From: Melieria omissa
Lineage: Eukaryota; Arthropoda; Insecta; Diptera; Ulidiidae
DNA length: 64,000 bases
NCBI GenBank assembly: GCA_963971225.1
Contig: OZ020270.1
Span: forward strand, 76,648,432-76,712,431
Direction: 5' to 3'
In this document: positions 1 through 64,000 of the stretch, one piece after another
How positions within the stretch are numbered: position 1 is the stretch's first letter
Layout of the letters: every line of letters begins with the position of its first letter
Notes under the pieces: model-generated
What the model was told of the DNA's origin: nothing
Databases searched by the model: none
The model's input: the letters and a program-made list of their open reading frames with translations, nothing else
Program-made: the position numbers and the translations under genes

Positions 1-1017
1 ATCGCTAGCTCTTTATAAAAATCTTGCTCCTGTGATTCTTTTACCAAATATTCCATCGCACGCGATCTTTCTTCATTACTCGGAAGTGGTATTCTTGCAT
101 TCTTGCTCCTTGGCCTACGACCAACTCGTGATTTTCTAGCTCTCTCTCTTTTCAAATATCTCACCCTTAAGGCATCTATAAAGCGCTTGCAATATACCAA
201 AATATTTAATATTCTCTCCAACTTGCCCTCATACTGTGTGAGTGGGACGACCACACCGCCTCCCCCCATTTTTGGCACAAAAATACTCAATGGCCCCTCG
301 CACACTTTTACTTTGATTTCTTGCTCCGCCTCTATCGAATATTGCTCCTCCACTGGCTCAAACTTGTCAGCTGGCCGCTGCTCCTTTGCTTGCTCAAACT
401 TATCAGCTGGCCACTGCTCCTTTGGTTTAGATAACCAGGCCGGACCTTGCAGCCACAATTTGTTATCCACCAGTTCACTTGCTTTCAAACCCCTACTCGC
501 CAAATCTGCTGGGTTATCTGCTGTACTCACATGCTTCCATCTACCTGCCCCAACGCTTTGTTGTATCGCTGCAACACGATTACCAACAAAGGTCTTCAAA
601 TCTCTTGGCTGCTTGCCTAGCCAATACAACACCACAAACGAATCTGTCCACAATGTATAGCTAACATCGCTCCATTCCATTGACTGTCTAGCACTCCTTA
701 CTAATCTAGCTAACAACTCGCACGCTGACAATTCTAGTCTCGGTATCGTCAATTTGTTAACTGGCGCCACTTTTGTCTTGGATACTAGCAAATTACATGT
801 TATTGCCCTATTTTCACGTTCTATCCTCACATAGATAACAGCACCATATGCCTTCTCAGAAGCGTCAGCAAACCCATGCACCTCTAACTTTGCATTATTT
901 CTTGCACCAATCCATCTTGGGAATTTAAAGTTTTCTAGCTCCTTAATCTGGTCCCAATAATCTCTAAATTTATCTTCTAGCTCCTTTGGCAATTTTTCGT
1001 CCCATGCCGCTTTCAAG
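1..1017 (-). pseudogene. pol: BEL RNase H and integrase-linker region, continues off window
   Basis: Downstream of the frameshift the original register stays open to position 1. It matches the segment split between 46675-46862 and 51454-52300 in copy 2. It holds the RNase H-like part with FADASEKAYGAV and LTIPRLELSA, then the NPADLASRG motif typical of BEL pol. The integrase proper lies outside the window. Copy 2 has a 1-bp deletion near 51903 that this copy lacks, so the two copies carry different lesions. Confidence 0.75.
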
Positions 1018-2061
1018 CGGCATTTCCTGTATAATAATCTTGCCCACGACTGTTACTGGAGAAATATATCCATTTGGGTCAAACAGCTGAAGCACTCGAC
1101 TTGCAATCAGCCGCTTTGTAACTGGCTCCCTTATAACTGGTGTTTTCACAATGAATGTGTACTTGTCTTGCGCCACTAACCATACTAGCCCAGGCACCTT
1201 AGCTTCTTCATCCAACTGCACCATCTCTTCTTTTTCATTTGAATGCATTTCCTTCATGAACGACCAACTGTTCGACTTCCATTTACGAAGCTCAAACCCT
1301 GCCCCAATCAAAATCAGAGCCATTTGTTTTGCCAACGTAATGGCATCTTGCTCGCTGCCAGCACCAGATGCGCATTCATCCATATACATGTCATTTATGT
1401 TTGCATTCGCAGCTTCCGGATATCTCTCCTCTGCATCTCTTGCACACTGTATAACTGCTCGCACTGAATTATGTGCTGATGACGTCATGCCATAGATGAC
1501 CACAGTCAGCCAGTATTCTCTCAATGTGGTTTGCCTATTCTCGCGCCAAAATATTCTTTGCAAATCCCATTGATGTCTAGCAATCCGCACCTGCCGGAAC
1601 ATCATTTTGATATCCGAAGAGAAAGCGACTTTATGCCTTCTAAAACGCATAATTATTTCATGCAAATCCCTTTGCAACTTTTCGCCTAGCAACTGCACCT
1701 CATTTAACGATACGCCTTTATTAGTACGACAACTAGCATCGAATACCACGCGAAACTTCTTGGTAACACAATGATGTGGTATATAGTAAACTAATGCACC
1801 TTGTCTAGCACGCTCACTAACTAGTTCCATATGCCCAATCCCCTCATATTCTCTCATAAATTCAATGTAGGACATTCTGAGTTCTGGCTCCCTTTCCAAT
1901 CGCTTCTCCAAATATAAGAAGCGACGCAACGCAATCTCTCTTGAGCTCCCAATGTCATTAACTGTTTTCAATGGTATAGTAACAATAAATCTGCCGTCAC
2001 TGGCTCTGCGATATGTATTAATAAAATTGTTTTCAACTAGCTCCTCCTCTGGCGTTCTCAT
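970..2061 (-). pseudogene. pol: BEL/Pao reverse transcriptase, frameshifted
   Basis: Reverse transcriptase that would copy element RNA into DNA. It contains FRVVFDASCRTNKG, the palm Asp in FSSDIKMMFRQV, and the catalytic box near residue 226. That box reads YMDE, where BEL elements normally have Y-x-D-D, so the second catalytic Asp is Glu. The motif RVLQLFDPNGYISP marks the RT-RNaseH connection. The last dozen residues are out of frame. Copy 2 has two more bases at the matching point (plus strand GCGCCATAAGTCC there against GCGGCATTTCC near 1018 here), so this copy carries a 2-bp deletion just before RNase H. Confidence 0.85.
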
Positions 2062-2309
2062 TACATGCTCTTTGATTTGATCAAGCTCAAAAACTTCTTG
2101 AACAACTTGTCAAGCTCCTCATTATTCTCGCACTCAATCATAGACACTAGCTCACCTGTTTGCTCGTTGACTTTCTGCACATGCTCTCCAAAAATGGCCA
2201 TACCTAGCACCGTTTCCATTAACGTCATGTTGTTCAATTTATTCGGCATAATACTGATGACAATCCTTGCCACAAAACTTGCACCTAGTAAGACATGCAC
2301 ACTTTTCGG
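2061..2309 (-). pseudogene. BEL pol linker between protease and RT
   Basis: An open segment of about 80 codons in the same register as the protease, beyond its TAA. It includes VLLGASFVARIVI and a run of acidic residues (ECENNEELDKLF) that in BEL elements precede the RT. It ends at a stop overlapping the ATG of the RT frame (ATGTAATGAG), so a register change is needed to continue. No recognised domain of its own. Confidence 0.5.
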
Positions 2310-2675
2310 TTACCAGTAATCCGGATCTGCAAGCGGATCTGGCAAACCATCTTGCGCCATCATCCGTATACTACCGAATGGTAATACTGGCCCCCACTGG
2401 CTCTCTTTTGGCAGAACCCACAGCTCTGCCTCTAGCTCACATGCCGCTGCAAACCATGGCTTTATTTTTATGTTAGCCTTCTTGCCCACTTGCATTGGCA
2501 CACCGTCAATGCCCACCTTCTTCTGCGCTATAGGTTGCGTGGATACACGATATTTTCGCTGCAATGCGAACGTCATCAAATTGATCTGTGCTCCCGTATC
2601 CAGCAATGCACGCACCGGCCCATACCTGCATCCATCGTCTACAATTCCGACCATGGCTGTCGGTAACAACGTCAT
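2310..2675 (-). CDS. BEL/Pao retropepsin-like protease segment
   Basis: The aspartic protease domain of the polyprotein. The active-site loop ALLDTGAQINLM is near residue 27, followed by a hydrophobic strand region. The frame ends at a TAA at 2310, shortly after DPDYW. The same register continues without interruption from 2307 down to 2061, so a single stop codon separates it from the next pol segment. This is either a pseudogene lesion or a suppressible stop; the surrounding damage favours a lesion. Confidence 0.75.
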   Translation of the reverse strand: MTLLPTAMVGIVDDGCRYGPVRALLDTGAQINLMTFALQRKYRVSTQPIAQKKVGIDGVPMQVGKKANIKIKPWFAAACELEAELWVLPKESQWGPVLPFGSIRMMAQDGLPDPLADPDYW

Positions 2676-2724
2676 AGTCGGATTTGAATTAACACTAACA
2701 CCATCTAAATACAGTGTAAACTAT

Positions 2725-3519
2725 TTAATCTTTATTTCTGCTCGAGCTCCGATTGCTTGCTGGCTCGCTTAACTCTACTGGCACACTTTTCCCTCGCTCC
2801 CCGCCTCTCACTCTGGCCCCTTTCTGACGTCGGTCTACTTTGCGTTTCTGCTTTGGTAGATTCTTGCCCTGCTTCCGTGGTTCGCGGCTTGGACACAGCG
2901 TGCTGTTATGTTTTGGCCTGCCTGGGCACTTCCAGCAATCGCCCTGATAGCAGTTGTCCACCCCGTGGCCCCTCTTGAAACAGTTCGGGCACAACTTGCG
3001 CCTGGCAACGTACTCTTTGCGCGCCTTCAATGCCAAACCCATGAACTCCGGGCAATGGTATAGCATGTGATCCCCGGCACACACCTCACAAGTCATTGTC
3101 CGCTCTTGCACCATTGCAGCACCCGCGCCTGTAGCTTTTGGCTGCCTGGCTCTCTCTGGCACCATTGCAGCACCCGCACCTTTAGCCTTCGGCTGTCTGG
3201 CTTTCTCTGGCGCCCTTTGCTCTTTCACCTGCCCTCGCTCTAATTGAGTAATCTTGGCGTCGAGCAAAGCGTGCGCCTCAAAGTACTCCAGCTCATCATG
3301 CGCCATCGTTGCTTGCTCCAGCTTGGCCATCTGCTCCCTGGGCGTCGCGCCGACCACCTGCTCGTAGGCGTCATTATACCGTGCCCAGACTTCTTCTAAG
3401 TTGGTACGGCGTACCCTTGCTAGCTCCAGCGTGACGTCCTCAAACTCTGGCCCCTTTACGAAGCACAGTGTGCGCCTGATCGTCGCCGCCAACGCCTCCA
3501 ATTTATTGCGTGCTGCCAT
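2725..3519 (-). CDS. gag: BEL/Pao gag (nucleocapsid) protein
   Basis: This encodes the structural protein that packages element RNA. The frame is open up to 3630, but the plausible initiator is the ATG at 3519 (MAARNKLEAL…); the extra upstream residues look like leader. The N-terminal half is helical and charged. Two similar ARQPKA(K/T)GAGAAMV segments lie in the middle. They are followed by a cysteine-histidine cluster (CEVCAGDHMLYHC, CPNCFKRGHGVDNC, CWKCPG…HNSTLC) typical of BEL gag, and then a basic tail. The protease frame follows about 50 bp downstream, in a different register. The gene is intact within this frame, and the BEL gag identity is firm. Confidence 0.85.
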   Translation of the reverse strand: MAARNKLEALAATIRRTLCFVKGPEFEDVTLELARVRRTNLEEVWARYNDAYEQVVGATPREQMAKLEQATMAHDELEYFEAHALLDAKITQLERGQVKEQRAPEKARQPKAKGAGAAMVPERARQPKATGAGAAMVQERTMTCEVCAGDHMLYHCPEFMGLALKARKEYVARRKLCPNCFKRGHGVDNCYQGDCWKCPGRPKHNSTLCPSREPRKQGKNLPKQKRKVDRRQKGARVRGGERGKSVPVELSEPASNRSSSRNKD

Positions 3520-3714
3520 TTCACACTGCAATGAGATAGAAAACAAGCACCAAGGATTGGAGCAAAGTCCAAAATTATCAACTGTTCTTGCCCCTGCAAC
3601 GTCAGCTGTGACGTCATTTCTTGCACGCAACGCACACAGGCTTCAACCTGTCGCTAAGCACAATTTTCTGTTCCGACTTCATTCTTGGAATTCCTAGCAC
3701 TCTCACTAGCCCAC

Positions 3715-3893
3715 TGCTTGAAGTGTTCTTGCTCTCTCTTTTCTAGCTCTCTTTTCATTTTCTCATTCTTGCTATTCTACCTCTCTTTTCATTTTCTTAT
3801 TCTTGCTATTCTAGCTCTCTTTTCATTTTCTTATTCTTGCAGCTCTAGCTCTCTTCTCATTTTCTTATTCTTGCAGCTCTAGCTCAGATATGC
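3715..3893. repeat. CT-rich tandem repeat in BEL leader
   Basis: About four copies of a unit of roughly 40 bp built on TTTTCATTTTCTTATTCTTG and TAGCTCTC, between gag and the other leader repeats. The unit is low in complexity and does not look coding. Confidence 0.6.
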
Positions 3894-3937
3894 ATATCAA
3901 TCTAGCACACTTTGATTCCAAGAATAACGGCAAAATC

Positions 3938-4174
3938 GCACCACCAGCTCAGCAATAGCGGGACCGCAGTTACGCGCGTCCCTTGCGCACACACTCGCAC
4001 CACCAGATCAGCAATAGCGGGACCGCAGTTACACGCGTCCCTTGCGCACACACTCGCACCACCAGCTCAGCAACAGCGGGACCGCAGTTACGCGCGTCCC
4101 TTGCGCACACACTCGCACCACCAGATCAGCAATAGCGGGACCGCAGTTACGCGCGTCCCTTGCGCACACACTTG
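3938..4174. repeat. 59-bp minisatellite, four units, BEL leader
   Basis: Units begin at about 3938, 3997, 4056 and 4115, each starting GCACCACCAG and containing AGCGGGACCGCAGTTACGCG. They differ by single bases (GCTC/GATC, AATAG/AACAG). They lie in the untranslated leader between the BEL LTR and gag. Confidence 0.85.
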
Positions 4175-4309
4175 CACCTCCGAAACCATACGCCCTGCAG
4201 GCACATGTTTCCAGATTTTTCCTTGCACCACAACAACCACTATGTGGCCACTTGCACCGACCAAACGCATGCACCAAACAAACATTAAATAGTACACAAT
4301 AAACGAAAT

Positions 4310-4960
4310 CTCCATGCACAACAACACCAATAAGCCCACTCGCACCACAACGCATGCGTACAGCAAGCACCCGACTGGCACACAAACGAAACTTTCTTGC
4401 ACAACAGCAAAAATAAGCCCGCTCGCACCGAACGCATGCGCCAAGCAAGCACCCGACTAGCACACAAACGAAACTTCCTCGTACAACAACTACAATAAGC
4501 TCGCTCGCACCAACGCATGCGCCAAGCAAGCACCCGACTAGCACACAAACGAAACTTTCTTGTACAACAACAATAAGCTCGCTCGCACCAACGCATGCGC
4601 CATGCAAGCACACAAACGAAATTTCCTTGTACAACAACAACAATAAGCTCGCTCGCACCAACGCATGCGCCAAGCAAGCACCCGACTAGCACACAAACGA
4701 AACTTTCTTGTACAACAACAATAAGCTCGCTCGCACCAACGCATGCGCCATGCAAGCACACAAACGAAATTTCCTTGTACAACAACAACAATAAATTCGC
4801 TCGCACCAAACCACATGCGCCACGCAAGCACCTGACTGGCATACAAACGAAACCTGCTCGCACCAAACGCGTGCGCCAAGAAGGCACACAAACGAAATTT
4901 CCGAGCACAATAATATGCTTACTCGCACCAAAACGCATGCACCAAACAAGCACTCAACTG
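4310..4960. repeat. Degenerate 60-80-bp tandem repeats, BEL leader
   Basis: Roughly eight irregular copies of a unit containing CGCTCGCACCAACGCATGCG, AAGCAAGCACCCGACTAG, CACAAACGAAACTTTCTTG and an ACAACAACAATAAG tail. Unit length varies because the CCCGACTAG segment is present or absent. Long reading frames on the minus strand here are a by-product of the repeats. Confidence 0.75.
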
Positions 4961-5310
4961 AAGCTCAAACAATTTTCCGTTCACCACAATAATAACACAT
5001 TTGCTCTAAATCCTATTACCCGCACCACGCTCCTAGTGGACTGTAGCTCACCGATTGCTGCTGCTTCTTCTTTCTCCTCTTTTTTTTTTTAAATTCACCA
5101 ACACAACTGCTCACTCGCGATGCTTTCGCTTCTGCGTTCGCTGATCGAATGGAAGAGAAACGAATTGCGCAACAATCGGCGACTCGCTCCTTCTAGCACA
5201 CATTCCACGCGAGAGCTCTTCGCACAACGCTGCTCGCTGGAAATGTCCCGTTTCTTTCGCGCACAAAGGAATCGAAAACAAAAAAATGGGCGCTCCATAG
5301 GCCGCTAACA

Positions 5311-5327
5311 TCCGGCTCGACGGACCA
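5311..5327 (-). promoter_or_regulatory. Primer binding site (tRNA-Tyr-like) of BEL copy 1
   Basis: The plus strand reads TCCGGCTCGACGGACCA, which matches the 3' end of insect tRNA-Tyr (…CCGGCTCGAAGGACCA) with one mismatch. It is separated from the LTR by three bases. This is where minus-strand DNA synthesis would start. Confidence 0.7.
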
Positions 5328-5330
5328 CAA

Positions 5331-5603
5331 TGTTCCCACCATCTTCGATTGGCGGTGGAAACTACGGAATGCAACCCGATTTAAATAAAACGCGCACTCG
5401 TTGGGAAAAAGCCATCAGCTCAAAAAACCCAATTTATTTTCCGTACTACATGCACACGCACATCTCGCACCGATTAAAAACTTGCACCAAAAGTGGACGT
5501 CTCGTCCGCTTCACGCTCACTGCACGACTGACTACTTCGGCCAGAGACGATCGTCCCTGTGCGCACAAGTCAATCGCACAGGAGATCGTCCCTGTACGAA
5601 ACA
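5331..5603 (-). repeat. 5' LTR of BEL copy 1
   Basis: The 273-bp segment is bounded by TG...CA (TGTTCCCACC to CGAAACA on the plus strand). It matches the 273-bp segment 45005-45277, which sits downstream of the integrase in the second BEL copy, as 5' and 3' LTRs should. The primer binding site lies three bases inside it. Confidence 0.88.
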
Positions 5604-5642
5604 ATGCCTTTACATGAAGACTTTTTACTTTTTTGACGTTTA

Positions 5643-5937
5643 AGCGGCCAAATTCATTCACATTTTCGCGTAGTTTTTGATATTCTCATTATTAACAAAA
5701 AAGGTTTAAACAAAGAAGAACTTATTGAAAATTCGCGCTTTATTCATTCTGTAAAAAAGGTCCTGTGCAAGAAGACGAATCATGGACAGGTAATTTATTT
5801 GCAAAAGTTTTTATGAAGAAAATATTAATTTTTATTAAATTTTAAATTTATTTTGGTAGGCTGAGATTGATTTTGGACCAATTTTGGTAGGAGAAAAAAA
5901 TTCTTAGTGGCAACACTGTTCACGTACACAGTCCGTG
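5643..5937 (+). other. Possible split coding remnant with GT-AG intron
   Basis: An open frame through about 5789 encodes KKGLNKEELIENSRFIHSVK-like sequence and ends at CAG/GTAATT. After a 70-bp AT-rich stretch there is TTTTGGTAG followed by a frame-compatible second segment (AEIDFGPILVGEKNS, then stop). The canonical splice signals and sensible residues on both sides suggest a terminal exon pair of a gene or DNA transposon. No family recognised. It is short enough to be chance. Confidence 0.25.
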
Positions 5938-6362
5938 TGTGCTGGCAGTGATCAGCTCTTCACTGTGTCTGGTCTTTTCCCGATATTAGGGATTAGGGAT
6001 TCCTTTCAATTATTTGCTTTTAAAGTATGTTCTCATTAATTTACTGCATTAAATGCCAACACATGAACTTTTTTGGTTTAATTATCTAAATTTTAATGAA
6101 AAATATACTAAAGAACACACAGCTAAATGCATTGAATATGACGGGTCAATTGCCGTCCTTTTTATTTCGCATTTCTTCATTTAGCGAATCTCTAACGATC
6201 AGATCAGGAATGCTTTTGGTGCTAAATACTCTAGTTTGACCGCAGGGTTGTTTTTTTGGATGCAGCTAATACAATCTTAATTTAATTAAATTAAAAGCAT
6301 ACCCAAGGATTAATTTGGCGCTTTTGGGCAATAATATATTTTTCTAGTCAATTTTATACAAA
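5938..6362. other. AT-rich DNA, nothing identified
   Basis: Low-complexity A/T-rich sequence with no convincing reading frame, terminal repeat or RNA signal. Confidence 0.5.
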
Positions 6363-7219
6363 CGTATTACCACAGAACAAACAATGTACAGAATGCGCAT
6401 CTGGTGTAAAGAAAATTTTCTTTGCGGGTTCCAGCGGTAGGACCCGTTTGTTGATGCGGGGGGAAGCAGTAAAGGGGACGAGAACGCATAGAGCCCGAGA
6501 GCGTAAACTGAGAAGCTGTGAGAGCGGTGTATGAAACAGTGACGCACCACACACTGTGGTTGTTCTTGTTGGGCAACAAAGCGGTGTGCCGCTTGCATGT
6601 TGATGGTGGCTCGTGCTTGCTCTCCGCTTGCTTTTTTACAAACAAGAACAAGAAGTGGACAGGAAAAGTTTGCATAGAAAAATTGATTGAGCGATCGCCA
6701 AGGCGCACTACGGAAAAAACAAAATTCAATGAATTTTATTAGTTCTTCCGGTCTGCTTGTAAAATAGAAGTTGTAAAAAGTACAAATAGTTGCAATGAAA
6801 ATAAATATATGTGTAAAAATATTGGAACAACCAAGACGCATTAAGAAAGTAATAATAAGTGGAAAACTTTTGCTACAAGGTTGTACCAATTATCAAAGAA
6901 AAAAGTTTAAATAGTTCTGGTGCTGCAACTACGTATTGAATTTGCCTTGGCGATTGATTTGCCAAATCAACAACCATTTCAATGTGCACGAGCAAAGCCA
7001 AGCTGGCTTGCGGCGGAAAGCAATAACATTGCGTGTTGTTGTCGAAATGAGAATAAAGCCCAAAACTATCGAATCTATGCGTGTACATCAATTCGCGCTT
7101 ACTCTCTCGGTTCCCTTTACATTTTCCTCACCTTTGTTGCTTCCCGCCCGCATCAGAAATGAAATCGCAAAATTATTTTAGATGCGCCTTCTGTATACTG
7201 TTTATTCTGTGGTATTACG
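6363..7219. mobile_element. Putative non-autonomous element with ~40-bp inverted ends
   Basis: Segment 6363-6402 (CGTATTACCACAGAACAAAC…) and the reverse complement of 7180-7219 agree over about 40 bp with a few mismatches. A second, looser pairing follows inside (GATGCGGGGGGAAGCAGTAA near 6453 against the complement of about 7131-7153). This is the pattern of an old element with long imperfect inverted repeats. I could not define a target duplication, and the 181-codon minus-strand frame across it has no recognisable domain. Confidence 0.5.
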
Positions 7220-7369
7220 AAATGGCACCGAAAATATACAAATAAAAAGACTAATTTCTTTGGTCACAAAAAATGACTCACACCAGCAACACTGGAATTT
7301 TGAAATGAACTAGAACAACAACCCTGTTTTAGAAATTTATATGGAGGAAAAACTACGTTCCTGATCAAG

Positions 7370-7395
7370 CTTGGGGCCTACTAGTAGGCCCCAAG
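7370..7395. repeat. Perfect 26-bp palindrome
   Basis: The left half is CTTGGGGCCTACT and the right half is its exact reverse complement, with no spacer. It could form a cruciform, or be two abutting ends of an element that carries CCTTGGGG-type termini. No partner seen nearby. Confidence 0.8.
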
Positions 7396-7559
7396 ATTGC
7401 AATTTTGCAATAATATTAGTGTCATTCTGTGCATGTAGTTCTACCGGCTCTCCCAGTTTCACATCGCTTAATCGCTGGCAACGATTAGATTGATAATGAG
7501 TTGTTATCAGCAAATTTGTTGAAGCGAAAGCGATCGTCAACGAAAAAAGGTATACACTA

Positions 7560-8180
7560 GAGTCCTGCACGAGTATAGATTTTTGCTATTCGAAAACATT
7601 CAAACGCTTTTGAATAGAATACTTCACTTCATCTCTGCGGACCGGTCCGAATGAATACGAGTACAGCTCTCTTCGAGTACGAGTAAGCTCCGAACAGAAA
7701 CGAGTAGACCTGCACTATTTATTCATATTCGCTCGAAGCGGGAAAACGAGCACAAAAGCATTCGAATAATAGTACACACTGCTTTGAATATATTCGTTTT
7801 ATTATTCCTAAGATTATTTAGAAATATTTATGTTATATATAAATATTTATTAATTTTTTATGCTACTTTCTTCAATAATTTCCATTTTGCGTATTAACTA
7901 ATAAGCCACTTCAACCGCAGCACAAGTATACACATGGAAAAGTGACATACTGCGCGTAAAAATATTCGGTGAAACTGTTGATATTCGAATACTTCGCAAA
8001 GTTCTCGATTACCGAATACGAGCACTGCAGTATTCGCTTCTCATCGAATACGAGCACTGCAGTGTACGCTTTCACCGAATACGAATAGAAACGAGAAGCG
8101 ACGCTCGCTGGTTCTCGTTTCTATTCGTTTCGTTGTACGCATTCTTCGAATACCAAGTACCCGTACAGTATGTACAGTAG
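7560..8180. repeat. GAATACGAG-rich degenerate repeat region
   Basis: Repeated short motifs on both strands (CGAATACGAG, GAGCACTGCAG, TATTCG, AACGAGTAG), including two adjacent copies of CGAATACGAGCACTGCAG near 8010 and 8045. The two edges share weak inverted similarity (TACACTAGAG… near 7554; TACACTACTG on the complement near 8185). A decayed hAT-like MITE is possible but no 8-bp duplication is visible. Confidence 0.35.
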
Positions 8181-8341
8181 TGTAGCCGCCAAAATGAATA
8201 TATTCATGCGGACTTTAGTATACACACAAAAAATAAGCGCGAACAAGTGAAATTGTGTTTTTGCTTTTGTTGGCATTTTTGGTGGTTGATTATTTCATTG
8301 CGTGTGAAGGCAACGCACACAATTTTGCGAATGTTTTCGAT

Positions 8342-8365
8342 TAGCCGAAGTGCGTATGGGACCAC
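8342..8365. repeat. Outer inverted repeat, left arm
   Basis: TAGCCGAAGTGCGTATGGGA on this side pairs with the complement of 10150-10174 (about 20 of 24 positions). It sits just outside the TAA-flanked element, so it is an additional, older layer of inverted symmetry. Confidence 0.5.
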
Positions 8366-8368
8366 TAA

Positions 8369-10084
8369 GGGCGCTGTTATGCAGACGGTCAAATGACCGT
8401 CGGTCACGATAGTTGTTGCTTCAATGTAAAATGAAAAATTGAGAGAGAGAGCGGGAGAGTAAAATTTGACCGCGTCGGTCAAAAATGATGAGGCTCTCGA
8501 TGCCAAATCATGCGATCAAAACAGTGCTGCGTTGTGAAATTATTCACAACACATGTGTTTACGGAGCAAAATGGCACACTTGTCGCGAAAATATGTATCT
8601 AATGACGGAAAAAATGGTTCGTAGCAACCCTCATCGTTTGTTTACATTTGTGTTGTACGTGGCTTTCCAAAAAGAGGAAATAAAACGCAGCGTCGAAATG
8701 AAAAAGTACGGAAAAAGTGCTGCAAGTAAGCGAAAAGTGTAGGGTAAAAGGTTCGGTTGTGGGCATAGTTCGGTTGTGGGCACCCCTTCGTATCTCTTGA
8801 TAGAAAGCAGGCTGGGTTTTTTTGACTAAGGCCATTTGTTCATTATGGAACCACGATCTTTTTGTGCCAAATACTGAGTCGAACAGACACGCCTGCTTTG
8901 TGCTGGGACCATATATACCTTTCTGTGCTTAAAAAATAAGACAAACATTTTTTTACACATTTTAAATGGTGTCATAAATCGAAGTGAATCCATCGAGAAG
9001 GCGAGTAAAATGCATTTTTATTTAGTAAATTTATTATACTTTGTGATCCAATATTGATTACAACCAATATGTTTACCCCGAACAAATTTTTCACTACTTC
9101 TCAAAATGGCTGCCAAATTCGGTTGTGGGCACTGCAATTAGTTCGGTTGTGGGCACCCACCTTTTAGTGATTTGGTAAGTTTTGGTAAGTTATTTCATCG
9201 AAAATGGTCTTCTAACGCATTTTTTGGTTGTTTTAGTTATATCTTCCAAGGGTAAATAAAAAAAATCCTCCGATATCTTTTTTAATGTGCTGGATGTAAT
9301 TTAACATTGTTCTGCAGATAAGCTAACCACAAAATCGACTGCCGCAGCGTATGCGATTTCCTGAACCACTTTCCAACGCTACAAAAAGAAGGTGGAAGAA
9401 AATTTCGGAAACATCAAAGCTGTCGACGGTGGTGTTTTCTTCTTTTTCTTCTTTTCGTGGATGTTATCGAATCAGGTTAACTGGTGTTTTCCACCTTCTT
9501 CACGTCACAGCACTTGAAGAGTGTTGATTAATTAGGTTGAATTTCATTTTACTTTAGGTCTTCTTGACAGCCCAGGAGAATAACTTGGTCACTTACATTT
9601 TGAAATGCCCGTCCATCCAAAATGTGCCGACATGCGTACCAGCTACTTCACATGCGTGCATTGTGCTTCAAATAATTAAAACTTAATGTTTTTCTATATT
9701 CGTGTTGGTTTTTCCGTTTCCACCAGATTTTCCAGGCGTGCCCACAATCGAACCCAAAAAAAATTTTTGTTAAAAATGACTACTTTACAAAATTAACAAA
9801 AACAACTTTTCTATTTGACGGAATCGATTTACTTTTGTCATTACTTGTTAGCTAAGGTTTCTAGCTTTCCATAGATGTCCATATGTCCGATTAAGAAGAA
9901 CTTGGTAAAAAGTTATGAGCCAAAAACAAAAAGGTGCCCACAACCGGAACCTTTCCCCTACTGGTGACCGGCGATCAAATGACCGTCTGCCTAACAGGGT
10001 TTTGGCACAGAGTAGAAAAAACAAAACGCGAGCGTAAAAAGTATCGTGACCGACGGTCATTTGACCGTTTGCATAACAGCGCCC
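8369..10084. mobile_element. PIF/Harbinger-like non-autonomous DNA transposon
   Basis: Two 43-bp terminal inverted repeats (8369-8411 and 10042-10084, one mismatch) begin GGGCGCTGTTATGCA and are flanked on both sides by TAA (8366-8368 and 10085-10087). A 3-bp TWA duplication with GGGC-type ends fits PIF/Harbinger. Inside each end is the palindromic motif ACGGTCAAATGACCGT, and related GGTCAAA motifs occur near 8460 and 9970. No transposase is encoded. The element carries a second transposon at 8742-9958, so it was originally about 0.5 kb. Confidence 0.75.
8742..9958. mobile_element. Nested TIR transposon, TA duplication
   Basis: It lies inside the TAA-flanked element. The left end GGGTAAAAGGTTCGGTTGTG and the complement of the right end (GGGGAAAGGTTCCGGTTGTG) form imperfect 25-bp inverted repeats, flanked by TA at 8740-8741 and 9959-9960. 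The motif GTTCGGTTGTGGGCA recurs internally near 8768, 9118 and 9142, and inverted near 9740. TA duplication suggests a Tc1/mariner or pogo-type mover. It has no coding capacity. Confidence 0.6.
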
Positions 10085-10149
10085 TAAGCAAATAAACACA
10101 TAGAGGTACCACGCAGTACAAAATTTTTCGGTCACGCAAATCTAGCATA

Positions 10150-10174
10150 GTAGGTCCCACACGTACTTCGGCTA
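10150..10174. repeat. Outer inverted repeat, right arm
   Basis: GTAGGTCCCACACGTACTTC pairs with the complement of the left arm at 8342-8365. Some 60 bp separate it from the Harbinger-like right end, while the left arm abuts its element. Confidence 0.5.
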
Positions 10175-10975
10175 TACGAAGTTTTGTCGCTGGCTTCGTC
10201 AAATTTCAATTTTCGAAGTTCATCTTCATTCTTTGTGGGATGTTCGACAAGGAACATCAATTGCAAGCTGTGCTGTGCTGATGAGCACGAAACGGCGCGC
10301 CGCGGCGTATCGTTTGCAAATTCGAATATGCAAGGGTGTGTGTCCGTGTGAAAATAAATGTGCGTGTTGCGTGTGTATGCGCTGAGGTGAATGAAAACAA
10401 TACGAGCAACTGCACAAGATAAAAAGCAAATTGGATTTCCATGGCTTTCGGTTCTGCTATGAATAATGAACCATGTGAATTCGCAAAGGCGTACAGTAGA
10501 GTGTGCGGTCCTATTAAAAAAAAAACCAAAACCATGAATTTCTGCTGTGCTATGTTGGCATTCATGTAGGCTACGTTGCCTTCTGGCCTAACAAAATTCA
10601 TACCGATAAATTTTACAAATTCATATATTAACAGCAACATATTACTATTAATTATTATCATTTCCTTACAATTTATATTTAGTAATTTTATGTGATCTTT
10701 AGTATTTTTATTTTATTCTTATTTTTCGTTTTACTTGCAATTTGCTCTCTTAACCAAGTGCAATTTTTTCTTAGCAAACTTATTAAAAAGTAATCTAATA
10801 TAAATTGTTCATGTTCCCAACAAGTAGACGGTTCTGAAAATCACATTTTGTATTCATCTACTTTGTTACGTTTGCAACACACAAATTGTACAAAAGGTTT
10901 TTTATATTGGAGCAATGAGGGGTTTCCTTAAAAAACGTTTGAAATGTGTTGTAAACGATTTTTAAACAAAAAAAA
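10175..10975. other. Intergenic, nothing identified
   Basis: AT-rich sequence with one GC-richer patch near 10290-10310. Minus-strand frames of 67 and 134 codons overlap each other, lack domain motifs and read through poly-A and CA runs, so I do not call them genes. Confidence 0.5.
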
Positions 10976-11431
10976 TTAGTCGATTGGAGCTTTTAGTTTT
11001 AAACTACTGTTAAAATAGTTGAAATTTTTGAAAAATATAAACATTTCGTTTCTTTGTAAATAACAAAGCTCATCTTTTATTAACTTTTTGCAGTTATGAC
11101 AGTCAAATTTTTCAATAGTTTGCATCAATATGAAACCAGAGAAATAACGAAGGGAACCATCACTCATATGTTCATTTTTTATAATCCCTAAGGCATTTGA
11201 AGAATTCGCTTTTTCTGCATCAAATATATCATTTGATAAGCAAAATTCTTCACCGAACTTTTGATTTATAGCATTTTGAGTTTCATTGTCAATTTCAAAC
11301 AAACTGGTATTATTGTCAATTATTATAAATGAACCTTCGTCAGTTGGTTCACAATTGAAGCTTCCTGCCTTAAATGCTATTTGATATAAACGGACTGTTG
11401 CGTTTCGTAGTTCAAATTTGAGTTTGACCAT
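10976..11431 (-). pseudogene. P-element/THAP9-like transposase C-terminal fragment
   Basis: A 151-codon frame whose middle reads ALGIIKNEHMSDGSLRYFSG followed by FDCHNCKKLI. The aromatic-glycine 'YFSGFI' and paired-cysteine 'CHNC' pattern resembles the C-terminal region of P-type transposases, where an 'Y-x-A/S-G-[FY]-x' motif precedes a Cys pair. Residues 4-16 are encoded by a 35-bp sequence that also forms, inverted, the end of the nearby LTR at 11581-11615. There is no N-terminal THAP or GTP-binding part, so this is a fragment at best. The family assignment is inferred from motif shape. Confidence 0.35.
11381..11415 (-). repeat. Inverted copy of the mag-like LTR tail
   Basis: The 35 bp match the reverse complement of 11581-11615, the last bases of the mag-like LTR and the base after it, with one mismatch. 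The similarity fades beyond this. The segment lies within the P-like fragment's reading frame. Confidence 0.75.
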
Positions 11432-11465
11432 ATTCTTGCGATAATGATATCAATGAAAATAACAG

Positions 11466-11614
11466 TGTTATAACCCTAATCAACTTTGCTACTACTATTT
11501 TAACATTGTAATCTATTGCATTCAACTCTGTAATCAACTCTGTAACCTTCTCAACTCTGGAATAAAACAGTCAGTCGAATTTAAACTACGAAACGCAACA
11601 GTCCGTTTATATCA
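11466..11614 (+). repeat. Short 5' LTR of mag-like Ty3/gypsy element
   Basis: A 149-bp segment starts TGTTATAACC and ends …TTTATATCA, followed after two bases by a tRNA-Ser primer site. It contains an AATAAA signal (GGAATAAAACAGTCAGTCG) near 11560, as LTRs of mag-type elements often do. There is no second LTR in the window to compare, so the left boundary rests on the TG and on position. Confidence 0.65.
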
Positions 11615-11616
11615 AT

Positions 11617-11627
11617 TGGCGACGAGG
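11617..11627 (+). promoter_or_regulatory. Primer binding site, tRNA-Ser(GCT)-like
   Basis: TGGCGACGAGG is complementary to the 3' end of tRNA-Ser(GCT) (…CCTCGTCGCCA). It starts two bases after the LTR. The tandem repeat unit downstream begins inside this site, at the GAGG of 11624. Confidence 0.75.
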
Positions 11628-11711
11628 AAAAAATGTTTCTTAGCGTTCGTTCTTACTCAGCTGCACCGCGTTTACTTTCGGGCCGTTTTTTCTGTTTCTG
11701 CCATTTCAATC

Positions 11712-12011
11712 ATGCCGGGCGAAAGTGAACTATTTAAAAAATTACTGCTTGAACAGCAGGAATTCACAAAAAATTTACTTCTGCAACAAAGGGAGTGGAT
11801 GCAATCCGTGGTCCACGCCCAAGCTGGTGGTGCTTTCGCAGCAAGCTCCGCCATAGTGCCAACGTTCCATAGCTATGACAAAGAACACCAAACTTGGGAG
11901 TCATACTTGGAGCAGTTGCATCAGCATTTGGCGCGTATTCGGTCACGTTGCCTGAAAAGCAAAAATCGTTTTTTCTCTCGTGGATCGGTACAGACATTTT
12001 CGAACTGTTAA
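11712..12011 (+). CDS. gag: mag-like gag N-terminus, unit 1
   Basis: The likely gag start is ATG 11712 (MPGESELFKKLL…), since the codons upstream to 11616 are leader sequence. The product begins with a helical, glutamine-rich stretch (LLLEQQEFTKNLLLQQREWM) and then an aromatic matrix/capsid-like segment (FHSYDKEHQTWESYL). The frame is lost near 11931, where the capsid sequence continues one register over in the frame that begins at 11894, and this frame runs into a stop at 12011. All five units share the shift, so it predates amplification. A programmed frameshift inside capsid would be unusual. Simple mutation is more likely. Confidence 0.75.
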   Translation: MPGESELFKKLLLEQQEFTKNLLLQQREWMQSVVHAQAGGAFAASSAIVPTFHSYDKEHQTWESYLEQLHQHLARIRSRCLKSKNRFFSRGSVQTFSNC

Positions 12012-15000
12012 AAAATCTGTTTGGCAGTGCCCAGTTACAAGAACCAACATTCAAAGAACTAACGGACAAATTAACGGTTCATTTCCAGTCTAAGCGTCAC
12101 GTAGTCGCCGCGCGATACGATTTCTTCAAAAGTGAAATGAAACCAAAGCAAACGTACAGAGAGTTGGTAGCCGATCTTCGCGGCATAGCCCGTGAGTGCC
12201 TCTTCGCATGTACAGCCGAAAATTGCTCTCAAAATTTCGTGGACGAAATGATTCGCGACCAATTAATTACACACACACCACATGATGCCGTGCGTACTGC
12301 CGCTTTGCAGAAGCTGCAGCCGACGCTAGCCGACGTCCTGCTCATCGCGGAGTCGTACGAAGCAACAACGAAAACAGTTGCCGCGATCAAAGACCAAACG
12401 CAAGGAAACGAAATTCCAGTGAATGTTTTGAGTTCGGGGTCAAAACAAGGTTACGCAAACAAAAGCAACAATAACCGCAAAGTGAAATTTAAATCGTGCT
12501 CTGGTTGTGGACACTCACACACACGAGACAACTGCAAATACAGGAACGCTGTATGTAATAAGTGCGGGAAAACGGGACATATTTCACCAGTGTGTATGTC
12601 AAAAAAAAGAGGAAAAGTCAATCACAGTGACGAAAATAAAAACGAGAACAAAAGAAGAAACCGCGAAAGGAATCAAAGCATTGACGCGGTTGAAACAATT
12701 AACAGTTTGACAGGTGTTGTGAAATTACGTAATAATAAAAAGTTCATCGATTTGGAAATTTTGAATAAAATGATTTCGTTTCAAATGGATTCGGCCGCGA
12801 CGGTTTCCATTATTAACTCAAAGACGTACAAGCAACTAAACAGCTCGCAACTGCGCAAATGTGAAAGAGAATTATTCGCTTTCGGTCAAAAGAAAATTCC
12901 GGTTATGGGTGAACTGTGTACTCGAGTGAAATGCGGCGAAAAACAAAACGAAGTTGCAATTATTGTCGTTAACGTGGACAATGAAAACAATTTATTCGGA
13001 TTAGATTTATTTTCGGTTTTCGGGTTTGAAATTCAGCAAGTTGCTAATTTAACTACAAATGCAACTAGTGCAGTGCACAACCTTTGTGAAAAGTACAGTG
13101 ATGTTTTTGAACCAGCTCTCGGTACTATTAAAAATTTTAGAGCGAGTGTATTTTTAAAACCCAATGCGAAACCCAAATTTTGTAAAAGCCGACAAATTCC
13201 ATTTTCGCAAATGCCACTATTCAAAAGAGAAGTAGAACGACTTACAAGTGCCGGTGTGTGGAAGCCAGTCAAATTTTCACAGTGTGCTTCACCCATCGTT
13301 TTAGCGCCAAAATCGGATGGCTCCATTCGGATTTGTTGTGACTTTAAACAAGCTGTCAACTCTCAACTTGACATTGAGCAATATCCATTGCCAACTCGCG
13401 AATGTTTATTGAACACAATTCGCTGCGGTCAACATTTTTCTAAAATCGACCTTAAAGACGCGTACCTGCAGATGGAATTAGATGACGATTCAAAGACAAT
13501 AATGACAGTCAACACACCGCTTGGATTATTCCAATATCAGCGTCTTCCATACGGTATAGCTAGTGCGCCAGCTATTTTCCAAAAATATCTCGAACAGTTA
13601 CTCCAAGGCGTAGAAGGATGCGGTAACTATCTGGATGACATTATCATCACCGCGCCTACATTTTCTGAACATATTAGCCGCTTGGAACAAGTTCTTCAAA
13701 TTTTGCAACAAAACGGAATGAGGTGCAAAAGACGAAAGTGTTTTTTCTTAAAAGATGAAATTGAATATCTTGGACGCTTAATCAGTGCTAGAGGCGTTTT
13801 GCCAGACAAATCAGGTCTCAAAGCAGTCAGGGACATCCGACCTCCTAAAGACCTCAAGCAAGTAGAAGCTTTTATGGGAAAGGTAAATTATTATCATAAT
13901 TTTATACCCAACTATTCGCAATTGTCAGCCCCACTCAACATGCTGCGCCTCAAAAACGTAAAATTTACTTGGGGTTCCGCTCAACAGCAGTCATTCGAAG
14001 TTTTAAAAATGCACATCCTTAATGCAACGCAGCTAGTACATTATCAGGAACAGTTACCCCTTGTTCTTGCCACAGATGCCTCATCCTACGGCATAGGGGT
14101 GGTACTTTCACACACGTATCCCGATGGTAGTGAGAGACCTATCGCCTTCGCTTCGAAAACCCTTGATAAACATCAGGTGCGATACAGCCAAATAGAGAAG
14201 GAAGGACTAGCTATTATCTTTGGCGTCAAACGTTTTCATCAATATTTATATGGGCGAAAATTTACTTTGGTAACAGACCACAAGCCGCTTATAAGTATTT
14301 TCAATCCAGTCAATCAGTTGCCCACGATGACGTCACATCGTTTGCAGCGATGGGCAATCATACTCATGGCTTATCAATATGAGGTCAAATATCGTAAAAC
14401 CAACGAGCATGGCAACGCAGACACTCTATCGCGCTTACCGCTGGAGGTAGACGAACAATTCGATAACATGGAAGCATGTTTCAATGTCACCGAACTAAAC
14501 ACACCAATTGACGCCAATATCATTCGTCAACATACCGACAAAGACAAGATTCTACAGCGAGTTCGTTTTTTCGTCGAGAATGGATGGCCAGGAAGTTTAC
14601 GTCCGTGTGATGCTGACCTTCGTTCTTTCTTCAACCACAAACTTGCCATAACAATAAACAACAATTTACTTTGCTTACAAACCGGGTGCAACCGTGTCAT
14701 CATTCCAGAGTCTCTTAAACGACGATGTCTTCAACTTCTCCATGATGGACATTGGGGTGCATCGAAAATGAAACAGCTGGCAAGGCAATACGTTTGGTGG
14801 ACCAACATTGACAAGGACATTATTCAACTTACGAGCGAGTGTGATATATGTAAAGTCAACAATTCTGCTCCTGCACGCGACCTTGCTGTTCGTCCTTGGG
14901 AGCGAGTGCATATCGACTTCGGGGGCCCAATTTTCAATCACATGTGGCTCATCTGTGTTGATGCCTTTTCACAGTATCCGTTCGTCATACAACTAAAAAC

Positions 15001-15631
15001 ATCAACAACTGCTGACACTATACACGCTTTATCTGCAATTTTTGCAAATGAGGGGATTCCAGAAACACTCGGAAGTGATAACGGTCCTCAACTCACGTCT
15101 GACGAATTCCATACTTTTTGTACACAACTTGGGATCAGACACATTACAACCGCGCCGTTTCATCCAGCATCGAACGGTTTAGCTGAACGATTCGTTCGAA
15201 CTTTTAAAACCTCTGTCAAGAAAAACTTAGATGATGGTCTGAGGAGGAAAAAATGTTTCTTAGCGTTCGTTCTTACTCAGCTGCACCGCGTTTACTTTCG
15301 GGCCGTTTTTTCTGTTTCTGCCATTTCAATCATGCCGGGCGAAAGTGAACTATTTAAAAAATTACTGCTTGAACAGCAGGAATTCACAAAAAATTTACTT
15401 CTGCAACAAAGGGAGTGGATGCAATCCGTGGTCCACGCCCAAGCTGGTGGTGCTTTCGCAGCAAGCTCCGCCATAGTGCCAACGTTCCATAGCTATGACA
15501 AAGAACACCAAACTTGGGAGTCATACTTGGAGCAGTTGCATCAGCATTTGGCGCGTATTCGGTCACGTTGCCTGAAAAGCAAAAATCGTTTTTTCTCTCG
15601 TGGATCGGTACAGACATTTTCGAACTGTTAA
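11894..15631 (+). CDS. pol: mag-like gag-pol polyprotein, unit 1, fused to next gag
   Basis: A 1,245-codon frame encodes, in order: the rest of gag capsid from about residue 14, two zinc knuckles at about 202-235 (CSGCGHSHTRDNC, CNKCGKTGHISPVC), protease with the DSA active site at 299, RT with YLDD at 579-582, RNase H with TDAS near 728, a HHCC zinc domain at about 949-987, and an integrase core with D1008, D1062 and E1098 (DD35E). Thirty-odd bases after the catalytic Glu codon the frame crosses the tandem junction at 15243/15244. It continues in frame through the gag N-terminus of unit 2, stopping at 15631. The catalytic residues are all present. The first 13 residues are an out-of-frame artefact of the gag frameshift. 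Confidence 0.9.
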   Translation: MGVILGAVASAFGAYSVTLPEKQKSFFLSWIGTDIFELLKNLFGSAQLQEPTFKELTDKLTVHFQSKRHVVAARYDFFKSEMKPKQTYRELVADLRGIARECLFACTAENCSQNFVDEMIRDQLITHTPHDAVRTAALQKLQPTLADVLLIAESYEATTKTVAAIKDQTQGNEIPVNVLSSGSKQGYANKSNNNRKVKFKSCSGCGHSHTRDNCKYRNAVCNKCGKTGHISPVCMSKKRGKVNHSDENKNENKRRNRERNQSIDAVETINSLTGVVKLRNNKKFIDLEILNKMISFQMDSAATVSIINSKTYKQLNSSQLRKCERELFAFGQKKIPVMGELCTRVKCGEKQNEVAIIVVNVDNENNLFGLDLFSVFGFEIQQVANLTTNATSAVHNLCEKYSDVFEPALGTIKNFRASVFLKPNAKPKFCKSRQIPFSQMPLFKREVERLTSAGVWKPVKFSQCASPIVLAPKSDGSIRICCDFKQAVNSQLDIEQYPLPTRECLLNTIRCGQHFSKIDLKDAYLQMELDDDSKTIMTVNTPLGLFQYQRLPYGIASAPAIFQKYLEQLLQGVEGCGNYLDDIIITAPTFSEHISRLEQVLQILQQNGMRCKRRKCFFLKDEIEYLGRLISARGVLPDKSGLKAVRDIRPPKDLKQVEAFMGKVNYYHNFIPNYSQLSAPLNMLRLKNVKFTWGSAQQQSFEVLKMHILNATQLVHYQEQLPLVLATDASSYGIGVVLSHTYPDGSERPIAFASKTLDKHQVRYSQIEKEGLAIIFGVKRFHQYLYGRKFTLVTDHKPLISIFNPVNQLPTMTSHRLQRWAIILMAYQYEVKYRKTNEHGNADTLSRLPLEVDEQFDNMEACFNVTELNTPIDANIIRQHTDKDKILQRVRFFVENGWPGSLRPCDADLRSFFNHKLAITINNNLLCLQTGCNRVIIPESLKRRCLQLLHDGHWGASKMKQLARQYVWWTNIDKDIIQLTSECDICKVNNSAPARDLAVRPWERVHIDFGGPIFNHMWLICVDAFSQYPFVIQLKTSTTADTIHALSAIFANEGIPETLGSDNGPQLTSDEFHTFCTQLGIRHITTAPFHPASNGLAERFVRTFKTSVKKNLDDGLRRKKCFLAFVLTQLHRVYFRAVFSVSAISIMPGESELFKKLLLEQQEFTKNLLLQQREWMQSVVHAQAGGAFAASSAIVPTFHSYDKEHQTWESYLEQLHQHLARIRSRCLKSKNRFFSRGSVQTFSNC

Positions 15632-18600
15632 AAAATCTGTTTGGCAGTGCCCAGTTACAAGAACCAACATTCAAAGAACTAACGGACAAATTAACGGTTC
15701 ATTTCCAGTCTAAGCGTCACGTAGTCGCCGCGCGATACGATTTCTTCAAAAGTGAAATGAAACCAAAGCAAACGTACAGAGAGTTGGTAGCCGATCTTCG
15801 CGGCATAGCCCGTGAGTGCCTCTTCGCATGTACAGCCGAAAATTGCTCTCAAAATTTCGTGGACGAAATGATTCGCGACCAATTAATTACACACACACCA
15901 CATGATGCCGTGCGTACTGCCGCTTTGCAGAAGCTGCAGCCGACGCTAGCCGACGTCCTGCTCATCGCGGAGTCGTACGAAGCAACAACGAAAACAGTTG
16001 CCGCGATCAAAGACCAAACGCAAGGAAACGAAATTCCAGTGAATGTTTTGAGTTCGGGGTCAAAACAAGGTTACGCAAACAAAAGCAACAATAACCGCAA
16101 AGTGAAATTTAAATCGTGCTCTGGTTGTGGACACTCACACACACGAGACAACTGCAAATACAGGAACGCTGTATGTAATAAGTGCGGGAAAACGGGACAT
16201 ATTTCACCAGTGTGTATGTCAAAAAAAAGAGGAAAAGTCAATCACAGTGACGAAAATAAAAACGAGAACAAAAGAAGAAACCGCGAAAGGAATCAAAGCA
16301 TTGACGCGGTTGAAACAATTAACAGTTTGACAGGTGTTGTGAAATTACGTAATAATAAAAAGTTCATCGATTTGGAAATTTTGAATAAAATGATTTCGTT
16401 TCAAATGGATTCGGCCGCGACGGTTTCCATTATTAACTCAAAGACGTACAAGCAACTAAACAGCTCGCAACTGCGCAAATGTGAAAGAGAATTATTCGCT
16501 TTCGGTCAAAAGAAAATTCCGGTTATGGGTGAACTGTGTACTCGAGTGAAATGCGGCGAAAAACAAAACGAAGTTGCAATTATTGTCGTTAACGTGGACA
16601 ATGAAAACAATTTATTCGGATTAGATTTATTTTCGGTTTTCGGGTTTGAAATTCAGCAAGTTGCTAATTTAACTACAAATGCAACTAGTGCAGTGCACAA
16701 CCTTTGTGAAAAGTACAGTGATGTTTTTGAACCAGCTCTCGGTACTATTAAAAATTTTAGAGCGAGTGTATTTTTAAAACCCAATGCGAAACCCAAATTT
16801 TGTAAAAGCCGACAAATTCCATTTTCGCAAATGCCACTATTCAAAAGAGAAGTAGAACGACTTACAAGTGCCGGTGTGTGGAAGCCAGTCAAATTTTCAC
16901 AGTGTGCTTCACCCATCGTTTTAGCGCCAAAATCGGATGGCTCCATTCGGATTTGTTGTGACTTTAAACAAGCTGTCAACTCTCAACTTGACATTGAGCA
17001 ATATCCATTGCCAACTCGCGAATGTTTATTGAACACAATTCGCTGCGGTCAACATTTTTCTAAAATCGACCTTAAAGACGCGTACCTGCAGATGGAATTA
17101 GATGACGATTCAAAGACAATAATGACAGTCAACACACCGCTTGGATTATTCCAATATCAGCGTCTTCCATACGGTATAGCTAGTGCGCCAGCTATTTTCC
17201 AAAAATATCTCGAACAGTTACTCCAAGGCGTAGAAGGATGCGGTAACTATCTGGATGACATTATCATCACCGCGCCTACATTTTCTGAACATATTAGCCG
17301 CTTGGAACAAGTTCTTCAAATTTTGCAACAAAACGGAATGAGGTGCAAAAGACGAAAGTGTTTTTTCTTAAAAGATGAAATTGAATATCTTGGACGCTTA
17401 ATCAGTGCTAGAGGCGTTTTGCCAGACAAATCAGGTCTCAAAGCAGTCAGGGACATCCGACCTCCTAAAGACCTCAAGCAAGTAGAAGCTTTTATGGGAA
17501 AGGTAAATTATTATCATAATTTTATACCCAACTATTCGCAATTGTCAGCCCCACTCAACATGCTGCGCCTCAAAAACGTAAAATTTACTTGGGGTTCCGC
17601 TCAACAGCAGTCATTCGAAGTTTTAAAAATGCACATCCTTAATGCAACGCAGCTAGTACATTATCAGGAACAGTTACCCCTTGTTCTTGCCACAGATGCC
17701 TCATCCTACGGCATAGGGGTGGTACTTTCACACACGTATCCCGATGGTAGTGAGAGACCTATCGCCTTCGCTTCGAAAACCCTTGATAAACATCAGGTGC
17801 GATACAGCCAAATAGAGAAGGAAGGACTAGCTATTATCTTTGGCGTCAAACGTTTTCATCAATATTTATATGGGCGAAAATTTACTTTGGTAACAGACCA
17901 CAAGCCGCTTATAAGTATTTTCAATCCAGTCAATCAGTTGCCCACGATGACGTCACATCGTTTGCAGCGATGGGCAATCATACTCATGGCTTATCAATAT
18001 GAGGTCAAATATCGTAAAACCAACGAGCATGGCAACGCAGACACTCTATCGCGCTTACCGCTGGAGGTAGACGAACAATTCGATAACATGGAAGCATGTT
18101 TCAATGTCACCGAACTAAACACACCAATTGACGCCAATATCATTCGTCAACATACCGACAAAGACAAGATTCTACAGCGAGTTCGTTTTTTCGTCGAGAA
18201 TGGATGGCCAGGAAGTTTACGTCCGTGTGATGCTGACCTTCGTTCTTTCTTCAACCACAAACTTGCCATAACAATAAACAACAATTTACTTTGCTTACAA
18301 ACCGGGTGCAACCGTGTCATCATTCCAGAGTCTCTTAAACGACGATGTCTTCAACTTCTCCATGATGGACATTGGGGTGCATCGAAAATGAAACAGCTGG
18401 CAAGGCAATACGTTTGGTGGACCAACATTGACAAGGACATTATTCAACTTACGAGCGAGTGTGATATATGTAAAGTCAACAATTCTGCTCCTGCACGCGA
18501 CCTTGCTGTTCGTCCTTGGGAGCGAGTGCATATCGACTTCGGGGGCCCAATTTTCAATCACATGTGGCTCATCTGTGTTGATGCCTTTTCACAGTATCCG

Positions 18601-19251
18601 TTCGTCATACAACTAAAAACATCAACAACTGCTGACACTATACACGCTTTATCTGCAATTTTTGCAAATGAGGGGATTCCAGAAACACTCGGAAGTGATA
18701 ACGGTCCTCAACTCACGTCTGACGAATTCCATACTTTTTGTACACAACTTGGGATCAGACACATTACAACCGCGCCGTTTCATCCAGCATCGAACGGTTT
18801 AGCTGAACGATTCGTTCGAACTTTTAAAACCTCTGTCAAGAAAAACTTAGATGATGGTCTGAGGAGGAAAAAATGTTTCTTAGCGTTCGTTCTTACTCAG
18901 CTGCACCGCGTTTACTTTCGGGCCGTTTTTTCTGTTTCTGCCATTTCAATCATGCCGGGCGAAAGTGAACTATTTAAAAAATTACTGCTTGAACAGCAGG
19001 AATTCACAAAAAATTTACTTCTGCAACAAAGGGAGTGGATGCAATCCGTGGTCCACGCCCAAGCTGGTGGTGCTTTCGCAGCAAGCTCCGCCATAGTGCC
19101 AACGTTCCATAGCTATGACAAAGAACACCAAACTTGGGAGTCATACTTGGAGCAGTTGCATCAGCATTTGGCGCGTATTCGGTCACGTTGCCTGAAAAGC
19201 AAAAATCGTTTTTTCTCTCGTGGATCGGTACAGACATTTTCGAACTGTTAA
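15514..19251 (+). CDS. pol: mag-like gag-pol polyprotein, unit 2
   Basis: This has the same 1,245-codon layout as unit 1 and, as far as I can see, an identical protein. Both units have Ile in RD-I-RPPKD and Leu in MLR-L-KN in the RT-RNaseH connection, which groups units 1 and 2 against 3-5. The frame starts 118 bp before the previous one ends, in the next register, because the unit length is not a multiple of three. There is no LTR, promoter or primer site of its own in front of it. Any transcript would have to start at the LTR at 11466 or be read-through. Confidence 0.88.
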   Translation: MGVILGAVASAFGAYSVTLPEKQKSFFLSWIGTDIFELLKNLFGSAQLQEPTFKELTDKLTVHFQSKRHVVAARYDFFKSEMKPKQTYRELVADLRGIARECLFACTAENCSQNFVDEMIRDQLITHTPHDAVRTAALQKLQPTLADVLLIAESYEATTKTVAAIKDQTQGNEIPVNVLSSGSKQGYANKSNNNRKVKFKSCSGCGHSHTRDNCKYRNAVCNKCGKTGHISPVCMSKKRGKVNHSDENKNENKRRNRERNQSIDAVETINSLTGVVKLRNNKKFIDLEILNKMISFQMDSAATVSIINSKTYKQLNSSQLRKCERELFAFGQKKIPVMGELCTRVKCGEKQNEVAIIVVNVDNENNLFGLDLFSVFGFEIQQVANLTTNATSAVHNLCEKYSDVFEPALGTIKNFRASVFLKPNAKPKFCKSRQIPFSQMPLFKREVERLTSAGVWKPVKFSQCASPIVLAPKSDGSIRICCDFKQAVNSQLDIEQYPLPTRECLLNTIRCGQHFSKIDLKDAYLQMELDDDSKTIMTVNTPLGLFQYQRLPYGIASAPAIFQKYLEQLLQGVEGCGNYLDDIIITAPTFSEHISRLEQVLQILQQNGMRCKRRKCFFLKDEIEYLGRLISARGVLPDKSGLKAVRDIRPPKDLKQVEAFMGKVNYYHNFIPNYSQLSAPLNMLRLKNVKFTWGSAQQQSFEVLKMHILNATQLVHYQEQLPLVLATDASSYGIGVVLSHTYPDGSERPIAFASKTLDKHQVRYSQIEKEGLAIIFGVKRFHQYLYGRKFTLVTDHKPLISIFNPVNQLPTMTSHRLQRWAIILMAYQYEVKYRKTNEHGNADTLSRLPLEVDEQFDNMEACFNVTELNTPIDANIIRQHTDKDKILQRVRFFVENGWPGSLRPCDADLRSFFNHKLAITINNNLLCLQTGCNRVIIPESLKRRCLQLLHDGHWGASKMKQLARQYVWWTNIDKDIIQLTSECDICKVNNSAPARDLAVRPWERVHIDFGGPIFNHMWLICVDAFSQYPFVIQLKTSTTADTIHALSAIFANEGIPETLGSDNGPQLTSDEFHTFCTQLGIRHITTAPFHPASNGLAERFVRTFKTSVKKNLDDGLRRKKCFLAFVLTQLHRVYFRAVFSVSAISIMPGESELFKKLLLEQQEFTKNLLLQQREWMQSVVHAQAGGAFAASSAIVPTFHSYDKEHQTWESYLEQLHQHLARIRSRCLKSKNRFFSRGSVQTFSNC

Positions 19252-22200
19252 AAAATCTGTTTGGCAGTGCCCAGTTACAAGAACCAACATTCAAAGAACT
19301 AACGGACAAATTAACGGTTCATTTCCAGTCTAAGCGTCACGTAGTCGCCGCGCGATACGATTTCTTCAAAAGTGAAATGAAACCAAAGCAAACGTACAGA
19401 GAGTTGGTAGCCGATCTTCGCGGCATAGCCCGTGAGTGCCTCTTCGCATGTACAGCCGAAAATTGCTCTCAAAATTTCGTGGACGAAATGATTCGCGACC
19501 AATTAATTACACACACACCACATGATGCCGTGCGTACTGCCGCTTTGCAGAAGCTGCAGCCGACGCTAGCCGACGTCCTGCTCATCGCGGAGTCGTACGA
19601 AGCAACAACGAAAACAGTTGCCGCGATCAAAGACCAAACGCAAGGAAACGAAATTCCAGTGAATGTTTTGAGTTCGGGGTCAAAACAAGGTTACGCAAAC
19701 AAAAGCAACAATAACCGCAAAGTGAAATTTAAATCGTGCTCTGGTTGTGGACACTCACACACACGAGACAACTGCAAATACAGGAACGCTGTATGTAATA
19801 AGTGCGGGAAAACGGGACATATTTCACCAGTGTGTATGTCAAAAAAAAGAGGAAAAGTCAATCACAGTGACGAAAATAAAAACGAGAACAAAAGAAGAAA
19901 CCGCGAAAGGAATCAAAGCATTGACGCGGTTGAAACAATTAACAGTTTGACAGGTGTTGTGAAATTACGTAATAATAAAAAGTTCATCGATTTGGAAATT
20001 TTGAATAAAATGATTTCGTTTCAAATGGATTCGGCCGCGACGGTTTCCATTATTAACTCAAAGACGTACAAGCAACTAAACAGCTCGCAACTGCGCAAAT
20101 GTGAAAGAGAATTATTCGCTTTCGGTCAAAAGAAAATTCCGGTTATGGGTGAACTGTGTACTCGAGTGAAATGCGGCGAAAAACAAAACGAAGTTGCAAT
20201 TATTGTCGTTAACGTGGACAATGAAAACAATTTATTCGGATTAGATTTATTTTCGGTTTTCGGGTTTGAAATTCAGCAAGTTGCTAATTTAACTACAAAT
20301 GCAACTAGTGCAGTGCACAACCTTTGTGAAAAGTACAGTGATGTTTTTGAACCAGCTCTCGGTACTATTAAAAATTTTAGAGCGAGTGTATTTTTAAAAC
20401 CCAATGCGAAACCCAAATTTTGTAAAAGCCGACAAATTCCATTTTCGCAAATGCCACTATTCAAAAGAGAAGTAGAACGACTTACAAGTGCCGGTGTGTG
20501 GAAGCCAGTCAAATTTTCACAGTGTGCTTCACCCATCGTTTTAGCGCCAAAATCGGATGGCTCCATTCGGATTTGTTGTGACTTTAAACAAGCTGTCAAC
20601 TCTCAACTTGACATTGAGCAATATCCATTGCCAACTCGCGAATGTTTATTGAACACAATTCGCTGCGGTCAACATTTTTCTAAAATCGACCTTAAAGACG
20701 CGTACCTGCAGATGGAATTAGATGACGATTCAAAGACAATAATGACAGTCAACACACCGCTTGGATTATTCCAATATCAGCGTCTTCCATACGGTATAGC
20801 TAGTGCGCCAGCTATTTTCCAAAAATATCTCGAACAGTTACTCCAAGGCGTAGAAGGATGCGGTAACTATCTGGATGACATTATCATCACCGCGCCTACA
20901 TTTTCTGAACATATTAGCCGCTTGGAACAAGTTCTTCAAATTTTGCAACAAAACGGAATGAGGTGCAAAAGACGAAAGTGTTTTTTCTTAAAAGATGAAA
21001 TTGAATATCTTGGACGCTTAATCAGTGCTAGAGGCGTTTTGCCAGACAAATCAGGTCTCAAAGCAGTCAGGGACCTCCGACCTCCTAAAGACCTCAAGCA
21101 AGTAGAAGCTTTTATGGGAAAGGTAAATTATTATCATAATTTTATACCCAACTATTCGCAATTGTCAGCCCCACTCAACATGCTGCGCCGCAAAAACGTA
21201 AAATTTACTTGGGGTTCCGCTCAACAGCAGTCATTCGAAGTTTTAAAAATGCACATCCTTAATGCAACGCAGCTAGTACATTATCAGGAACAGTTACCCC
21301 TTGTTCTTGCCACAGATGCCTCATCCTACGGCATAGGGGTGGTACTTTCACACACGTATCCCGATGGTAGTGAGAGACCTATCGCCTTCGCTTCGAAAAC
21401 CCTTGATAAACATCAGGTGCGATACAGCCAAATAGAGAAGGAAGGACTAGCTATTATCTTTGGCGTCAAACGTTTTCATCAATATTTATATGGGCGAAAA
21501 TTTACTTTGGTAACAGACCACAAGCCGCTTATAAGTATTTTCAATCCAGTCAATCAGTTGCCCACGATGACGTCACATCGTTTGCAGCGATGGGCAATCA
21601 TACTCATGGCTTATCAATATGAGGTCAAATATCGTAAAACCAACAAGCATGGCAACGCAGACACTCTATCGCGCTTACCGCTGGAGGTAGACGAACAATT
21701 CGATAACATGGAAGCATGTTTCAATGTCACCGAACTAAACACACCAATTGACGCCAATATCATTCGTCAACATACCGACAAAGACAAGATTCTACAGCGA
21801 GTTCGTTTTTTCGTCGAGAATGGATGGCCAGGAAGTTTACGTCCGTGTGATGCTGACCTTCGTTCTTTCTTCAACCACAAACTTGCCATAACAATAAACA
21901 ACAATTTACTTTGCTTACAAACCGGGTGCAACCGTGTCATCATTCCAGAGTCTCTTAAACGACGATGTCTTCAACTTCTCCATGATGGACATTGGGGTGC
22001 ATCGAAAATGAAACAGCTGGCAAGGCAATACGTTTGGTGGACCAACATTGACAAGGACATTATTCAACTTACGAGCGAGTGTGATATATGTAAAGTCAAC
22101 AATTCTGCTCCTGCACGCGACCTTGCTGTTCGTCCTTGGGAGCGAGTGCATATCGACTTCGGGGGCCCAATTTTCAATCACATGTGGCTCATCTGTGTTG

Positions 22201-22871
22201 ATGCCTTTTCACAGTATCCGTTCGTCATACAACTAAAAACATCAACAACTGCTGACACTATACACGCTTTATCTGCAATTTTTGCAAATGAGGGGATTCC
22301 AGAAACACTCGGAAGTGATAACGGTCCTCAACTCACGTCTGACGAATTCCATACTTTTTGTACACAACTTGGGATCAGACACATTACAACCGCGCCGTTT
22401 CATCCAGCATCGAACGGTTTAGCTGAACGATTCGTTCGAACTTTTAAAACCTCTGTCAAGAAAAACTTAGATGATGGTCTGAGGAGGAAAAAATGTTTCT
22501 TAGCGTTCGTTCTTACTCAGCTGCACCGCGTTTACTTTCGGGCCGTTTTTTCTGTTTCTGCCATTTCAATCATGCCGGGCGAAAGTGAACTATTTAAAAA
22601 ATTACTGCTTGAACAGCAGGAATTCACAAAAAATTTACTTCTGCAACAAAGGGAGTGGATGCAATCCGTGGTCCACGCCCAAGCTGGTGGTGCTTTCGCA
22701 GCAAGCTCCGCCATAGTGCCAACGTTCCATAGCTATGACAAAGAACACCAAACTTGGGAGTCATACTTGGAGCAGTTGCATCAGCATTTGGCGCGTATTC
22801 GGTCACGTTGCCTGAAAAGCAAAAATCGTTTTTTCTCTCGTGGATCGGTACAGACATTTTCGAACTGTTAA
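19134..22871 (+). CDS. pol: mag-like gag-pol polyprotein, unit 3
   Basis: The domain order and catalytic residues are those of unit 1. It carries the second haplotype (Leu in RD-L-RPPKD, Arg in MLR-R-KN) and one private change, Lys instead of Glu in the RNase H tail (TNKHGNAD, codon change at 21645). The His and Asp of HGNAD, part of the RNase H active site, are unchanged. The private change shows the units are not merely one repeat read multiple times. Confidence 0.88.
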   Translation: MGVILGAVASAFGAYSVTLPEKQKSFFLSWIGTDIFELLKNLFGSAQLQEPTFKELTDKLTVHFQSKRHVVAARYDFFKSEMKPKQTYRELVADLRGIARECLFACTAENCSQNFVDEMIRDQLITHTPHDAVRTAALQKLQPTLADVLLIAESYEATTKTVAAIKDQTQGNEIPVNVLSSGSKQGYANKSNNNRKVKFKSCSGCGHSHTRDNCKYRNAVCNKCGKTGHISPVCMSKKRGKVNHSDENKNENKRRNRERNQSIDAVETINSLTGVVKLRNNKKFIDLEILNKMISFQMDSAATVSIINSKTYKQLNSSQLRKCERELFAFGQKKIPVMGELCTRVKCGEKQNEVAIIVVNVDNENNLFGLDLFSVFGFEIQQVANLTTNATSAVHNLCEKYSDVFEPALGTIKNFRASVFLKPNAKPKFCKSRQIPFSQMPLFKREVERLTSAGVWKPVKFSQCASPIVLAPKSDGSIRICCDFKQAVNSQLDIEQYPLPTRECLLNTIRCGQHFSKIDLKDAYLQMELDDDSKTIMTVNTPLGLFQYQRLPYGIASAPAIFQKYLEQLLQGVEGCGNYLDDIIITAPTFSEHISRLEQVLQILQQNGMRCKRRKCFFLKDEIEYLGRLISARGVLPDKSGLKAVRDLRPPKDLKQVEAFMGKVNYYHNFIPNYSQLSAPLNMLRRKNVKFTWGSAQQQSFEVLKMHILNATQLVHYQEQLPLVLATDASSYGIGVVLSHTYPDGSERPIAFASKTLDKHQVRYSQIEKEGLAIIFGVKRFHQYLYGRKFTLVTDHKPLISIFNPVNQLPTMTSHRLQRWAIILMAYQYEVKYRKTNKHGNADTLSRLPLEVDEQFDNMEACFNVTELNTPIDANIIRQHTDKDKILQRVRFFVENGWPGSLRPCDADLRSFFNHKLAITINNNLLCLQTGCNRVIIPESLKRRCLQLLHDGHWGASKMKQLARQYVWWTNIDKDIIQLTSECDICKVNNSAPARDLAVRPWERVHIDFGGPIFNHMWLICVDAFSQYPFVIQLKTSTTADTIHALSAIFANEGIPETLGSDNGPQLTSDEFHTFCTQLGIRHITTAPFHPASNGLAERFVRTFKTSVKKNLDDGLRRKKCFLAFVLTQLHRVYFRAVFSVSAISIMPGESELFKKLLLEQQEFTKNLLLQQREWMQSVVHAQAGGAFAASSAIVPTFHSYDKEHQTWESYLEQLHQHLARIRSRCLKSKNRFFSRGSVQTFSNC

Positions 22872-25800
22872 AAAATCTGTTTGGCAGTGCCCAGTTACAA
22901 GAACCAACATTCAAAGAACTAACGGACAAATTAACGGTTCATTTCCAGTCTAAGCGTCACGTAGTCGCCGCGCGATACGATTTCTTCAAAAGTGAAATGA
23001 AACCAAAGCAAACGTACAGAGAGTTGGTAGCCGATCTTCGCGGCATAGCCCGTGAGTGCCTCTTCGCATGTACAGCCGAAAATTGCTCTCAAAATTTCGT
23101 GGACGAAATGATTCGCGACCAATTAATTACACACACACCACATGATGCCGTGCGTACTGCCGCTTTGCAGAAGCTGCAGCCGACGCTAGCCGACGTCCTG
23201 CTCATCGCGGAGTCGTACGAAGCAACAACGAAAACAGTTGCCGCGATCAAAGACCAAACGCAAGGAAACGAAATTCCAGTGAATGTTTTGAGTTCGGGGT
23301 CAAAACAAGGTTACGCAAACAAAAGCAACAATAACCGCAAAGTGAAATTTAAATCGTGCTCTGGTTGTGGACACTCACACACACGAGACAACTGCAAATA
23401 CAGGAACGCTGTATGTAATAAGTGCGGGAAAACGGGACATATTTCACCAGTGTGTATGTCAAAAAAAAGAGGAAAAGTCAATCACAGTGACGAAAATAAA
23501 AACGAGAACAAAAGAAGAAACCGCGAAAGGAATCAAAGCATTGACGCGGTTGAAACAATTAACAGTTTGACAGGTGTTGTGAAATTACGTAATAATAAAA
23601 AGTTCATCGATTTGGAAATTTTGAATAAAATGATTTCGTTTCAAATGGATTCGGCCGCGACGGTTTCCATTATTAACTCAAAGACGTACAAGCAACTAAA
23701 CAGCTCGCAACTGCGCAAATGTGAAAGAGAATTATTCGCTTTCGGTCAAAAGAAAATTCCGGTTATGGGTGAACTGTGTACTCGAGTGAAATGCGGCGAA
23801 AAACAAAACGAAGTTGCAATTATTGTCGTTAACGTGGACAATGAAAACAATTTATTCGGATTAGATTTATTTTCGGTTTTCGGGTTTGAAATTCAGCAAG
23901 TTGCTAATTTAACTACAAATGCAACTAGTGCAGTGCACAACCTTTGTGAAAAGTACAGTGATGTTTTTGAACCAGCTCTCGGTACTATTAAAAATTTTAG
24001 AGCGAGTGTATTTTTAAAACCCAATGCGAAACCCAAATTTTGTAAAAGCCGACAAATTCCATTTTCGCAAATGCCACTATTCAAAAGAGAAGTAGAACGA
24101 CTTACAAGTGCCGGTGTGTGGAAGCCAGTCAAATTTTCACAGTGTGCTTCACCCATCGTTTTAGCGCCAAAATCGGATGGCTCCATTCGGATTTGTTGTG
24201 ACTTTAAACAAGCTGTCAACTCTCAACTTGACATTGAGCAATATCCATTGCCAACTCGCGAATGTTTATTGAACACAATTCGCTGCGGTCAACATTTTTC
24301 TAAAATCGACCTTAAAGACGCGTACCTGCAGATGGAATTAGATGACGATTCAAAGACAATAATGACAGTCAACACACCGCTTGGATTATTCCAATATCAG
24401 CGTCTTCCATACGGTATAGCTAGTGCGCCAGCTATTTTCCAAAAATATCTCGAACAGTTACTCCAAGGCGTAGAAGGATGCGGTAACTATCTGGATGACA
24501 TTATCATCACCGCGCCTACATTTTCTGAACATATTAGCCGCTTGGAACAAGTTCTTCAAATTTTGCAACAAAACGGAATGAGGTGCAAAAGACGAAAGTG
24601 TTTTTTCTTAAAAGATGAAATTGAATATCTTGGACGCTTAATCAGTGCTAGAGGCGTTTTGCCAGACAAATCAGGTCTCAAAGCAGTCAGGGACCTCCGA
24701 CCTCCTAAAGACCTCAAGCAAGTAGAAGCTTTTATGGGAAAGGTAAATTATTATCATAATTTTATACCCAACTATTCGCAATTGTCAGCCCCACTCAACA
24801 TGCTGCGCCGCAAAAACGTAAAATTTACTTGGGGTTCCGCTCAACAGCAGTCATTCGAAGTTTTAAAAATGCACATCCTTAATGCAACGCAGCTAGTACA
24901 TTATCAGGAACAGTTACCCCTTGTTCTTGCCACAGATGCCTCATCCTACGGCATAGGGGTGGTACTTTCACACACGTATCCCGATGGTAGTGAGAGACCT
25001 ATCGCCTTCGCTTCGAAAACCCTTGATAAACATCAGGTGCGATACAGCCAAATAGAGAAGGAAGGACTAGCTATTATCTTTGGCGTCAAACGTTTTCATC
25101 AATATTTATATGGGCGAAAATTTACTTTGGTAACAGACCACAAGCCGCTTATAAGTATTTTCAATCCAGTCAATCAGTTGCCCACGATGACGTCACATCG
25201 TTTGCAGCGATGGGCAATCATACTCATGGCTTATCAATATGAGGTCAAATATCGTAAAACCAACGAGCATGGCAACGCAGACACTCTATCGCGCTTACCG
25301 CTGGAGGTAGACGAACAATTCGATAACATGGAAGCATGTTTCAATGTCACCGAACTAAACACACCAATTGACGCCAATATCATTCGTCAACATACCGACA
25401 AAGACAAGATTCTACAGCGAGTTCGTTTTTTCGTCGAGAATGGATGGCCAGGAAGTTTACGTCCGTGTGATGCTGACCTTCGTTCTTTCTTCAACCACAA
25501 ACTTGCCATAACAATAAACAACAATTTACTTTGCTTACAAACCGGGTGCAACCGTGTCATCATTCCAGAGTCTCTTAAACGACGATGTCTTCAACTTCTC
25601 CATGATGGACATTGGGGTGCATCGAAAATGAAACAGCTGGCAAGGCAATACGTTTGGTGGACCAACATTGACAAGGACATTATTCAACTTACGAGCGAGT
25701 GTGATATATGTAAAGTCAACAATTCTGCTCCTGCACGCGACCTTGCTGTTCGTCCTTGGGAGCGAGTGCATATCGACTTCGGGGGCCCAATTTTCAATCA

Positions 25801-26491
25801 CATGTGGCTCATCTGTGTTGATGCCTTTTCACAGTATCCGTTCGTCATACAACTAAAAACATCAACAACTGCTGACACTATACACGCTTTATCTGCAATT
25901 TTTGCAAATGAGGGGATTCCAGAAACACTCGGAAGTGATAACGGTCCTCAACTCACGTCTGACGAATTCCATACTTTTTGTACACAACTTGGGATCAGAC
26001 ACATTACAACCGCGCCGTTTCATCCAGCATCGAACGGTTTAGCTGAACGATTCGTTCGAACTTTTAAAACCTCTGTCAAGAAAAACTTAGATGATGGTCT
26101 GAGGAGGAAAAAATGTTTCTTAGCGTTCGTTCTTACTCAGCTGCACCGCGTTTACTTTCGGGCCGTTTTTTCTGTTTCTGCCATTTCAATCATGCCGGGC
26201 GAAAGTGAACTATTTAAAAAATTACTGCTTGAACAGCAGGAATTCACAAAAAATTTACTTCTGCAACAAAGGGAGTGGATGCAATCCGTGGTCCACGCCC
26301 AAGCTGGTGGTGCTTTCGCAGCAAGCTCCGCCATAGTGCCAACGTTCCATAGCTATGACAAAGAACACCAAACTTGGGAGTCATACTTGGAGCAGTTGCA
26401 TCAGCATTTGGCGCGTATTCGGTCACGTTGCCTGAAAAGCAAAAATCGTTTTTTCTCTCGTGGATCGGTACAGACATTTTCGAACTGTTAA
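22754..26491 (+). CDS. pol: mag-like gag-pol polyprotein, unit 4
   Basis: It has the Leu/Arg haplotype shared with units 3 and 5 and otherwise the unit 1 sequence. As in units 1-3, the integrase is cut after the catalytic Glu region and fused in frame to the following gag N-terminus (…DDGLRRKKC). The encoded integrase therefore lacks its C-terminal DNA-binding part. Confidence 0.88.
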   Translation: MGVILGAVASAFGAYSVTLPEKQKSFFLSWIGTDIFELLKNLFGSAQLQEPTFKELTDKLTVHFQSKRHVVAARYDFFKSEMKPKQTYRELVADLRGIARECLFACTAENCSQNFVDEMIRDQLITHTPHDAVRTAALQKLQPTLADVLLIAESYEATTKTVAAIKDQTQGNEIPVNVLSSGSKQGYANKSNNNRKVKFKSCSGCGHSHTRDNCKYRNAVCNKCGKTGHISPVCMSKKRGKVNHSDENKNENKRRNRERNQSIDAVETINSLTGVVKLRNNKKFIDLEILNKMISFQMDSAATVSIINSKTYKQLNSSQLRKCERELFAFGQKKIPVMGELCTRVKCGEKQNEVAIIVVNVDNENNLFGLDLFSVFGFEIQQVANLTTNATSAVHNLCEKYSDVFEPALGTIKNFRASVFLKPNAKPKFCKSRQIPFSQMPLFKREVERLTSAGVWKPVKFSQCASPIVLAPKSDGSIRICCDFKQAVNSQLDIEQYPLPTRECLLNTIRCGQHFSKIDLKDAYLQMELDDDSKTIMTVNTPLGLFQYQRLPYGIASAPAIFQKYLEQLLQGVEGCGNYLDDIIITAPTFSEHISRLEQVLQILQQNGMRCKRRKCFFLKDEIEYLGRLISARGVLPDKSGLKAVRDLRPPKDLKQVEAFMGKVNYYHNFIPNYSQLSAPLNMLRRKNVKFTWGSAQQQSFEVLKMHILNATQLVHYQEQLPLVLATDASSYGIGVVLSHTYPDGSERPIAFASKTLDKHQVRYSQIEKEGLAIIFGVKRFHQYLYGRKFTLVTDHKPLISIFNPVNQLPTMTSHRLQRWAIILMAYQYEVKYRKTNEHGNADTLSRLPLEVDEQFDNMEACFNVTELNTPIDANIIRQHTDKDKILQRVRFFVENGWPGSLRPCDADLRSFFNHKLAITINNNLLCLQTGCNRVIIPESLKRRCLQLLHDGHWGASKMKQLARQYVWWTNIDKDIIQLTSECDICKVNNSAPARDLAVRPWERVHIDFGGPIFNHMWLICVDAFSQYPFVIQLKTSTTADTIHALSAIFANEGIPETLGSDNGPQLTSDEFHTFCTQLGIRHITTAPFHPASNGLAERFVRTFKTSVKKNLDDGLRRKKCFLAFVLTQLHRVYFRAVFSVSAISIMPGESELFKKLLLEQQEFTKNLLLQQREWMQSVVHAQAGGAFAASSAIVPTFHSYDKEHQTWESYLEQLHQHLARIRSRCLKSKNRFFSRGSVQTFSNC

Positions 26492-29400
26492 AAAATCTGT
26501 TTGGCAGTGCCCAGTTACAAGAACCAACATTCAAAGAACTAACGGACAAATTAACGGTTCATTTCCAGTCTAAGCGTCACGTAGTCGCCGCGCGATACGA
26601 TTTCTTCAAAAGTGAAATGAAACCAAAGCAAACGTACAGAGAGTTGGTAGCCGATCTTCGCGGCATAGCCCGTGAGTGCCTCTTCGCATGTACAGCCGAA
26701 AATTGCTCTCAAAATTTCGTGGACGAAATGATTCGCGACCAATTAATTACACACACACCACATGATGCCGTGCGTACTGCCGCTTTGCAGAAGCTGCAGC
26801 CGACGCTAGCCGACGTCCTGCTCATCGCGGAGTCGTACGAAGCAACAACGAAAACAGTTGCCGCGATCAAAGACCAAACGCAAGGAAACGAAATTCCAGT
26901 GAATGTTTTGAGTTCGGGGTCAAAACAAGGTTACGCAAACAAAAGCAACAATAACCGCAAAGTGAAATTTAAATCGTGCTCTGGTTGTGGACACTCACAC
27001 ACACGAGACAACTGCAAATACAGGAACGCTGTATGTAATAAGTGCGGGAAAACGGGACATATTTCACCAGTGTGTATGTCAAAAAAAAGAGGAAAAGTCA
27101 ATCACAGTGACGAAAATAAAAACGAGAACAAAAGAAGAAACCGCGAAAGGAATCAAAGCATTGACGCGGTTGAAACAATTAACAGTTTGACAGGTGTTGT
27201 GAAATTACGTAATAATAAAAAGTTCATCGATTTGGAAATTTTGAATAAAATGATTTCGTTTCAAATGGATTCGGCCGCGACGGTTTCCATTATTAACTCA
27301 AAGACGTACAAGCAACTAAACAGCTCGCAACTGCGCAAATGTGAAAGAGAATTATTCGCTTTCGGTCAAAAGAAAATTCCGGTTATGGGTGAACTGTGTA
27401 CTCGAGTGAAATGCGGCGAAAAACAAAACGAAGTTGCAATTATTGTCGTTAACGTGGACAATGAAAACAATTTATTCGGATTAGATTTATTTTCGGTTTT
27501 CGGGTTTGAAATTCAGCAAGTTGCTAATTTAACTACAAATGCAACTAGTGCAGTGCACAACCTTTGTGAAAAGTACAGTGATGTTTTTGAACCAGCTCTC
27601 GGTACTATTAAAAATTTTAGAGCGAGTGTATTTTTAAAACCCAATGCGAAACCCAAATTTTGTAAAAGCCGACAAATTCCATTTTCGCAAATGCCACTAT
27701 TCAAAAGAGAAGTAGAACGACTTACAAGTGCCGGTGTGTGGAAGCCAGTCAAATTTTCACAGTGTGCTTCACCCATCGTTTTAGCGCCAAAATCGGATGG
27801 CTCCATTCGGATTTGTTGTGACTTTAAACAAGCTGTCAACTCTCAACTTGACATTGAGCAATATCCATTGCCAACTCGCGAATGTTTATTGAACACAATT
27901 CGCTGCGGTCAACATTTTTCTAAAATCGACCTTAAAGACGCGTACCTGCAGATGGAATTAGATGACGATTCAAAGACAATAATGACAGTCAACACACCGC
28001 TTGGATTATTCCAATATCAGCGTCTTCCATACGGTATAGCTAGTGCGCCAGCTATTTTCCAAAAATATCTCGAACAGTTACTCCAAGGCGTAGAAGGATG
28101 CGGTAACTATCTGGATGACATTATCATCACCGCGCCTACATTTTCTGAACATATTAGCCGCTTGGAACAAGTTCTTCAAATTTTGCAACAAAACGGAATG
28201 AGGTGCAAAAGACGAAAGTGTTTTTTCTTAAAAGATGAAATTGAATATCTTGGACGCTTAATCAGTGCTAGAGGCGTTTTGCCAGACAAATCAGGTCTCA
28301 AAGCAGTCAGGGACCTCCGACCTCCTAAAGACCTCAAGCAAGTAGAAGCTTTTATGGGAAAGGTAAATTATTATCATAATTTTATACCCAACTATTCGCA
28401 ATTGTCAGCCCCACTCAACATGCTGCGCCGCAAAAACGTAAAATTTACTTGGGGTTCCGCTCAACAGCAGTCATTCGAAGTTTTAAAAATGCACATCCTT
28501 AATGCAACGCAGCTAGTACATTATCAGGAACAGTTACCCCTTGTTCTTGCCACAGATGCCTCATCCTACGGCATAGGGGTGGTACTTTCACACACGTATC
28601 CCGATGGTAGTGAGAGACCTATCGCCTTCGCTTCGAAAACCCTTGATAAACATCAGGTGCGATACAGCCAAATAGAGAAGGAAGGACTAGCTATTATCTT
28701 TGGCGTCAAACGTTTTCATCAATATTTATATGGGCGAAAATTTACTTTGGTAACAGACCACAAGCCGCTTATAAGTATTTTCAATCCAGTCAATCAGTTG
28801 CCCACGATGACGTCACATCGTTTGCAGCGATGGGCAATCATACTCATGGCTTATCAATATGAGGTCAAATATCGTAAAACCAACGAGCATGGCAACGCAG
28901 ACACTCTATCGCGCTTACCGCTGGAGGTAGACGAACAATTCGATAACATGGAAGCATGTTTCAATGTCACCGAACTAAACACACCAATTGACGCCAATAT
29001 CATTCGTCAACATACCGACAAAGACAAGATTCTACAGCGAGTTCGTTTTTTCGTCGAGAATGGATGGCCAGGAAGTTTACGTCCGTGTGATGCTGACCTT
29101 CGTTCTTTCTTCAACCACAAACTTGCCATAACAATAAACAACAATTTACTTTGCTTACAAACCGGGTGCAACCGTGTCATCATTCCAGAGTCTCTTAAAC
29201 GACGATGTCTTCAACTTCTCCATGATGGACATTGGGGTGCATCGAAAATGAAACAGCTGGCAAGGCAATACGTTTGGTGGACCAACATTGACAAGGACAT
29301 TATTCAACTTACGAGCGAGTGTGATATATGTAAAGTCAACAATTCTGCTCCTGCACGCGACCTTGCTGTTCGTCCTTGGGAGCGAGTGCATATCGACTTC

Positions 29401-29850
29401 GGGGGCCCAATTTTCAATCACATGTGGCTCATCTGTGTTGATGCCTTTTCACAGTATCCGTTCGTCATACAACTAAAAACATCAACAACTGCTGACACTA
29501 TACACGCTTTATCTGCAATTTTTGCAAATGAGGGGATTCCAGAAACACTCGGAAGTGATAACGGTCCTCAACTCACGTCTGACGAATTCCATACTTTTTG
29601 TACACAACTTGGGATCAGACACATTACAACCGCGCCGTTTCATCCAGCATCGAACGGTTTAGCTGAACGATTCGTTCGAACTTTTAAAACCTCTGTCAAG
29701 AAAAACTTAGATGATGGTCTGAAGCTAACACCTGCAGTACTTAAGGCAGGTTCTCACCTTGTGGGGAAAAAAACAACGATTTTTTTTTTACCTTATCGTG
29801 TAAATATATGTTTCAAAAATGTGCTCCAGAAATTTCAGATCAAAATCTGA
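26374..29850 (+). CDS. pol: mag-like gag-pol polyprotein, unit 5, MITE-interrupted
   Basis: The last unit, with the Leu/Arg haplotype. Instead of meeting another unit at 29722, the integrase continues into its native sequence for seven residues (KLTPAVL). A 719-bp TTAA MITE then interrupts it at 29741, and the frame ends by reading into the MITE, giving 1,158 codons. The rest of the integrase follows at 30468. This is the only unit with an authentic integrase continuation, so it marks the original 3' side of the element. Confidence 0.88.
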   Translation: MGVILGAVASAFGAYSVTLPEKQKSFFLSWIGTDIFELLKNLFGSAQLQEPTFKELTDKLTVHFQSKRHVVAARYDFFKSEMKPKQTYRELVADLRGIARECLFACTAENCSQNFVDEMIRDQLITHTPHDAVRTAALQKLQPTLADVLLIAESYEATTKTVAAIKDQTQGNEIPVNVLSSGSKQGYANKSNNNRKVKFKSCSGCGHSHTRDNCKYRNAVCNKCGKTGHISPVCMSKKRGKVNHSDENKNENKRRNRERNQSIDAVETINSLTGVVKLRNNKKFIDLEILNKMISFQMDSAATVSIINSKTYKQLNSSQLRKCERELFAFGQKKIPVMGELCTRVKCGEKQNEVAIIVVNVDNENNLFGLDLFSVFGFEIQQVANLTTNATSAVHNLCEKYSDVFEPALGTIKNFRASVFLKPNAKPKFCKSRQIPFSQMPLFKREVERLTSAGVWKPVKFSQCASPIVLAPKSDGSIRICCDFKQAVNSQLDIEQYPLPTRECLLNTIRCGQHFSKIDLKDAYLQMELDDDSKTIMTVNTPLGLFQYQRLPYGIASAPAIFQKYLEQLLQGVEGCGNYLDDIIITAPTFSEHISRLEQVLQILQQNGMRCKRRKCFFLKDEIEYLGRLISARGVLPDKSGLKAVRDLRPPKDLKQVEAFMGKVNYYHNFIPNYSQLSAPLNMLRRKNVKFTWGSAQQQSFEVLKMHILNATQLVHYQEQLPLVLATDASSYGIGVVLSHTYPDGSERPIAFASKTLDKHQVRYSQIEKEGLAIIFGVKRFHQYLYGRKFTLVTDHKPLISIFNPVNQLPTMTSHRLQRWAIILMAYQYEVKYRKTNEHGNADTLSRLPLEVDEQFDNMEACFNVTELNTPIDANIIRQHTDKDKILQRVRFFVENGWPGSLRPCDADLRSFFNHKLAITINNNLLCLQTGCNRVIIPESLKRRCLQLLHDGHWGASKMKQLARQYVWWTNIDKDIIQLTSECDICKVNNSAPARDLAVRPWERVHIDFGGPIFNHMWLICVDAFSQYPFVIQLKTSTTADTIHALSAIFANEGIPETLGSDNGPQLTSDEFHTFCTQLGIRHITTAPFHPASNGLAERFVRTFKTSVKKNLDDGLKLTPAVLKAGSHLVGKKTTIFFLPYRVNICFKNVLQKFQIKI

Positions 29851-30463
29851 AAAATTACAAAAGTTACAGGCCGTTACATAGAGCAGTGTCGACCACCGGC
29901 CAAGCTCGCTTTAAACTTTAAACGCGTTTTTCTGAGAAACACATTTTCGGACCTAACGGAAGTGATTGAAGGCGCTGGAATGAACCAATCGTCACCAAAT
30001 TTTTTTTAAAATGTTCCTTAGGGTTTTTTCTAACAAACGAACCACGATCAGCCAAAAATATTGAAAATTGTTTATTTAAAAAAATAATAAGTGAACAAAA
30101 AAATGCGAAAATCGTAATTTTTTTTTCACAACCTCATAACTTTTGTAATTTTGATTTTTTTTTTCATGATCTTGGTTCATTCAATAGATAATACGGTACA
30201 CATTAAGAATGTGTTCGATTTTTGTGTTTCAGTTCACGGGTTTTGACGGAATCACTTCCGGTAGCGGTAACGACATGCCACCACTGATGGACGCCCCCTC
30301 CCCCCCTTTTTTGATTCATTCAATTTGAAAAATTGTATTCTCTAAATAAATGTGGGTTCATATCCAGAAAAATGAACGTTCAGCGTTGTATCTTTAACCG
30401 TTTTCTCAAAAAAAATTCCTAAAAAAAGTGCACTTTTTCGGATCCACAAGGTGAGAACCTGCC
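29745..30463. mobile_element. MITE with TTAA duplication, copy 1 (719 bp)
   Basis: The inverted termini GGCAGGTTCTCACCTTGTGG and their complement at 30444-30463 are flanked by TTAA at 29741-29744 and 30464-30467. A related 804-bp copy with the same ends lies at 42551-43354. TTAA duplication fits piggyBac- or Kolobok-type movers. The integrase coding on the two sides stays in register if one TTAA is kept, as expected for a simple insertion. No coding capacity. Confidence 0.9.
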
Positions 30464-30467
30464 TTAA

Positions 30468-30670
30468 GTACTTATCAACTTATCGTTTTATGCTAAATGC
30501 TGACGGTAAGTCACCTGCTGAACTTCTTCATGGCAGGCCTGTTCGTACGTTATTAAGTCAACTATTTGAATATACAAATCGACGCGACGAAGGGAAAACT
30601 CACAACCAAAAGTTCCAGTTGAACCAGGCAGTCTTCACTCGTAACTACGCAAGGGGTGATAAATGGGTAA
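30468..30670 (+). pseudogene. mag-like integrase C-terminal piece, truncated
   Basis: This continues the unit 5 integrase beyond the MITE: RFMLNADGKSPAELLHGRPV, then LLSQLFEYTNRRD and NYARGDKWV, a typical Ty3/gypsy integrase tail. The similarity to a retroelement ends near 30672, just after GDKWV, where unrelated repeat sequence begins. No 3' LTR follows, so the element is 3'-truncated. Confidence 0.8.
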
Positions 30671-30672
30671 GG

Positions 30673-31342
30673 GCCGTTTTCTCATCTTCCCGTTAAAGTG
30701 ACCGGTAGCTAAAGTGTACTTTAGCTAAAGGTCACTTTAAAGTGGCCGGTAAATATTTTCGTTTTCTCATTAGTACAGTAAATAGAGACAAATAAATCAC
30801 ATTTACTAAAAAAAAATACTTAATGGCTGAAATTTTGAGGGTGTGTTCGGGGGCATGTCCTGAGTCTAAAACTGAGTTTTCGTATTCGAGGGGGTGGGGG
30901 AAGATACTACCCCCTGCTTATTAGGGGTGAGTTCGTTTTAACTCCTTATCTCCGGTGCTATTGCTCGTACCGACAAGTCCGAGGGATCAAATTTGTGGGG
31001 AATAAAATTATCTATCTAATGATAATAAAATCGAGGTCATAGGTCGATTAGGTGAATCACAATGGCCGGTCAAAGGTCAAAAGTGAGGGATAGTTTTTGT
31101 TTTTCGCGAATACCGTGAAACCGGTAGGTTTTTCGCATACTGCTTCAATACCATTTTAAAGTAATTGAAATTACCTACAAAATGAGTGCTCGAACACTCA
31201 TCTACTATAAATAGTTTGCCGTCAATCCAACGACCAAGTTGACCGCGCGCGCCGATGTTGAGCCGCGCACGGCGCGAGAAGTACTCATTGCGCATACATT
31301 GCACTCTCTACGTGCTCGCACGTACAGCGCGCGCGGCAACAT
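30673..31342. other. Unassigned repeat-like DNA
   Basis: It opens with short inverted motifs around AGCTAAAG/CTTTAGCT (about 30708-30728) and copies of AAAGTGACCGG/AAAGTGGCCGG. G-rich and CG-rich patches follow near 30880 and 31240-31340. No coding and no clear element ends. Confidence 0.4.
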
Positions 31343-31346
31343 TTAA

Positions 31347-31613
31347 CCTTGTGCCTGTCCCTTGCTCAAAATTGCTTTCGCTGTCCTTTGGGGTCAGGAT
31401 GACCCCAACCAAACGGTTATATAATTTACTGAAAAAACATGAAGGAAAGTAACACATAAATAACAAAAGAAAAGGAGAAAGCCCCGAAAAGTGTTTTTCT
31501 CGATTTGTTATTGGGTTGAAAAAGCGATTAACACACAAGACGAGCGCACAAAACCGCTCAACCGTTTTTTAATTCTGCCTGGGGTAATTAGACCCCAAGG
31601 GAAAGGTAGAAGG
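31347..31613. mobile_element. piggyBac-like MITE, 267 bp
   Basis: Flanked by TTAA at 31343-31346 and 31614-31617. The left end reads CCTTGTGCCTGTCCCTTG and the complement of the right end CCTTCTACCTTTCCCTTGGG, close to the CC(C/T)TTTGCCTG ends of piggyBac-type elements. Just inside each end are GGGGTC/GACCCC palindromes (TTTGGGGTCAGGATGACCCC near 31387 and its counterpart near 31580). No transposase. Confidence 0.7.
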
Positions 31614-31617
31614 TTAA

Positions 31618-31930
31618 ACTACTTGCAACTGTTTAATTATGTCAAAGTTTTCCCCCAAAAATGTACAAAATTAATCTGAATTCACGCGCTTTTTTGTGGC
31701 ATTGCCTAAGTTATTTGCCAAAATAATTTTGATGGCTCCAGATGGATAATTAAGTATATCACGCATATGCTTTGAAATGCAAATGTATTCATAATAAATA
31801 CAAAACATGGGACCTTTTAATATATCCTTCATCAATTAATTTAAGGGGAAAACAGTTTTTTCACAGAAAATCATCTCCTTAAGAAATTCATTAAAAAAAT
31901 GAGCTCCAAAAGGTAAAATAATGAAAGTAT
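31618..31930. other. AT-rich DNA, nothing identified
   Basis: No convincing frame or repeat. It directly borders the minus-strand gypsy LTR, with GTAT as the outermost bases. Confidence 0.5.
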
Positions 31931-32376
31931 TGTTACGAATACTAGTTCTAGTGGGCTGTTACGTATCTCTGGATTGTGTAATTTGAAAATGAAACAACTT
32001 TGTTTATTCGAACTCAGCCAATTAAAAACCAACAGTCACTTTATTATTCACAGTTTACACCTTACTGTTCGTACACTTAAGTATTTGCTTTATTACTCCG
32101 TGTGGCAACTTCACTTGTCAAAACCAGACTGACTCGCTGCGCCGCATCCGGCTGCCTTTTATACCTGTCAGGCCATCGCGCAGATCGTTCCCGCACATTC
32201 CGGAGTGGACTAAAAGTTTCCATCATTGCCAGGTTGGACTAAAAGTTATTATCGCGGCCGTCGCTGCCAGATTGGACTAAAAGTTACTATCGCGGCCGTC
32301 GTTGCCAGATTGGGTTATAGCACGGTACGTAGCGGCAGGGTTGCTTTGCACAGCGACAGACTGTCTCATCGTTACA
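31931..32376 (-). repeat. 3' LTR of minus-strand gypsy element
   Basis: Bounded by TGTTACGAAT and GTTACA on the plus strand. It aligns along its length with the plus-strand LTRs 36156-36612 and 55708-56166, including the TATAAAAGGCAGCCGG promoter region (complement near 32150-32165). The AACTTTTAGTCCAAYCTGGC motif is repeated three or four times upstream of the TATA box. Confidence 0.85.
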
Positions 32377-32387
32377 CTGCCCACCAC

Positions 32388-32880
32388 TTAGACTTGTTCG
32401 TCCCGAACAAGTGCCGAGGCTCCGCTGTGATGAGGCGACAGGCGCTCCAAATGGACTACCTTCAGCTTAGCGCCTCTATTGCTGCAACGTTGAATCCTGT
32501 ATACCACGTCGTTAATCCTGGTCACGACTTCGTATGGTCCTTCCCATGACGCTTGAAGTTTCGGAGACAAACCTTTCCTCCGTTGCGGGTTGTAGAGCAT
32601 TACCAAATCGCCTTCTTGGAACCCTGCTGAGTTGGCCCGTAGATCGTATCTGGCTTTCGCCTTATTGCTGACCAGTTTGGTGCGGCCCCTTATAAACTGG
32701 TGAATTTCCTCCAGTTCCGCCCGCTTATTGACCACGTAGTCCGTCTTAGCGCCTCCCGTCGTGCTGACTACCCTGAACTTCAAGTCAGCGGGTAACCGCA
32801 ACTCTGTGCCGAACACTGCTCGGGCTGGAGTGAGTGATGTCGTGTCGTGCGGGGCTGACCTATACGCCATCAGGAACAGG
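32388..32880 (-). pseudogene. gypsy integrase C-terminal part, minus strand
   Basis: It encodes PLFLMAYRSAPHDTTSLTPA followed by RAVFGTELRLP, then SNKAKARYDLRANSAGFQEG and DLVMLYNPQRRKGLSPKLQ, the familiar C-terminal domain of Ty3/gypsy integrases. It ends just before the LTR. The N-terminal residues of the apparent frame (to about 32966) come from the inserted LINE's 3' UTR and poly-A and are not gypsy. Confidence 0.85.
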
Positions 32881-32891
32881 GGGATATGCGT

Positions 32892-34102
32892 TTTTTTTTT
32901 TTTTTTTTGTTTTCTGACGGAGGTGGAAAATCTTCGGAAGATGCCTGAACTCCAGTTCGTCGGCATGCCGGATTCCTACCGACTAAAAACCACCCCCCAC
33001 TATCTCCCCCTGAGGAACCGCCTTCCAGCATCTCTTCACAGGGGGGGACATAGCCTTATCCTGGCTCTTCCACAACAAGACGTTCATAGGCACGTCTGCC
33101 CCTCTCAATCTCGCGTTGCCTTGTCATGATTTCCGCCGCATATCGCGCTACTGCATCCCAGCAGAACCTGGACTCCACCATTTTTCCGACTAGTGACTGC
33201 ACTGTGGGCATACCACCGATTTTATTCGCTAGGCGGCGCCGTTGACTAGTGTACCTTGCACAGTTAAAAACAATGTGCTCAGCGTCCTCGATTGACCCGC
33301 TACAGTAGTCACAGAAGGGGTTCTGCTCATACCCCCACCTATGTAGGTATGCCTTAAAGCAGCCATGGCCTGCCATTATCTGCGTGAGATAGTGATCCAC
33401 CACCCCATGCGCACGGTCCATCCAAATGTGGAGGTCGCTTATTAGGGCGAACGTCCACCTTCCCTTGCTGGACTCGTTCCATCGCTGTTGCCACTTCTGC
33501 AGGGTCAGCTCCCGATACGTCTTCCTGTGCTGCGGAGCATCTTCCTCCTCGTATTTAGCGCGTGCCTCTTCCGTTAAGATGTGTATGGGGGCCATTCCCG
33601 CCACCACGCAGGCGGCATCATACGACGTCGTTCGGAATGCGCAGCTGACCCTGATTGCGCTGATGCGGTACACCGATTCTATGTGGCTCCGGTACGACTT
33701 GACCCTCATCGCCGGAGCCCATATTTGTGACGCATACAACATCGTGGCGGCTGCTACTTTCATAAGCAATAGCCGTCTCGGCTGTTTCGGGCCGCCAATA
33801 TTTGGCATAAGCCGCGATAATGCGGCCACTGTCTTCGATGCCTTGTTGCCAACGTACTTCAAGTGGTGTTTGAAGCTAATCCTTGCATCTAGCATGACTC
33901 CTAGGTACCTGATCGCCGGTTTGGAGTGCACGGTAACGCCGCCAACCTGGATATGGGCTGCCTCTACTGACTTCCTACTGGATATCAGGAGTGCCTCCGT
34001 CTTCTGTTCCGCAAGCTGCAGTCCAACCGAGGACAGCCAGTCCTGTACCAGTTTGACAGTGCTGTTGCAGGTCGCCTCGACGTCGCTAAGGAATTTTCCA
34101 GT
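32892..34102 (-). mobile_element. 5'-truncated R1-like LINE in gypsy integrase
   Basis: An 11-bp target duplication GGGATATGCGT flanks the insert (32881-32891 and 34103-34113). The insert ends in a poly-A tract (plus-strand T run from 32892) on the minus strand. Only the 3' part of ORF2 and a short 3' UTR are present, which is the usual result of incomplete target-primed reverse transcription. Confidence 0.88.
33056..34102 (-). CDS. R1-like LINE ORF2 C-terminal fragment
   Basis: About 348 codons are open. It begins after the RT catalytic box, at a segment with VQDWLSSVGLQLAEQKTEAL and IRYLGVMLDARISFKHHLKY, which is the RT thumb region of R1-group LINEs. The C-terminal zinc motif CDYCSGSIEDAEHIVFNC is near residue 272, and the frame ends ERGRRAYERLVVEEPG. 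There is no endonuclease and no RT palm, so the fragment has no enzymatic activity. The first few codons of the frame, up to 34120, derive from the target gypsy sequence. Confidence 0.85.
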   Translation of the reverse strand, partial: TGKFLSDVEATCNSTVKLVQDWLSSVGLQLAEQKTEALLISSRKSVEAAHIQVGGVTVHSKPAIRYLGVMLDARISFKHHLKYVGNKASKTVAALSRLMPNIGGPKQPRRLLLMKVAAATMLYASQIWAPAMRVKSYRSHIESVYRISAIRVSCAFRTTSYDAACVVAGMAPIHILTEEARAKYEEEDAPQHRKTYRELTLQKWQQRWNESSKGRWTFALISDLHIWMDRAHGVVDHYLTQIMAGHGCFKAYLHRWGYEQNPFCDYCSGSIEDAEHIVFNCARYTSQRRRLANKIGGMPTVQSLVGKMVESRFCWDAVARYAAEIMTRQREIERGRRAYERLVVEEPG

Positions 34103-34123
34103 GGGATATGCGTGTCCCAATCC

Positions 34124-35815
34124 TTACCACTTTCCGCAGGTATTCCTCCAGTGTCCGGTTAAAGCGTTCCACCATGCCGTCGGACTGTGGGTGCAAAGGA
34201 GTGGTAAGCTTTTCTTTATCCCCAGCAGCTCACACACTTCCTTGAATACCGCAGACTCGAAATTCCGGCCTTGATCTGAGTGCAACTCCAACGGAACTCC
34301 GAACCTGGCTACCCAGTTGTTTACCAGCTTTTCCGAGATCGTAGTAGCCTCCTGGTTAGGAATAGGGTACACTTCGGGCCATTTGCTGAAGTAAACCATT
34401 ACAACCAGCACATATTTGTTGCCTTGAGTGCTAGTTGGGAATGGGCCGGCGACGTCCATAGCAATCCGCTCGAAGGGCGCTCCCACGTTGTACTGCTGCA
34501 TGCGGCCTCGAGATTTTCTTGTCGGCCCTTTCGCGGCTGAACATCGGTCGCAGCTCTTAATCCACTCGGCTACAGACTCCTGACATCCTACCCAGTAGAA
34601 TCGTCTTTTTATTTTGGCGACGGTTTTGGTGATGCCTAGGTGCCCTCCACTGGAGTCGCTATGGTATGCCTCGATGACCTCGTTGATTCTGCATTTCGGC
34701 ACTACCATTAGGGAGTTGCTGGTCCGACCATCCGCGCTCTCCCATTCGCGGTACAGGCATCCTTCCTTCAGCCGCAGACTTTTCCACTGTGCCCAGTAAG
34801 CCTTCGCGACTGGGCTTTCACCGGCCATCTCCTGCCGGTCTGGACGTGCGCCTTGCTCCTTGCCTTCGACGATTTTCGCAAGATCCGCATCCTCACGCTG
34901 GTCTTTTTGTAGCCTCTCTGCAGACCACTCTTCCTCTGGCATGACGCTGGCCAACCGGTCGTCCATTATCTGTTCTTTGCTTTCGGCTCGCGAGCATTGC
35001 CTGCATTTGACCTTGCACGAACGGCGGGACAAGGCATCGGCATTTCCATGGCTACTGCCCTTGCGATGCTCTATCGTGTAGTCGTAGCTCTGCAGTCGCT
35101 CGATCCACCGCGCCAATTGTCCTTCAGGATCCTTAAAGTTCAGGAGCCATCTCAATGCGACATGATCTGTGCGCAGGCGAAACCTTTGTCCATACAGATA
35201 TTTGTGGAAGTGTTTTACGCAGTCCAATACCGCCAGCAGTTCTCTCCGTGTCACACAGTAGTTGCGTTCCGGTTTCGATAAAACCCTACTGTAGTACGCT
35301 ATCACTTGTTCCTGGCCGTCTATTATCTGTGATAGCACACCGCCAATACTATTCCCGCTTGCATCTGTATCCAACACAAACATCTCCCCAGGCACGGGGA
35401 AGGCCAGAATTGGAGCACTGCACTGTTTTTCCTTCAGACGTGCAAAAGCCTGTTCCTGCTCCTCGTTCCACTCGAAAGCTTGGCTCTTTTTCGTCAGTTT
35501 GTGCAAGCTGCTGGCTATGTTCGCGAATCCCGGAACAAATCGGCGGTAGTATGTGCACAGGCCCAGGAAACTGCGGAGTTCGTGTAGATTGCGTGGCCGG
35601 GGCCACTCCTTCACCGCCGTGATTTTGCCTTCATCCGTATGTACTCCGCGGGCGGAAACCGTATGACCCAAATACTTGACCTCTTTTTGGAACATCGAGC
35701 ACTTCTTTGGGTTGAGTTTAAGCCCAGCTTTTCGTATCCGCTCAACTAACTCCTTCAGCTTTCCCAGGTGGTCGTCGAAGCTTTTACCCATTACGATTAT
35801 GTCGTCGAGGTACAC
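34124..35815 (-). pseudogene. pol: gypsy RT end, RNase H and integrase, minus strand
   Basis: A 563-codon frame starts at the RT catalytic box (YLDDIIVMG) and continues through the RT thumb (LGHTVSARGV, LRSFLGLCTYYRRFV). RNase H follows with DTDASGN near 150 and HGNADALSRR near 258. Next come the integrase HHCC zinc finger (H…GHLGITKT…C…C, about 385-425) and core Asp residues in MDVAGP and HSDQGRNFES. Near 34240 a frameshift turns the expected region around the catalytic Glu into an out-of-frame tail ending NTCGKW. The element is truncated upstream, so it lacks most of RT. Confidence 0.88.
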
Positions 35816-35887
35816 CAGACACGTGCGCCAATGCAGCCCTCCATTAGCCGCTCGAATGTTGCTGGTGCGTTGCAGTGTCCGACATAT

Positions 35888-36612
35888 GATCTACGGGCCA
35901 ACTCAGCAGGGTTCCAAGAAGGCGATCTGGTAATGCTCTACAACCCGCAGCGGAGGAAAGGTTTGTCTCCGAAACTTCAAGCGTCATGGGAAGAACCTTA
36001 CGAAGTCGTGACTAGGATTAACGACGTGGTATACAGGATCCAACGTTGCAGCAATAAAGGCGCTAAGCTGAAGGTAGTCCATTTGGAGGCCTGGCGCCTT
36101 ATCACAGCGGAACCTCGGCACTTGTTCGGGACGAACAAGTCTTAGTGGTGGGCAGTGTAACGATAAGACAGTCTGTCGCTGTGCAAAGCAACCCTGTCGC
36201 TACGCGCCGTGCTAATTCAATCTGGCAACGACGGCCGCGATAATAAGGGGAACATTTAGTCCAACCTGGCAATGATGGAAGCTTTTAGTCCAACCTGGCA
36301 ATGATGGTCGCGATCATCATGGAAACCTTTAGTGCACTCTGGAATGTGCGAGAACGATCTGCGCGATGGACAGACAGGTATAAAAGGCAGCCGGGTGCGG
36401 CGCAGCGAGTCAGTCTGATTTTGACTAGTGAAGGTGCCACACGGAGTAAATAAGCAAATAATTAAGTGTAAAGACAGTGAAGTGTAAAAGTGTGAAATAA
36501 AGTGATTGTTGGTTTATTTTATTGTCTGCGTTTAAGAAACTGACTGAGTTTTATTTTCAAATTACACAATCCAGAGATACGTAACAGCCCACTAGACTTA
36601 GTATTCGTAACA
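35888..36612 (+). mobile_element. gypsy 3' end (integrase tail plus LTR), plus strand
   Basis: The segment starts in the middle of the integrase C-terminal domain, directly abutting the inverted RT of the minus-strand gypsy piece. It carries 86 codons (RANSAGFQEGDLVMLYNPQR … RHLFGTNKS, stop at 36145) and a 457-bp LTR. It matches 55440-56166 almost perfectly, so the inverted junction at 35888 is also the left end of the segmental duplication. Confidence 0.9.
36156..36612 (+). repeat. gypsy LTR, plus strand, locus A
   Basis: Bounded by TGTAACGATA and TTCGTAACA. It contains TATAAAAGGCAGCCGG near 36380 with GCGAGTCAGTCTG downstream as a likely start region, and AAATAAAGTG as the poly-A signal near 36494. 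Repeated TTTAGTCCAACCTGGCAATG blocks lie upstream of the TATA box. The locus B LTR differs by a 2-bp TA insertion near 55765 and little else. Confidence 0.88.
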
Positions 36613-36757
36613 ATATTTTTGAAAAATTACAAGAGTTTTTGTAATTTGCTAGTTGCTCCTTTCGCGTTCACTTTGCAACTTGTCCGTGGACCAAAATTTA
36701 TTCCTTTTATAATGTGATTTAAAACTGTACTCTTTTTGGAGTACATAAACAATCAAT

Positions 36758-36832
36758 GCAGCCTCGATAGCCTAGCGTGAGTGCACTAGACTGTCATCCC
36801 AGAGGTCGTGGGTTCAACTCCCGCCGTGTGCA
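36758..36832 (+). repeat. tRNA-like SINE head, locus A
   Basis: TAGCCTAGCGTGAGTGCAC resembles a pol III A box and GGTTCAACTCC at 36811-36821 matches the B box. The spacing is that of a tRNA, and the flanks could pair as an acceptor-like stem, but I could not fold a good cloverleaf. It is more likely a tRNA-derived SINE promoter than a functional tRNA gene. The same sequence is at 56312-56386. Confidence 0.45.
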
Positions 36833-37235
36833 CGGTCCCCGCATTTTTCCAACCAATTTTTTCCGATTTTTCCTGTTCTCTAACTTTTCCTAAAAATCCT
36901 GCAACATATTCAAGTTCATTGATTCCCAACCGAATTATTCCTATTCCACATAATTCCACGCAATAGTACGCGCAATAATGCGCTGTGCGGCTGATAAAAG
37001 CAAACAAGTAAACAGTTAGACACGGCGCACGAGCGACATCTGCAAGGGGAAGCGGACAACTGCGAAAACAGCGCACCAAATTGATCTAACGAGGTCCCCA
37101 ACCATTCTGCTGTAACCTCCTCACAACAGGTGGCGCTTCGAGCGGAGGCGACGTTCCTGAGCGGCGTTAGATGGGCACCAGAGAACTGAAAAAATCGCTA
37201 TTATCTTGATTTCATCATACACTAAAATTCTTACT
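36833..37235. other. Intergenic DNA of duplicated block
   Basis: Possible SINE body after the tRNA-like head. The minus-strand frame across it overlaps the tRNA-like sequence and is not credible as a gene. Confidence 0.4.
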
Positions 37236-37436
37236 CACATTTAATCACTCACTTCAGCCCAGTGTTGAATATAATCAAAATCATGTTGGCGAACCTTTCG
37301 CTCGGATGAGTGTGAGTCGGCTGATCGAACATGTTTTGATCACATTTAATCACTCAACTCAGCCAAGCGTTGAATATAATCAGAATAATGTTGGCGAACG
37401 TTCGCGCGGGTGAGTGTGAGTCGGCTTATCGAACTT
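37236..37436. repeat. Two-unit ~105-bp tandem repeat, locus A
   Basis: Units begin CACATTTAATCACTCA at 37236 and 37341 and contain GTTGAATATAATCA and GAGTGTGAGTCGGCT. They differ at several positions. Duplicated at 56790-56990. Confidence 0.75.
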
Positions 37437-37455
37437 GTAACCTGTTTGAACCAAC

Positions 37456-37710
37456 GTGCGTTGGCGTTACATTTCGTATGAAGAAGGGACTAAAGGTGAT
37501 GAGGAATCAAAGAATTATTTGCATTTAGTTGTTTCAATGGTCAAGCAAACATTTCAAATTTCAAGAAAAAATGTCAGACAGCTTATTATTTCTGAACTCA
37601 TACTAGAAAAACTTTTAAAATTAAAACCCATTTTATCAACATACGAGTATAAGTATTTATTGTTTAATGCAATAAAGCATGAATTGAAATTGTTCCTTTA
37701 TTTATGTTAA
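37456..37710 (+). CDS. Small hypothetical frame (84 aa), duplicated
   Basis: The frame is present and intact in both duplicate blocks (also at 57010-57264), but the blocks are too similar for this to be evidence of selection. The product is Leu/Lys-rich with helical character (SMVKQTFQISRKNVRQLI, ILEKLLKLK). No domain, signal peptide or upstream promoter is recognised. It could be part of a decayed transposase or chance. Confidence 0.2.
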   Translation: MRWRYISYEEGTKGDEESKNYLHLVVSMVKQTFQISRKNVRQLIISELILEKLLKLKPILSTYEYKYLLFNAIKHELKLFLYLC

Positions 37711-38619
37711 TTTTTTGTTGAATACTCATTACTTAGTTTTACGTAAGACAAAGAAATGAAAATAAATATGGCTTTGTTTGTTGTAAAACTATTTTGCTTT
37801 TTCATCTGTTTGGTTCACTATTTTTCTCTTTCTCTGCCAGCGCATGCAAAAACTGGAACGCGTTTATTTGTGTATGTTGCGTTTTGTTCTTAATCAAAAT
37901 AATCATTGTTGAGCCAAACGAGCAGAAATCCGAAACGATTGGTATTAACCCTCGAGTTCCCAAGTTTTTAATCTTGTTAAAAAAATTACCAGTGATAGTT
38001 TTGGGGTGGAGAAATAATGTTTGTTCGGGGAAAAAAATGTCATGTCCATAGGAGGCCTGATAGAAGGTGTAAAAAGTAGAGGCCTAGTAGGCCAAGTAGA
38101 GGGATTTTTTTTTAATTAATTTAAATTTTTAATTCTGTTTTTAATATATGTAAGCATAAATAACGGGTAACAGTTTCAGTTCACACACGAAAGAGACCAT
38201 AAGTAAAAAGGGGTGGAGTAAGGCGAGGGGTAATGTGTCGTGGGGTAGTTTATACACTGCTTTTGGGGGGTGTATAAACTAGGAAAACTAAAAAAATCGG
38301 TATAGGCATATATACATAGCGGTTCTTATATTTTTTATTATTATTTTTTTTATTATTAAATGCCTTCTTATCTTTTCACACAGATGTCAACAAATATACT
38401 CCATTAAATAAAAGAACTAGGGGAGACTAGTTCTCTCATCTACCCCCGCGGACTACGCCTAAGTATAAATTTTTGCAGTAACATGATCTGTTTTACATTG
38501 TGGTGTATCAAAATTTTGGTTCAAATCCATAAATAATGCTTAAATAGCGAAAAAACATCATCGAAGATCGTTAATTATTTAGGCTTTTCATCCCAAGCAG
38601 GCCTACAGACACTTTAGGG
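37711..38619. other. AT-rich DNA, nothing identified, locus A
   Basis: Contains poly-T/poly-A runs, a short hairpin GAACTAG…CTAGTTC at 38414-38433 and a G-rich patch near 38210-38280. No credible coding. Confidence 0.45.
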
Positions 38620-39155
38620 CAGCGGTGCCCAAAATCTTCTTATGGAAGAGCAAACACCAATACATGTAAAGTTGCCCAAAAAATGGAATTCAGCATGAAC
38701 ACCGAAAACAAAAAAAATTAATTTTCTGTAATGTTATTTAAAAAAAACAATTCTAATCTTCCTTCTTCCATGATCCTTCTAAATAAATTATCCAAATTGA
38801 TATCAATATCAGTTGTCGACAATTTTAGTAAAGCCTCCAAATGTTCGTTGCTTATTCTATTTCTGTGCTTGCTTTTTATTAATTTAAAATTCGAAAAAGC
38901 ACTTCCACAAATATATGTGCTACCAAACATGGAAAACAAACTTAAAATGTCTTTGTAAAGTAAAGGATATTTATTTGGTGTTAAAGATTTTCAAAAGTCA
39001 ATGCCCTTTAAATTAGATATTTGAAGTTCAGAGTCGCATTGCAGATCACATAGCTCCATTTGTTGCTCAGGCTTTTGATCATAAATGCTACATGTCATTG
39101 GGCTATAAAAATGGCTTTCATTTGCTTAATGCACCTAAAATCTTGAAATCTTTTT
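38620..39155 (-). pseudogene. hAT transposase C-terminal relic, locus A
   Basis: Minus-strand coding between about 39150 and 38718, broken into two registers. The upstream part gives RFQDFRCIKQMK and LCDLQCDSEL-like sequence. The downstream part gives FGSTYICGSAFSNFKLIKSK and RNRISNEHLEALLKLSTTDI, the dimerisation region of hAT (Charlie/GTF2IRD2-like) transposases. The element's 3' terminus is probably CAGCGGTGCCC at 38620, a typical hAT end. The coding is cut off near 39155 where GAAGTGAAACTTCTT and the minisatellite begin. Non-functional. Confidence 0.7.
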
Positions 39156-39169
39156 GAAGTGAAACTTCT

Positions 39170-39439
39170 TTACGCACGCTTGGCATGGGGAGTAAGCTGG
39201 CAAACGCGTGACGTAAGCGTTACGAAAAGTGTGATCGGACGAGGCGAACGGAAGTTGAGTGGTTAACGCACGCTTGGCATGGGGAGTAAGCTGGCAAACG
39301 CGTGACGTAAAGTGTGATCGGACGAGGCGAACGGGAGTTGAGTGGTTTACGCACGCTTGACTTAGCGAGTAAGCTGGCGAACGCGTGACGTAAGCGTTAC
39401 GAAAAGTGTGATCGGGCAAGGCGAACGGGAGTTGAGTGG
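39170..39439. repeat. Minisatellite, three units, locus A
   Basis: Units of 83-94 bp start TTACGCACGCTTG and end GGAGTTGAGTGG. Longer units carry an extra GACGTAAGC-containing segment after AACGCG. The array is bordered by GAAGTGAAACTTCTT on the left (39156) and its complement near 39732, suggesting it belongs to one element. Locus B has four units. Confidence 0.85.
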
Positions 39440-39853
39440 GGGATATAAGCAAGAGACAGCAGTGCGCGCGCACATTTTCTTTTTCTCTTCCTCTCATAGC
39501 CAAATACGTTCCGTATATATAAGCACACTGCAGGCCTATTGTCTGTATCACAGTGTAGGAGCAAGAGAGAGCAGTGCGCGCGCAAACTTTCTTTTCTTTA
39601 CGAAAAGAAAAGATCTATGCAAAAATATTAATTTACCAATGAAAACATAAAATAAATTTAAATATTTGTAGAAAATTAATATATGTGTATGTACATACAT
39701 GTATATATTGTACACACACATATAGAAGAAAGAAGTTTCACTTCAGTCGTGTGGTCATAAGCGCACTCGTTTTTTGAAAATTTATTTTTAAGTCATCAAA
39801 ATGGTTAATGTATTTATGAAAATCAAAAGTTGATATTTGATACTCATTTAATA
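39440..39853. other. Flank of minisatellite, two similar CGCGCGCA blocks
   Basis: The motif AGCAGTGCGCGCGCA occurs twice (about 39459 and 39570), each after GCAAGAGA. A palindromic TGTACATACATGTATATATT stretch lies at 39691-39715. No coding. Confidence 0.45.
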
Positions 39854-41172
39854 CAGGGTAGCTGGTATGAACTGAAACCAACTTTGAACTTCCGTAGTTA
39901 TAATACTGTTAATTTTAGCGCGTTCAAATTTGACTCAGTGACAGTTGATTTAATTATTGATATGTGTGTAATAGCGTTTTCATTTTGTGTTTCTCAAAAA
40001 AATTCTGTGGTCATGGATTTCAAGCGGGAGAATTTGATATTTGATTTGATATTTAACTGGAATCTCGAATTCCGAAATCGTTAAAAGGCTTCGGCATTTA
40101 AATGCAAGTAGAGTTTTCGTGTGGCGGACTATAAAACGTTACAATGAGACCGGCAGCTCTAAAAAACGTTATGGCGGCGGTCCGAAAAAAACAGCTACCA
40201 ATGAAGCAAAGGGTCGCAAAGTGAAGAAGAGAACTGAGCGAAATCCACAACGAAGCGCAAACAAACTGGCAAGGGATTTCAAAGTATCGCGTTGGAGCAT
40301 GCAACAAATATTGAAAAATAGGCTTAAACTAAAGCCCTACAAGATACAAAAAGTGCATGGTCTCAACGTGAAACAAATGAAGTTACGGCGGCAAAGAGCG
40401 AAGGAATTGAAGCGCTTTGCCGTAAATGGTGATATTCCGAATATCGTGTTTTCCTATGAGAAGATTTTCGCCATTGAGCAAGCCATAAACAAACAAAACG
40501 ACCGTGTATGGTTACGTGAGAGGTCAGAAGACAATTTAAACACTCGTCTGGCAACCAGACATCATTCGCATGCTCAGGTTATGGTTTGGGCCGCCATAAC
40601 AGCCGATGGTCGATCACCACTCGTCTTTGTGGAGCCTGGTGTTAAAATTAATTAATTAATTCAACTTATCGCGAAAAAATTCTGTAAGCTGCTCTGAAGC
40701 CTTGGGCAACGAAACATTTCGGCTGCAAACCTTTGACGTTCCAGCAGGAGTCGGCACCAACTAACAAAGTGCGTGTTAACCAAGATTGGTTAAAAAACAA
40801 CATTCCTCGCTTCATTTCTGCACAACAGTGGATGTCAAATTCACCAGATGCGAATCCAACGGACTTCTCAATCTGGAGTATTTTGGAGACTAAGGTTTGC
40901 ACTAAAAACCACCAAAGTTTGAACGCGCTCAGATCCACACTTGTCCGGGAATGGAACCGAATCCCAAAAAAGCAGGTACGGGCAGCGTGCGAGTCATTTT
41001 TCACCGATTGGACAAAATTATCGCAGCGAAAGGCGGATATATTGAAATGTTATAATGTAAAATAATAATAAAAGATATAAGGAATCTTTTTGCTTTTATA
41101 CAAAACAAAAGCCTTCGAAAATACAATTTCAAGAGCATCTTTAAGTTGTTTCAGTTCATACCAGCCCGCCTG
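39854..41172 (+). mobile_element. mariner-type DNA transposon, locus A, inactive
   Basis: It is 1,319 bp, flanked by TA. The left end CAGGGTAGCTGGTATGAACT and the complement of the right end CAGGCGGGCTGGTATGAACT form terminal inverted repeats of about 30 bp. The length and TA duplication are typical of mariner. It encodes a broken transposase and is duplicated at 62859. Confidence 0.9.
40119..41065 (+). pseudogene. mariner transposase, broken
   Basis: The first frame (40119-40655) has the end of the helix-turn-helix domain (TIKRYNETGSSKKRYGGG, RSANKLARDFKVSRWSMQQI) and the start of the catalytic domain. The second frame (40733-41065) has the rest, including NSPDANPTDFSIWSILETK. A stop in an ATTAATTAATTAA run near 40650 separates them, in a changed register. 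The first catalytic Asp position reads FS-Y-EKIF (codon at about 40455) and the second reads QQ-E-SAP, where active relatives have Asp at both. The N-terminal helix-turn-helix is mostly degraded. Confidence 0.85.
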
Positions 41173-41310
41173 TATAGTTTTTAAACATGAAATCCCGAGT
41201 CATCTTCGACAGCCACACACGTTTTGAAGCAAATTCATTCGCTAGACAACAACAAAACCTACGTTGAAGATAACTGTCGCCAATGCGTGCGGAGTGCTGT
41301 GTGTGGATAC

Positions 41311-41510
41311 TACACCTTTTCAAGTTCGATTTCAGAAAGTGAAAAAACAATTTCAGAAACCGTAAAAGCAATTTCAGAAAGCGTAAATTCAATTTCAGAA
41401 ATATAAATTTAATTTCAGAAAGCGTAAAGCAATTTCAGAAATCGTAAATTCAATTTCAATTTTCTGAAATTGCTTTTACACTTTCTGAAATTGCACTTGA
41501 AAAGGTGTAG
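41311..41510. mobile_element. Small foldback element with internal 18-bp repeats
   Basis: The left arm starts CTACACCTTTTCAAG at about 41311 and the right arm, on the complement, starts with the same bases at about 41510. The arms stay similar for about 55 bp. The interior holds five or six copies of AATTTCAGAAAGCGTAAA, partly inverted. The whole 200 bp could fold into one hairpin. No target duplication is clear. Confidence 0.55.
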
Positions 41511-42254
41511 AATGCTCAGCCTATGACGAAGATCATTTACAAAAACAAACGAGGAATGAGATTCCTCAGCCTATGCTGAAGAGGATTTGCAAAAACAAAT
41601 GAGCAACGAGAGCATAGGGCATGGGCACCAGGGTGGGTCGATTCCGGACTTTTTTCGACTCGAGATTTCTAATAGTGCGGAAAAGTTGCCTTAGTCCTTC
41701 CTGATTCCAATGCAATTTTTTGTTTTGAGATCGGACTGCATCTTCAACCCCAACTCCGGCCTTGAAATTTCGGAAATTTGCCTAAAATCGTGAAATTGCC
41801 TACCTAGCGCCTGAAATACGCCTCTCATGGCAAAATGTATAAAAGAAAAGTTGTTTGTCGCATCATTAGCTACCGAAATGGTATTATGATCATGGCCGTA
41901 GGACGAACCGTTCCCGAGATACGAGCGAAAAGGCGGCGTGCCGCAGCGCAAGGTAAAAATCGGCTTGCGGCCACACTTCTCCCTGAATGCGCCAACAATG
42001 ACGCCGGCGCTGCGGAGATGTGTTCTGTGCTTCACGCGTCGGGTCGGACCGGCCGGGCCGCTCCCCCCGTCCCGTCTCGCTCTTCCCCCATCCCTCTCCC
42101 CTCCCCGCCAGACACTAGACTAGACTCCCGCTGCGCGCCGGGCGCCACCAGCTTGCTCCGTCGTGTATTCCCCTGCGCCATACGACACGTTCGGACAGGT
42201 CCCCACACAAATATTCTTTACATTACATTCTCTGAACAGAACACATAACTCAAC
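41511..42254. other. Unassigned, GC-rich before the next coding unit
   Basis: Begins with two tandem copies of a ~62-bp sequence (CTCAGCCTATG…ACAAAAACAAA). A C-rich stretch lies near 42040-42140 (GGCCGGGCCGCTCCCCCCGT), a base composition unlike the surroundings that could be the 5' untranslated region or promoter of the coding unit at 42255. Confidence 0.35.
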
Positions 42255-42550
42255 ATGTCTGTATCTAAATTTAAATTTAGACAGAAATGTCCTGTGTTTG
42301 GCATATATCCGTACGATCTCACTGAGTCCCAGCTACCCAGTTACCAGGATGTTCTTTTGTATTATCAGTTTGAAAGATTTCGTATAGGGCGACTCCGAGG
42401 TCACAACTATGAACCTAGGAGTAAAGAGGTTTCAGAAATAGTTGCAAAAATGGTTGAAAATATTTTCAAAAAGTCATCTATTCCGATAGTCTCACACACC
42501 AGAGTTCTACAAATGCTCACCACATACCATAAGAAATTTCTGACACTTAA

Positions 42551-43354
42551 GGCAGGTTCTCACTTTGTGGAAAAAAAAACAATTTTTTTTGCCTTATCGT
42601 GTAGATATATGTTTAAAAAATGTGCTCCAGAAATTTCAGATCAAAATCTGAAAAATTACAAAAGTTACAGGGCGTTACATAAAGCAGTGTAGAGCACCGG
42701 CCAAGCGCGCTTTAAACTTTAAACGCGTTTTTCTCAGAACCACGTTTTCGGACCTAACGGAAGTGATTGAAGGCGCTGGAATGAACCAATCGTCACCAAA
42801 TTTTTTTCAAATGTTCCTTAGGGTTTTTTCTAATAAACGAACCACGATCAGCCAAAAATATTGAAAATTGTTTATTTAAAAAAATAATAAGTGAACAAAA
42901 AATGCGAAAATCTTAATTTTTTTTTCAAAACCTCATAACTTTTGTTATGAAAATTGTTTATTTAAAAAAATAATAAGTGAACAAAAAAATGCGAAAATCT
43001 TAATTTTTTTTCAAAACCTCATAACTTTTGTAATTTTGATTTTTTTTCATGATCTTGATTCATTCAATAGATAATACGGTATACATTAAGAATGTGTTCG
43101 ATTTTTGTGTTTCCGATCACGGGTTTTGACGGAATCACTTCCGGTAGCGGGACACCTCCTCGCCGACATGCCGCCACTGATGGACGCCCCCTCCCCCCCT
43201 TTTTTTGATTCATTCAATTTGAAAAATTGTATTCTCTAAATAAATGTGTGTTCATATCCAGAAACAATTTTCAGCGTTGTATCTTTAACCGTTTTCTCAA
43301 ACAAAATTCCTAAAAAAAGTGCACTTTTTCGGATCCACAAGGTGAGAACCTGCC
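42551..43354. mobile_element. MITE with TTAA duplication, copy 2 (804 bp)
   Basis: Same termini and body as the element at 29745-30463, flanked by TTAA at 42547-42550 and 43355-43358. It is longer because an ~86-bp segment (GAAAATTGTTTATTTAAAAA…) is tandemly duplicated near 42863-43030. It interrupts the coding unit without removing bases. Confidence 0.9.
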
Positions 43355-43574
43355 TTAAACAAATGTTTTTAAGGAACCAAATAGGTTTGCGCTCTAAAAG
43401 AGACGACTTTGTCTCTTCTGCCGCAGAATTATTTGACATCGCTGCTTGTAAATGCATTTATTTTTCTTCATGCAATTGTCCAAAGGAAAGGAAAGTTCCT
43501 ATCATTGAACAACCATTTCTCTTGGACCAGAGAACCAGAAGAATTGGTCGCATTGGAAGTGTTGATCTACCTGA

Positions 43575-44082
43575 AACAAAAAAGATTGCAAAGAGAAATG
43601 AACGTAAAGAAAAGCTTTCAAAACGTCATTCAACATCAACACTTACCAGAAAAGTATCAGCTACAACACGTGACCATTCAGATCAACCAGACACTCACAC
43701 AGACGACAACAATGTCGGTGCGTCGCACATACATTCTTCCAAAAACGATGCTGATGCTGAATTTTCTCTTCCATCCTCTAACATCAAACAAAACACACTA
43801 TTATTAGAACACACTGCTTTAGCCCACTGCTTTAGATTCGGATTAAGTGACAGAGCAGCAGTCTTGATGGTTTCATCTGCCTTTCTGGATGCCAAAAAAG
43901 CAGCTTTGATAACAGAGGATCAGGCTAGCTTTGTCACTGACAAATGCAAGATTAGTCGAGCAAACAAAAGTGTTGGAATTAAGCTCCAAAACACCGAAAG
44001 TATTGACTCTGTATATGGGCTGTATTTTGACGGCCGCAAAGACAATACACTCACACAAGTCCGCGAAGGTGAAAAGTACTAC
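43575..44082 (+). repeat. Left arm of a large inverted duplication
   Basis: Pairs with 44235-45003 on the opposite strand: 44005-44082 matches the complement of 44235-44311, and 43575-43950 matches the complement of 44628-45002. The unpaired loop is 44083-44234. Confidence 0.88.
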
Positions 44083-44234
44083 CGCGACACTGTCAAAGAG
44101 GAACATATTTCTCTTGTAGCGGAACCTGGGTCTCATTACTTTGGCCACGTCACCTCTCCTTCCGGGTCAGCTGAGGATGAGATGCAAGCTATATGGCAAC
44201 ATTTACAAGACAATTCAGTAGATGTGGAATCCAC

Positions 44235-45003
44235 TAGTACTTTTCACCTTCGCGGACTTGTGTGAGTGTATTGTCTTTGCGGCCGTCAAAATACAGCCCA
44301 TATACACAGTCAATCAGTCAGGTCCAACGAGTCGCATGCTGAGCGACGCAAGATCGAATACTGCATGTAGAAACACCTAAAAAAAAATAACGGGAAACTC
44401 GTTTTCTCTTTCGGTGGCTGTCCTCTCAGCTGGAAATGGCAAACCTCTGAGAGTAAAAATTGCCTATGAAAAAGCTCCCAACCTGCCGTTCGGAACCGGC
44501 ATAAAACTGTAGGTCCCTTCCACCCGCGTACAAAATTCACACGCACAACACGGGTGGTTGCGGGAAGCTAGGCCTTAGTCTCGCGTAAGCGGGCTGTCAT
44601 GCCAATCAATTATTATTAATTAAGTCTTGCATTTGTCAGTGACAAAGCTAGCCTGATCCTCTGTTATCAAAGCTGCTTTTTTGGCATCCAGAAAGGCAGA
44701 TGAAACCATCAAGGCCGCTGCTCTGTCACTTAATCCGAATCTTTGGGCAGCTAAAGCAGTGTGTTCTAATAATAGTGTGTTTTGTTTGATTTTAGAGGAT
44801 GGAAGAGAAAATTCAGCATCAGCATCGTTTTTGGAAGAATGTATGTGCGACGCACCGACATTGTTGTCGTCTGTGTGAGTGTCTGGTTGATCTGAATGGT
44901 CACGTGTTGTAGCTGATACTTTTCTGGTAAGTGTTGATGTTGAATGACGTTTTGAAAGCTTTTCTTTACGTTCATTTCTCTTTGCAATCTTTTTTGTTTC
45001 AGG
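44235..45003 (-). pseudogene. Inverted partial copy of the 42255 coding family
   Basis: On the minus strand this repeats the central part of the coding unit, including the TRDHSDQPDTHTDDNNVG linker and DRAAALMVSSAFLDAKKA. About 50 bp corresponding to 43951-44001 are replaced by an unrelated ~312-bp segment (44315-44626). At 45003/45004 the copy stops exactly at the LTR of BEL copy 2. Small differences from the left arm (for example Lys for Asn in PSSKIKQ, loss of two residues near AAQRFGLS) show it is not a simple assembly mirror. Confidence 0.8.
44315..44626. mobile_element. Possible LINE/SINE tail-like insert
   Basis: Contains GGCAAACCTCTGAGAGTAAA, then ATGAAAAAGCTCCCAACCTG, then CTGCCGTTCGGAACCGGC and AAACTGTAGGTCCC. 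The order resembles a repeat family common in higher flies (…AAAAAGCTCC…TGCCGTTCGGAGTCGGC…AAACTGTAGGTCC). I recall that family from general knowledge and cannot verify it here. It replaces about 50 bp of the inverted gene copy. Confidence 0.4.
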
Positions 45004-45004
45004 T

Positions 45005-45277
45005 TGTTCCCACCATCTTCGATTGGCGGTGAAAACTACGGACTGCAACCCGATTTAAATAAAACGCTCACTCGTTGGGAAAAAGCCATCAGCTCAAAAA
45101 ACCCAATTTATTTTCCGTACTACATGCACACGCACATCTCGCACCGATTAAAAACTTGCACCAAAAAAGGACGTCTCGTCCGCTTCACGCTCACTGCACG
45201 ACTGACTACTTCGGCCTGAGACGATCGTCGCTGTGCGCACAAGTCAATCGCACAGGAGATCGTCCCTATACGAAACA
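45005..45277 (-). repeat. 3' LTR of BEL copy 2
   Basis: It has the same length and ends as the copy 1 LTR, with a few substitutions. It lies 105 bp downstream of the integrase stop. Its outer edge abuts the inverted gene fragment. Confidence 0.85.
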
Positions 45278-45381
45278 GTGCCAGCGAAAACCAACGGTTT
45301 TCATTAAATACAATCAGCTTGCATTAGCAATTAATAACAATACAATTAACAATTAACTTAATTCTAATCTTAGCACTCTAG

Positions 45382-46509
45382 TCACTCCGGCTCCACATTG
45401 GCAGGCTCCACCGGCAATATGCATAGCTTCTGCACGGGTCTGGTCAATCTGCTTGTCTGGGTCTCAATCTCCACGGATCGTACGAGCTTGTCATTGCTCA
45501 GAATTAACTTGCACACTCTGCCTAGCGCCCACTGCGCTGGCGGAAAGTTCTCTGCCTTGATGAGAACTAGCTGGCCCACTCTCAAATTGTCTCTGCGCCA
45601 TTTCTTGCGCTCCTGCAAACTATTCAAATAATCAAATTGCCATCTAGCCCAAAAATGCTTTAACATAGTCTGGCGCTCTTTCCAAAGCTTAATGCCCTCC
45701 GTGTTTGGTTGCTCGTCCAATGCAAAGGGCAGTACCAGCGGCTCTCCAATAAGAAAATGCCCCGGTGTCAATGCTTGCACATCCGTCGGATCGTCTGATA
45801 TCGGATACAACGGCCGCGAATTCAGAATCGCTTCTACTTGCACCAATAACGTCGCAAGCTGGTCCTCTGCCAGCGTTCTCTGGCCCACGACTCTCGTTAA
45901 ATGATGCTTCATGGACTTCACAGGTGCTTCGTAAATTCCACCTTGATGTGGGGCAGCTGGGATCATAAAGTGCCATTCTGTACCTTTCATACTCAAATGT
46001 TCTAGCACCTCTTGCTCCCTCCAATAGTCAATTGCTCTCTTGATCATCCTATCTGCACCAACAAACGTCGTCGCGTTGTCACTGTACATGCGCTCACATC
46101 TTCCACGTCTTCCGATAAATCTCTCATAGCACGCAATGAATGATTGAGTAGTTAGATCTAGCACCATATCAATATGAATAGCCCGGGTCTTCAGGCACAC
46201 AAATATCGCGATCCAGCATTTGCTTTTCGCTACGTAATCATCTCGCACCCTCAAATGGACCTTGAATGGCCCAGCATAGTCTAAACCAGAATGTAAAAAA
46301 GGCTTGCCCACTTGCACTCGATCGGCTGGTAAATTTGCCATCAACCGTTGCTCCAGCTTGTAGCTGTAACGCACGCACACCACACATTTGTGTAAAAATC
46401 TTCTGAGCTCATCCCTTATCCGAGGAATCCAATATTTCTGCCGAATATACTGGGTCATAACTTGCACTGCTCCATGTTTGGTTTGTCTATGCGCATAGTC
46501 AATTATCAA
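45382..46509 (-). CDS. pol: BEL/Pao integrase
   Basis: 375 open codons. The N-terminal zinc domain is H-RQTKH…C-VVC (about 7-41). The core has Asp in GLDYAGPF (near 75), Asp in MYSDNATTFVGA (near 145) and Glu in GGIYEAPVKSMKHHL (near 193). The C-terminal part, NLRVGQLVLIKAENFPPAQW, is a BEL-type DNA-binding tail. The frame ends at 45382, before the LTR. It would be joined to the upstream RNase H part in an intact element, but the linker has lost its register near 46510-46610. As an isolated domain it looks undamaged. Confidence 0.88.
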   Translation of the reverse strand: MIIDYAHRQTKHGAVQVMTQYIRQKYWIPRIRDELRRFLHKCVVCVRYSYKLEQRLMANLPADRVQVGKPFLHSGLDYAGPFKVHLRVRDDYVAKSKCWIAIFVCLKTRAIHIDMVLDLTTQSFIACYERFIGRRGRCERMYSDNATTFVGADRMIKRAIDYWREQEVLEHLSMKGTEWHFMIPAAPHQGGIYEAPVKSMKHHLTRVVGQRTLAEDQLATLLVQVEAILNSRPLYPISDDPTDVQALTPGHFLIGEPLVLPFALDEQPNTEGIKLWKERQTMLKHFWARWQFDYLNSLQERKKWRRDNLRVGQLVLIKAENFPPAQWALGRVCKLILSNDKLVRSVEIETQTSRLTRPVQKLCILPVEPANVEPE

Positions 46510-46862
46510 ATATGCTAACCTTGAACCCTTCGCAATGATAACCTAATGCCTCATTTCATATTCTTTTTCTGCATTTATTAACCTGCCCCCGCTCTTATCA
46601 ATCCATTTTTGTCCTAGATCGGACGTAATGGCTCTAGCTTACTTCGTTCTGGCAACCAATTTTCTTTCCGTATCATCGCTAGCTCTTTATAAAAATCTTG
46701 CTCCTGTGATTCTTTTACCAAATATTCCATCGCACGCGATCTTTCTTCATTACTCGGAAGTGGTATTCTTGCATTCTTGCTCCTTGGCCTACGACCAACT
46801 CGTGATCTTCTAGCTCTCTCTCTTTTCAAATATCTCACCCTTAAGGCATCTATAAAGCGCTT
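46510..46862 (-). pseudogene. BEL pol linker, left of LINE insertion
   Basis: Contains the Arg-rich frame LKRERARRSRVGRRPRSKNA (46614-46838) and EWLP-like sequence. It ends at the target duplication AGCGCTT (46856-46862). Matches positions 1-187 of the window. Confidence 0.65.
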
Positions 46863-46962
46863 AGGTTAGGTTAGGTTGGAGTGGCAGCCTCCTGTGTGAG
46901 AAGCTCACTTAAGCACAACTTATGGCTCATTGTGATACCACGGTGGATGGCGCGACTCCCCC

Positions 46963-47280
46963 TTACTGCGCTGAGAACCAAGAGGATTCTGTTACGAACC
47001 TGGCTATATCCCTGATATTCAGAGGCGATAGCTCAGTTAGACTTGTAAAGAAAGCTGAGCCGAGAGACCTAAGTCTTCTTCTGGCTAGTGAGGGACATTG
47101 ACACAACAGGTGGAGAACGGTCTCCTCCTCCTCTTCGGACCCGCATCCTCGACAGTAGTCGTTGGATTGCAGTCCCAGTCTCTCCGCGTGCTTACCCATA
47201 AGACAGTGACCCGTGAGCACCGAGACCGTTGTGCTTATTGAGTGACGGCTAAGGTTAAGCAGCTGGTTAGTCCGTTTCAT
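46963..47280 (-). pseudogene. LINE ORF2 C-terminal zinc region, out of frame
   Basis: Reads TGHCLMGKHAERLG then CRGCGSEEEEETVLHLLCQC, the Cys-His motif at the end of ORF2 in I/LOA/R1-type LINEs, with a tail ending at 46963. It is separated from the main ORF2 frame by a stop and a probable deletion near 47340. Confidence 0.75.
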
Positions 47281-47345
47281 GTTATAGGAGGGCCAGGTTA
47301 GTCGAGAGATACTGCAGGTCTGTTCCTCAGACCACAGTTGATTCG

Positions 47346-50300
47346 CTACTCTTTGGTAAAATTGTCTGAGACATCCGTTTCATGCGCGTACTCGCGGATG
47401 AGCCAGATTGAGGCCTGGTAAATGGCCATTACTTCTGCCTGAAAGACACTACAATGGTCCGGCAGGCGGAAGGAGAGACGAAGCCCCAGTTGGCTACAGA
47501 AAATCCCGCAGCCAACCTTGTTCGCCAATTTGGAGCCGTCCGTATAGATATTGATAGAGTTTCCGGAGGGTAGCTCGCTATCGGTCCACTCTCCTCTACT
47601 AGGGATACGGACCGTAAATCCGTGATCAAATTCAGTGGGGGTGCAGATATGATCGATTACATCTGGCACCGAACAATCTTGAGTAAGAATCCTGGAATGA
47701 CCAAGATCCGGTCTAGCCCAGCGGGAAATCGCGTTTAGCCTGACTGCAGAGCATTTCGCATGTAATTTGACCCGCTGAGCGGTTGGGAACCAGTGAAGAA
47801 AGGTAAACAATGCTTTCGTGGGTGTAGTGCGGAGAGCCCCTGTAACCAGAATGGCCGCCATCCTCCTGACTTTATCAAGAGGTTTCAAGTTGACCGCCTT
47901 ACTTATGGCAGGCCACCAGAATACAGCACCATAAAGTAGGTTAGGCTCAACTACCGCTGAGTGAAGCCAGGACATTATTCGGGGTTGTAGTCCCCATCTA
48001 GCACCCAGGGCCCGTTTGCAGCAGTAGAGAGCACATGAGGCTTTCCGTGCCCTCTCAGCAATGTTAGCCTTCCAATTTAGTTTAGAGTCGAGGATTAGAC
48101 CTAAGTACCTAACATTGTTGCTAAGGCTAAGTCTAACACCGTCTAGCTTAGGTAGTGCGAACTGAGGTATCTTATACTTCCTACTGAAAAGCATAACCTC
48201 GGTTTTCGAGGGGTTGACATCGAGGCCGAATTCACGGCACCATTGAGATAGAATCCTAAGCGCATAACTTAGTTTCTCAGAAAGCGTAGAAAGATATTTG
48301 CCGGAGACTGCTATCGCAATGTCATCCGCATATGCAACAATTCTGCACCCAGTATTGTCCAGACGATTTAAAAGAGAGTTTACTGCCAGATTCCAGATTA
48401 GTGGAGATAGCACCCCACCTTGCGGTGTGCCCCTCCTTACTGTGCGTTTGATGCGCGTGTTTCCGATTGCGGAGCTAACGACACGCATTTTGAGCAGACA
48501 CTCGACAAATCTTACCAGCTTCGTGTCTAGGTTTAGATTCGAAAGTGCTTCAACAACCGCCTGAGGACAGACGTTGTTAAAGGCTCCTTCGATGTCGAGG
48601 AATGCCGTCAGAGTAAACTCTTTGTGGGCGAGAGATCTTTCGACCGTCTCGAGAAGTGAATGCAGTGCGGTTTCAACAGACTTGCCCTTTGTGTAGGCAT
48701 GCTGTGACTTAGATAGGAGAGACGGATCGATCGAATTCCTGATATGATGGTCTAGAATTCTCTCGAAGGTCTTGAGAAGAAATGACGATAGGCAGATGGG
48801 TCTGTAGTCCTTAGCGTTGACATGGGACACTTTCCCCGCCTTAGGTATGAAGACCACCCTAGATTCCCTCCATTTGAAGGGGATGTAGGAGAAGTCCAGG
48901 CAAGCCCTGTAAATACGTAGCAACCAGGGCGCGACTGACTCAGCGCAGTGCTGGATGTCAGCTGGTATGATACCATCCGGCCCTGGGGACTTAAATGGGT
49001 CAAAAGACTTGATGGCCCAATATAGATGGGATTCGGTTAACCAAGTTGAGGGGGGGGCTCTGGGGACCCGGTCGACCTCAGGAAGACTGTGATCGTGGTC
49101 GTTGACAGTTACGCTACCAGGAAAGTGAGTGTTCAGCAGAGCTTCTAGTGTTTCAGCACCTGATGTTGACCAGCCACCCTGGGGTGTCTGGATACCATCA
49201 AGGTGCCTCGGGGAAGAACTAAGTATTCTACGAAGTCTGCTGGTCTCAGAGGAACTTTCGATATTTTCACAAAAGCTCCTCCAAGTCACCCTTTTAGCTT
49301 TCCTGATGGCGTATTTGAGCTCCCTTTGTTTGTGTTTGTACGGAGACCAGTCGTCGAGGACTTTGGCCCTATTGAAAAGTTTGCGACATTGCTTGCGAAG
49401 CTCTGCAATCTCCGGGTTCCACCAGCGAGGCTTTGGTTTGCCCCTAGGTGTTGAGGAGACGCAGGCTGCCTCCGCAGCAGATTTCAGTAGAGACGTGACA
49501 GAGTCAACCGCTCGTTCAATGTCCGAGCAGTTGTCGATAGCGGAGGGAATAGCATAAGCGCCTGCTTCAACATAGGCCCTAAATCTTTCCCAATCAGTGC
49601 GCTTCCTGTTAATAAGGTGGTCAGTACCCACGACTTCGTTGGGAACATGGTCACCTAGCGTGAAGCAAATATACCTATGATCGGAGAGGGAGCACTCTTG
49701 TGAAACCCTCCAGTTGTTAAGAATATTGGACGAGAAGTTATTGGCAAGAGTGATGTCGAGAACCTCCTTCCTAATAGAAGTCAGGAAGGTCGGTTCGTTA
49801 CCCCTGTTGCCAATAACTAAGTCGTGTGCAAGAATAAAATCAAAAAGAGACTCACCGCGCTCATTGTTGTCGGTGCTGCCCCACATTTCGTGGTGGGCAT
49901 TGGCGTCCGCACCGATGACGACAGGAACATGGTTCCGGGATGCCTCGGAAACCAATATTTTCACCTTATCGTGAGGTGGTGAGGAGCCGTGGTCGTGAGC
50001 CATGTAGGTGGAGGCAACCCACGTCACCACGGCGTTGATGAGGACCGCTACCGCCACGTGGTCCGAGTCGCTGAACCTGGGGAGGAGAAGAGCATTAAGA
50101 TTGTTCTTGACAAGGATGCAGGATCTGGGATTACCTTGACCTACCATGTAGACAACCCGATAGCCATCAAGGTTGAGACCGCAAACCCGACCATTTACGA
50201 TCCAGGGTTCTTGGATCAGCGCCATGTCTTCGCCTGTTTGTACCAGGCGAAGAAGAAGAGCTGCCGAGGCAGCGATGGAGTGGTGCAGATTAATTTGGAC

Positions 50301-50387
50301 AATCTGCACCATCAACAGGACTGGGAATAATTGTGGCGTTTGAATCCTCCTCGTCGGACAAGGGGGAATCAGTGGCGCCATCGACAC
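47346..50387 (-). CDS. LINE ORF2: endonuclease, RT, RNase H (truncated)
   Basis: 1,013 codons; the likely start is the Met at 50312 (MVQIVQINLHHS), just upstream of the ORF1 stop. It carries an APE-type endonuclease with QEPWIVNGR, GADANAHHEMWG and LSDHRYI (about 25-250), then RT from about 480 with PISLSS-type and GTPQGGVLSPLIWN motifs and YADD near 685. RNase H begins with IYTDGSK near 946, followed by FQAEVMAIYQA. The frame stops within RNase H; the sequence then jumps to the C-terminal zinc region, so part of RNase H has been deleted. Endonuclease and RT residues look intact. Confidence 0.88.
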   Translation of the reverse strand: MSMAPLIPPCPTRRIQTPQLFPVLLMVQIVQINLHHSIAASAALLLRLVQTGEDMALIQEPWIVNGRVCGLNLDGYRVVYMVGQGNPRSCILVKNNLNALLLPRFSDSDHVAVAVLINAVVTWVASTYMAHDHGSSPPHDKVKILVSEASRNHVPVVIGADANAHHEMWGSTDNNERGESLFDFILAHDLVIGNRGNEPTFLTSIRKEVLDITLANNFSSNILNNWRVSQECSLSDHRYICFTLGDHVPNEVVGTDHLINRKRTDWERFRAYVEAGAYAIPSAIDNCSDIERAVDSVTSLLKSAAEAACVSSTPRGKPKPRWWNPEIAELRKQCRKLFNRAKVLDDWSPYKHKQRELKYAIRKAKRVTWRSFCENIESSSETSRLRRILSSSPRHLDGIQTPQGGWSTSGAETLEALLNTHFPGSVTVNDHDHSLPEVDRVPRAPPSTWLTESHLYWAIKSFDPFKSPGPDGIIPADIQHCAESVAPWLLRIYRACLDFSYIPFKWRESRVVFIPKAGKVSHVNAKDYRPICLSSFLLKTFERILDHHIRNSIDPSLLSKSQHAYTKGKSVETALHSLLETVERSLAHKEFTLTAFLDIEGAFNNVCPQAVVEALSNLNLDTKLVRFVECLLKMRVVSSAIGNTRIKRTVRRGTPQGGVLSPLIWNLAVNSLLNRLDNTGCRIVAYADDIAIAVSGKYLSTLSEKLSYALRILSQWCREFGLDVNPSKTEVMLFSRKYKIPQFALPKLDGVRLSLSNNVRYLGLILDSKLNWKANIAERARKASCALYCCKRALGARWGLQPRIMSWLHSAVVEPNLLYGAVFWWPAISKAVNLKPLDKVRRMAAILVTGALRTTPTKALFTFLHWFPTAQRVKLHAKCSAVRLNAISRWARPDLGHSRILTQDCSVPDVIDHICTPTEFDHGFTVRIPSRGEWTDSELPSGNSINIYTDGSKLANKVGCGIFCSQLGLRLSFRLPDHCSVFQAEVMAIYQASIWLIREYAHETDVSDNFTKE

Positions 50388-51453
50388 TCATAGCCACGTG
50401 GTCGAAGAACTCACCGACATATTCGGAGGCCGACATGACACTGCCGGTGTCGTCGGATGGGCATTCTTCCGACGGGGCCATGGTGCAGGTGGAGGTGGAT
50501 GGACCGGGTTCGGGAGCCGTCCCCTTAGGTATCTGGGTGCTACCTTGTAGATCGCACCTATATACGCTGAGGACGATCGACCCAAACGCGTAGTTTATTT
50601 CTCCGTCCTTTGCCAGAATCGGAGCTAGCGACTCTTCGTTGATGACGATGAGCGCCTGCCGAAGATGTCCTCTCGGCTCGCTGACCTTGGCGACCTTCCA
50701 ATCATGAGTCGGGAGGTGCACATTGCTCAGCTGAAGGTGCTCCAGTATCTCGCTTGGAGAGGAGGGTTCAGCTGGGATCCAGGCCTTTGCACGCGGGCGA
50801 TTGGGGATTTGGTCCATCGAGACCGCGGCTAGCTTCGCGCCGGGCCAGACCTCGCCGATCTTGTTGATCGCCTGCTTGTACAGATCCGCTGAGCGTTGAT
50901 CTGCACAGGCGATGAGTTTGACATGCCCTTGATACCATCCGGCATCGCGGCATGTAGGGGAGAAGCCTGGGTTGGCCGAAACGATGTCTTTATAGACATT
51001 AGTGAGTTTGGCTTGCACTAATCTCCAGTTCGCCCCGGAGATAGTGCCATCGCTGTTAGCACGGTCGATGATGGCCCAAACAATGCCTTCCTTGACCACC
51101 TCGCTGAACGGTCGCAGAGGTTTTGGCTTGACGACCGCCAGCCTGGGCCGTTTAGGGTCCTGGGCTGCAGGAGGAGCCAGTTGCTCGCCCGATCTTTGGC
51201 GCTTCACGGCGACCTCCGGCAAGGGAATTGGCCGGTCGTTTTTGTGTTGCTGCGCCCAGAGGAGAGCGTCCTTATCCTTGTCGGATAGGGTACTCGGATC
51301 CGAGGAACCGAAACGGCTCAGTATCCTCATAGCCGATCTCCTATTTCTGTACGCCCGTGTTGAAGCGCTAATGTGTTGCGGGCGGACGGCAGCAGAAGTG
51401 GAGGTGCTGGAACCAGCACCAGTGGAGCCTGGTGTTGGTTTGGAAGCCGGTGT
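50290..51453 (-). CDS. LINE ORF1 protein (DUF4780-like)
   Basis: Nucleic-acid-binding protein of the LINE. The frame is open from the 5' edge. The first ATG is at 51330, but 41 further in-frame codons lie upstream (Ser/Thr/Pro-rich), so the true start may be lost. The central segment RPRAKAWIPAEPSSPSEILE and VAKVSEPRGHLRQALIVINE resembles the DUF4780-type domain found in dipteran LINE-encoded proteins. The C-terminal third is acidic and Ser-rich. No CCHC knuckles. The frame overlaps ORF2 by a few dozen bases in a different register. Confidence 0.7.
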   Translation of the reverse strand, partial: TPASKPTPGSTGAGSSTSTSAAVRPQHISASTRAYRNRRSAMRILSRFGSSDPSTLSDKDKDALLWAQQHKNDRPIPLPEVAVKRQRSGEQLAPPAAQDPKRPRLAVVKPKPLRPFSEVVKEGIVWAIIDRANSDGTISGANWRLVQAKLTNVYKDIVSANPGFSPTCRDAGWYQGHVKLIACADQRSADLYKQAINKIGEVWPGAKLAAVSMDQIPNRPRAKAWIPAEPSSPSEILEHLQLSNVHLPTHDWKVAKVSEPRGHLRQALIVINEESLAPILAKDGEINYAFGSIVLSVYRCDLQGSTQIPKGTAPEPGPSTSTCTMAPSEECPSDDTGSVMSASEYVGEFFDHVAMSVDGATDSPLSDEEDSNATIIPSPVDGADCPN

Positions 51454-52499
51454 AGCGCTTGCAATATACCAAAATATTTAATATTCTCTCCAACTTGCCC
51501 TCATACTGTGTGAGTGGGACGACCACACCGCCTCCCCCCATTTTTGGCACAAAAATACTCAATGGCCCCTCGCACACTTTTACTTTGATTTCTTGCTCCG
51601 CCTCTATCGAATATTGCTCCTCCACTGGCTCAAACTTGTCAGCTGGCCGCTGCTCCTTTGCTTGCTCAAACTTATCAGCTGGCCACTGCTCCTTTGGTTT
51701 AGATAACCAGGCCGGACCTTGCAGCCACAATTTGTTATCCACCAGTTCACTTGCTTTCAAACCCCTACTCGCCAAATCTGCTGGGTTATCTGCTGTACTC
51801 ACATGCTTCCATCTACCTGCCCCAACGCTTTGTTGTATCGCTGCAACACGATTACCAACAAAGGTCTTCAAATCTCTTGGCTGCTTGCCTAGCCAATACA
51901 ACACACAAACGAATCTGTCCACAATGTATAGCTAACATCGCTCCATTCCATTGACTGTCTAGCACTCCTTACTAATCTAGCTAACAACTCGCACGCTGAC
52001 AATTCTAGTCTCGGTATCGTCAATTTGTTAACTGGCGCCACTTTTGTCTTGGATACTAGCAAATTACATGCTATTGCCCCATTTTCACGTTCTATCCTCA
52101 CATAGATAACAGCACCATATGCCTTCTCAGAAGCGTCAGCAAACCCATGCACCTCTAACTTTGCATTATTTCTTGCACCAATCCATCTTGGGATTTTAAA
52201 GTTTTCTAGCTCCTTAATCTGGTCCCAATAATCTCTAAATTTATCTTCTAGCTCCTTTGGCAATTTTTCGTCCCATGCCACTTTCAAGCGCCATAAGTCC
52301 TGTATAATAATCTTGCCCACGACTGTTACTGGAGAAATATATCCATTTGGGTCAAACAGCTGAAGCACTCGACTTGCAATCAGCCGCTTTGTAACTGGCT
52401 CCCTTATAACTGGTGTTTTTACAATGAATGTGTACTTGTCTTGCGCCACTAGCCATACTAGCCCTAGCACCTTAGCTTCTTCATCGAACTGCATCATCT
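51454..52499 (-). pseudogene. BEL RT end, RNase H and linker, right of LINE insertion
   Basis: Two overlapping minus-strand frames. 51889-52497 carries LQLFDPNGYISPVTVVGKII, VHGFADASEKAYGAVIYVRI and LTIPRLELSACELLARLVRS. The other, 51368-51922, carries STADNPADLASRGL. A 1-bp deletion near 51903 (ACACACAAACG, where copy 1 has ACACCACAAACG) splits them. The RT end is in frame here, unlike copy 1. RT is cut at 52499, within the region N-terminal to the RNase H connection. Confidence 0.8.
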
Positions 52500-52561
52500 G
52501 GATGGTGGGGCGGCAGATTGTGGGGATCAGCTCACGCCCCTTTGGGCTGACCCGGTTTAGT

Positions 52562-53578
52562 TTAACGGCTCCTCGTCCTCAGCCCTGCGCTTGTTGGCTG
52601 AGCCTCGATTGTCAGCATTCCTCGCTTCAGGTGATTGCGATCGAGAACGGGAACGCCTCTTTCGTTGGCAGCAGTCTCGTGACAAACAACTTTAGAGGAG
52701 ACAACCCGTGGCCTGTCCGGTGGCTCAGAGCTTATGGCCTGGATCGTAATGTCGTTGTCTGGCTGGATCTGGCGTATCCTTGCAGGTGCATACCGAGTGC
52801 TCCCAATCCATGTCGCCTCATATGTCATCGCGCTGGTCACCGTCTCCCTAAATGTCGGCTTGCCCATCATCAACGCACTGCGACGTGTCTCCGGATCATG
52901 AAGACCTTCAATAAACGCCTCTATCTTCATCCTTTCGAGATCATCAGCGCCGAAGGACGGGTAGCACAGCTGTACGAGCCGCTCAATGTCTGCTGCATAT
53001 GCCTGCAGCGCCTCGTTGGCCTTCTGCCTGCGATTCTTCAGCTCACAGTAGTATAGCGTTCTGTTGTGCTTGTCGCTGTATTTGGCTGCCAGCGCCCTTA
53101 TGACGGTCTCGTACTCAGTTCGTAAACATTCTGGAACTGATTTTATTACCTCAGCAGCAGCACCTTTAAGAGCCAGCGCCAATCTCCGACCTTTCCTTAC
53201 ATCGGTCCACTGATTTTCCAGAGCAGCCAGGTCGAATTGCAGCTTGAATGTGTCGAACGGTGTAGTCCCATCATAACTAGGCACTTCTGCTCGGGGGGCA
53301 ACTCTTTCTGGAACCGGCGGCAACCATTCTCGCGGCTGTACCTCCCTAAGCCGCTCGTCCATTTTTCTGTTCATCGAGTCTTCCAGACTATCAACTCGTT
53401 TGTTCAGGGAATCATCTAGGTCGTCGACTCGTTTATCCAAGTGCTCTACCCGCGTCTCCAGGTGCTCGACTTTCCCATTAATCCTGTCTGAGATTTCCTC
53501 CAATTTCTGCTCCAAGCGCGCAGAATTTTCCTGAAGCTTGCTGGACAACTCCCTATTTGAACTGCAGTTCACCGTCAT
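52562..53578 (-). CDS. gag: Ty3/gypsy gag protein
   Basis: 338 codons. The N-terminal ~90 residues are a strong heptad coiled coil (ISDRINGKVEHLETRVEHLD…). The capsid-like domain begins around VPSYDGTTPFDTFKLQFDLA and includes KGAAAEVIKSVP and YSDKHNRTLYYCELKNRRQK, typical of Ty3/gypsy gag. There is no zinc knuckle before the stop, so the nucleocapsid part is missing or in another frame. The start codon lies 2 bp from where plus-strand gypsy RT begins, so gag and pol point away from each other, which is not a natural element order. Confidence 0.8.
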   Translation of the reverse strand: MTVNCSSNRELSSKLQENSARLEQKLEEISDRINGKVEHLETRVEHLDKRVDDLDDSLNKRVDSLEDSMNRKMDERLREVQPREWLPPVPERVAPRAEVPSYDGTTPFDTFKLQFDLAALENQWTDVRKGRRLALALKGAAAEVIKSVPECLRTEYETVIRALAAKYSDKHNRTLYYCELKNRRQKANEALQAYAADIERLVQLCYPSFGADDLERMKIEAFIEGLHDPETRRSALMMGKPTFRETVTSAMTYEATWIGSTRYAPARIRQIQPDNDITIQAISSEPPDRPRVVSSKVVCHETAANERGVPVLDRNHLKRGMLTIEAQPTSAGLRTRSR

Positions 53579-53620
53579 GCCGTTTGGACTCTCAACGCAC
53601 CAGCAACATTCGAGCGGCTA

Positions 53621-54706
53621 ATGGAACGCGTGCTAAAAGGGCTGCATTGGCGGACGTGCTTGGTGTACCTCGACGACATAATCGTGATGGGTAAAAACTT
53701 CGACGACCACCTGGGAAAGCTAAAGCACCACCTGGGAAAGGAGCGGATACGAGAAGCCGGGCTTAAACTCAACCCAAAGAATTGCTCGCTGTTCCAAAAG
53801 GAGGTCAAGTATCTGGGTCATACGGTTTCCGCCCGCGGAGTACATACGGATGAAGGCAAAATCGCGGCGGTGAAGGAGTGGCCCGCGAACATAGCCAGCA
53901 GTTTGCACAAACTGACGAAAAAGAGTCAAGCTTTCGAGTGGCACGAGGAGCAGGAACAGGCTTTTGCACGTCTGAAGGAAAAACTGTGCAGTGCTCCAAT
54001 TCTGGCCTTCCCCGTGCCTGGGGAGATGTTTGTGCTGGTTACAGATGCAAGCGGGAATAGTATTGGCGGTGTGCTATCACAGATAATAGACGGCCAGGAA
54101 CAAGTGATAGCGTACTACAGTAGGGTTATATCGAAACCGGAACGCAACTACTGTGTGACATGGAGAGAACTGCTGGCGGTATTGGACTGCGTAAAACACT
54201 TCCACAAATATCTGTATGGACAAAGGTTTCGCCTGCGCACAGATCATGCGGCATTGAGATGGCTCCTGAACTTTAAGGATCCTGAAGGGCAATTGGCGCG
54301 GTGGATCGAGCGACTGCAGAGCTACGACTACACGATAGAGCATCGCAAGGGCAGTAGCCATAGAAATGCCGATGCCTTGTCACGCCGTCCGTGCCAAGTC
54401 GAATGCAGGCAGTGCTCACGAGCCGAAAGCAAAGAACAGATAGTGGACGTCCGGTTGGTATGCGTTATGCCAGAGGAAGAGTGGTCTGCGGAGAGGCTAC
54501 GAAAAGACCAGCGTGAGGATGCGGATCTTACAAAAATCTTTGAAAGCAAGGAGCAAGGCGCACGTCCAGACTGGCAGGAGATGGCCGGTGAAAGCCCGAT
54601 CGCTAAGTCTTACTGGGCACAGTGGAAAAGTCTGCAGCTGAAAGAAGGATGCCTGTACCGCGAATGGGAGAGCGCGGATGGTCGGACCAGCAATCCCGAA
54701 TGGTAG
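53621..54706 (+). pseudogene. pol: gypsy RT/RNase H, deleted and frameshifted
   Basis: 361 codons: the RT catalytic YLDD near residue 27, then a short local duplication (KLKHHLGKERIREAG where the other copy has KLKELVERIRKAG). The RT thumb segment with LRSFLGLCTYYRRFV is missing. RNase H (VTDASGNSIGGVLS, RTDHAALRWLLNF, HRNADALSRR) has Asn preserved but Arg where HGNAD has Gly. The frame ends at SNPEW after a small deletion near 54700, where the integrase continues in another register. Confidence 0.85.
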
Positions 54707-55697
54707 TGCCGAAATGCAGAATCGAGGTCATCGAGGCATACCATAACGACGCCAGTGGAGGGCACCTGGGTATCACCAAAACCGTCGCCAAAATAAAAAG
54801 ACGATTCTACTGGGTAGGATGTCAGGAGTCTGTAGCCGAGTGGATTAAGAGCTGCGACCGATGTTCAGCCGCGAAAGGGCCGACAAGAAGATCTCGAGGC
54901 CGCATGCAGCAGTACAACGTGGGAGCGCCCTTCGAGCGGATTGCTATGGACGTCGCCGGCCCATTCCCAACTAGCACTCAAGGCAACAAATATGTGCTGG
55001 TGGTAATGGATTACTTCAGCAAATGGCAAATGGTCCTAACCAGGAGGCCACTACGACCTCGGAAAAGCTGGTAAACAACTGGGTAGCCAGGTTTGGAGTT
55101 CCGTTGGAGTTGCACTCAGATCAAGGCCGGAATTTCGAGTCTGCGGTATTCAAGGAAGTGTGTGAGCTGCTGGGGATAAAGAAAACGCGTACACTCCTCT
55201 GCACCCACAGTCCGACGGCATGGTGGAACGCTTTAACCGGACACTGGAGGAATACCTGCGCCCGAGCAGTGTTCGGCACAGAGTTGCGGTTACCCGCTCA
55301 CTTGAAGTTCGGGGTAGTCAGCACGACGGGAGGCGCTAAGACGGATTACGTGGCCAATAAGCAGGTGGAACTGGAGGAAATTCACCAGTTTATAAGGAGC
55401 CGCACCAAACTGGTCAGCAATAAGGCGAAAGCCAGATACGATCTACGGGCCAACTCAGCAGGGTTCCAAGAAGGCGATTTGGTAATGCTCTACAACCCGC
55501 AACGGAGGAAAGGTTTGTCTCCGAAACTTCAAGCGTCATGGGAAGAACCTTACGAAGTCGTGACTAGGATTAACGACGTGGTATACAGGATCCAACGTTG
55601 CAGCAATAAAGGCGCTAAGCTGAAGGTAGTCCATTTGGAGGCCTGGCGCCTTATCACAGCGGAACCTCGGCACTTGTTCGGGACGAACAAGTCTTAG
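54622..55697 (+). pseudogene. gypsy integrase, two overlapping frames
   Basis: The first frame (54622-55074) has the HHCC region (GHLGITKTVAKIKRRFYWVG, CDRCSAAKG) and the first core Asp in MDVAGPFPTS. The second (55023-55697) has the second core Asp in HSDQGRNFES and the C-terminal domain to GTNKS. A frameshift near 55030 separates them. The segment that should hold the catalytic Glu is out of frame (THSPTAWWNALTGHWRNT) and is followed by a deletion. Confidence 0.82.
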
Positions 55698-55707
55698 TGG
55701 TGGGCAG

Positions 55708-56166
55708 TGTAACGATAAGACAGTCTGTCGCTGTGCAAAGCAACCCTGTCGCTACGCGCCGTGCTATAATTCAATCTGGCAACGACGGCCGCGATAATAA
55801 GGGGAACATTTAGTCCAACCTGGCAATGATGGAAGCTTTTAGTCCAACCTGGCAATGATGGTCGCGATCATCATGGAAACCTTTAGTGCACTCTGGAATG
55901 TGCGAGAACGATCTGCGCGATGGACAGACAGGTATAAAAGGCAGCCGGGTGCGGCGCAGCGAGTCAGTCTGATTTTGACTAGTGAAGGTGCCACACGGAG
56001 TAAATAAGCAAATAATTAAGTGTAAAGACAGTGAAGTGTAAAAGTGTGAAATAAAGTGATTGTTGGTTTATTTTATTGTCTGCGTTTAAGAAACTGACTG
56101 AGTTTTATTTTCAAATTACACAATCCAGAGATACGTAACAGCCCACTAGACTTAGTATTCGTAACA
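55708..56166 (+). repeat. gypsy LTR, plus strand, locus B
   Basis: 459 bp with the same TATA region and poly-A signal as its duplicate at 36156. Bases following the LTR are the same in both loci, as expected for a duplication rather than two insertions. Confidence 0.88.
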
Positions 56167-56311
56167 ATATTTTTGAAAAATTACAAGAGTTTTTGTAATT
56201 TGCTAGTTGCTCCTTTCGCGTTCACTTTGCAACTTGTCCGTGGACCAAAATTTATTCCTTTTATAATGTGATTTAAAACTGTACTCTTTTTGGAGTACAT
56301 AAACAATCAAT

Positions 56312-56386
56312 GCAGCCTCGATAGCCTAGCGTGAGTGCACTAGACTGTCATCCCAGAGGTCGTGGGTTCAACTCCCGCCGTGTGCA
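56312..56386 (+). repeat. tRNA-like SINE head, locus B
   Basis: Same A- and B-box sequence as 36758-36832, with no difference that I can see. Confidence 0.45.
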
Positions 56387-56789
56387 CGGTCCCCGCATTT
56401 TTCCAACCAATTTTTTCCGATTTTTCCTGTTCTCTAACTTTTCCTAAAAATCCTGCAACATATTCAAGTTCATTGATTCCCAACCGAATTATTCCTATTC
56501 CACATAATTCCACGCAATAGTACGCGCAATAATGCGCTGTGCGGCTGATAAAAGCAAACAAGTAAACAGTTAGACACGGCGCACGAGCGACATCTGCAAG
56601 GGGAAGCGGACAACTGCGAAAACAGCGCACCAAATTGATCTAACGAGGTCCCCAACCATTCTGCTGTAACCTCCTCACAACAGGTGGCGCTTCGAGCGGA
56701 GGCGACGTTCCTGAGCGGCGTTAGATGGGCACCAGAGAACTGAAAAAATCGCTATTATCTTGATTTCATCATACACTAAAATTCTTACT

Positions 56790-56990
56790 CACATTTAATC
56801 ACTCACTTCAGCCCAGTGTTGAATATAATCAAAATCATGTTGGCGAACCTTTCGCTCGGATGAGTGTGAGTCGGCTGATCGAACATGTTTTGATCACATT
56901 TAATCACTCAACTCAGCCAAGCGTTGAATATAATCAGAATAATGTTGGCGAACGTTCGCGCGGGTGAGTGTGAGTCGGCTTATCGAACTT
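56790..56990. repeat. Two-unit ~105-bp tandem repeat, locus B
   Basis: Duplicate of 37236-37436, with the same two units in the same order. Confidence 0.75.
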
Positions 56991-57264
56991 GTAACCTGTT
57001 TGAACCAACGTGCGTTGGCGTTACATTTCGTATGAAGAAGGGACTAAAGGTGATGAGGAATCAAAGAATTATTTGCATTTAGTTGTTTCAATGGTCAAGC
57101 AAACGTTTCAAATTTCAAGAAAAAATGTCAGACAGCTTATTATTTCTGAACTCATACTAGAAAAACTTTTAAAATTAAAACCCATTTTATCAACATACGA
57201 GTATAAGTATTTATTGTTTAATGCAATAAAGCATGAATTGAAATTGTTCCTTTATTTATGTTAA

Positions 57265-58173
57265 TTTTTTGTTGAATACTCATTACTTAGTTTTACGTAA
57301 GACAAAGAAATGAAAATAAATATGGCTTTGTTTGTTGTAAAACTATTTTGCTTTTTCATCTGTTTGGTTCACTATTTTTCTCTTTCTCTGCCAGCGCATG
57401 CAAAAACTGGAACGCGTTTATTTGTGTATGTTGCGTTTTGTTCTTAATCAAAATAATCATTGTTGAGCCAAACGAGCAGAAATCCGAAACGATTGGTATT
57501 AACCCTCGAGTTCCCAAGTTTTTAATCTTGTTAAAAAAATTACCAGTGATAGTTTTGGGGTGGAGAAATAATGTTTGTTCGGGGAAAAAAATGTCATGTC
57601 CATAGGAGGCCTGATAGAAGGTGTAAAAAGTAGAGGCCTAGTAGGCCAAGTAGAGGGATTTTTTTTTAATTAATTTAAATTTTTAATTCTGTTTTTAATA
57701 TATGTAAGCATAAATAACGGGTAACAGTTTCAGTTCACACACGAAAGAGACCATAAGTAAAAAGGGGTGGAGTAAGGCGAGGGGTAATGTGTCGTGGGGT
57801 AGTTTATACACTGCTTTTGGGGGGTGTATAAACTAGGAAAACTAAAAAAATCGGTATAGACATATATACATGGCGGTTCTTATTTTTTTTATTATTTTTT
57901 TTTTATTATTAAATGCCTTCTTATCTTTTCACACAGAGGTCGACAAATATACTCCATTAAATAAAAGAACTAGGGGAGACTAGTTCTCTTATCTACCCCC
58001 GCGGACTACGCCTAAGTATAAATTTTTGCAGTAACATGATCTGTTTTACATTGTGGTGTATCAAAATTTCGGTGCAAATCCATAAATAATGCTTAAATAG
58101 CGAAAAAACATCATCGAAGATCGTTAATTATTTAGGCTTTTCATCCCAAGCAGGCCTACAGACACTTAAGGGG
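57265..58173. other. AT-rich DNA, nothing identified, locus B
   Basis: Duplicate of 37711-38619 with small indels in the T/A runs and a few substitutions (for example GGTCGACAAA against GATGTCAACAAA near 57938). No credible coding beyond the small frame at 57010-57264. Confidence 0.45.
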
Positions 58174-58708
58174 CAGGGGTGCCCAAAATCTTCTTATGGA
58201 AGAGCAAACACCAATACATGTAAAGTTGCCCAAAAAATGGAATTCAGCATGAACACCGAAAAAAAAAATTAATTTTCTGTAATGTTATTTAAAAACAAAC
58301 AATTCTAATCTTCCTTCTTCCATGATCCTTCTAAATAAATTATCCAAATTGATATCAATATCAGTTGTCGACAATTTTAGTAAAGCCTCCAAATGTTCGT
58401 TGCTTATTCTATTTCTGTGCTTGCTTTTTATTAATTTAAAATTCGAAAAAGCACTTCCACAAATATATGTGCTACCAAACATGGAATACAAACTTAAAAT
58501 GTCTTTGTAAAGTAAAGGATATTTATTTGGTGTTAAAGATTTTCAAAAGTCAATGCCCTTTAAATTAGATATTTGAAGTTCAGAGTCGCATTGCAGATCA
58601 CATAGCTCCATTTGTCGCTCAGGCTTTTGATCATAAATGCTACATGTCATTGGGCTATAAAAAATGGCTTTCATTTGCTTAATGCACCTAAAATCTTGAA
58701 ATCTTTTT
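58174..58708 (-). pseudogene. hAT transposase C-terminal relic, locus B
   Basis: Duplicate of the locus A relic. The frame 58285-58491 keeps FGSTYICGSAFSNFKLIKSK and ends earlier because of a 4-bp difference in the A run near 58260. The hAT-like end here reads CAGGGGTGCCC. Confidence 0.7.
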
Positions 58709-58722
58709 GAAGTGAAACTTCT

Positions 58723-59075
58723 TTACGCACGCTTGGCATGGGGAGTAAGCTGGCAAACGCGTGACGTAAGCGTTACGAAAAGTGTGATCGGGCGAGGTGA
58801 ACGGAAGTTGAGTGGCTGACGCACGCTTGGCATGGGGAGTAAGCTGGCGAACGCGTTACGAAAAGTGTGATTGGGCGAGGCGAACGGGAGTTGAGTGGTT
58901 TACGCACGCTTGACTTGGGGAGTAAGCTGGCGAACGCGTTACGAAAAGTGTGATCGGACGAGGCGAACGGGAGTTGAGTGGTTTACGCACGCTTGACTTG
59001 GCGAGTAAGCTGGCGAACGCGTGACGTAAGCGTTACGAAAAGTGTGATCGGGCAAGGCGAACGGGAGTTGAGTGG
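58723..59075. repeat. Minisatellite, four units, locus B
   Basis: Four units of 83-94 bp. The two inner ones are the short form, lacking the GACGTAAGC segment, whereas locus A has three units with one short form. Outer units correspond between loci. Confidence 0.85.
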
Positions 59076-59323
59076 GGGATATAAGCAAGAGACAGCAGTG
59101 CGCGCGCACATTTTCTTTTTCTCTTCCTCTCATAGCCAAATACGTTCCGTATATCTAAGCACACTGCAGGCCTATTGTCTGTATCACAGTGTAGGAGCAA
59201 GAGAGAGCAGTGCGCGCGCAAACTTTCTTTTCTTTACGAAAAGAAAAGATCTATGCAAAAATATTAATTTACCAATGAAAACATAAAATAAATTTAAATA
59301 TTTGTACAAAATTAATATATGTG

Positions 59324-59572
59324 TGGCTAAATGAGTGCTGTGGTTGTTCAGTGATCTGTCGATCCCACCACTAATCCCTTCCTTTCCTTATCCTCTTGTA
59401 CTGATGTTCCCCCTATTTATGCTCCCCGGCTTAAGCCGTTGTTCTCGTTCAATGTTTACTGTTTCTACTTGTAACACTCGTCTTTCACCCGTCTCTCAAT
59501 AAAGACATACCCACCCGAAATCCTAACCCGTGCGTTTTCTTTCCCCCGCTCCGCGCCGAAGCGATATTTTCA
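59324..59572 (+). repeat. 5' LTR of non-autonomous BEL
   Basis: Starts TGGCTAAATGAGTGC and ends CGATATTTTCA. An AATAAA signal occurs in CTCTCAATAAAGAC near 59497. Confidence 0.93.
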
Positions 59573-60079
59573 TGGTCCTTCGAGCCGGCTGTTTGTGCTG
59601 TTGTTGCTGCCCTTTTTGTCTGCTTTGTGTGGTGCTGTGTGTTGTGTTGTTGGCTGTTTGCCGTTGTTGGCTGCCCTCTTCGTCTGATCTGTGTTCTGCT
59701 GTGGGTGTGTGTTTTGTTGTTGTTTTTCTGTTCTGCTGCTCTTCTTTTAAGTGTCACTGCACTGTTCAATGTCTTGTTTAGAATATTTGTTTTAATTTAT
59801 GTAAAATTGTGGTTCTGTGATTTGTATATTGTATGGTTTATGCACTGTTTTTTGATCTTGTTGTGTGTATCACCTTCGTGCTTGTTTCACTTTTTGCTCT
59901 TGGTTCACTGTTTGTTGAGTTGTCACTCTTTGTATTTGGTTTCTTTCTCTTTGTTTGTTTCACTTTTCACTGTTTTTAGTTTATGTCATTTGTAATTAGT
60001 TTTGTTTGAATGTTTAAAATTGTATGTTTACGCGTCGCGAGTTCGCGTTTAGCTCGAAGGACCATGAAAATATCGCTTC
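59558..60079. repeat. 28-bp inverted repeat of LTR end plus primer site
   Basis: 59558-59585 (GAAGCGATATTTTCATGGTC…) and 60052-60079 are exact reverse complements. The first spans the last 15 bases of the LTR and the first 13 of the primer site. The ~466 bp between are T/G-rich and non-coding on the plus strand. Confidence 0.9.
59573..59588 (+). promoter_or_regulatory. Primer binding site, tRNA-Tyr
   Basis: TGGTCCTTCGAGCCGG follows the LTR directly and is a perfect 16-base complement to the 3' end of tRNA-Tyr including CCA. Confidence 0.8.
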
Positions 60080-61802
60080 TGCCCACACTGAAGATAGTGA
60101 GGCACTTCAGCGGATCCAAAACACAATAAACAATTGTCTGTCTGTTCTCAATACTCAGGCCGTGGACACTGACAATTGGGATCCGCTATTGGTTTACATA
60201 TGTTGTACCAAATTGCCCCAAGAGACACTTGCTCTATGGGAGCAATCATTGACATCCCGGAAGGATCTGCCACCCTGGTCGCAAATGGATGAGTTCCTGA
60301 CCGGCAGATATGAGGTACTTGAACGGTTGCAAAGTATTCGCCTTTCTAAGCCGAAACCGTCTCAACCTTCGACTTCCAATGTCCTCCCAAATCGGCCACA
60401 CAAATCCCTAAATTATCACACTCAAGTGAAAAGGGACTTCGCGTGCAAACTCTGCAACGCAAATCATCCCATACGGACTTGCCAGAGCTTCAAAAGACTC
60501 ACCCCCCAGAGTCGACTTAAATACGTTAAGAAGCACAATCTTTGCGTGAATTGTCTTGCTACATCACATCTCACTAAAAATTGTACAAGCAATTTTACGT
60601 GCGTATATTGCCAGGTGAAGCACCATTCCATGCTTCATTTCCCTAAAGGCAATGCGCAACCCTCTCATGCTCCTAACTGGTCACATTCGACCACTCCACA
60701 GGTCGCAACAGCTCCAAAACGAACGCACAACAACTCTGCTACTCATTCTCCCCTTTCGGATGCGCAACCCCGCACATCGTCCAGGCAAAGTACGCCCAAA
60801 GTACAAGCCCTACGCTCTAATAATGGCACCCAATCCCTTCTGCCTACGGCACTGGTGTCTATTGAGCACGCAGGAAAGTTGTTCAAAGTTCGAGCGTTGA
60901 TCGACCAAGCCTCTCAGCGTACCTTCATTTCCTCGAAGGTCCAGAAGCGCCTCAAATTGCCAATCGAGAAATCCCCCTTCCAAATCTCGGGCATGGGCGG
61001 TCAGATTGTGCAAAACGCCAATCACATTTGCTTCTTTACATTGGCAGTCCCCCAATCGAGCACGAAATTCCCCGTGCAAGCAATCGTGCTCCAAGAGCTT
61101 ACGAATTCGCTCCCATCTTCCCACATAAACGCTCCCAATATGAAACATTTCGCCATGCTAGAACTCGCTGATCCAAATCCCTTCGAGACAGCGCAGATTG
61201 ATATAGTGATTGGCTGTGATCTCATCCCGCAGATCATGCTCGAAGGTATCCACCGGAATGTATGTGGCAGCTTACTTGCTCAGCTTACAGTATTCGGTTG
61301 GGTATTAAGCGGTCCAGTACCCCGTTCTTCGCATTTGACATGTGCCACAGAGGTACCAGGTCGCCATATGCATACTGGACACGCCCTTCGAAATAATCTT
61401 CCTGCCCTAAAGGAAGCTCTTTCGCAAGTGATTGCCGCCCTCAATCCCGCAGGGTTTCCACCTCAGGAAATAATGGAAAATCACTTCGAGCCCACCACTC
61501 CTGCAAACTCATGCTCAAACCGGCAAATTTTCCCCTTAGTTGCCAAACGTTTCGACCCCGCAGGAGGGCTTTCGCCTCCAATGAAGGCTCCCAAAAGGGT
61601 TCGACAAGAGCATTGGCATGACGCCACTCGTTCTACACATTCACAGCAACTGACGGAAATTGCATTTCCCCGCAATTCCTCATTGCACCGACTCCATCCC
61701 GGGTCCAAAAAGAGGACAGTCGCCACTCCAGTGCGACTTGCTCCAAACGCTGCAAATCCCGCAGACGTCGGACTGATCGGGTATAAACTCCAAGATCTGT
61801 AA
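60024..61802 (+). CDS. BEL gag-protease with internally deleted pol
   Basis: 592 codons. Residues 10-19 are encoded by the inverted LTR/primer-site repeat, so the native gag N-terminus is missing. Then follow a capsid segment (DNWDPLLVYICCTKLPQETL), BEL zinc motifs (CKLCNANHPIRTC, CVNCLATSHLTKNC, CVYCQVKHHSMLH; about 140-215), and the protease loop RALIDQASQRTFISS near 300, where DQA replaces the usual DxG. The pol start IDIVIGCDLIPQI and VFGWVLSGPV comes next. Beyond about residue 480 only short retained fragments remain (RFDPAGGLSPP, then RLAPNAANPADVG), joined in frame with RT and RNase H cores removed. Confidence 0.85.
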   Translation: MFTRREFAFSSKDHENIASAHTEDSEALQRIQNTINNCLSVLNTQAVDTDNWDPLLVYICCTKLPQETLALWEQSLTSRKDLPPWSQMDEFLTGRYEVLERLQSIRLSKPKPSQPSTSNVLPNRPHKSLNYHTQVKRDFACKLCNANHPIRTCQSFKRLTPQSRLKYVKKHNLCVNCLATSHLTKNCTSNFTCVYCQVKHHSMLHFPKGNAQPSHAPNWSHSTTPQVATAPKRTHNNSATHSPLSDAQPRTSSRQSTPKVQALRSNNGTQSLLPTALVSIEHAGKLFKVRALIDQASQRTFISSKVQKRLKLPIEKSPFQISGMGGQIVQNANHICFFTLAVPQSSTKFPVQAIVLQELTNSLPSSHINAPNMKHFAMLELADPNPFETAQIDIVIGCDLIPQIMLEGIHRNVCGSLLAQLTVFGWVLSGPVPRSSHLTCATEVPGRHMHTGHALRNNLPALKEALSQVIAALNPAGFPPQEIMENHFEPTTPANSCSNRQIFPLVAKRFDPAGGLSPPMKAPKRVRQEHWHDATRSTHSQQLTEIAFPRNSSLHRLHPGSKKRTVATPVRLAPNAANPADVGLIGYKLQDL

Positions 61803-62438
61803 GATCTCCTTCTCGGGTGGAACGGCTTCAGCAATTCCTAAAGCCTAAGGTTATGCTCGTACAAGTCCAACCCCGGACCCAAGAGCGGTTGACTGCCTAC
61901 ACCCTCTCGAAGAGCAAACCGACATCCTCGATCGGTTCCCTTGCTTCTCTCGAGCCCTACAAACATATTTATTATGACGTACAAAATGATTCCTCATAAC
62001 CCTCTCGAAATTATTTTCACTTCCCCTAAAGAAATGGCAATGCAGCCAATATATATGTGTATTTTCCCATATTCCCCCGGCTTTAGCTTAAGCACACCCC
62101 GCAGCTTAGCCACAATTTCTCATGCCCCGATGTCAACCTCAATATTATTATTGTAAGAAAATGACATCTCCTCTTTTTGCAGATCCGGCGCTAGCAACCA
62201 CTCCAGCAGCTGCCCCGTACGCTCGCACGCATATCATCTGCGAAGAGGCCCTCATCGCACTCACCAGCGCTCCGGCATCGCGGAACGGCGACAACCCGAC
62301 AGCCGTCCGCCCACCGTACAGCCAGTCAGCCGCGCATCACAGCCAGCCAGCCGCCAGCCGCAACTCTTTCTCACACCCGAGGACGCGGGACGAGCAACCC
62401 CCACTATATTTAATTGCACTCTGCAATGGCGGCCGCGA
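61803..62438 (+). other. 3' remnant of BEL pol before LTR
   Basis: Short broken frames, the longest (62122-62445) Ala/Pro/Ser-rich and ending SFSHPRTRDEQPPLYLIALC, similar in flavour to sequences found just before BEL 3' LTRs. No integrase core. No obvious long purine tract before 62439. Confidence 0.5.
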
Positions 62439-62687
62439 TGGCTAAATGAGTGCTGTGGTTGTTCAGTGATCTGTCGATCCCACCACTAATCCCTTCCTTT
62501 CCTTATCCTCTTGTACTGATGTTCCCCCTATTTATGCTCCCCGGCTTAAGCCGTTGTTCTCGTTCAATGTTTACTGTTTCTACTTGTAACACTCGTCTTT
62601 CACCCGTCTCTCAATAAAGACATACCCACCCGAAATCCTAACCCGTGCGTTTTCTTTCCCCCGCTCCGCGCCGAAGCGATATTTTCA
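62439..62687 (+). repeat. 3' LTR of non-autonomous BEL
   Basis: Same 249 bases as the 5' LTR by eye, followed by the ATGTG target duplicate. Confidence 0.93.
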
Positions 62688-62858
62688 ATGTGTATGTACA
62701 TACATGTATATATTGTACACACACATATAGAAGAAAGAAGTTTCACTTCAGTCGTGTGGTCATAAGCACACTCGTTTTTTGAAAATTTATTTTTAAGTCA
62801 TCAAAATGGTTAATGTATTTATGAAAATCAAAAGTTGATATTTGATACTCATTTAATA

Positions 62859-64000
62859 CAGGGTAGCTGGTATGAACTGAAACCAACTTTGAACTTCCGT
62901 AGTTACAATACTGTTAATTTTAGCGCGTTCAAATTTGACTCAGTGACAGTTGATTTAATTATTGATATGTGTGTAATAGCGTTTTCATTTTGTGTTTCTC
63001 AAAAAAATTCTGTGGTCATGGATTTCAAGCGGGAGAATTTGATATTTGATTTGATATTTAACTGGAATCTCGAATTCCGAAATCGTTAAAAGGCTTCGGC
63101 ATTTAAATGCAAGTAGAGTTTTCGTGTGGCGGACTATAAAACGTTACAATGAGACCGGCAGCTCTAAAAAACGTTATGGCGGCGGTCCGAAAAAAACAGC
63201 TACCAATGAAGCAAAGGGTCGCAAAGTGAAGAAGAGAACTGAGCGAAATCCACAACGAAGCGCAAACAAACTGGCAAGGGATTTCAAAGTATCGCGTTGG
63301 AGCATGCAACAAATATTGAAAAATAGGCTTAAACTAAAGCCCTACAAGATACAAAAAGTGCATGGTGTCAACGCGAAACAAATGAAGTTACGGCGGCAAA
63401 GAGCGAAGGAATTGAAGCACTTTGCCGTAAATGGTGATTTTCCGAATATCGTGTTTTCCTATGAGAAGATTTTCGCCATTGAGCAAGCCATAAACAAACA
63501 AAACGACCGTGTATGGTTACGTGAGAGGTCAGAAGACAATTTAAACACTCGTCTGGCAACCAGACATCATTCGCATGCTCAGGTTATGGTTTGGGCCGCC
63601 ATAACAGCCGATGGTCGATCACCACTCGTCTTTGTGGAGCCTGGTGTTAAAATTAATTAATTAATTCAACTTATCGCGAAAAAATTCTGGAAGCTGCTCT
63701 GAAGCCTTGGGCAACGAAACATTTCGGCTGCAAACCTTTGACGTTCCAGCAGGAGTCGGCACCAACTAACAAAGTGCGTGTTAACCAAGATTGGTTAAAA
63801 AACAACATTCCTCGCTTCATTTCTGCACAACAGTGGATGTCAAATTCACCAGATGCGAATCCAACGGACTTCTCAATCTGGAGTATTTTGGAGACTAAGG
63901 TTTGCACTAAAAACCACCAAAGTTTGAACGCGCTCAGATCCACACTTGTCCGGGAATGGAACCGAATCCCAAAAAAGCAGGTACGGGCAGCGTGCGAGTC
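62859..64000 (+). mobile_element. mariner-type transposon, locus B, cut by window edge
   Basis: Duplicate of 39854-41172, missing only the 3' end. The same stop region near 63655 and the same Tyr and Glu at the catalytic positions are present. Single-residue differences from locus A include NAK for NVK, HFA for RFA and DFPN for DIPN. Confidence 0.9.
63124..64000 (+). pseudogene. mariner transposase, broken, locus B
   Basis: First frame 63124-63660, second from 63738 to the window edge, with the same interruption as in locus A. The lesions therefore predate the duplication. The first catalytic Asp position is FS-Y-EKIF and the second QQ-E-SAP here too. Confidence 0.82.

Follow-up and report, generated by a model that had tools for sequence, protein, structure and literature searches.

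The window, the 64,000 nucleotides of Melieria omissa DNA analysed here, contains as assembled five head-to-tail units between 11624 and 29722 with an exact period of 3,620 bp, each spanning one Ty3/gypsy element from the middle of its primer-binding site to just beyond the integrase core. All units lie on the forward strand: unit 1 (11624..15243) consists of 3,619 native bases and one junction base, unit 2 (15244..18863) is identical to it, unit 3 (18864..22483) carries one private change, and unit 4 (22484..26103) equals unit 5 (26104..29722) over 3,619 bases, the latter continuing into native integrase. Three variable sites and no indels were detected among the five units, with the states A, A, C, C, C in units 1 to 5 at 13835 (unit-1 coordinates, as for the following), T, T, G, G, G at 13950 and G, G, A, G, G at 14405. 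Pairs of units differ at 0–3 of the 3,619 native bases (mean 1.6), and the head-to-tail structure and period proposed in the first-pass annotation were hence confirmed.

Pfam domains follow each other in pol order, namely protease (below Pfam's cut-off), reverse transcriptase (RT), RNase H, H2C2 and integrase core, and among solved structures Ty3 Gag-Pol (7q5b, E 8e-77) is the best relative. Affiliation with Ty3/gypsy is indicated by the order protease, RT, RNase H and integrase and by Ty3-related sequence, as well as by three other copies of the family (L001, L005/L006 and L007/L003), in which paired TG...CA LTRs of 148–149 bp with 0–1 mismatches are accompanied by 5-bp target duplications, within the 4–6 bp that characterize these elements. 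We presume a resemblance to the Mag-type lineage of Ty3/gypsy. The N-terminal gag reading frame of unit 1 (11712..12011, forward strand) is ended by a frameshift near 11.9 kb, and an open frame of unit 5 (26359..29850, forward strand) comprises the gag remainder, protease, RT, RNase H and the zinc finger and core of integrase, its tail extending into a TTAA-flanked insertion. Since the same gag frameshift is common to all five units, no unit is intact, a correction to the earlier description of gag-protease-RT-RNaseH-integrase units.

To the left of the array lies the only full LTR of the locus, a 5' LTR of 149 bp (11466..11614, forward strand, TG...CA), as the LTR pairs and target duplications of the three copies just named confirm. 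It is followed by a putative primer-binding site (11617..11628, forward strand), TGGCGACGAGGA, which we take to be of the tRNA-Ser type and which the array breakpoint cuts between 11623 and 11624. The locus also has an inversion at its left edge, and its 3' end is missing. The target-site duplication CTATT of the element's 3' side (11377..11381) terminates a dispersed repeat of high copy number, and a single native CTATT is present in all seven repeat copies listed, of 11 retrieved. Next to it, the last 37 bp of the 3' LTR (11382..11418, reverse strand) are inverted and align to the LTR end of other copies, and 49 bp of the element's 5' flank (11417..11465, forward strand), consisting of repeat and the target duplication at 11461–11465, are inverted in relation to the native repeat. 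The inversion junction has a 2-bp overlap (TT); the reciprocal junction was looked for by way of the repeat sequence beyond the site (L010 from 1827), which has no match within the window.

At the right edge, unit 5 is directly followed by native integrase (29723..29744, forward strand, up to and including TTAA), a stretch that L002, L003 and L005/L006 share with 0–1 mismatches. Inside the integrase lies the TTAA-flanked insertion, MITE-like and with inverted termini (29741..30467), a second copy of which occupies 42545–43358 and whose insertion site is uninterrupted in the same copies. Beyond it, the C-terminal remainder of integrase (30468..30670, forward strand) shows 97–99% identity to L001–L004 and 89% to L005/L006. 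It is assigned to integrase because of this match to other genome copies; alone it matched nothing in Pfam or PDB, comparison with three other integrase pieces of the window yielded nothing significant (BLASTP, shuffled local alignment), and its codon score is coding-like, with 15 of 1,576 background windows equally high. The native element ends at 30670, about 410 bp short of the 3' LTR, and the tails of L001, L002 and L003 were not found in the window except for the LTR and, in L003, a repeat in the flank. The integrase had been thought to be cut at the same base each time, which is correct for the four internal joins but not for unit 5, where it is natively continuous for 18 bp, as far as the TTAA-flanked insertion.

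New joins exist only at the four internal junctions, all of them identical. No LTR was found at any of the four, unlike in tandem arrays that share LTRs between units, and the initial view of LTR-less units behind a single LTR was corroborated. Each internal junction closes the period with a G, where 29723 has A; this G may represent one inserted base, a substitution or a variant, and L004 also reads G at this position, but at the very edge of its own deletion. Within the window, a 23-base junction word searched with a tolerance of up to 3 mismatches hit exactly the four internal junctions and no other position (0.00 hits expected by chance), and of 21 matching places in the genome only four, all within the array, present the full junction, the other 17 (including the array's own two outer edges) matching one side only. 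Relatives were found neither in viral contigs, by protein or by junction word, nor in prokaryote genome contigs, a result with little bearing on an animal genome. A microhomology-driven junction was considered and is unsupported, as we read no shared bases at the join, or at best GA with one substitution.

Copies for comparison were drawn from the host genome (490 Mb). The LTR and primer site run continuously into unit 1 as they do in all four other copies whose retrieved locus covers this edge (L001, L005, L007, L008), and the right edge is continuous in L002, L003 and L005/L006, with deletions there in L004 and L001; these copies show both outer edges of the array to be native. Over 3,603 sites covered by at least four of five other copies, the array has 26 private substitutions, every one common to the five units, an ordinary number for one copy given 22–48 in each of the others, and the gag frameshift is absent from all four other copies aligned there. 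Because all units possess these substitutions and the frameshift, it was an already defective copy that was duplicated in place. Retrotransposition as a source of the units was rejected on the same grounds. Divergence between the array and the other copies amounts to 1.7–2.4%, compared with the mean of 1.6 differences in 3,619 bases between units. Derived changes number 2, 2, 1, 0 and 0 in units 1 to 5, with the same two in units 1 and 2. The amplification, previously called recent, is so in relative terms, as a mean of one change per unit has accumulated since, against 26 private changes common to all units.

We consider it probable that a defective Ty3/gypsy copy was tandemly duplicated in a non-homologous manner and then expanded by unequal sister-chromatid exchange or gene conversion. 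The starting point would have been a single copy of about 4.5 kb, already defective, in which a break or template switch in the primer-binding site was joined without homology, presumably by end joining, to a position shortly beyond the integrase core, so that 3,619 bp were duplicated in tandem at the DNA level. The 3.6 kb of homology may then have allowed unequal sister-chromatid exchange or gene conversion to expand the identical copies to five. The two derived changes common to units 1 and 2 point to stepwise growth through such exchange or conversion, and conversion alone could also suffice for this block pattern. Of the three causes originally suggested for the array, duplication followed by unequal exchange is best supported, given the native edges and the one non-homologous junction that is full only here, as well as the private substitutions and frameshift in all units and the two derived changes confined to adjacent units.

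Rolling-circle amplification of a circle derived from the resident copy or from an LTR-less cDNA, reinserted there by homologous recombination, would agree with near-identical units and one common junction as a one-step multimer; a junction without microhomology might result from circle closure by end joining, and recombination into the same copy would give the same outer edges. However, a single burst does not predict derived changes restricted to units 1 and 2 unless conversion took place afterwards, the break is located within the primer site and not at an LTR edge, the full junction occurs at no other place in the assembly, and recombination-based reinsertion into the very same copy is needed. 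The locus's own private changes in all units make a cDNA from another known copy unlikely, so that the LTR-less cDNA circle envisaged at first is disfavoured, and rolling-circle amplification as a whole appears improbable.

An assembly artefact, with the assembler expanding a single unit or some number of units other than five, deserves attention insofar as an 18-kb array of near-identical units is difficult to assemble and the unit count may be incorrect, but it seems unlikely in view of ordered differences between units, the absence of indels, a junction that is new sequence and full nowhere else in the genome, and the position of the array inside a 79-Mb contig. Multimeric cDNA formed during reverse transcription and integrated as such is among the explanations put forward for tandem LTR retrotransposons with shared LTRs (Morales-Diaz et al., 2025, PMC11899658); here it is exceedingly improbable, since no LTR stands between the units, all of them bear this copy's frameshift in gag and its private changes, and the whole locus has, besides its one LTR, a single inverted LTR end and a single pair of 5-bp target duplications.

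A further reading, unlikely but not negligible, is that DNA hairpins guided the duplication, with replication stalling or breakage at both of them setting the unit ends and turning a dead element into the seed of a satellite; inversion, insertion and tandem duplication would then form a chain of rearrangements at one site. On the left, 8 bp separate the breakpoint from one arm of an inverted repeat created by the inversion out of the LTR end; the distance on the right, to the inverted terminus of the TTAA insertion, is 13 bp. The left inverted repeat is an LTR end, which could matter for other reasons. With inverted repeats of at least 22 bp and a spacer of up to 1 kb (10 to 11 rows), 3.4–3.5% of the non-array window falls within 13 bp of an arm, and arm cut-offs from 12 to 28 bp give 7.5% to 3.2%. 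Assuming independence, both breakpoints would lie this close to arms in about 0.1% of cases with the 22-bp cut-off and in 0.6% with the 12-bp cut-off, in a test chosen post hoc, and at a distance of 8 bp the left breakpoint alone qualifies. L004, a copy without the TTAA insertion, has a small deletion beginning only a few bases from this right breakpoint, so that breakage here may not require the insertion.

By the time satellites derived from mobile elements are observed, they are usually old. McGurk and Barbash reportedly proposed in 2018 that double insertions of transposable elements seed satellites, the tandem structure being a substrate for unequal exchange; their starting point is said to be an element inserted next to or into another, whereas the Melieria omissa array would go back to a duplication within one copy. 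Both tandem LTR retrotransposons and satellites derived from elements are already known, and a coding unit without LTRs is a variant of them. Plant tandem LTR retrotransposons are likewise head-to-tail internal regions within one insertion, mostly Ty3/gypsy, with 5-nt target duplications and high internal-region identity in a described case (Morales-Diaz et al., 2025, PMC11899658). However, they share LTRs between units and are explained there via LTR recombination or retrotransposition, whereas the present unit has no LTR and its junction is non-homologous. Maize CRM1TR and CRM4TR are similar as tandem repeats from part of a centromeric Ty3/gypsy element with an illegitimate junction and later growth and homogenisation by conversion or exchange, but their monomer is LTR plus UTR instead of almost the whole coding region, and their loci, in centromeres or pericentromeres, have existed for millions of years, against five units only in Melieria omissa (Sharma et al., 2013, PMC3648361).

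As in satellites, near-identical head-to-tail monomers derive from one element; neither long many-monomer arrays nor multiple loci were found, the five units being confined to one locus (21 of 21 candidates scored). The array resembles an incipient satellite derived from an element and without coding function, because gag is frameshifted, units 1–4 lack the C-terminal part of integrase and units 2–5 a complete primer site. An early satellite stage is readable base by base, with parent copy, native edges, illegitimate junction and first post-amplification mutations, and initiation by a non-homologous join can be separated from growth by exchange between identical copies. If reads bear it out, a retrotransposon could become a tandem array without LTRs between units, and the array would show at a young age how long tandem repeats may begin.

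Within this stretch, which is rich in mobile elements, in a mix suggestive of an insect, and occupies 76,648,432–76,712,431 of the 79.3-Mb contig C4 in an assembly of 490 Mb in 164 contigs, the assembly sequence repeats a 3,620-bp period five times (11624–29722; units 11624–15243, 15244–18863, 18864–22483, 22484–26103 and 26104–29722). The five-unit array with an exact period described in the first-pass annotation was thus borne out: at an offset of 3,620, unit pairs differed by 0–3 mismatches in 3,619 bases, and indels were absent. Each of the three variable columns (13835, 13950 and 14405 in coordinates of unit 1) is nonsynonymous in the pol frame. As its last base the period has G at every one of the four internal junctions, and A where the sequence runs on from unit 5. 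An open frame in unit 5 encodes 1,163 aa; within it reverse transcriptase, RNase H, an H2C2 zinc finger and the integrase core were recognized by Pfam, with an aspartic protease below the Pfam cut-off, and its best solved relative is the Ty3 Gag-Pol polyprotein. Coding-frame scores change frame near 11.9 kb, in gag. This switch has no counterpart in any of the four other copies of the family aligned there (L001, L002, L005/L006 and L007; in L008 the alignment is gapped at the site, and L003 and L004 do not extend to it), and gag is therefore broken in every unit. In units 1–4 the pol frame crosses the junction and stays in frame through the 5' untranslated region of the following unit as far as its gag start (11879–15631 and its equivalents in units 2–4, 1,250 aa in total), a read-through that is probably without function.

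A search of the genome with one unit retrieved at least 30 matching places outside the array (identity 63–98%, with fragments numerous among them; the matches listed did not include the array, and their number is a lower bound). In three other copies the LTRs measure 148–149 bp, partners differ by 0–1 mismatches, and the target duplications are 5 bp long. As L001, in which both LTRs are present, spans 4.4 kb with approximately 0.2 kb missing internally, the whole element is about 4.5 kb long. At the array locus the 5' LTR occupies 11466–11614, and the left array edge splits the primer-binding site (11617–11628, putatively of tRNA-Ser type) between 11623 and 11624; the site is unsplit in all four other copies whose fetched locus spans this edge. 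L002, L003 and L005/L006 show native sequence across the right edge (29722/29723), while L004 and L001 carry deletions there. Elsewhere on the contig, fragments of the same family are spread across 62 kb (G000:C4:78301875-78363831), that of unit positions 3081–3617 occurring twice.

At the internal junctions ...GGTCTGA is followed by G and then by GAGGAAAA. Because this G is supplied by neither native side at the locus, the left base being C and the right one A, the join has no microhomology and contains a single base that was either added or altered. In this column L004 likewise shows G, but there it borders a small integrase deletion of its own (L004:3925-3945), which begins within a few bases of the right breakpoint of the array, so that this spot may be fragile. 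A 300-bp probe spanning the junction found 21 matching places in the genome, all of which were scored: four matched in full, all within the array, and 17 on one side only, including the two outer edges of the array.

The left flank preserves traces of the insertion. A search with 11100–11700 revealed a high-copy repeat in which 11100–11381 is directly followed by the reverse complement of 11417–11465, with a 5-bp overlap of the two segments in those copies that were checked. For 11100–11381 at least 39 other matches, 96–99% identical, were obtained with 40 of 393 first-look candidates scored; its minus-strand ORF, of P-transposase-like appearance, had no match in Pfam. All seven repeat copies displayed (11 fetched) possess a single CTATT at the insertion site. 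In the window the inverted LTR end is bordered by CTATT and the 5' LTR by CTGTT (reverse reading), so the element had integrated in minus orientation, duplicating 5 bp of target. In a later inversion, whose junction overlaps by 2 bp (TT), the 5' flank would have become linked to the terminal 37 bp of the 3' LTR. Because no reciprocal junction was found within the window, we infer either an inversion whose other side was lost or a fold-back event. The 38-bp inverted repeat left behind (11381–11418 / 11578–11615) has a strong predicted single-stranded DNA fold (z -9.6).

On the right, the native element ends at 30670; the window lacks both the following ~410 bp and the 3' LTR. An insertion flanked by TTAA and with inverted termini (29741–30467; predicted fold z -5.1, 20 shuffles) lies 18 bp from the array edge; its empty site is present in L002, L003 and L005/L006, and the window holds a second copy at 42545–43358. 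Both array breakpoints are situated at most 13 bp from an inverted-repeat arm, as is 3.4–3.5% of the non-array window, which is suggestive, post hoc, of a link to hairpins; L004, however, is broken near the same right point and lacks the TTAA insertion. Hairpin-guided duplication is not the favoured reading.

Elsewhere in the window, a multi-kb stretch is present in two copies (35884–40995 and 55436–64000), whose longest two blocks are 98.6% and 99.5% identical; the latter copy contains a presumably BEL/Pao-like element (59324–62687) with identical 249-bp LTRs and DUF1759 in its ORF, the former its empty site (39683–39688). A minus-strand gypsy pol (32391–35890) is broken up by an ORF (33059–34123) that looks non-LTR-like by eye, and Rfam R2_retro_el matches marginally at 32919–33005 (39.8 bits, cut-off 38). 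In addition, there are an inverted duplication (43569–43951 / 44625–45004, ~97% identical, centre 0.7 kb) and a cluster of several tandem repeats at 3936–4959, with periods including 59, 81 and 148 bp.

In the parts of the literature consulted, tandem LTR retrotransposons of rice and other plants have LTRs common to adjacent units (PMC11899658), and CRM-derived tandem repeats of maize start from an illegitimate join within LTR and UTR, with growth by conversion proposed (PMC3648361). Ogre-derived satellites arose from short tandem repeats of the 3' untranslated region (PMC7004042), and according to a review some satellites are related to ORF fragments of retrotransposons, and every part of an element is a possible source (PMC9659126). 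No report of an array that lacks LTRs and is built from an almost entire coding region was met in this search, which is thin evidence of absence, most subscription journals lying outside it.

Comparison with five other copies over 3,603 sites, each represented in four or more of them, gave 26 substitutions that only this locus has and that all five units share; one of these adjoins the frameshift and could stem from the alignment. Each other copy has 22–48 private substitutions. Amplification would fall into roughly the last 1/27 of the private history of this lineage. With an assumed mutation rate of 1–5e-9 per base and generation, the mean divergence between pairs of units corresponds to about 44,000–220,000 generations, an age that conversion would make falsely young. 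Wherever the other copies cover the three variable columns (n = 4, 4 and 5), they show C, G and G; units 1 and 2 therefore have two derived changes in common and unit 3 one of its own, whereas units 4 and 5 lack any. The derived pair in adjacent units 1 and 2 points to growth or conversion after these mutations had occurred and not to a single burst.
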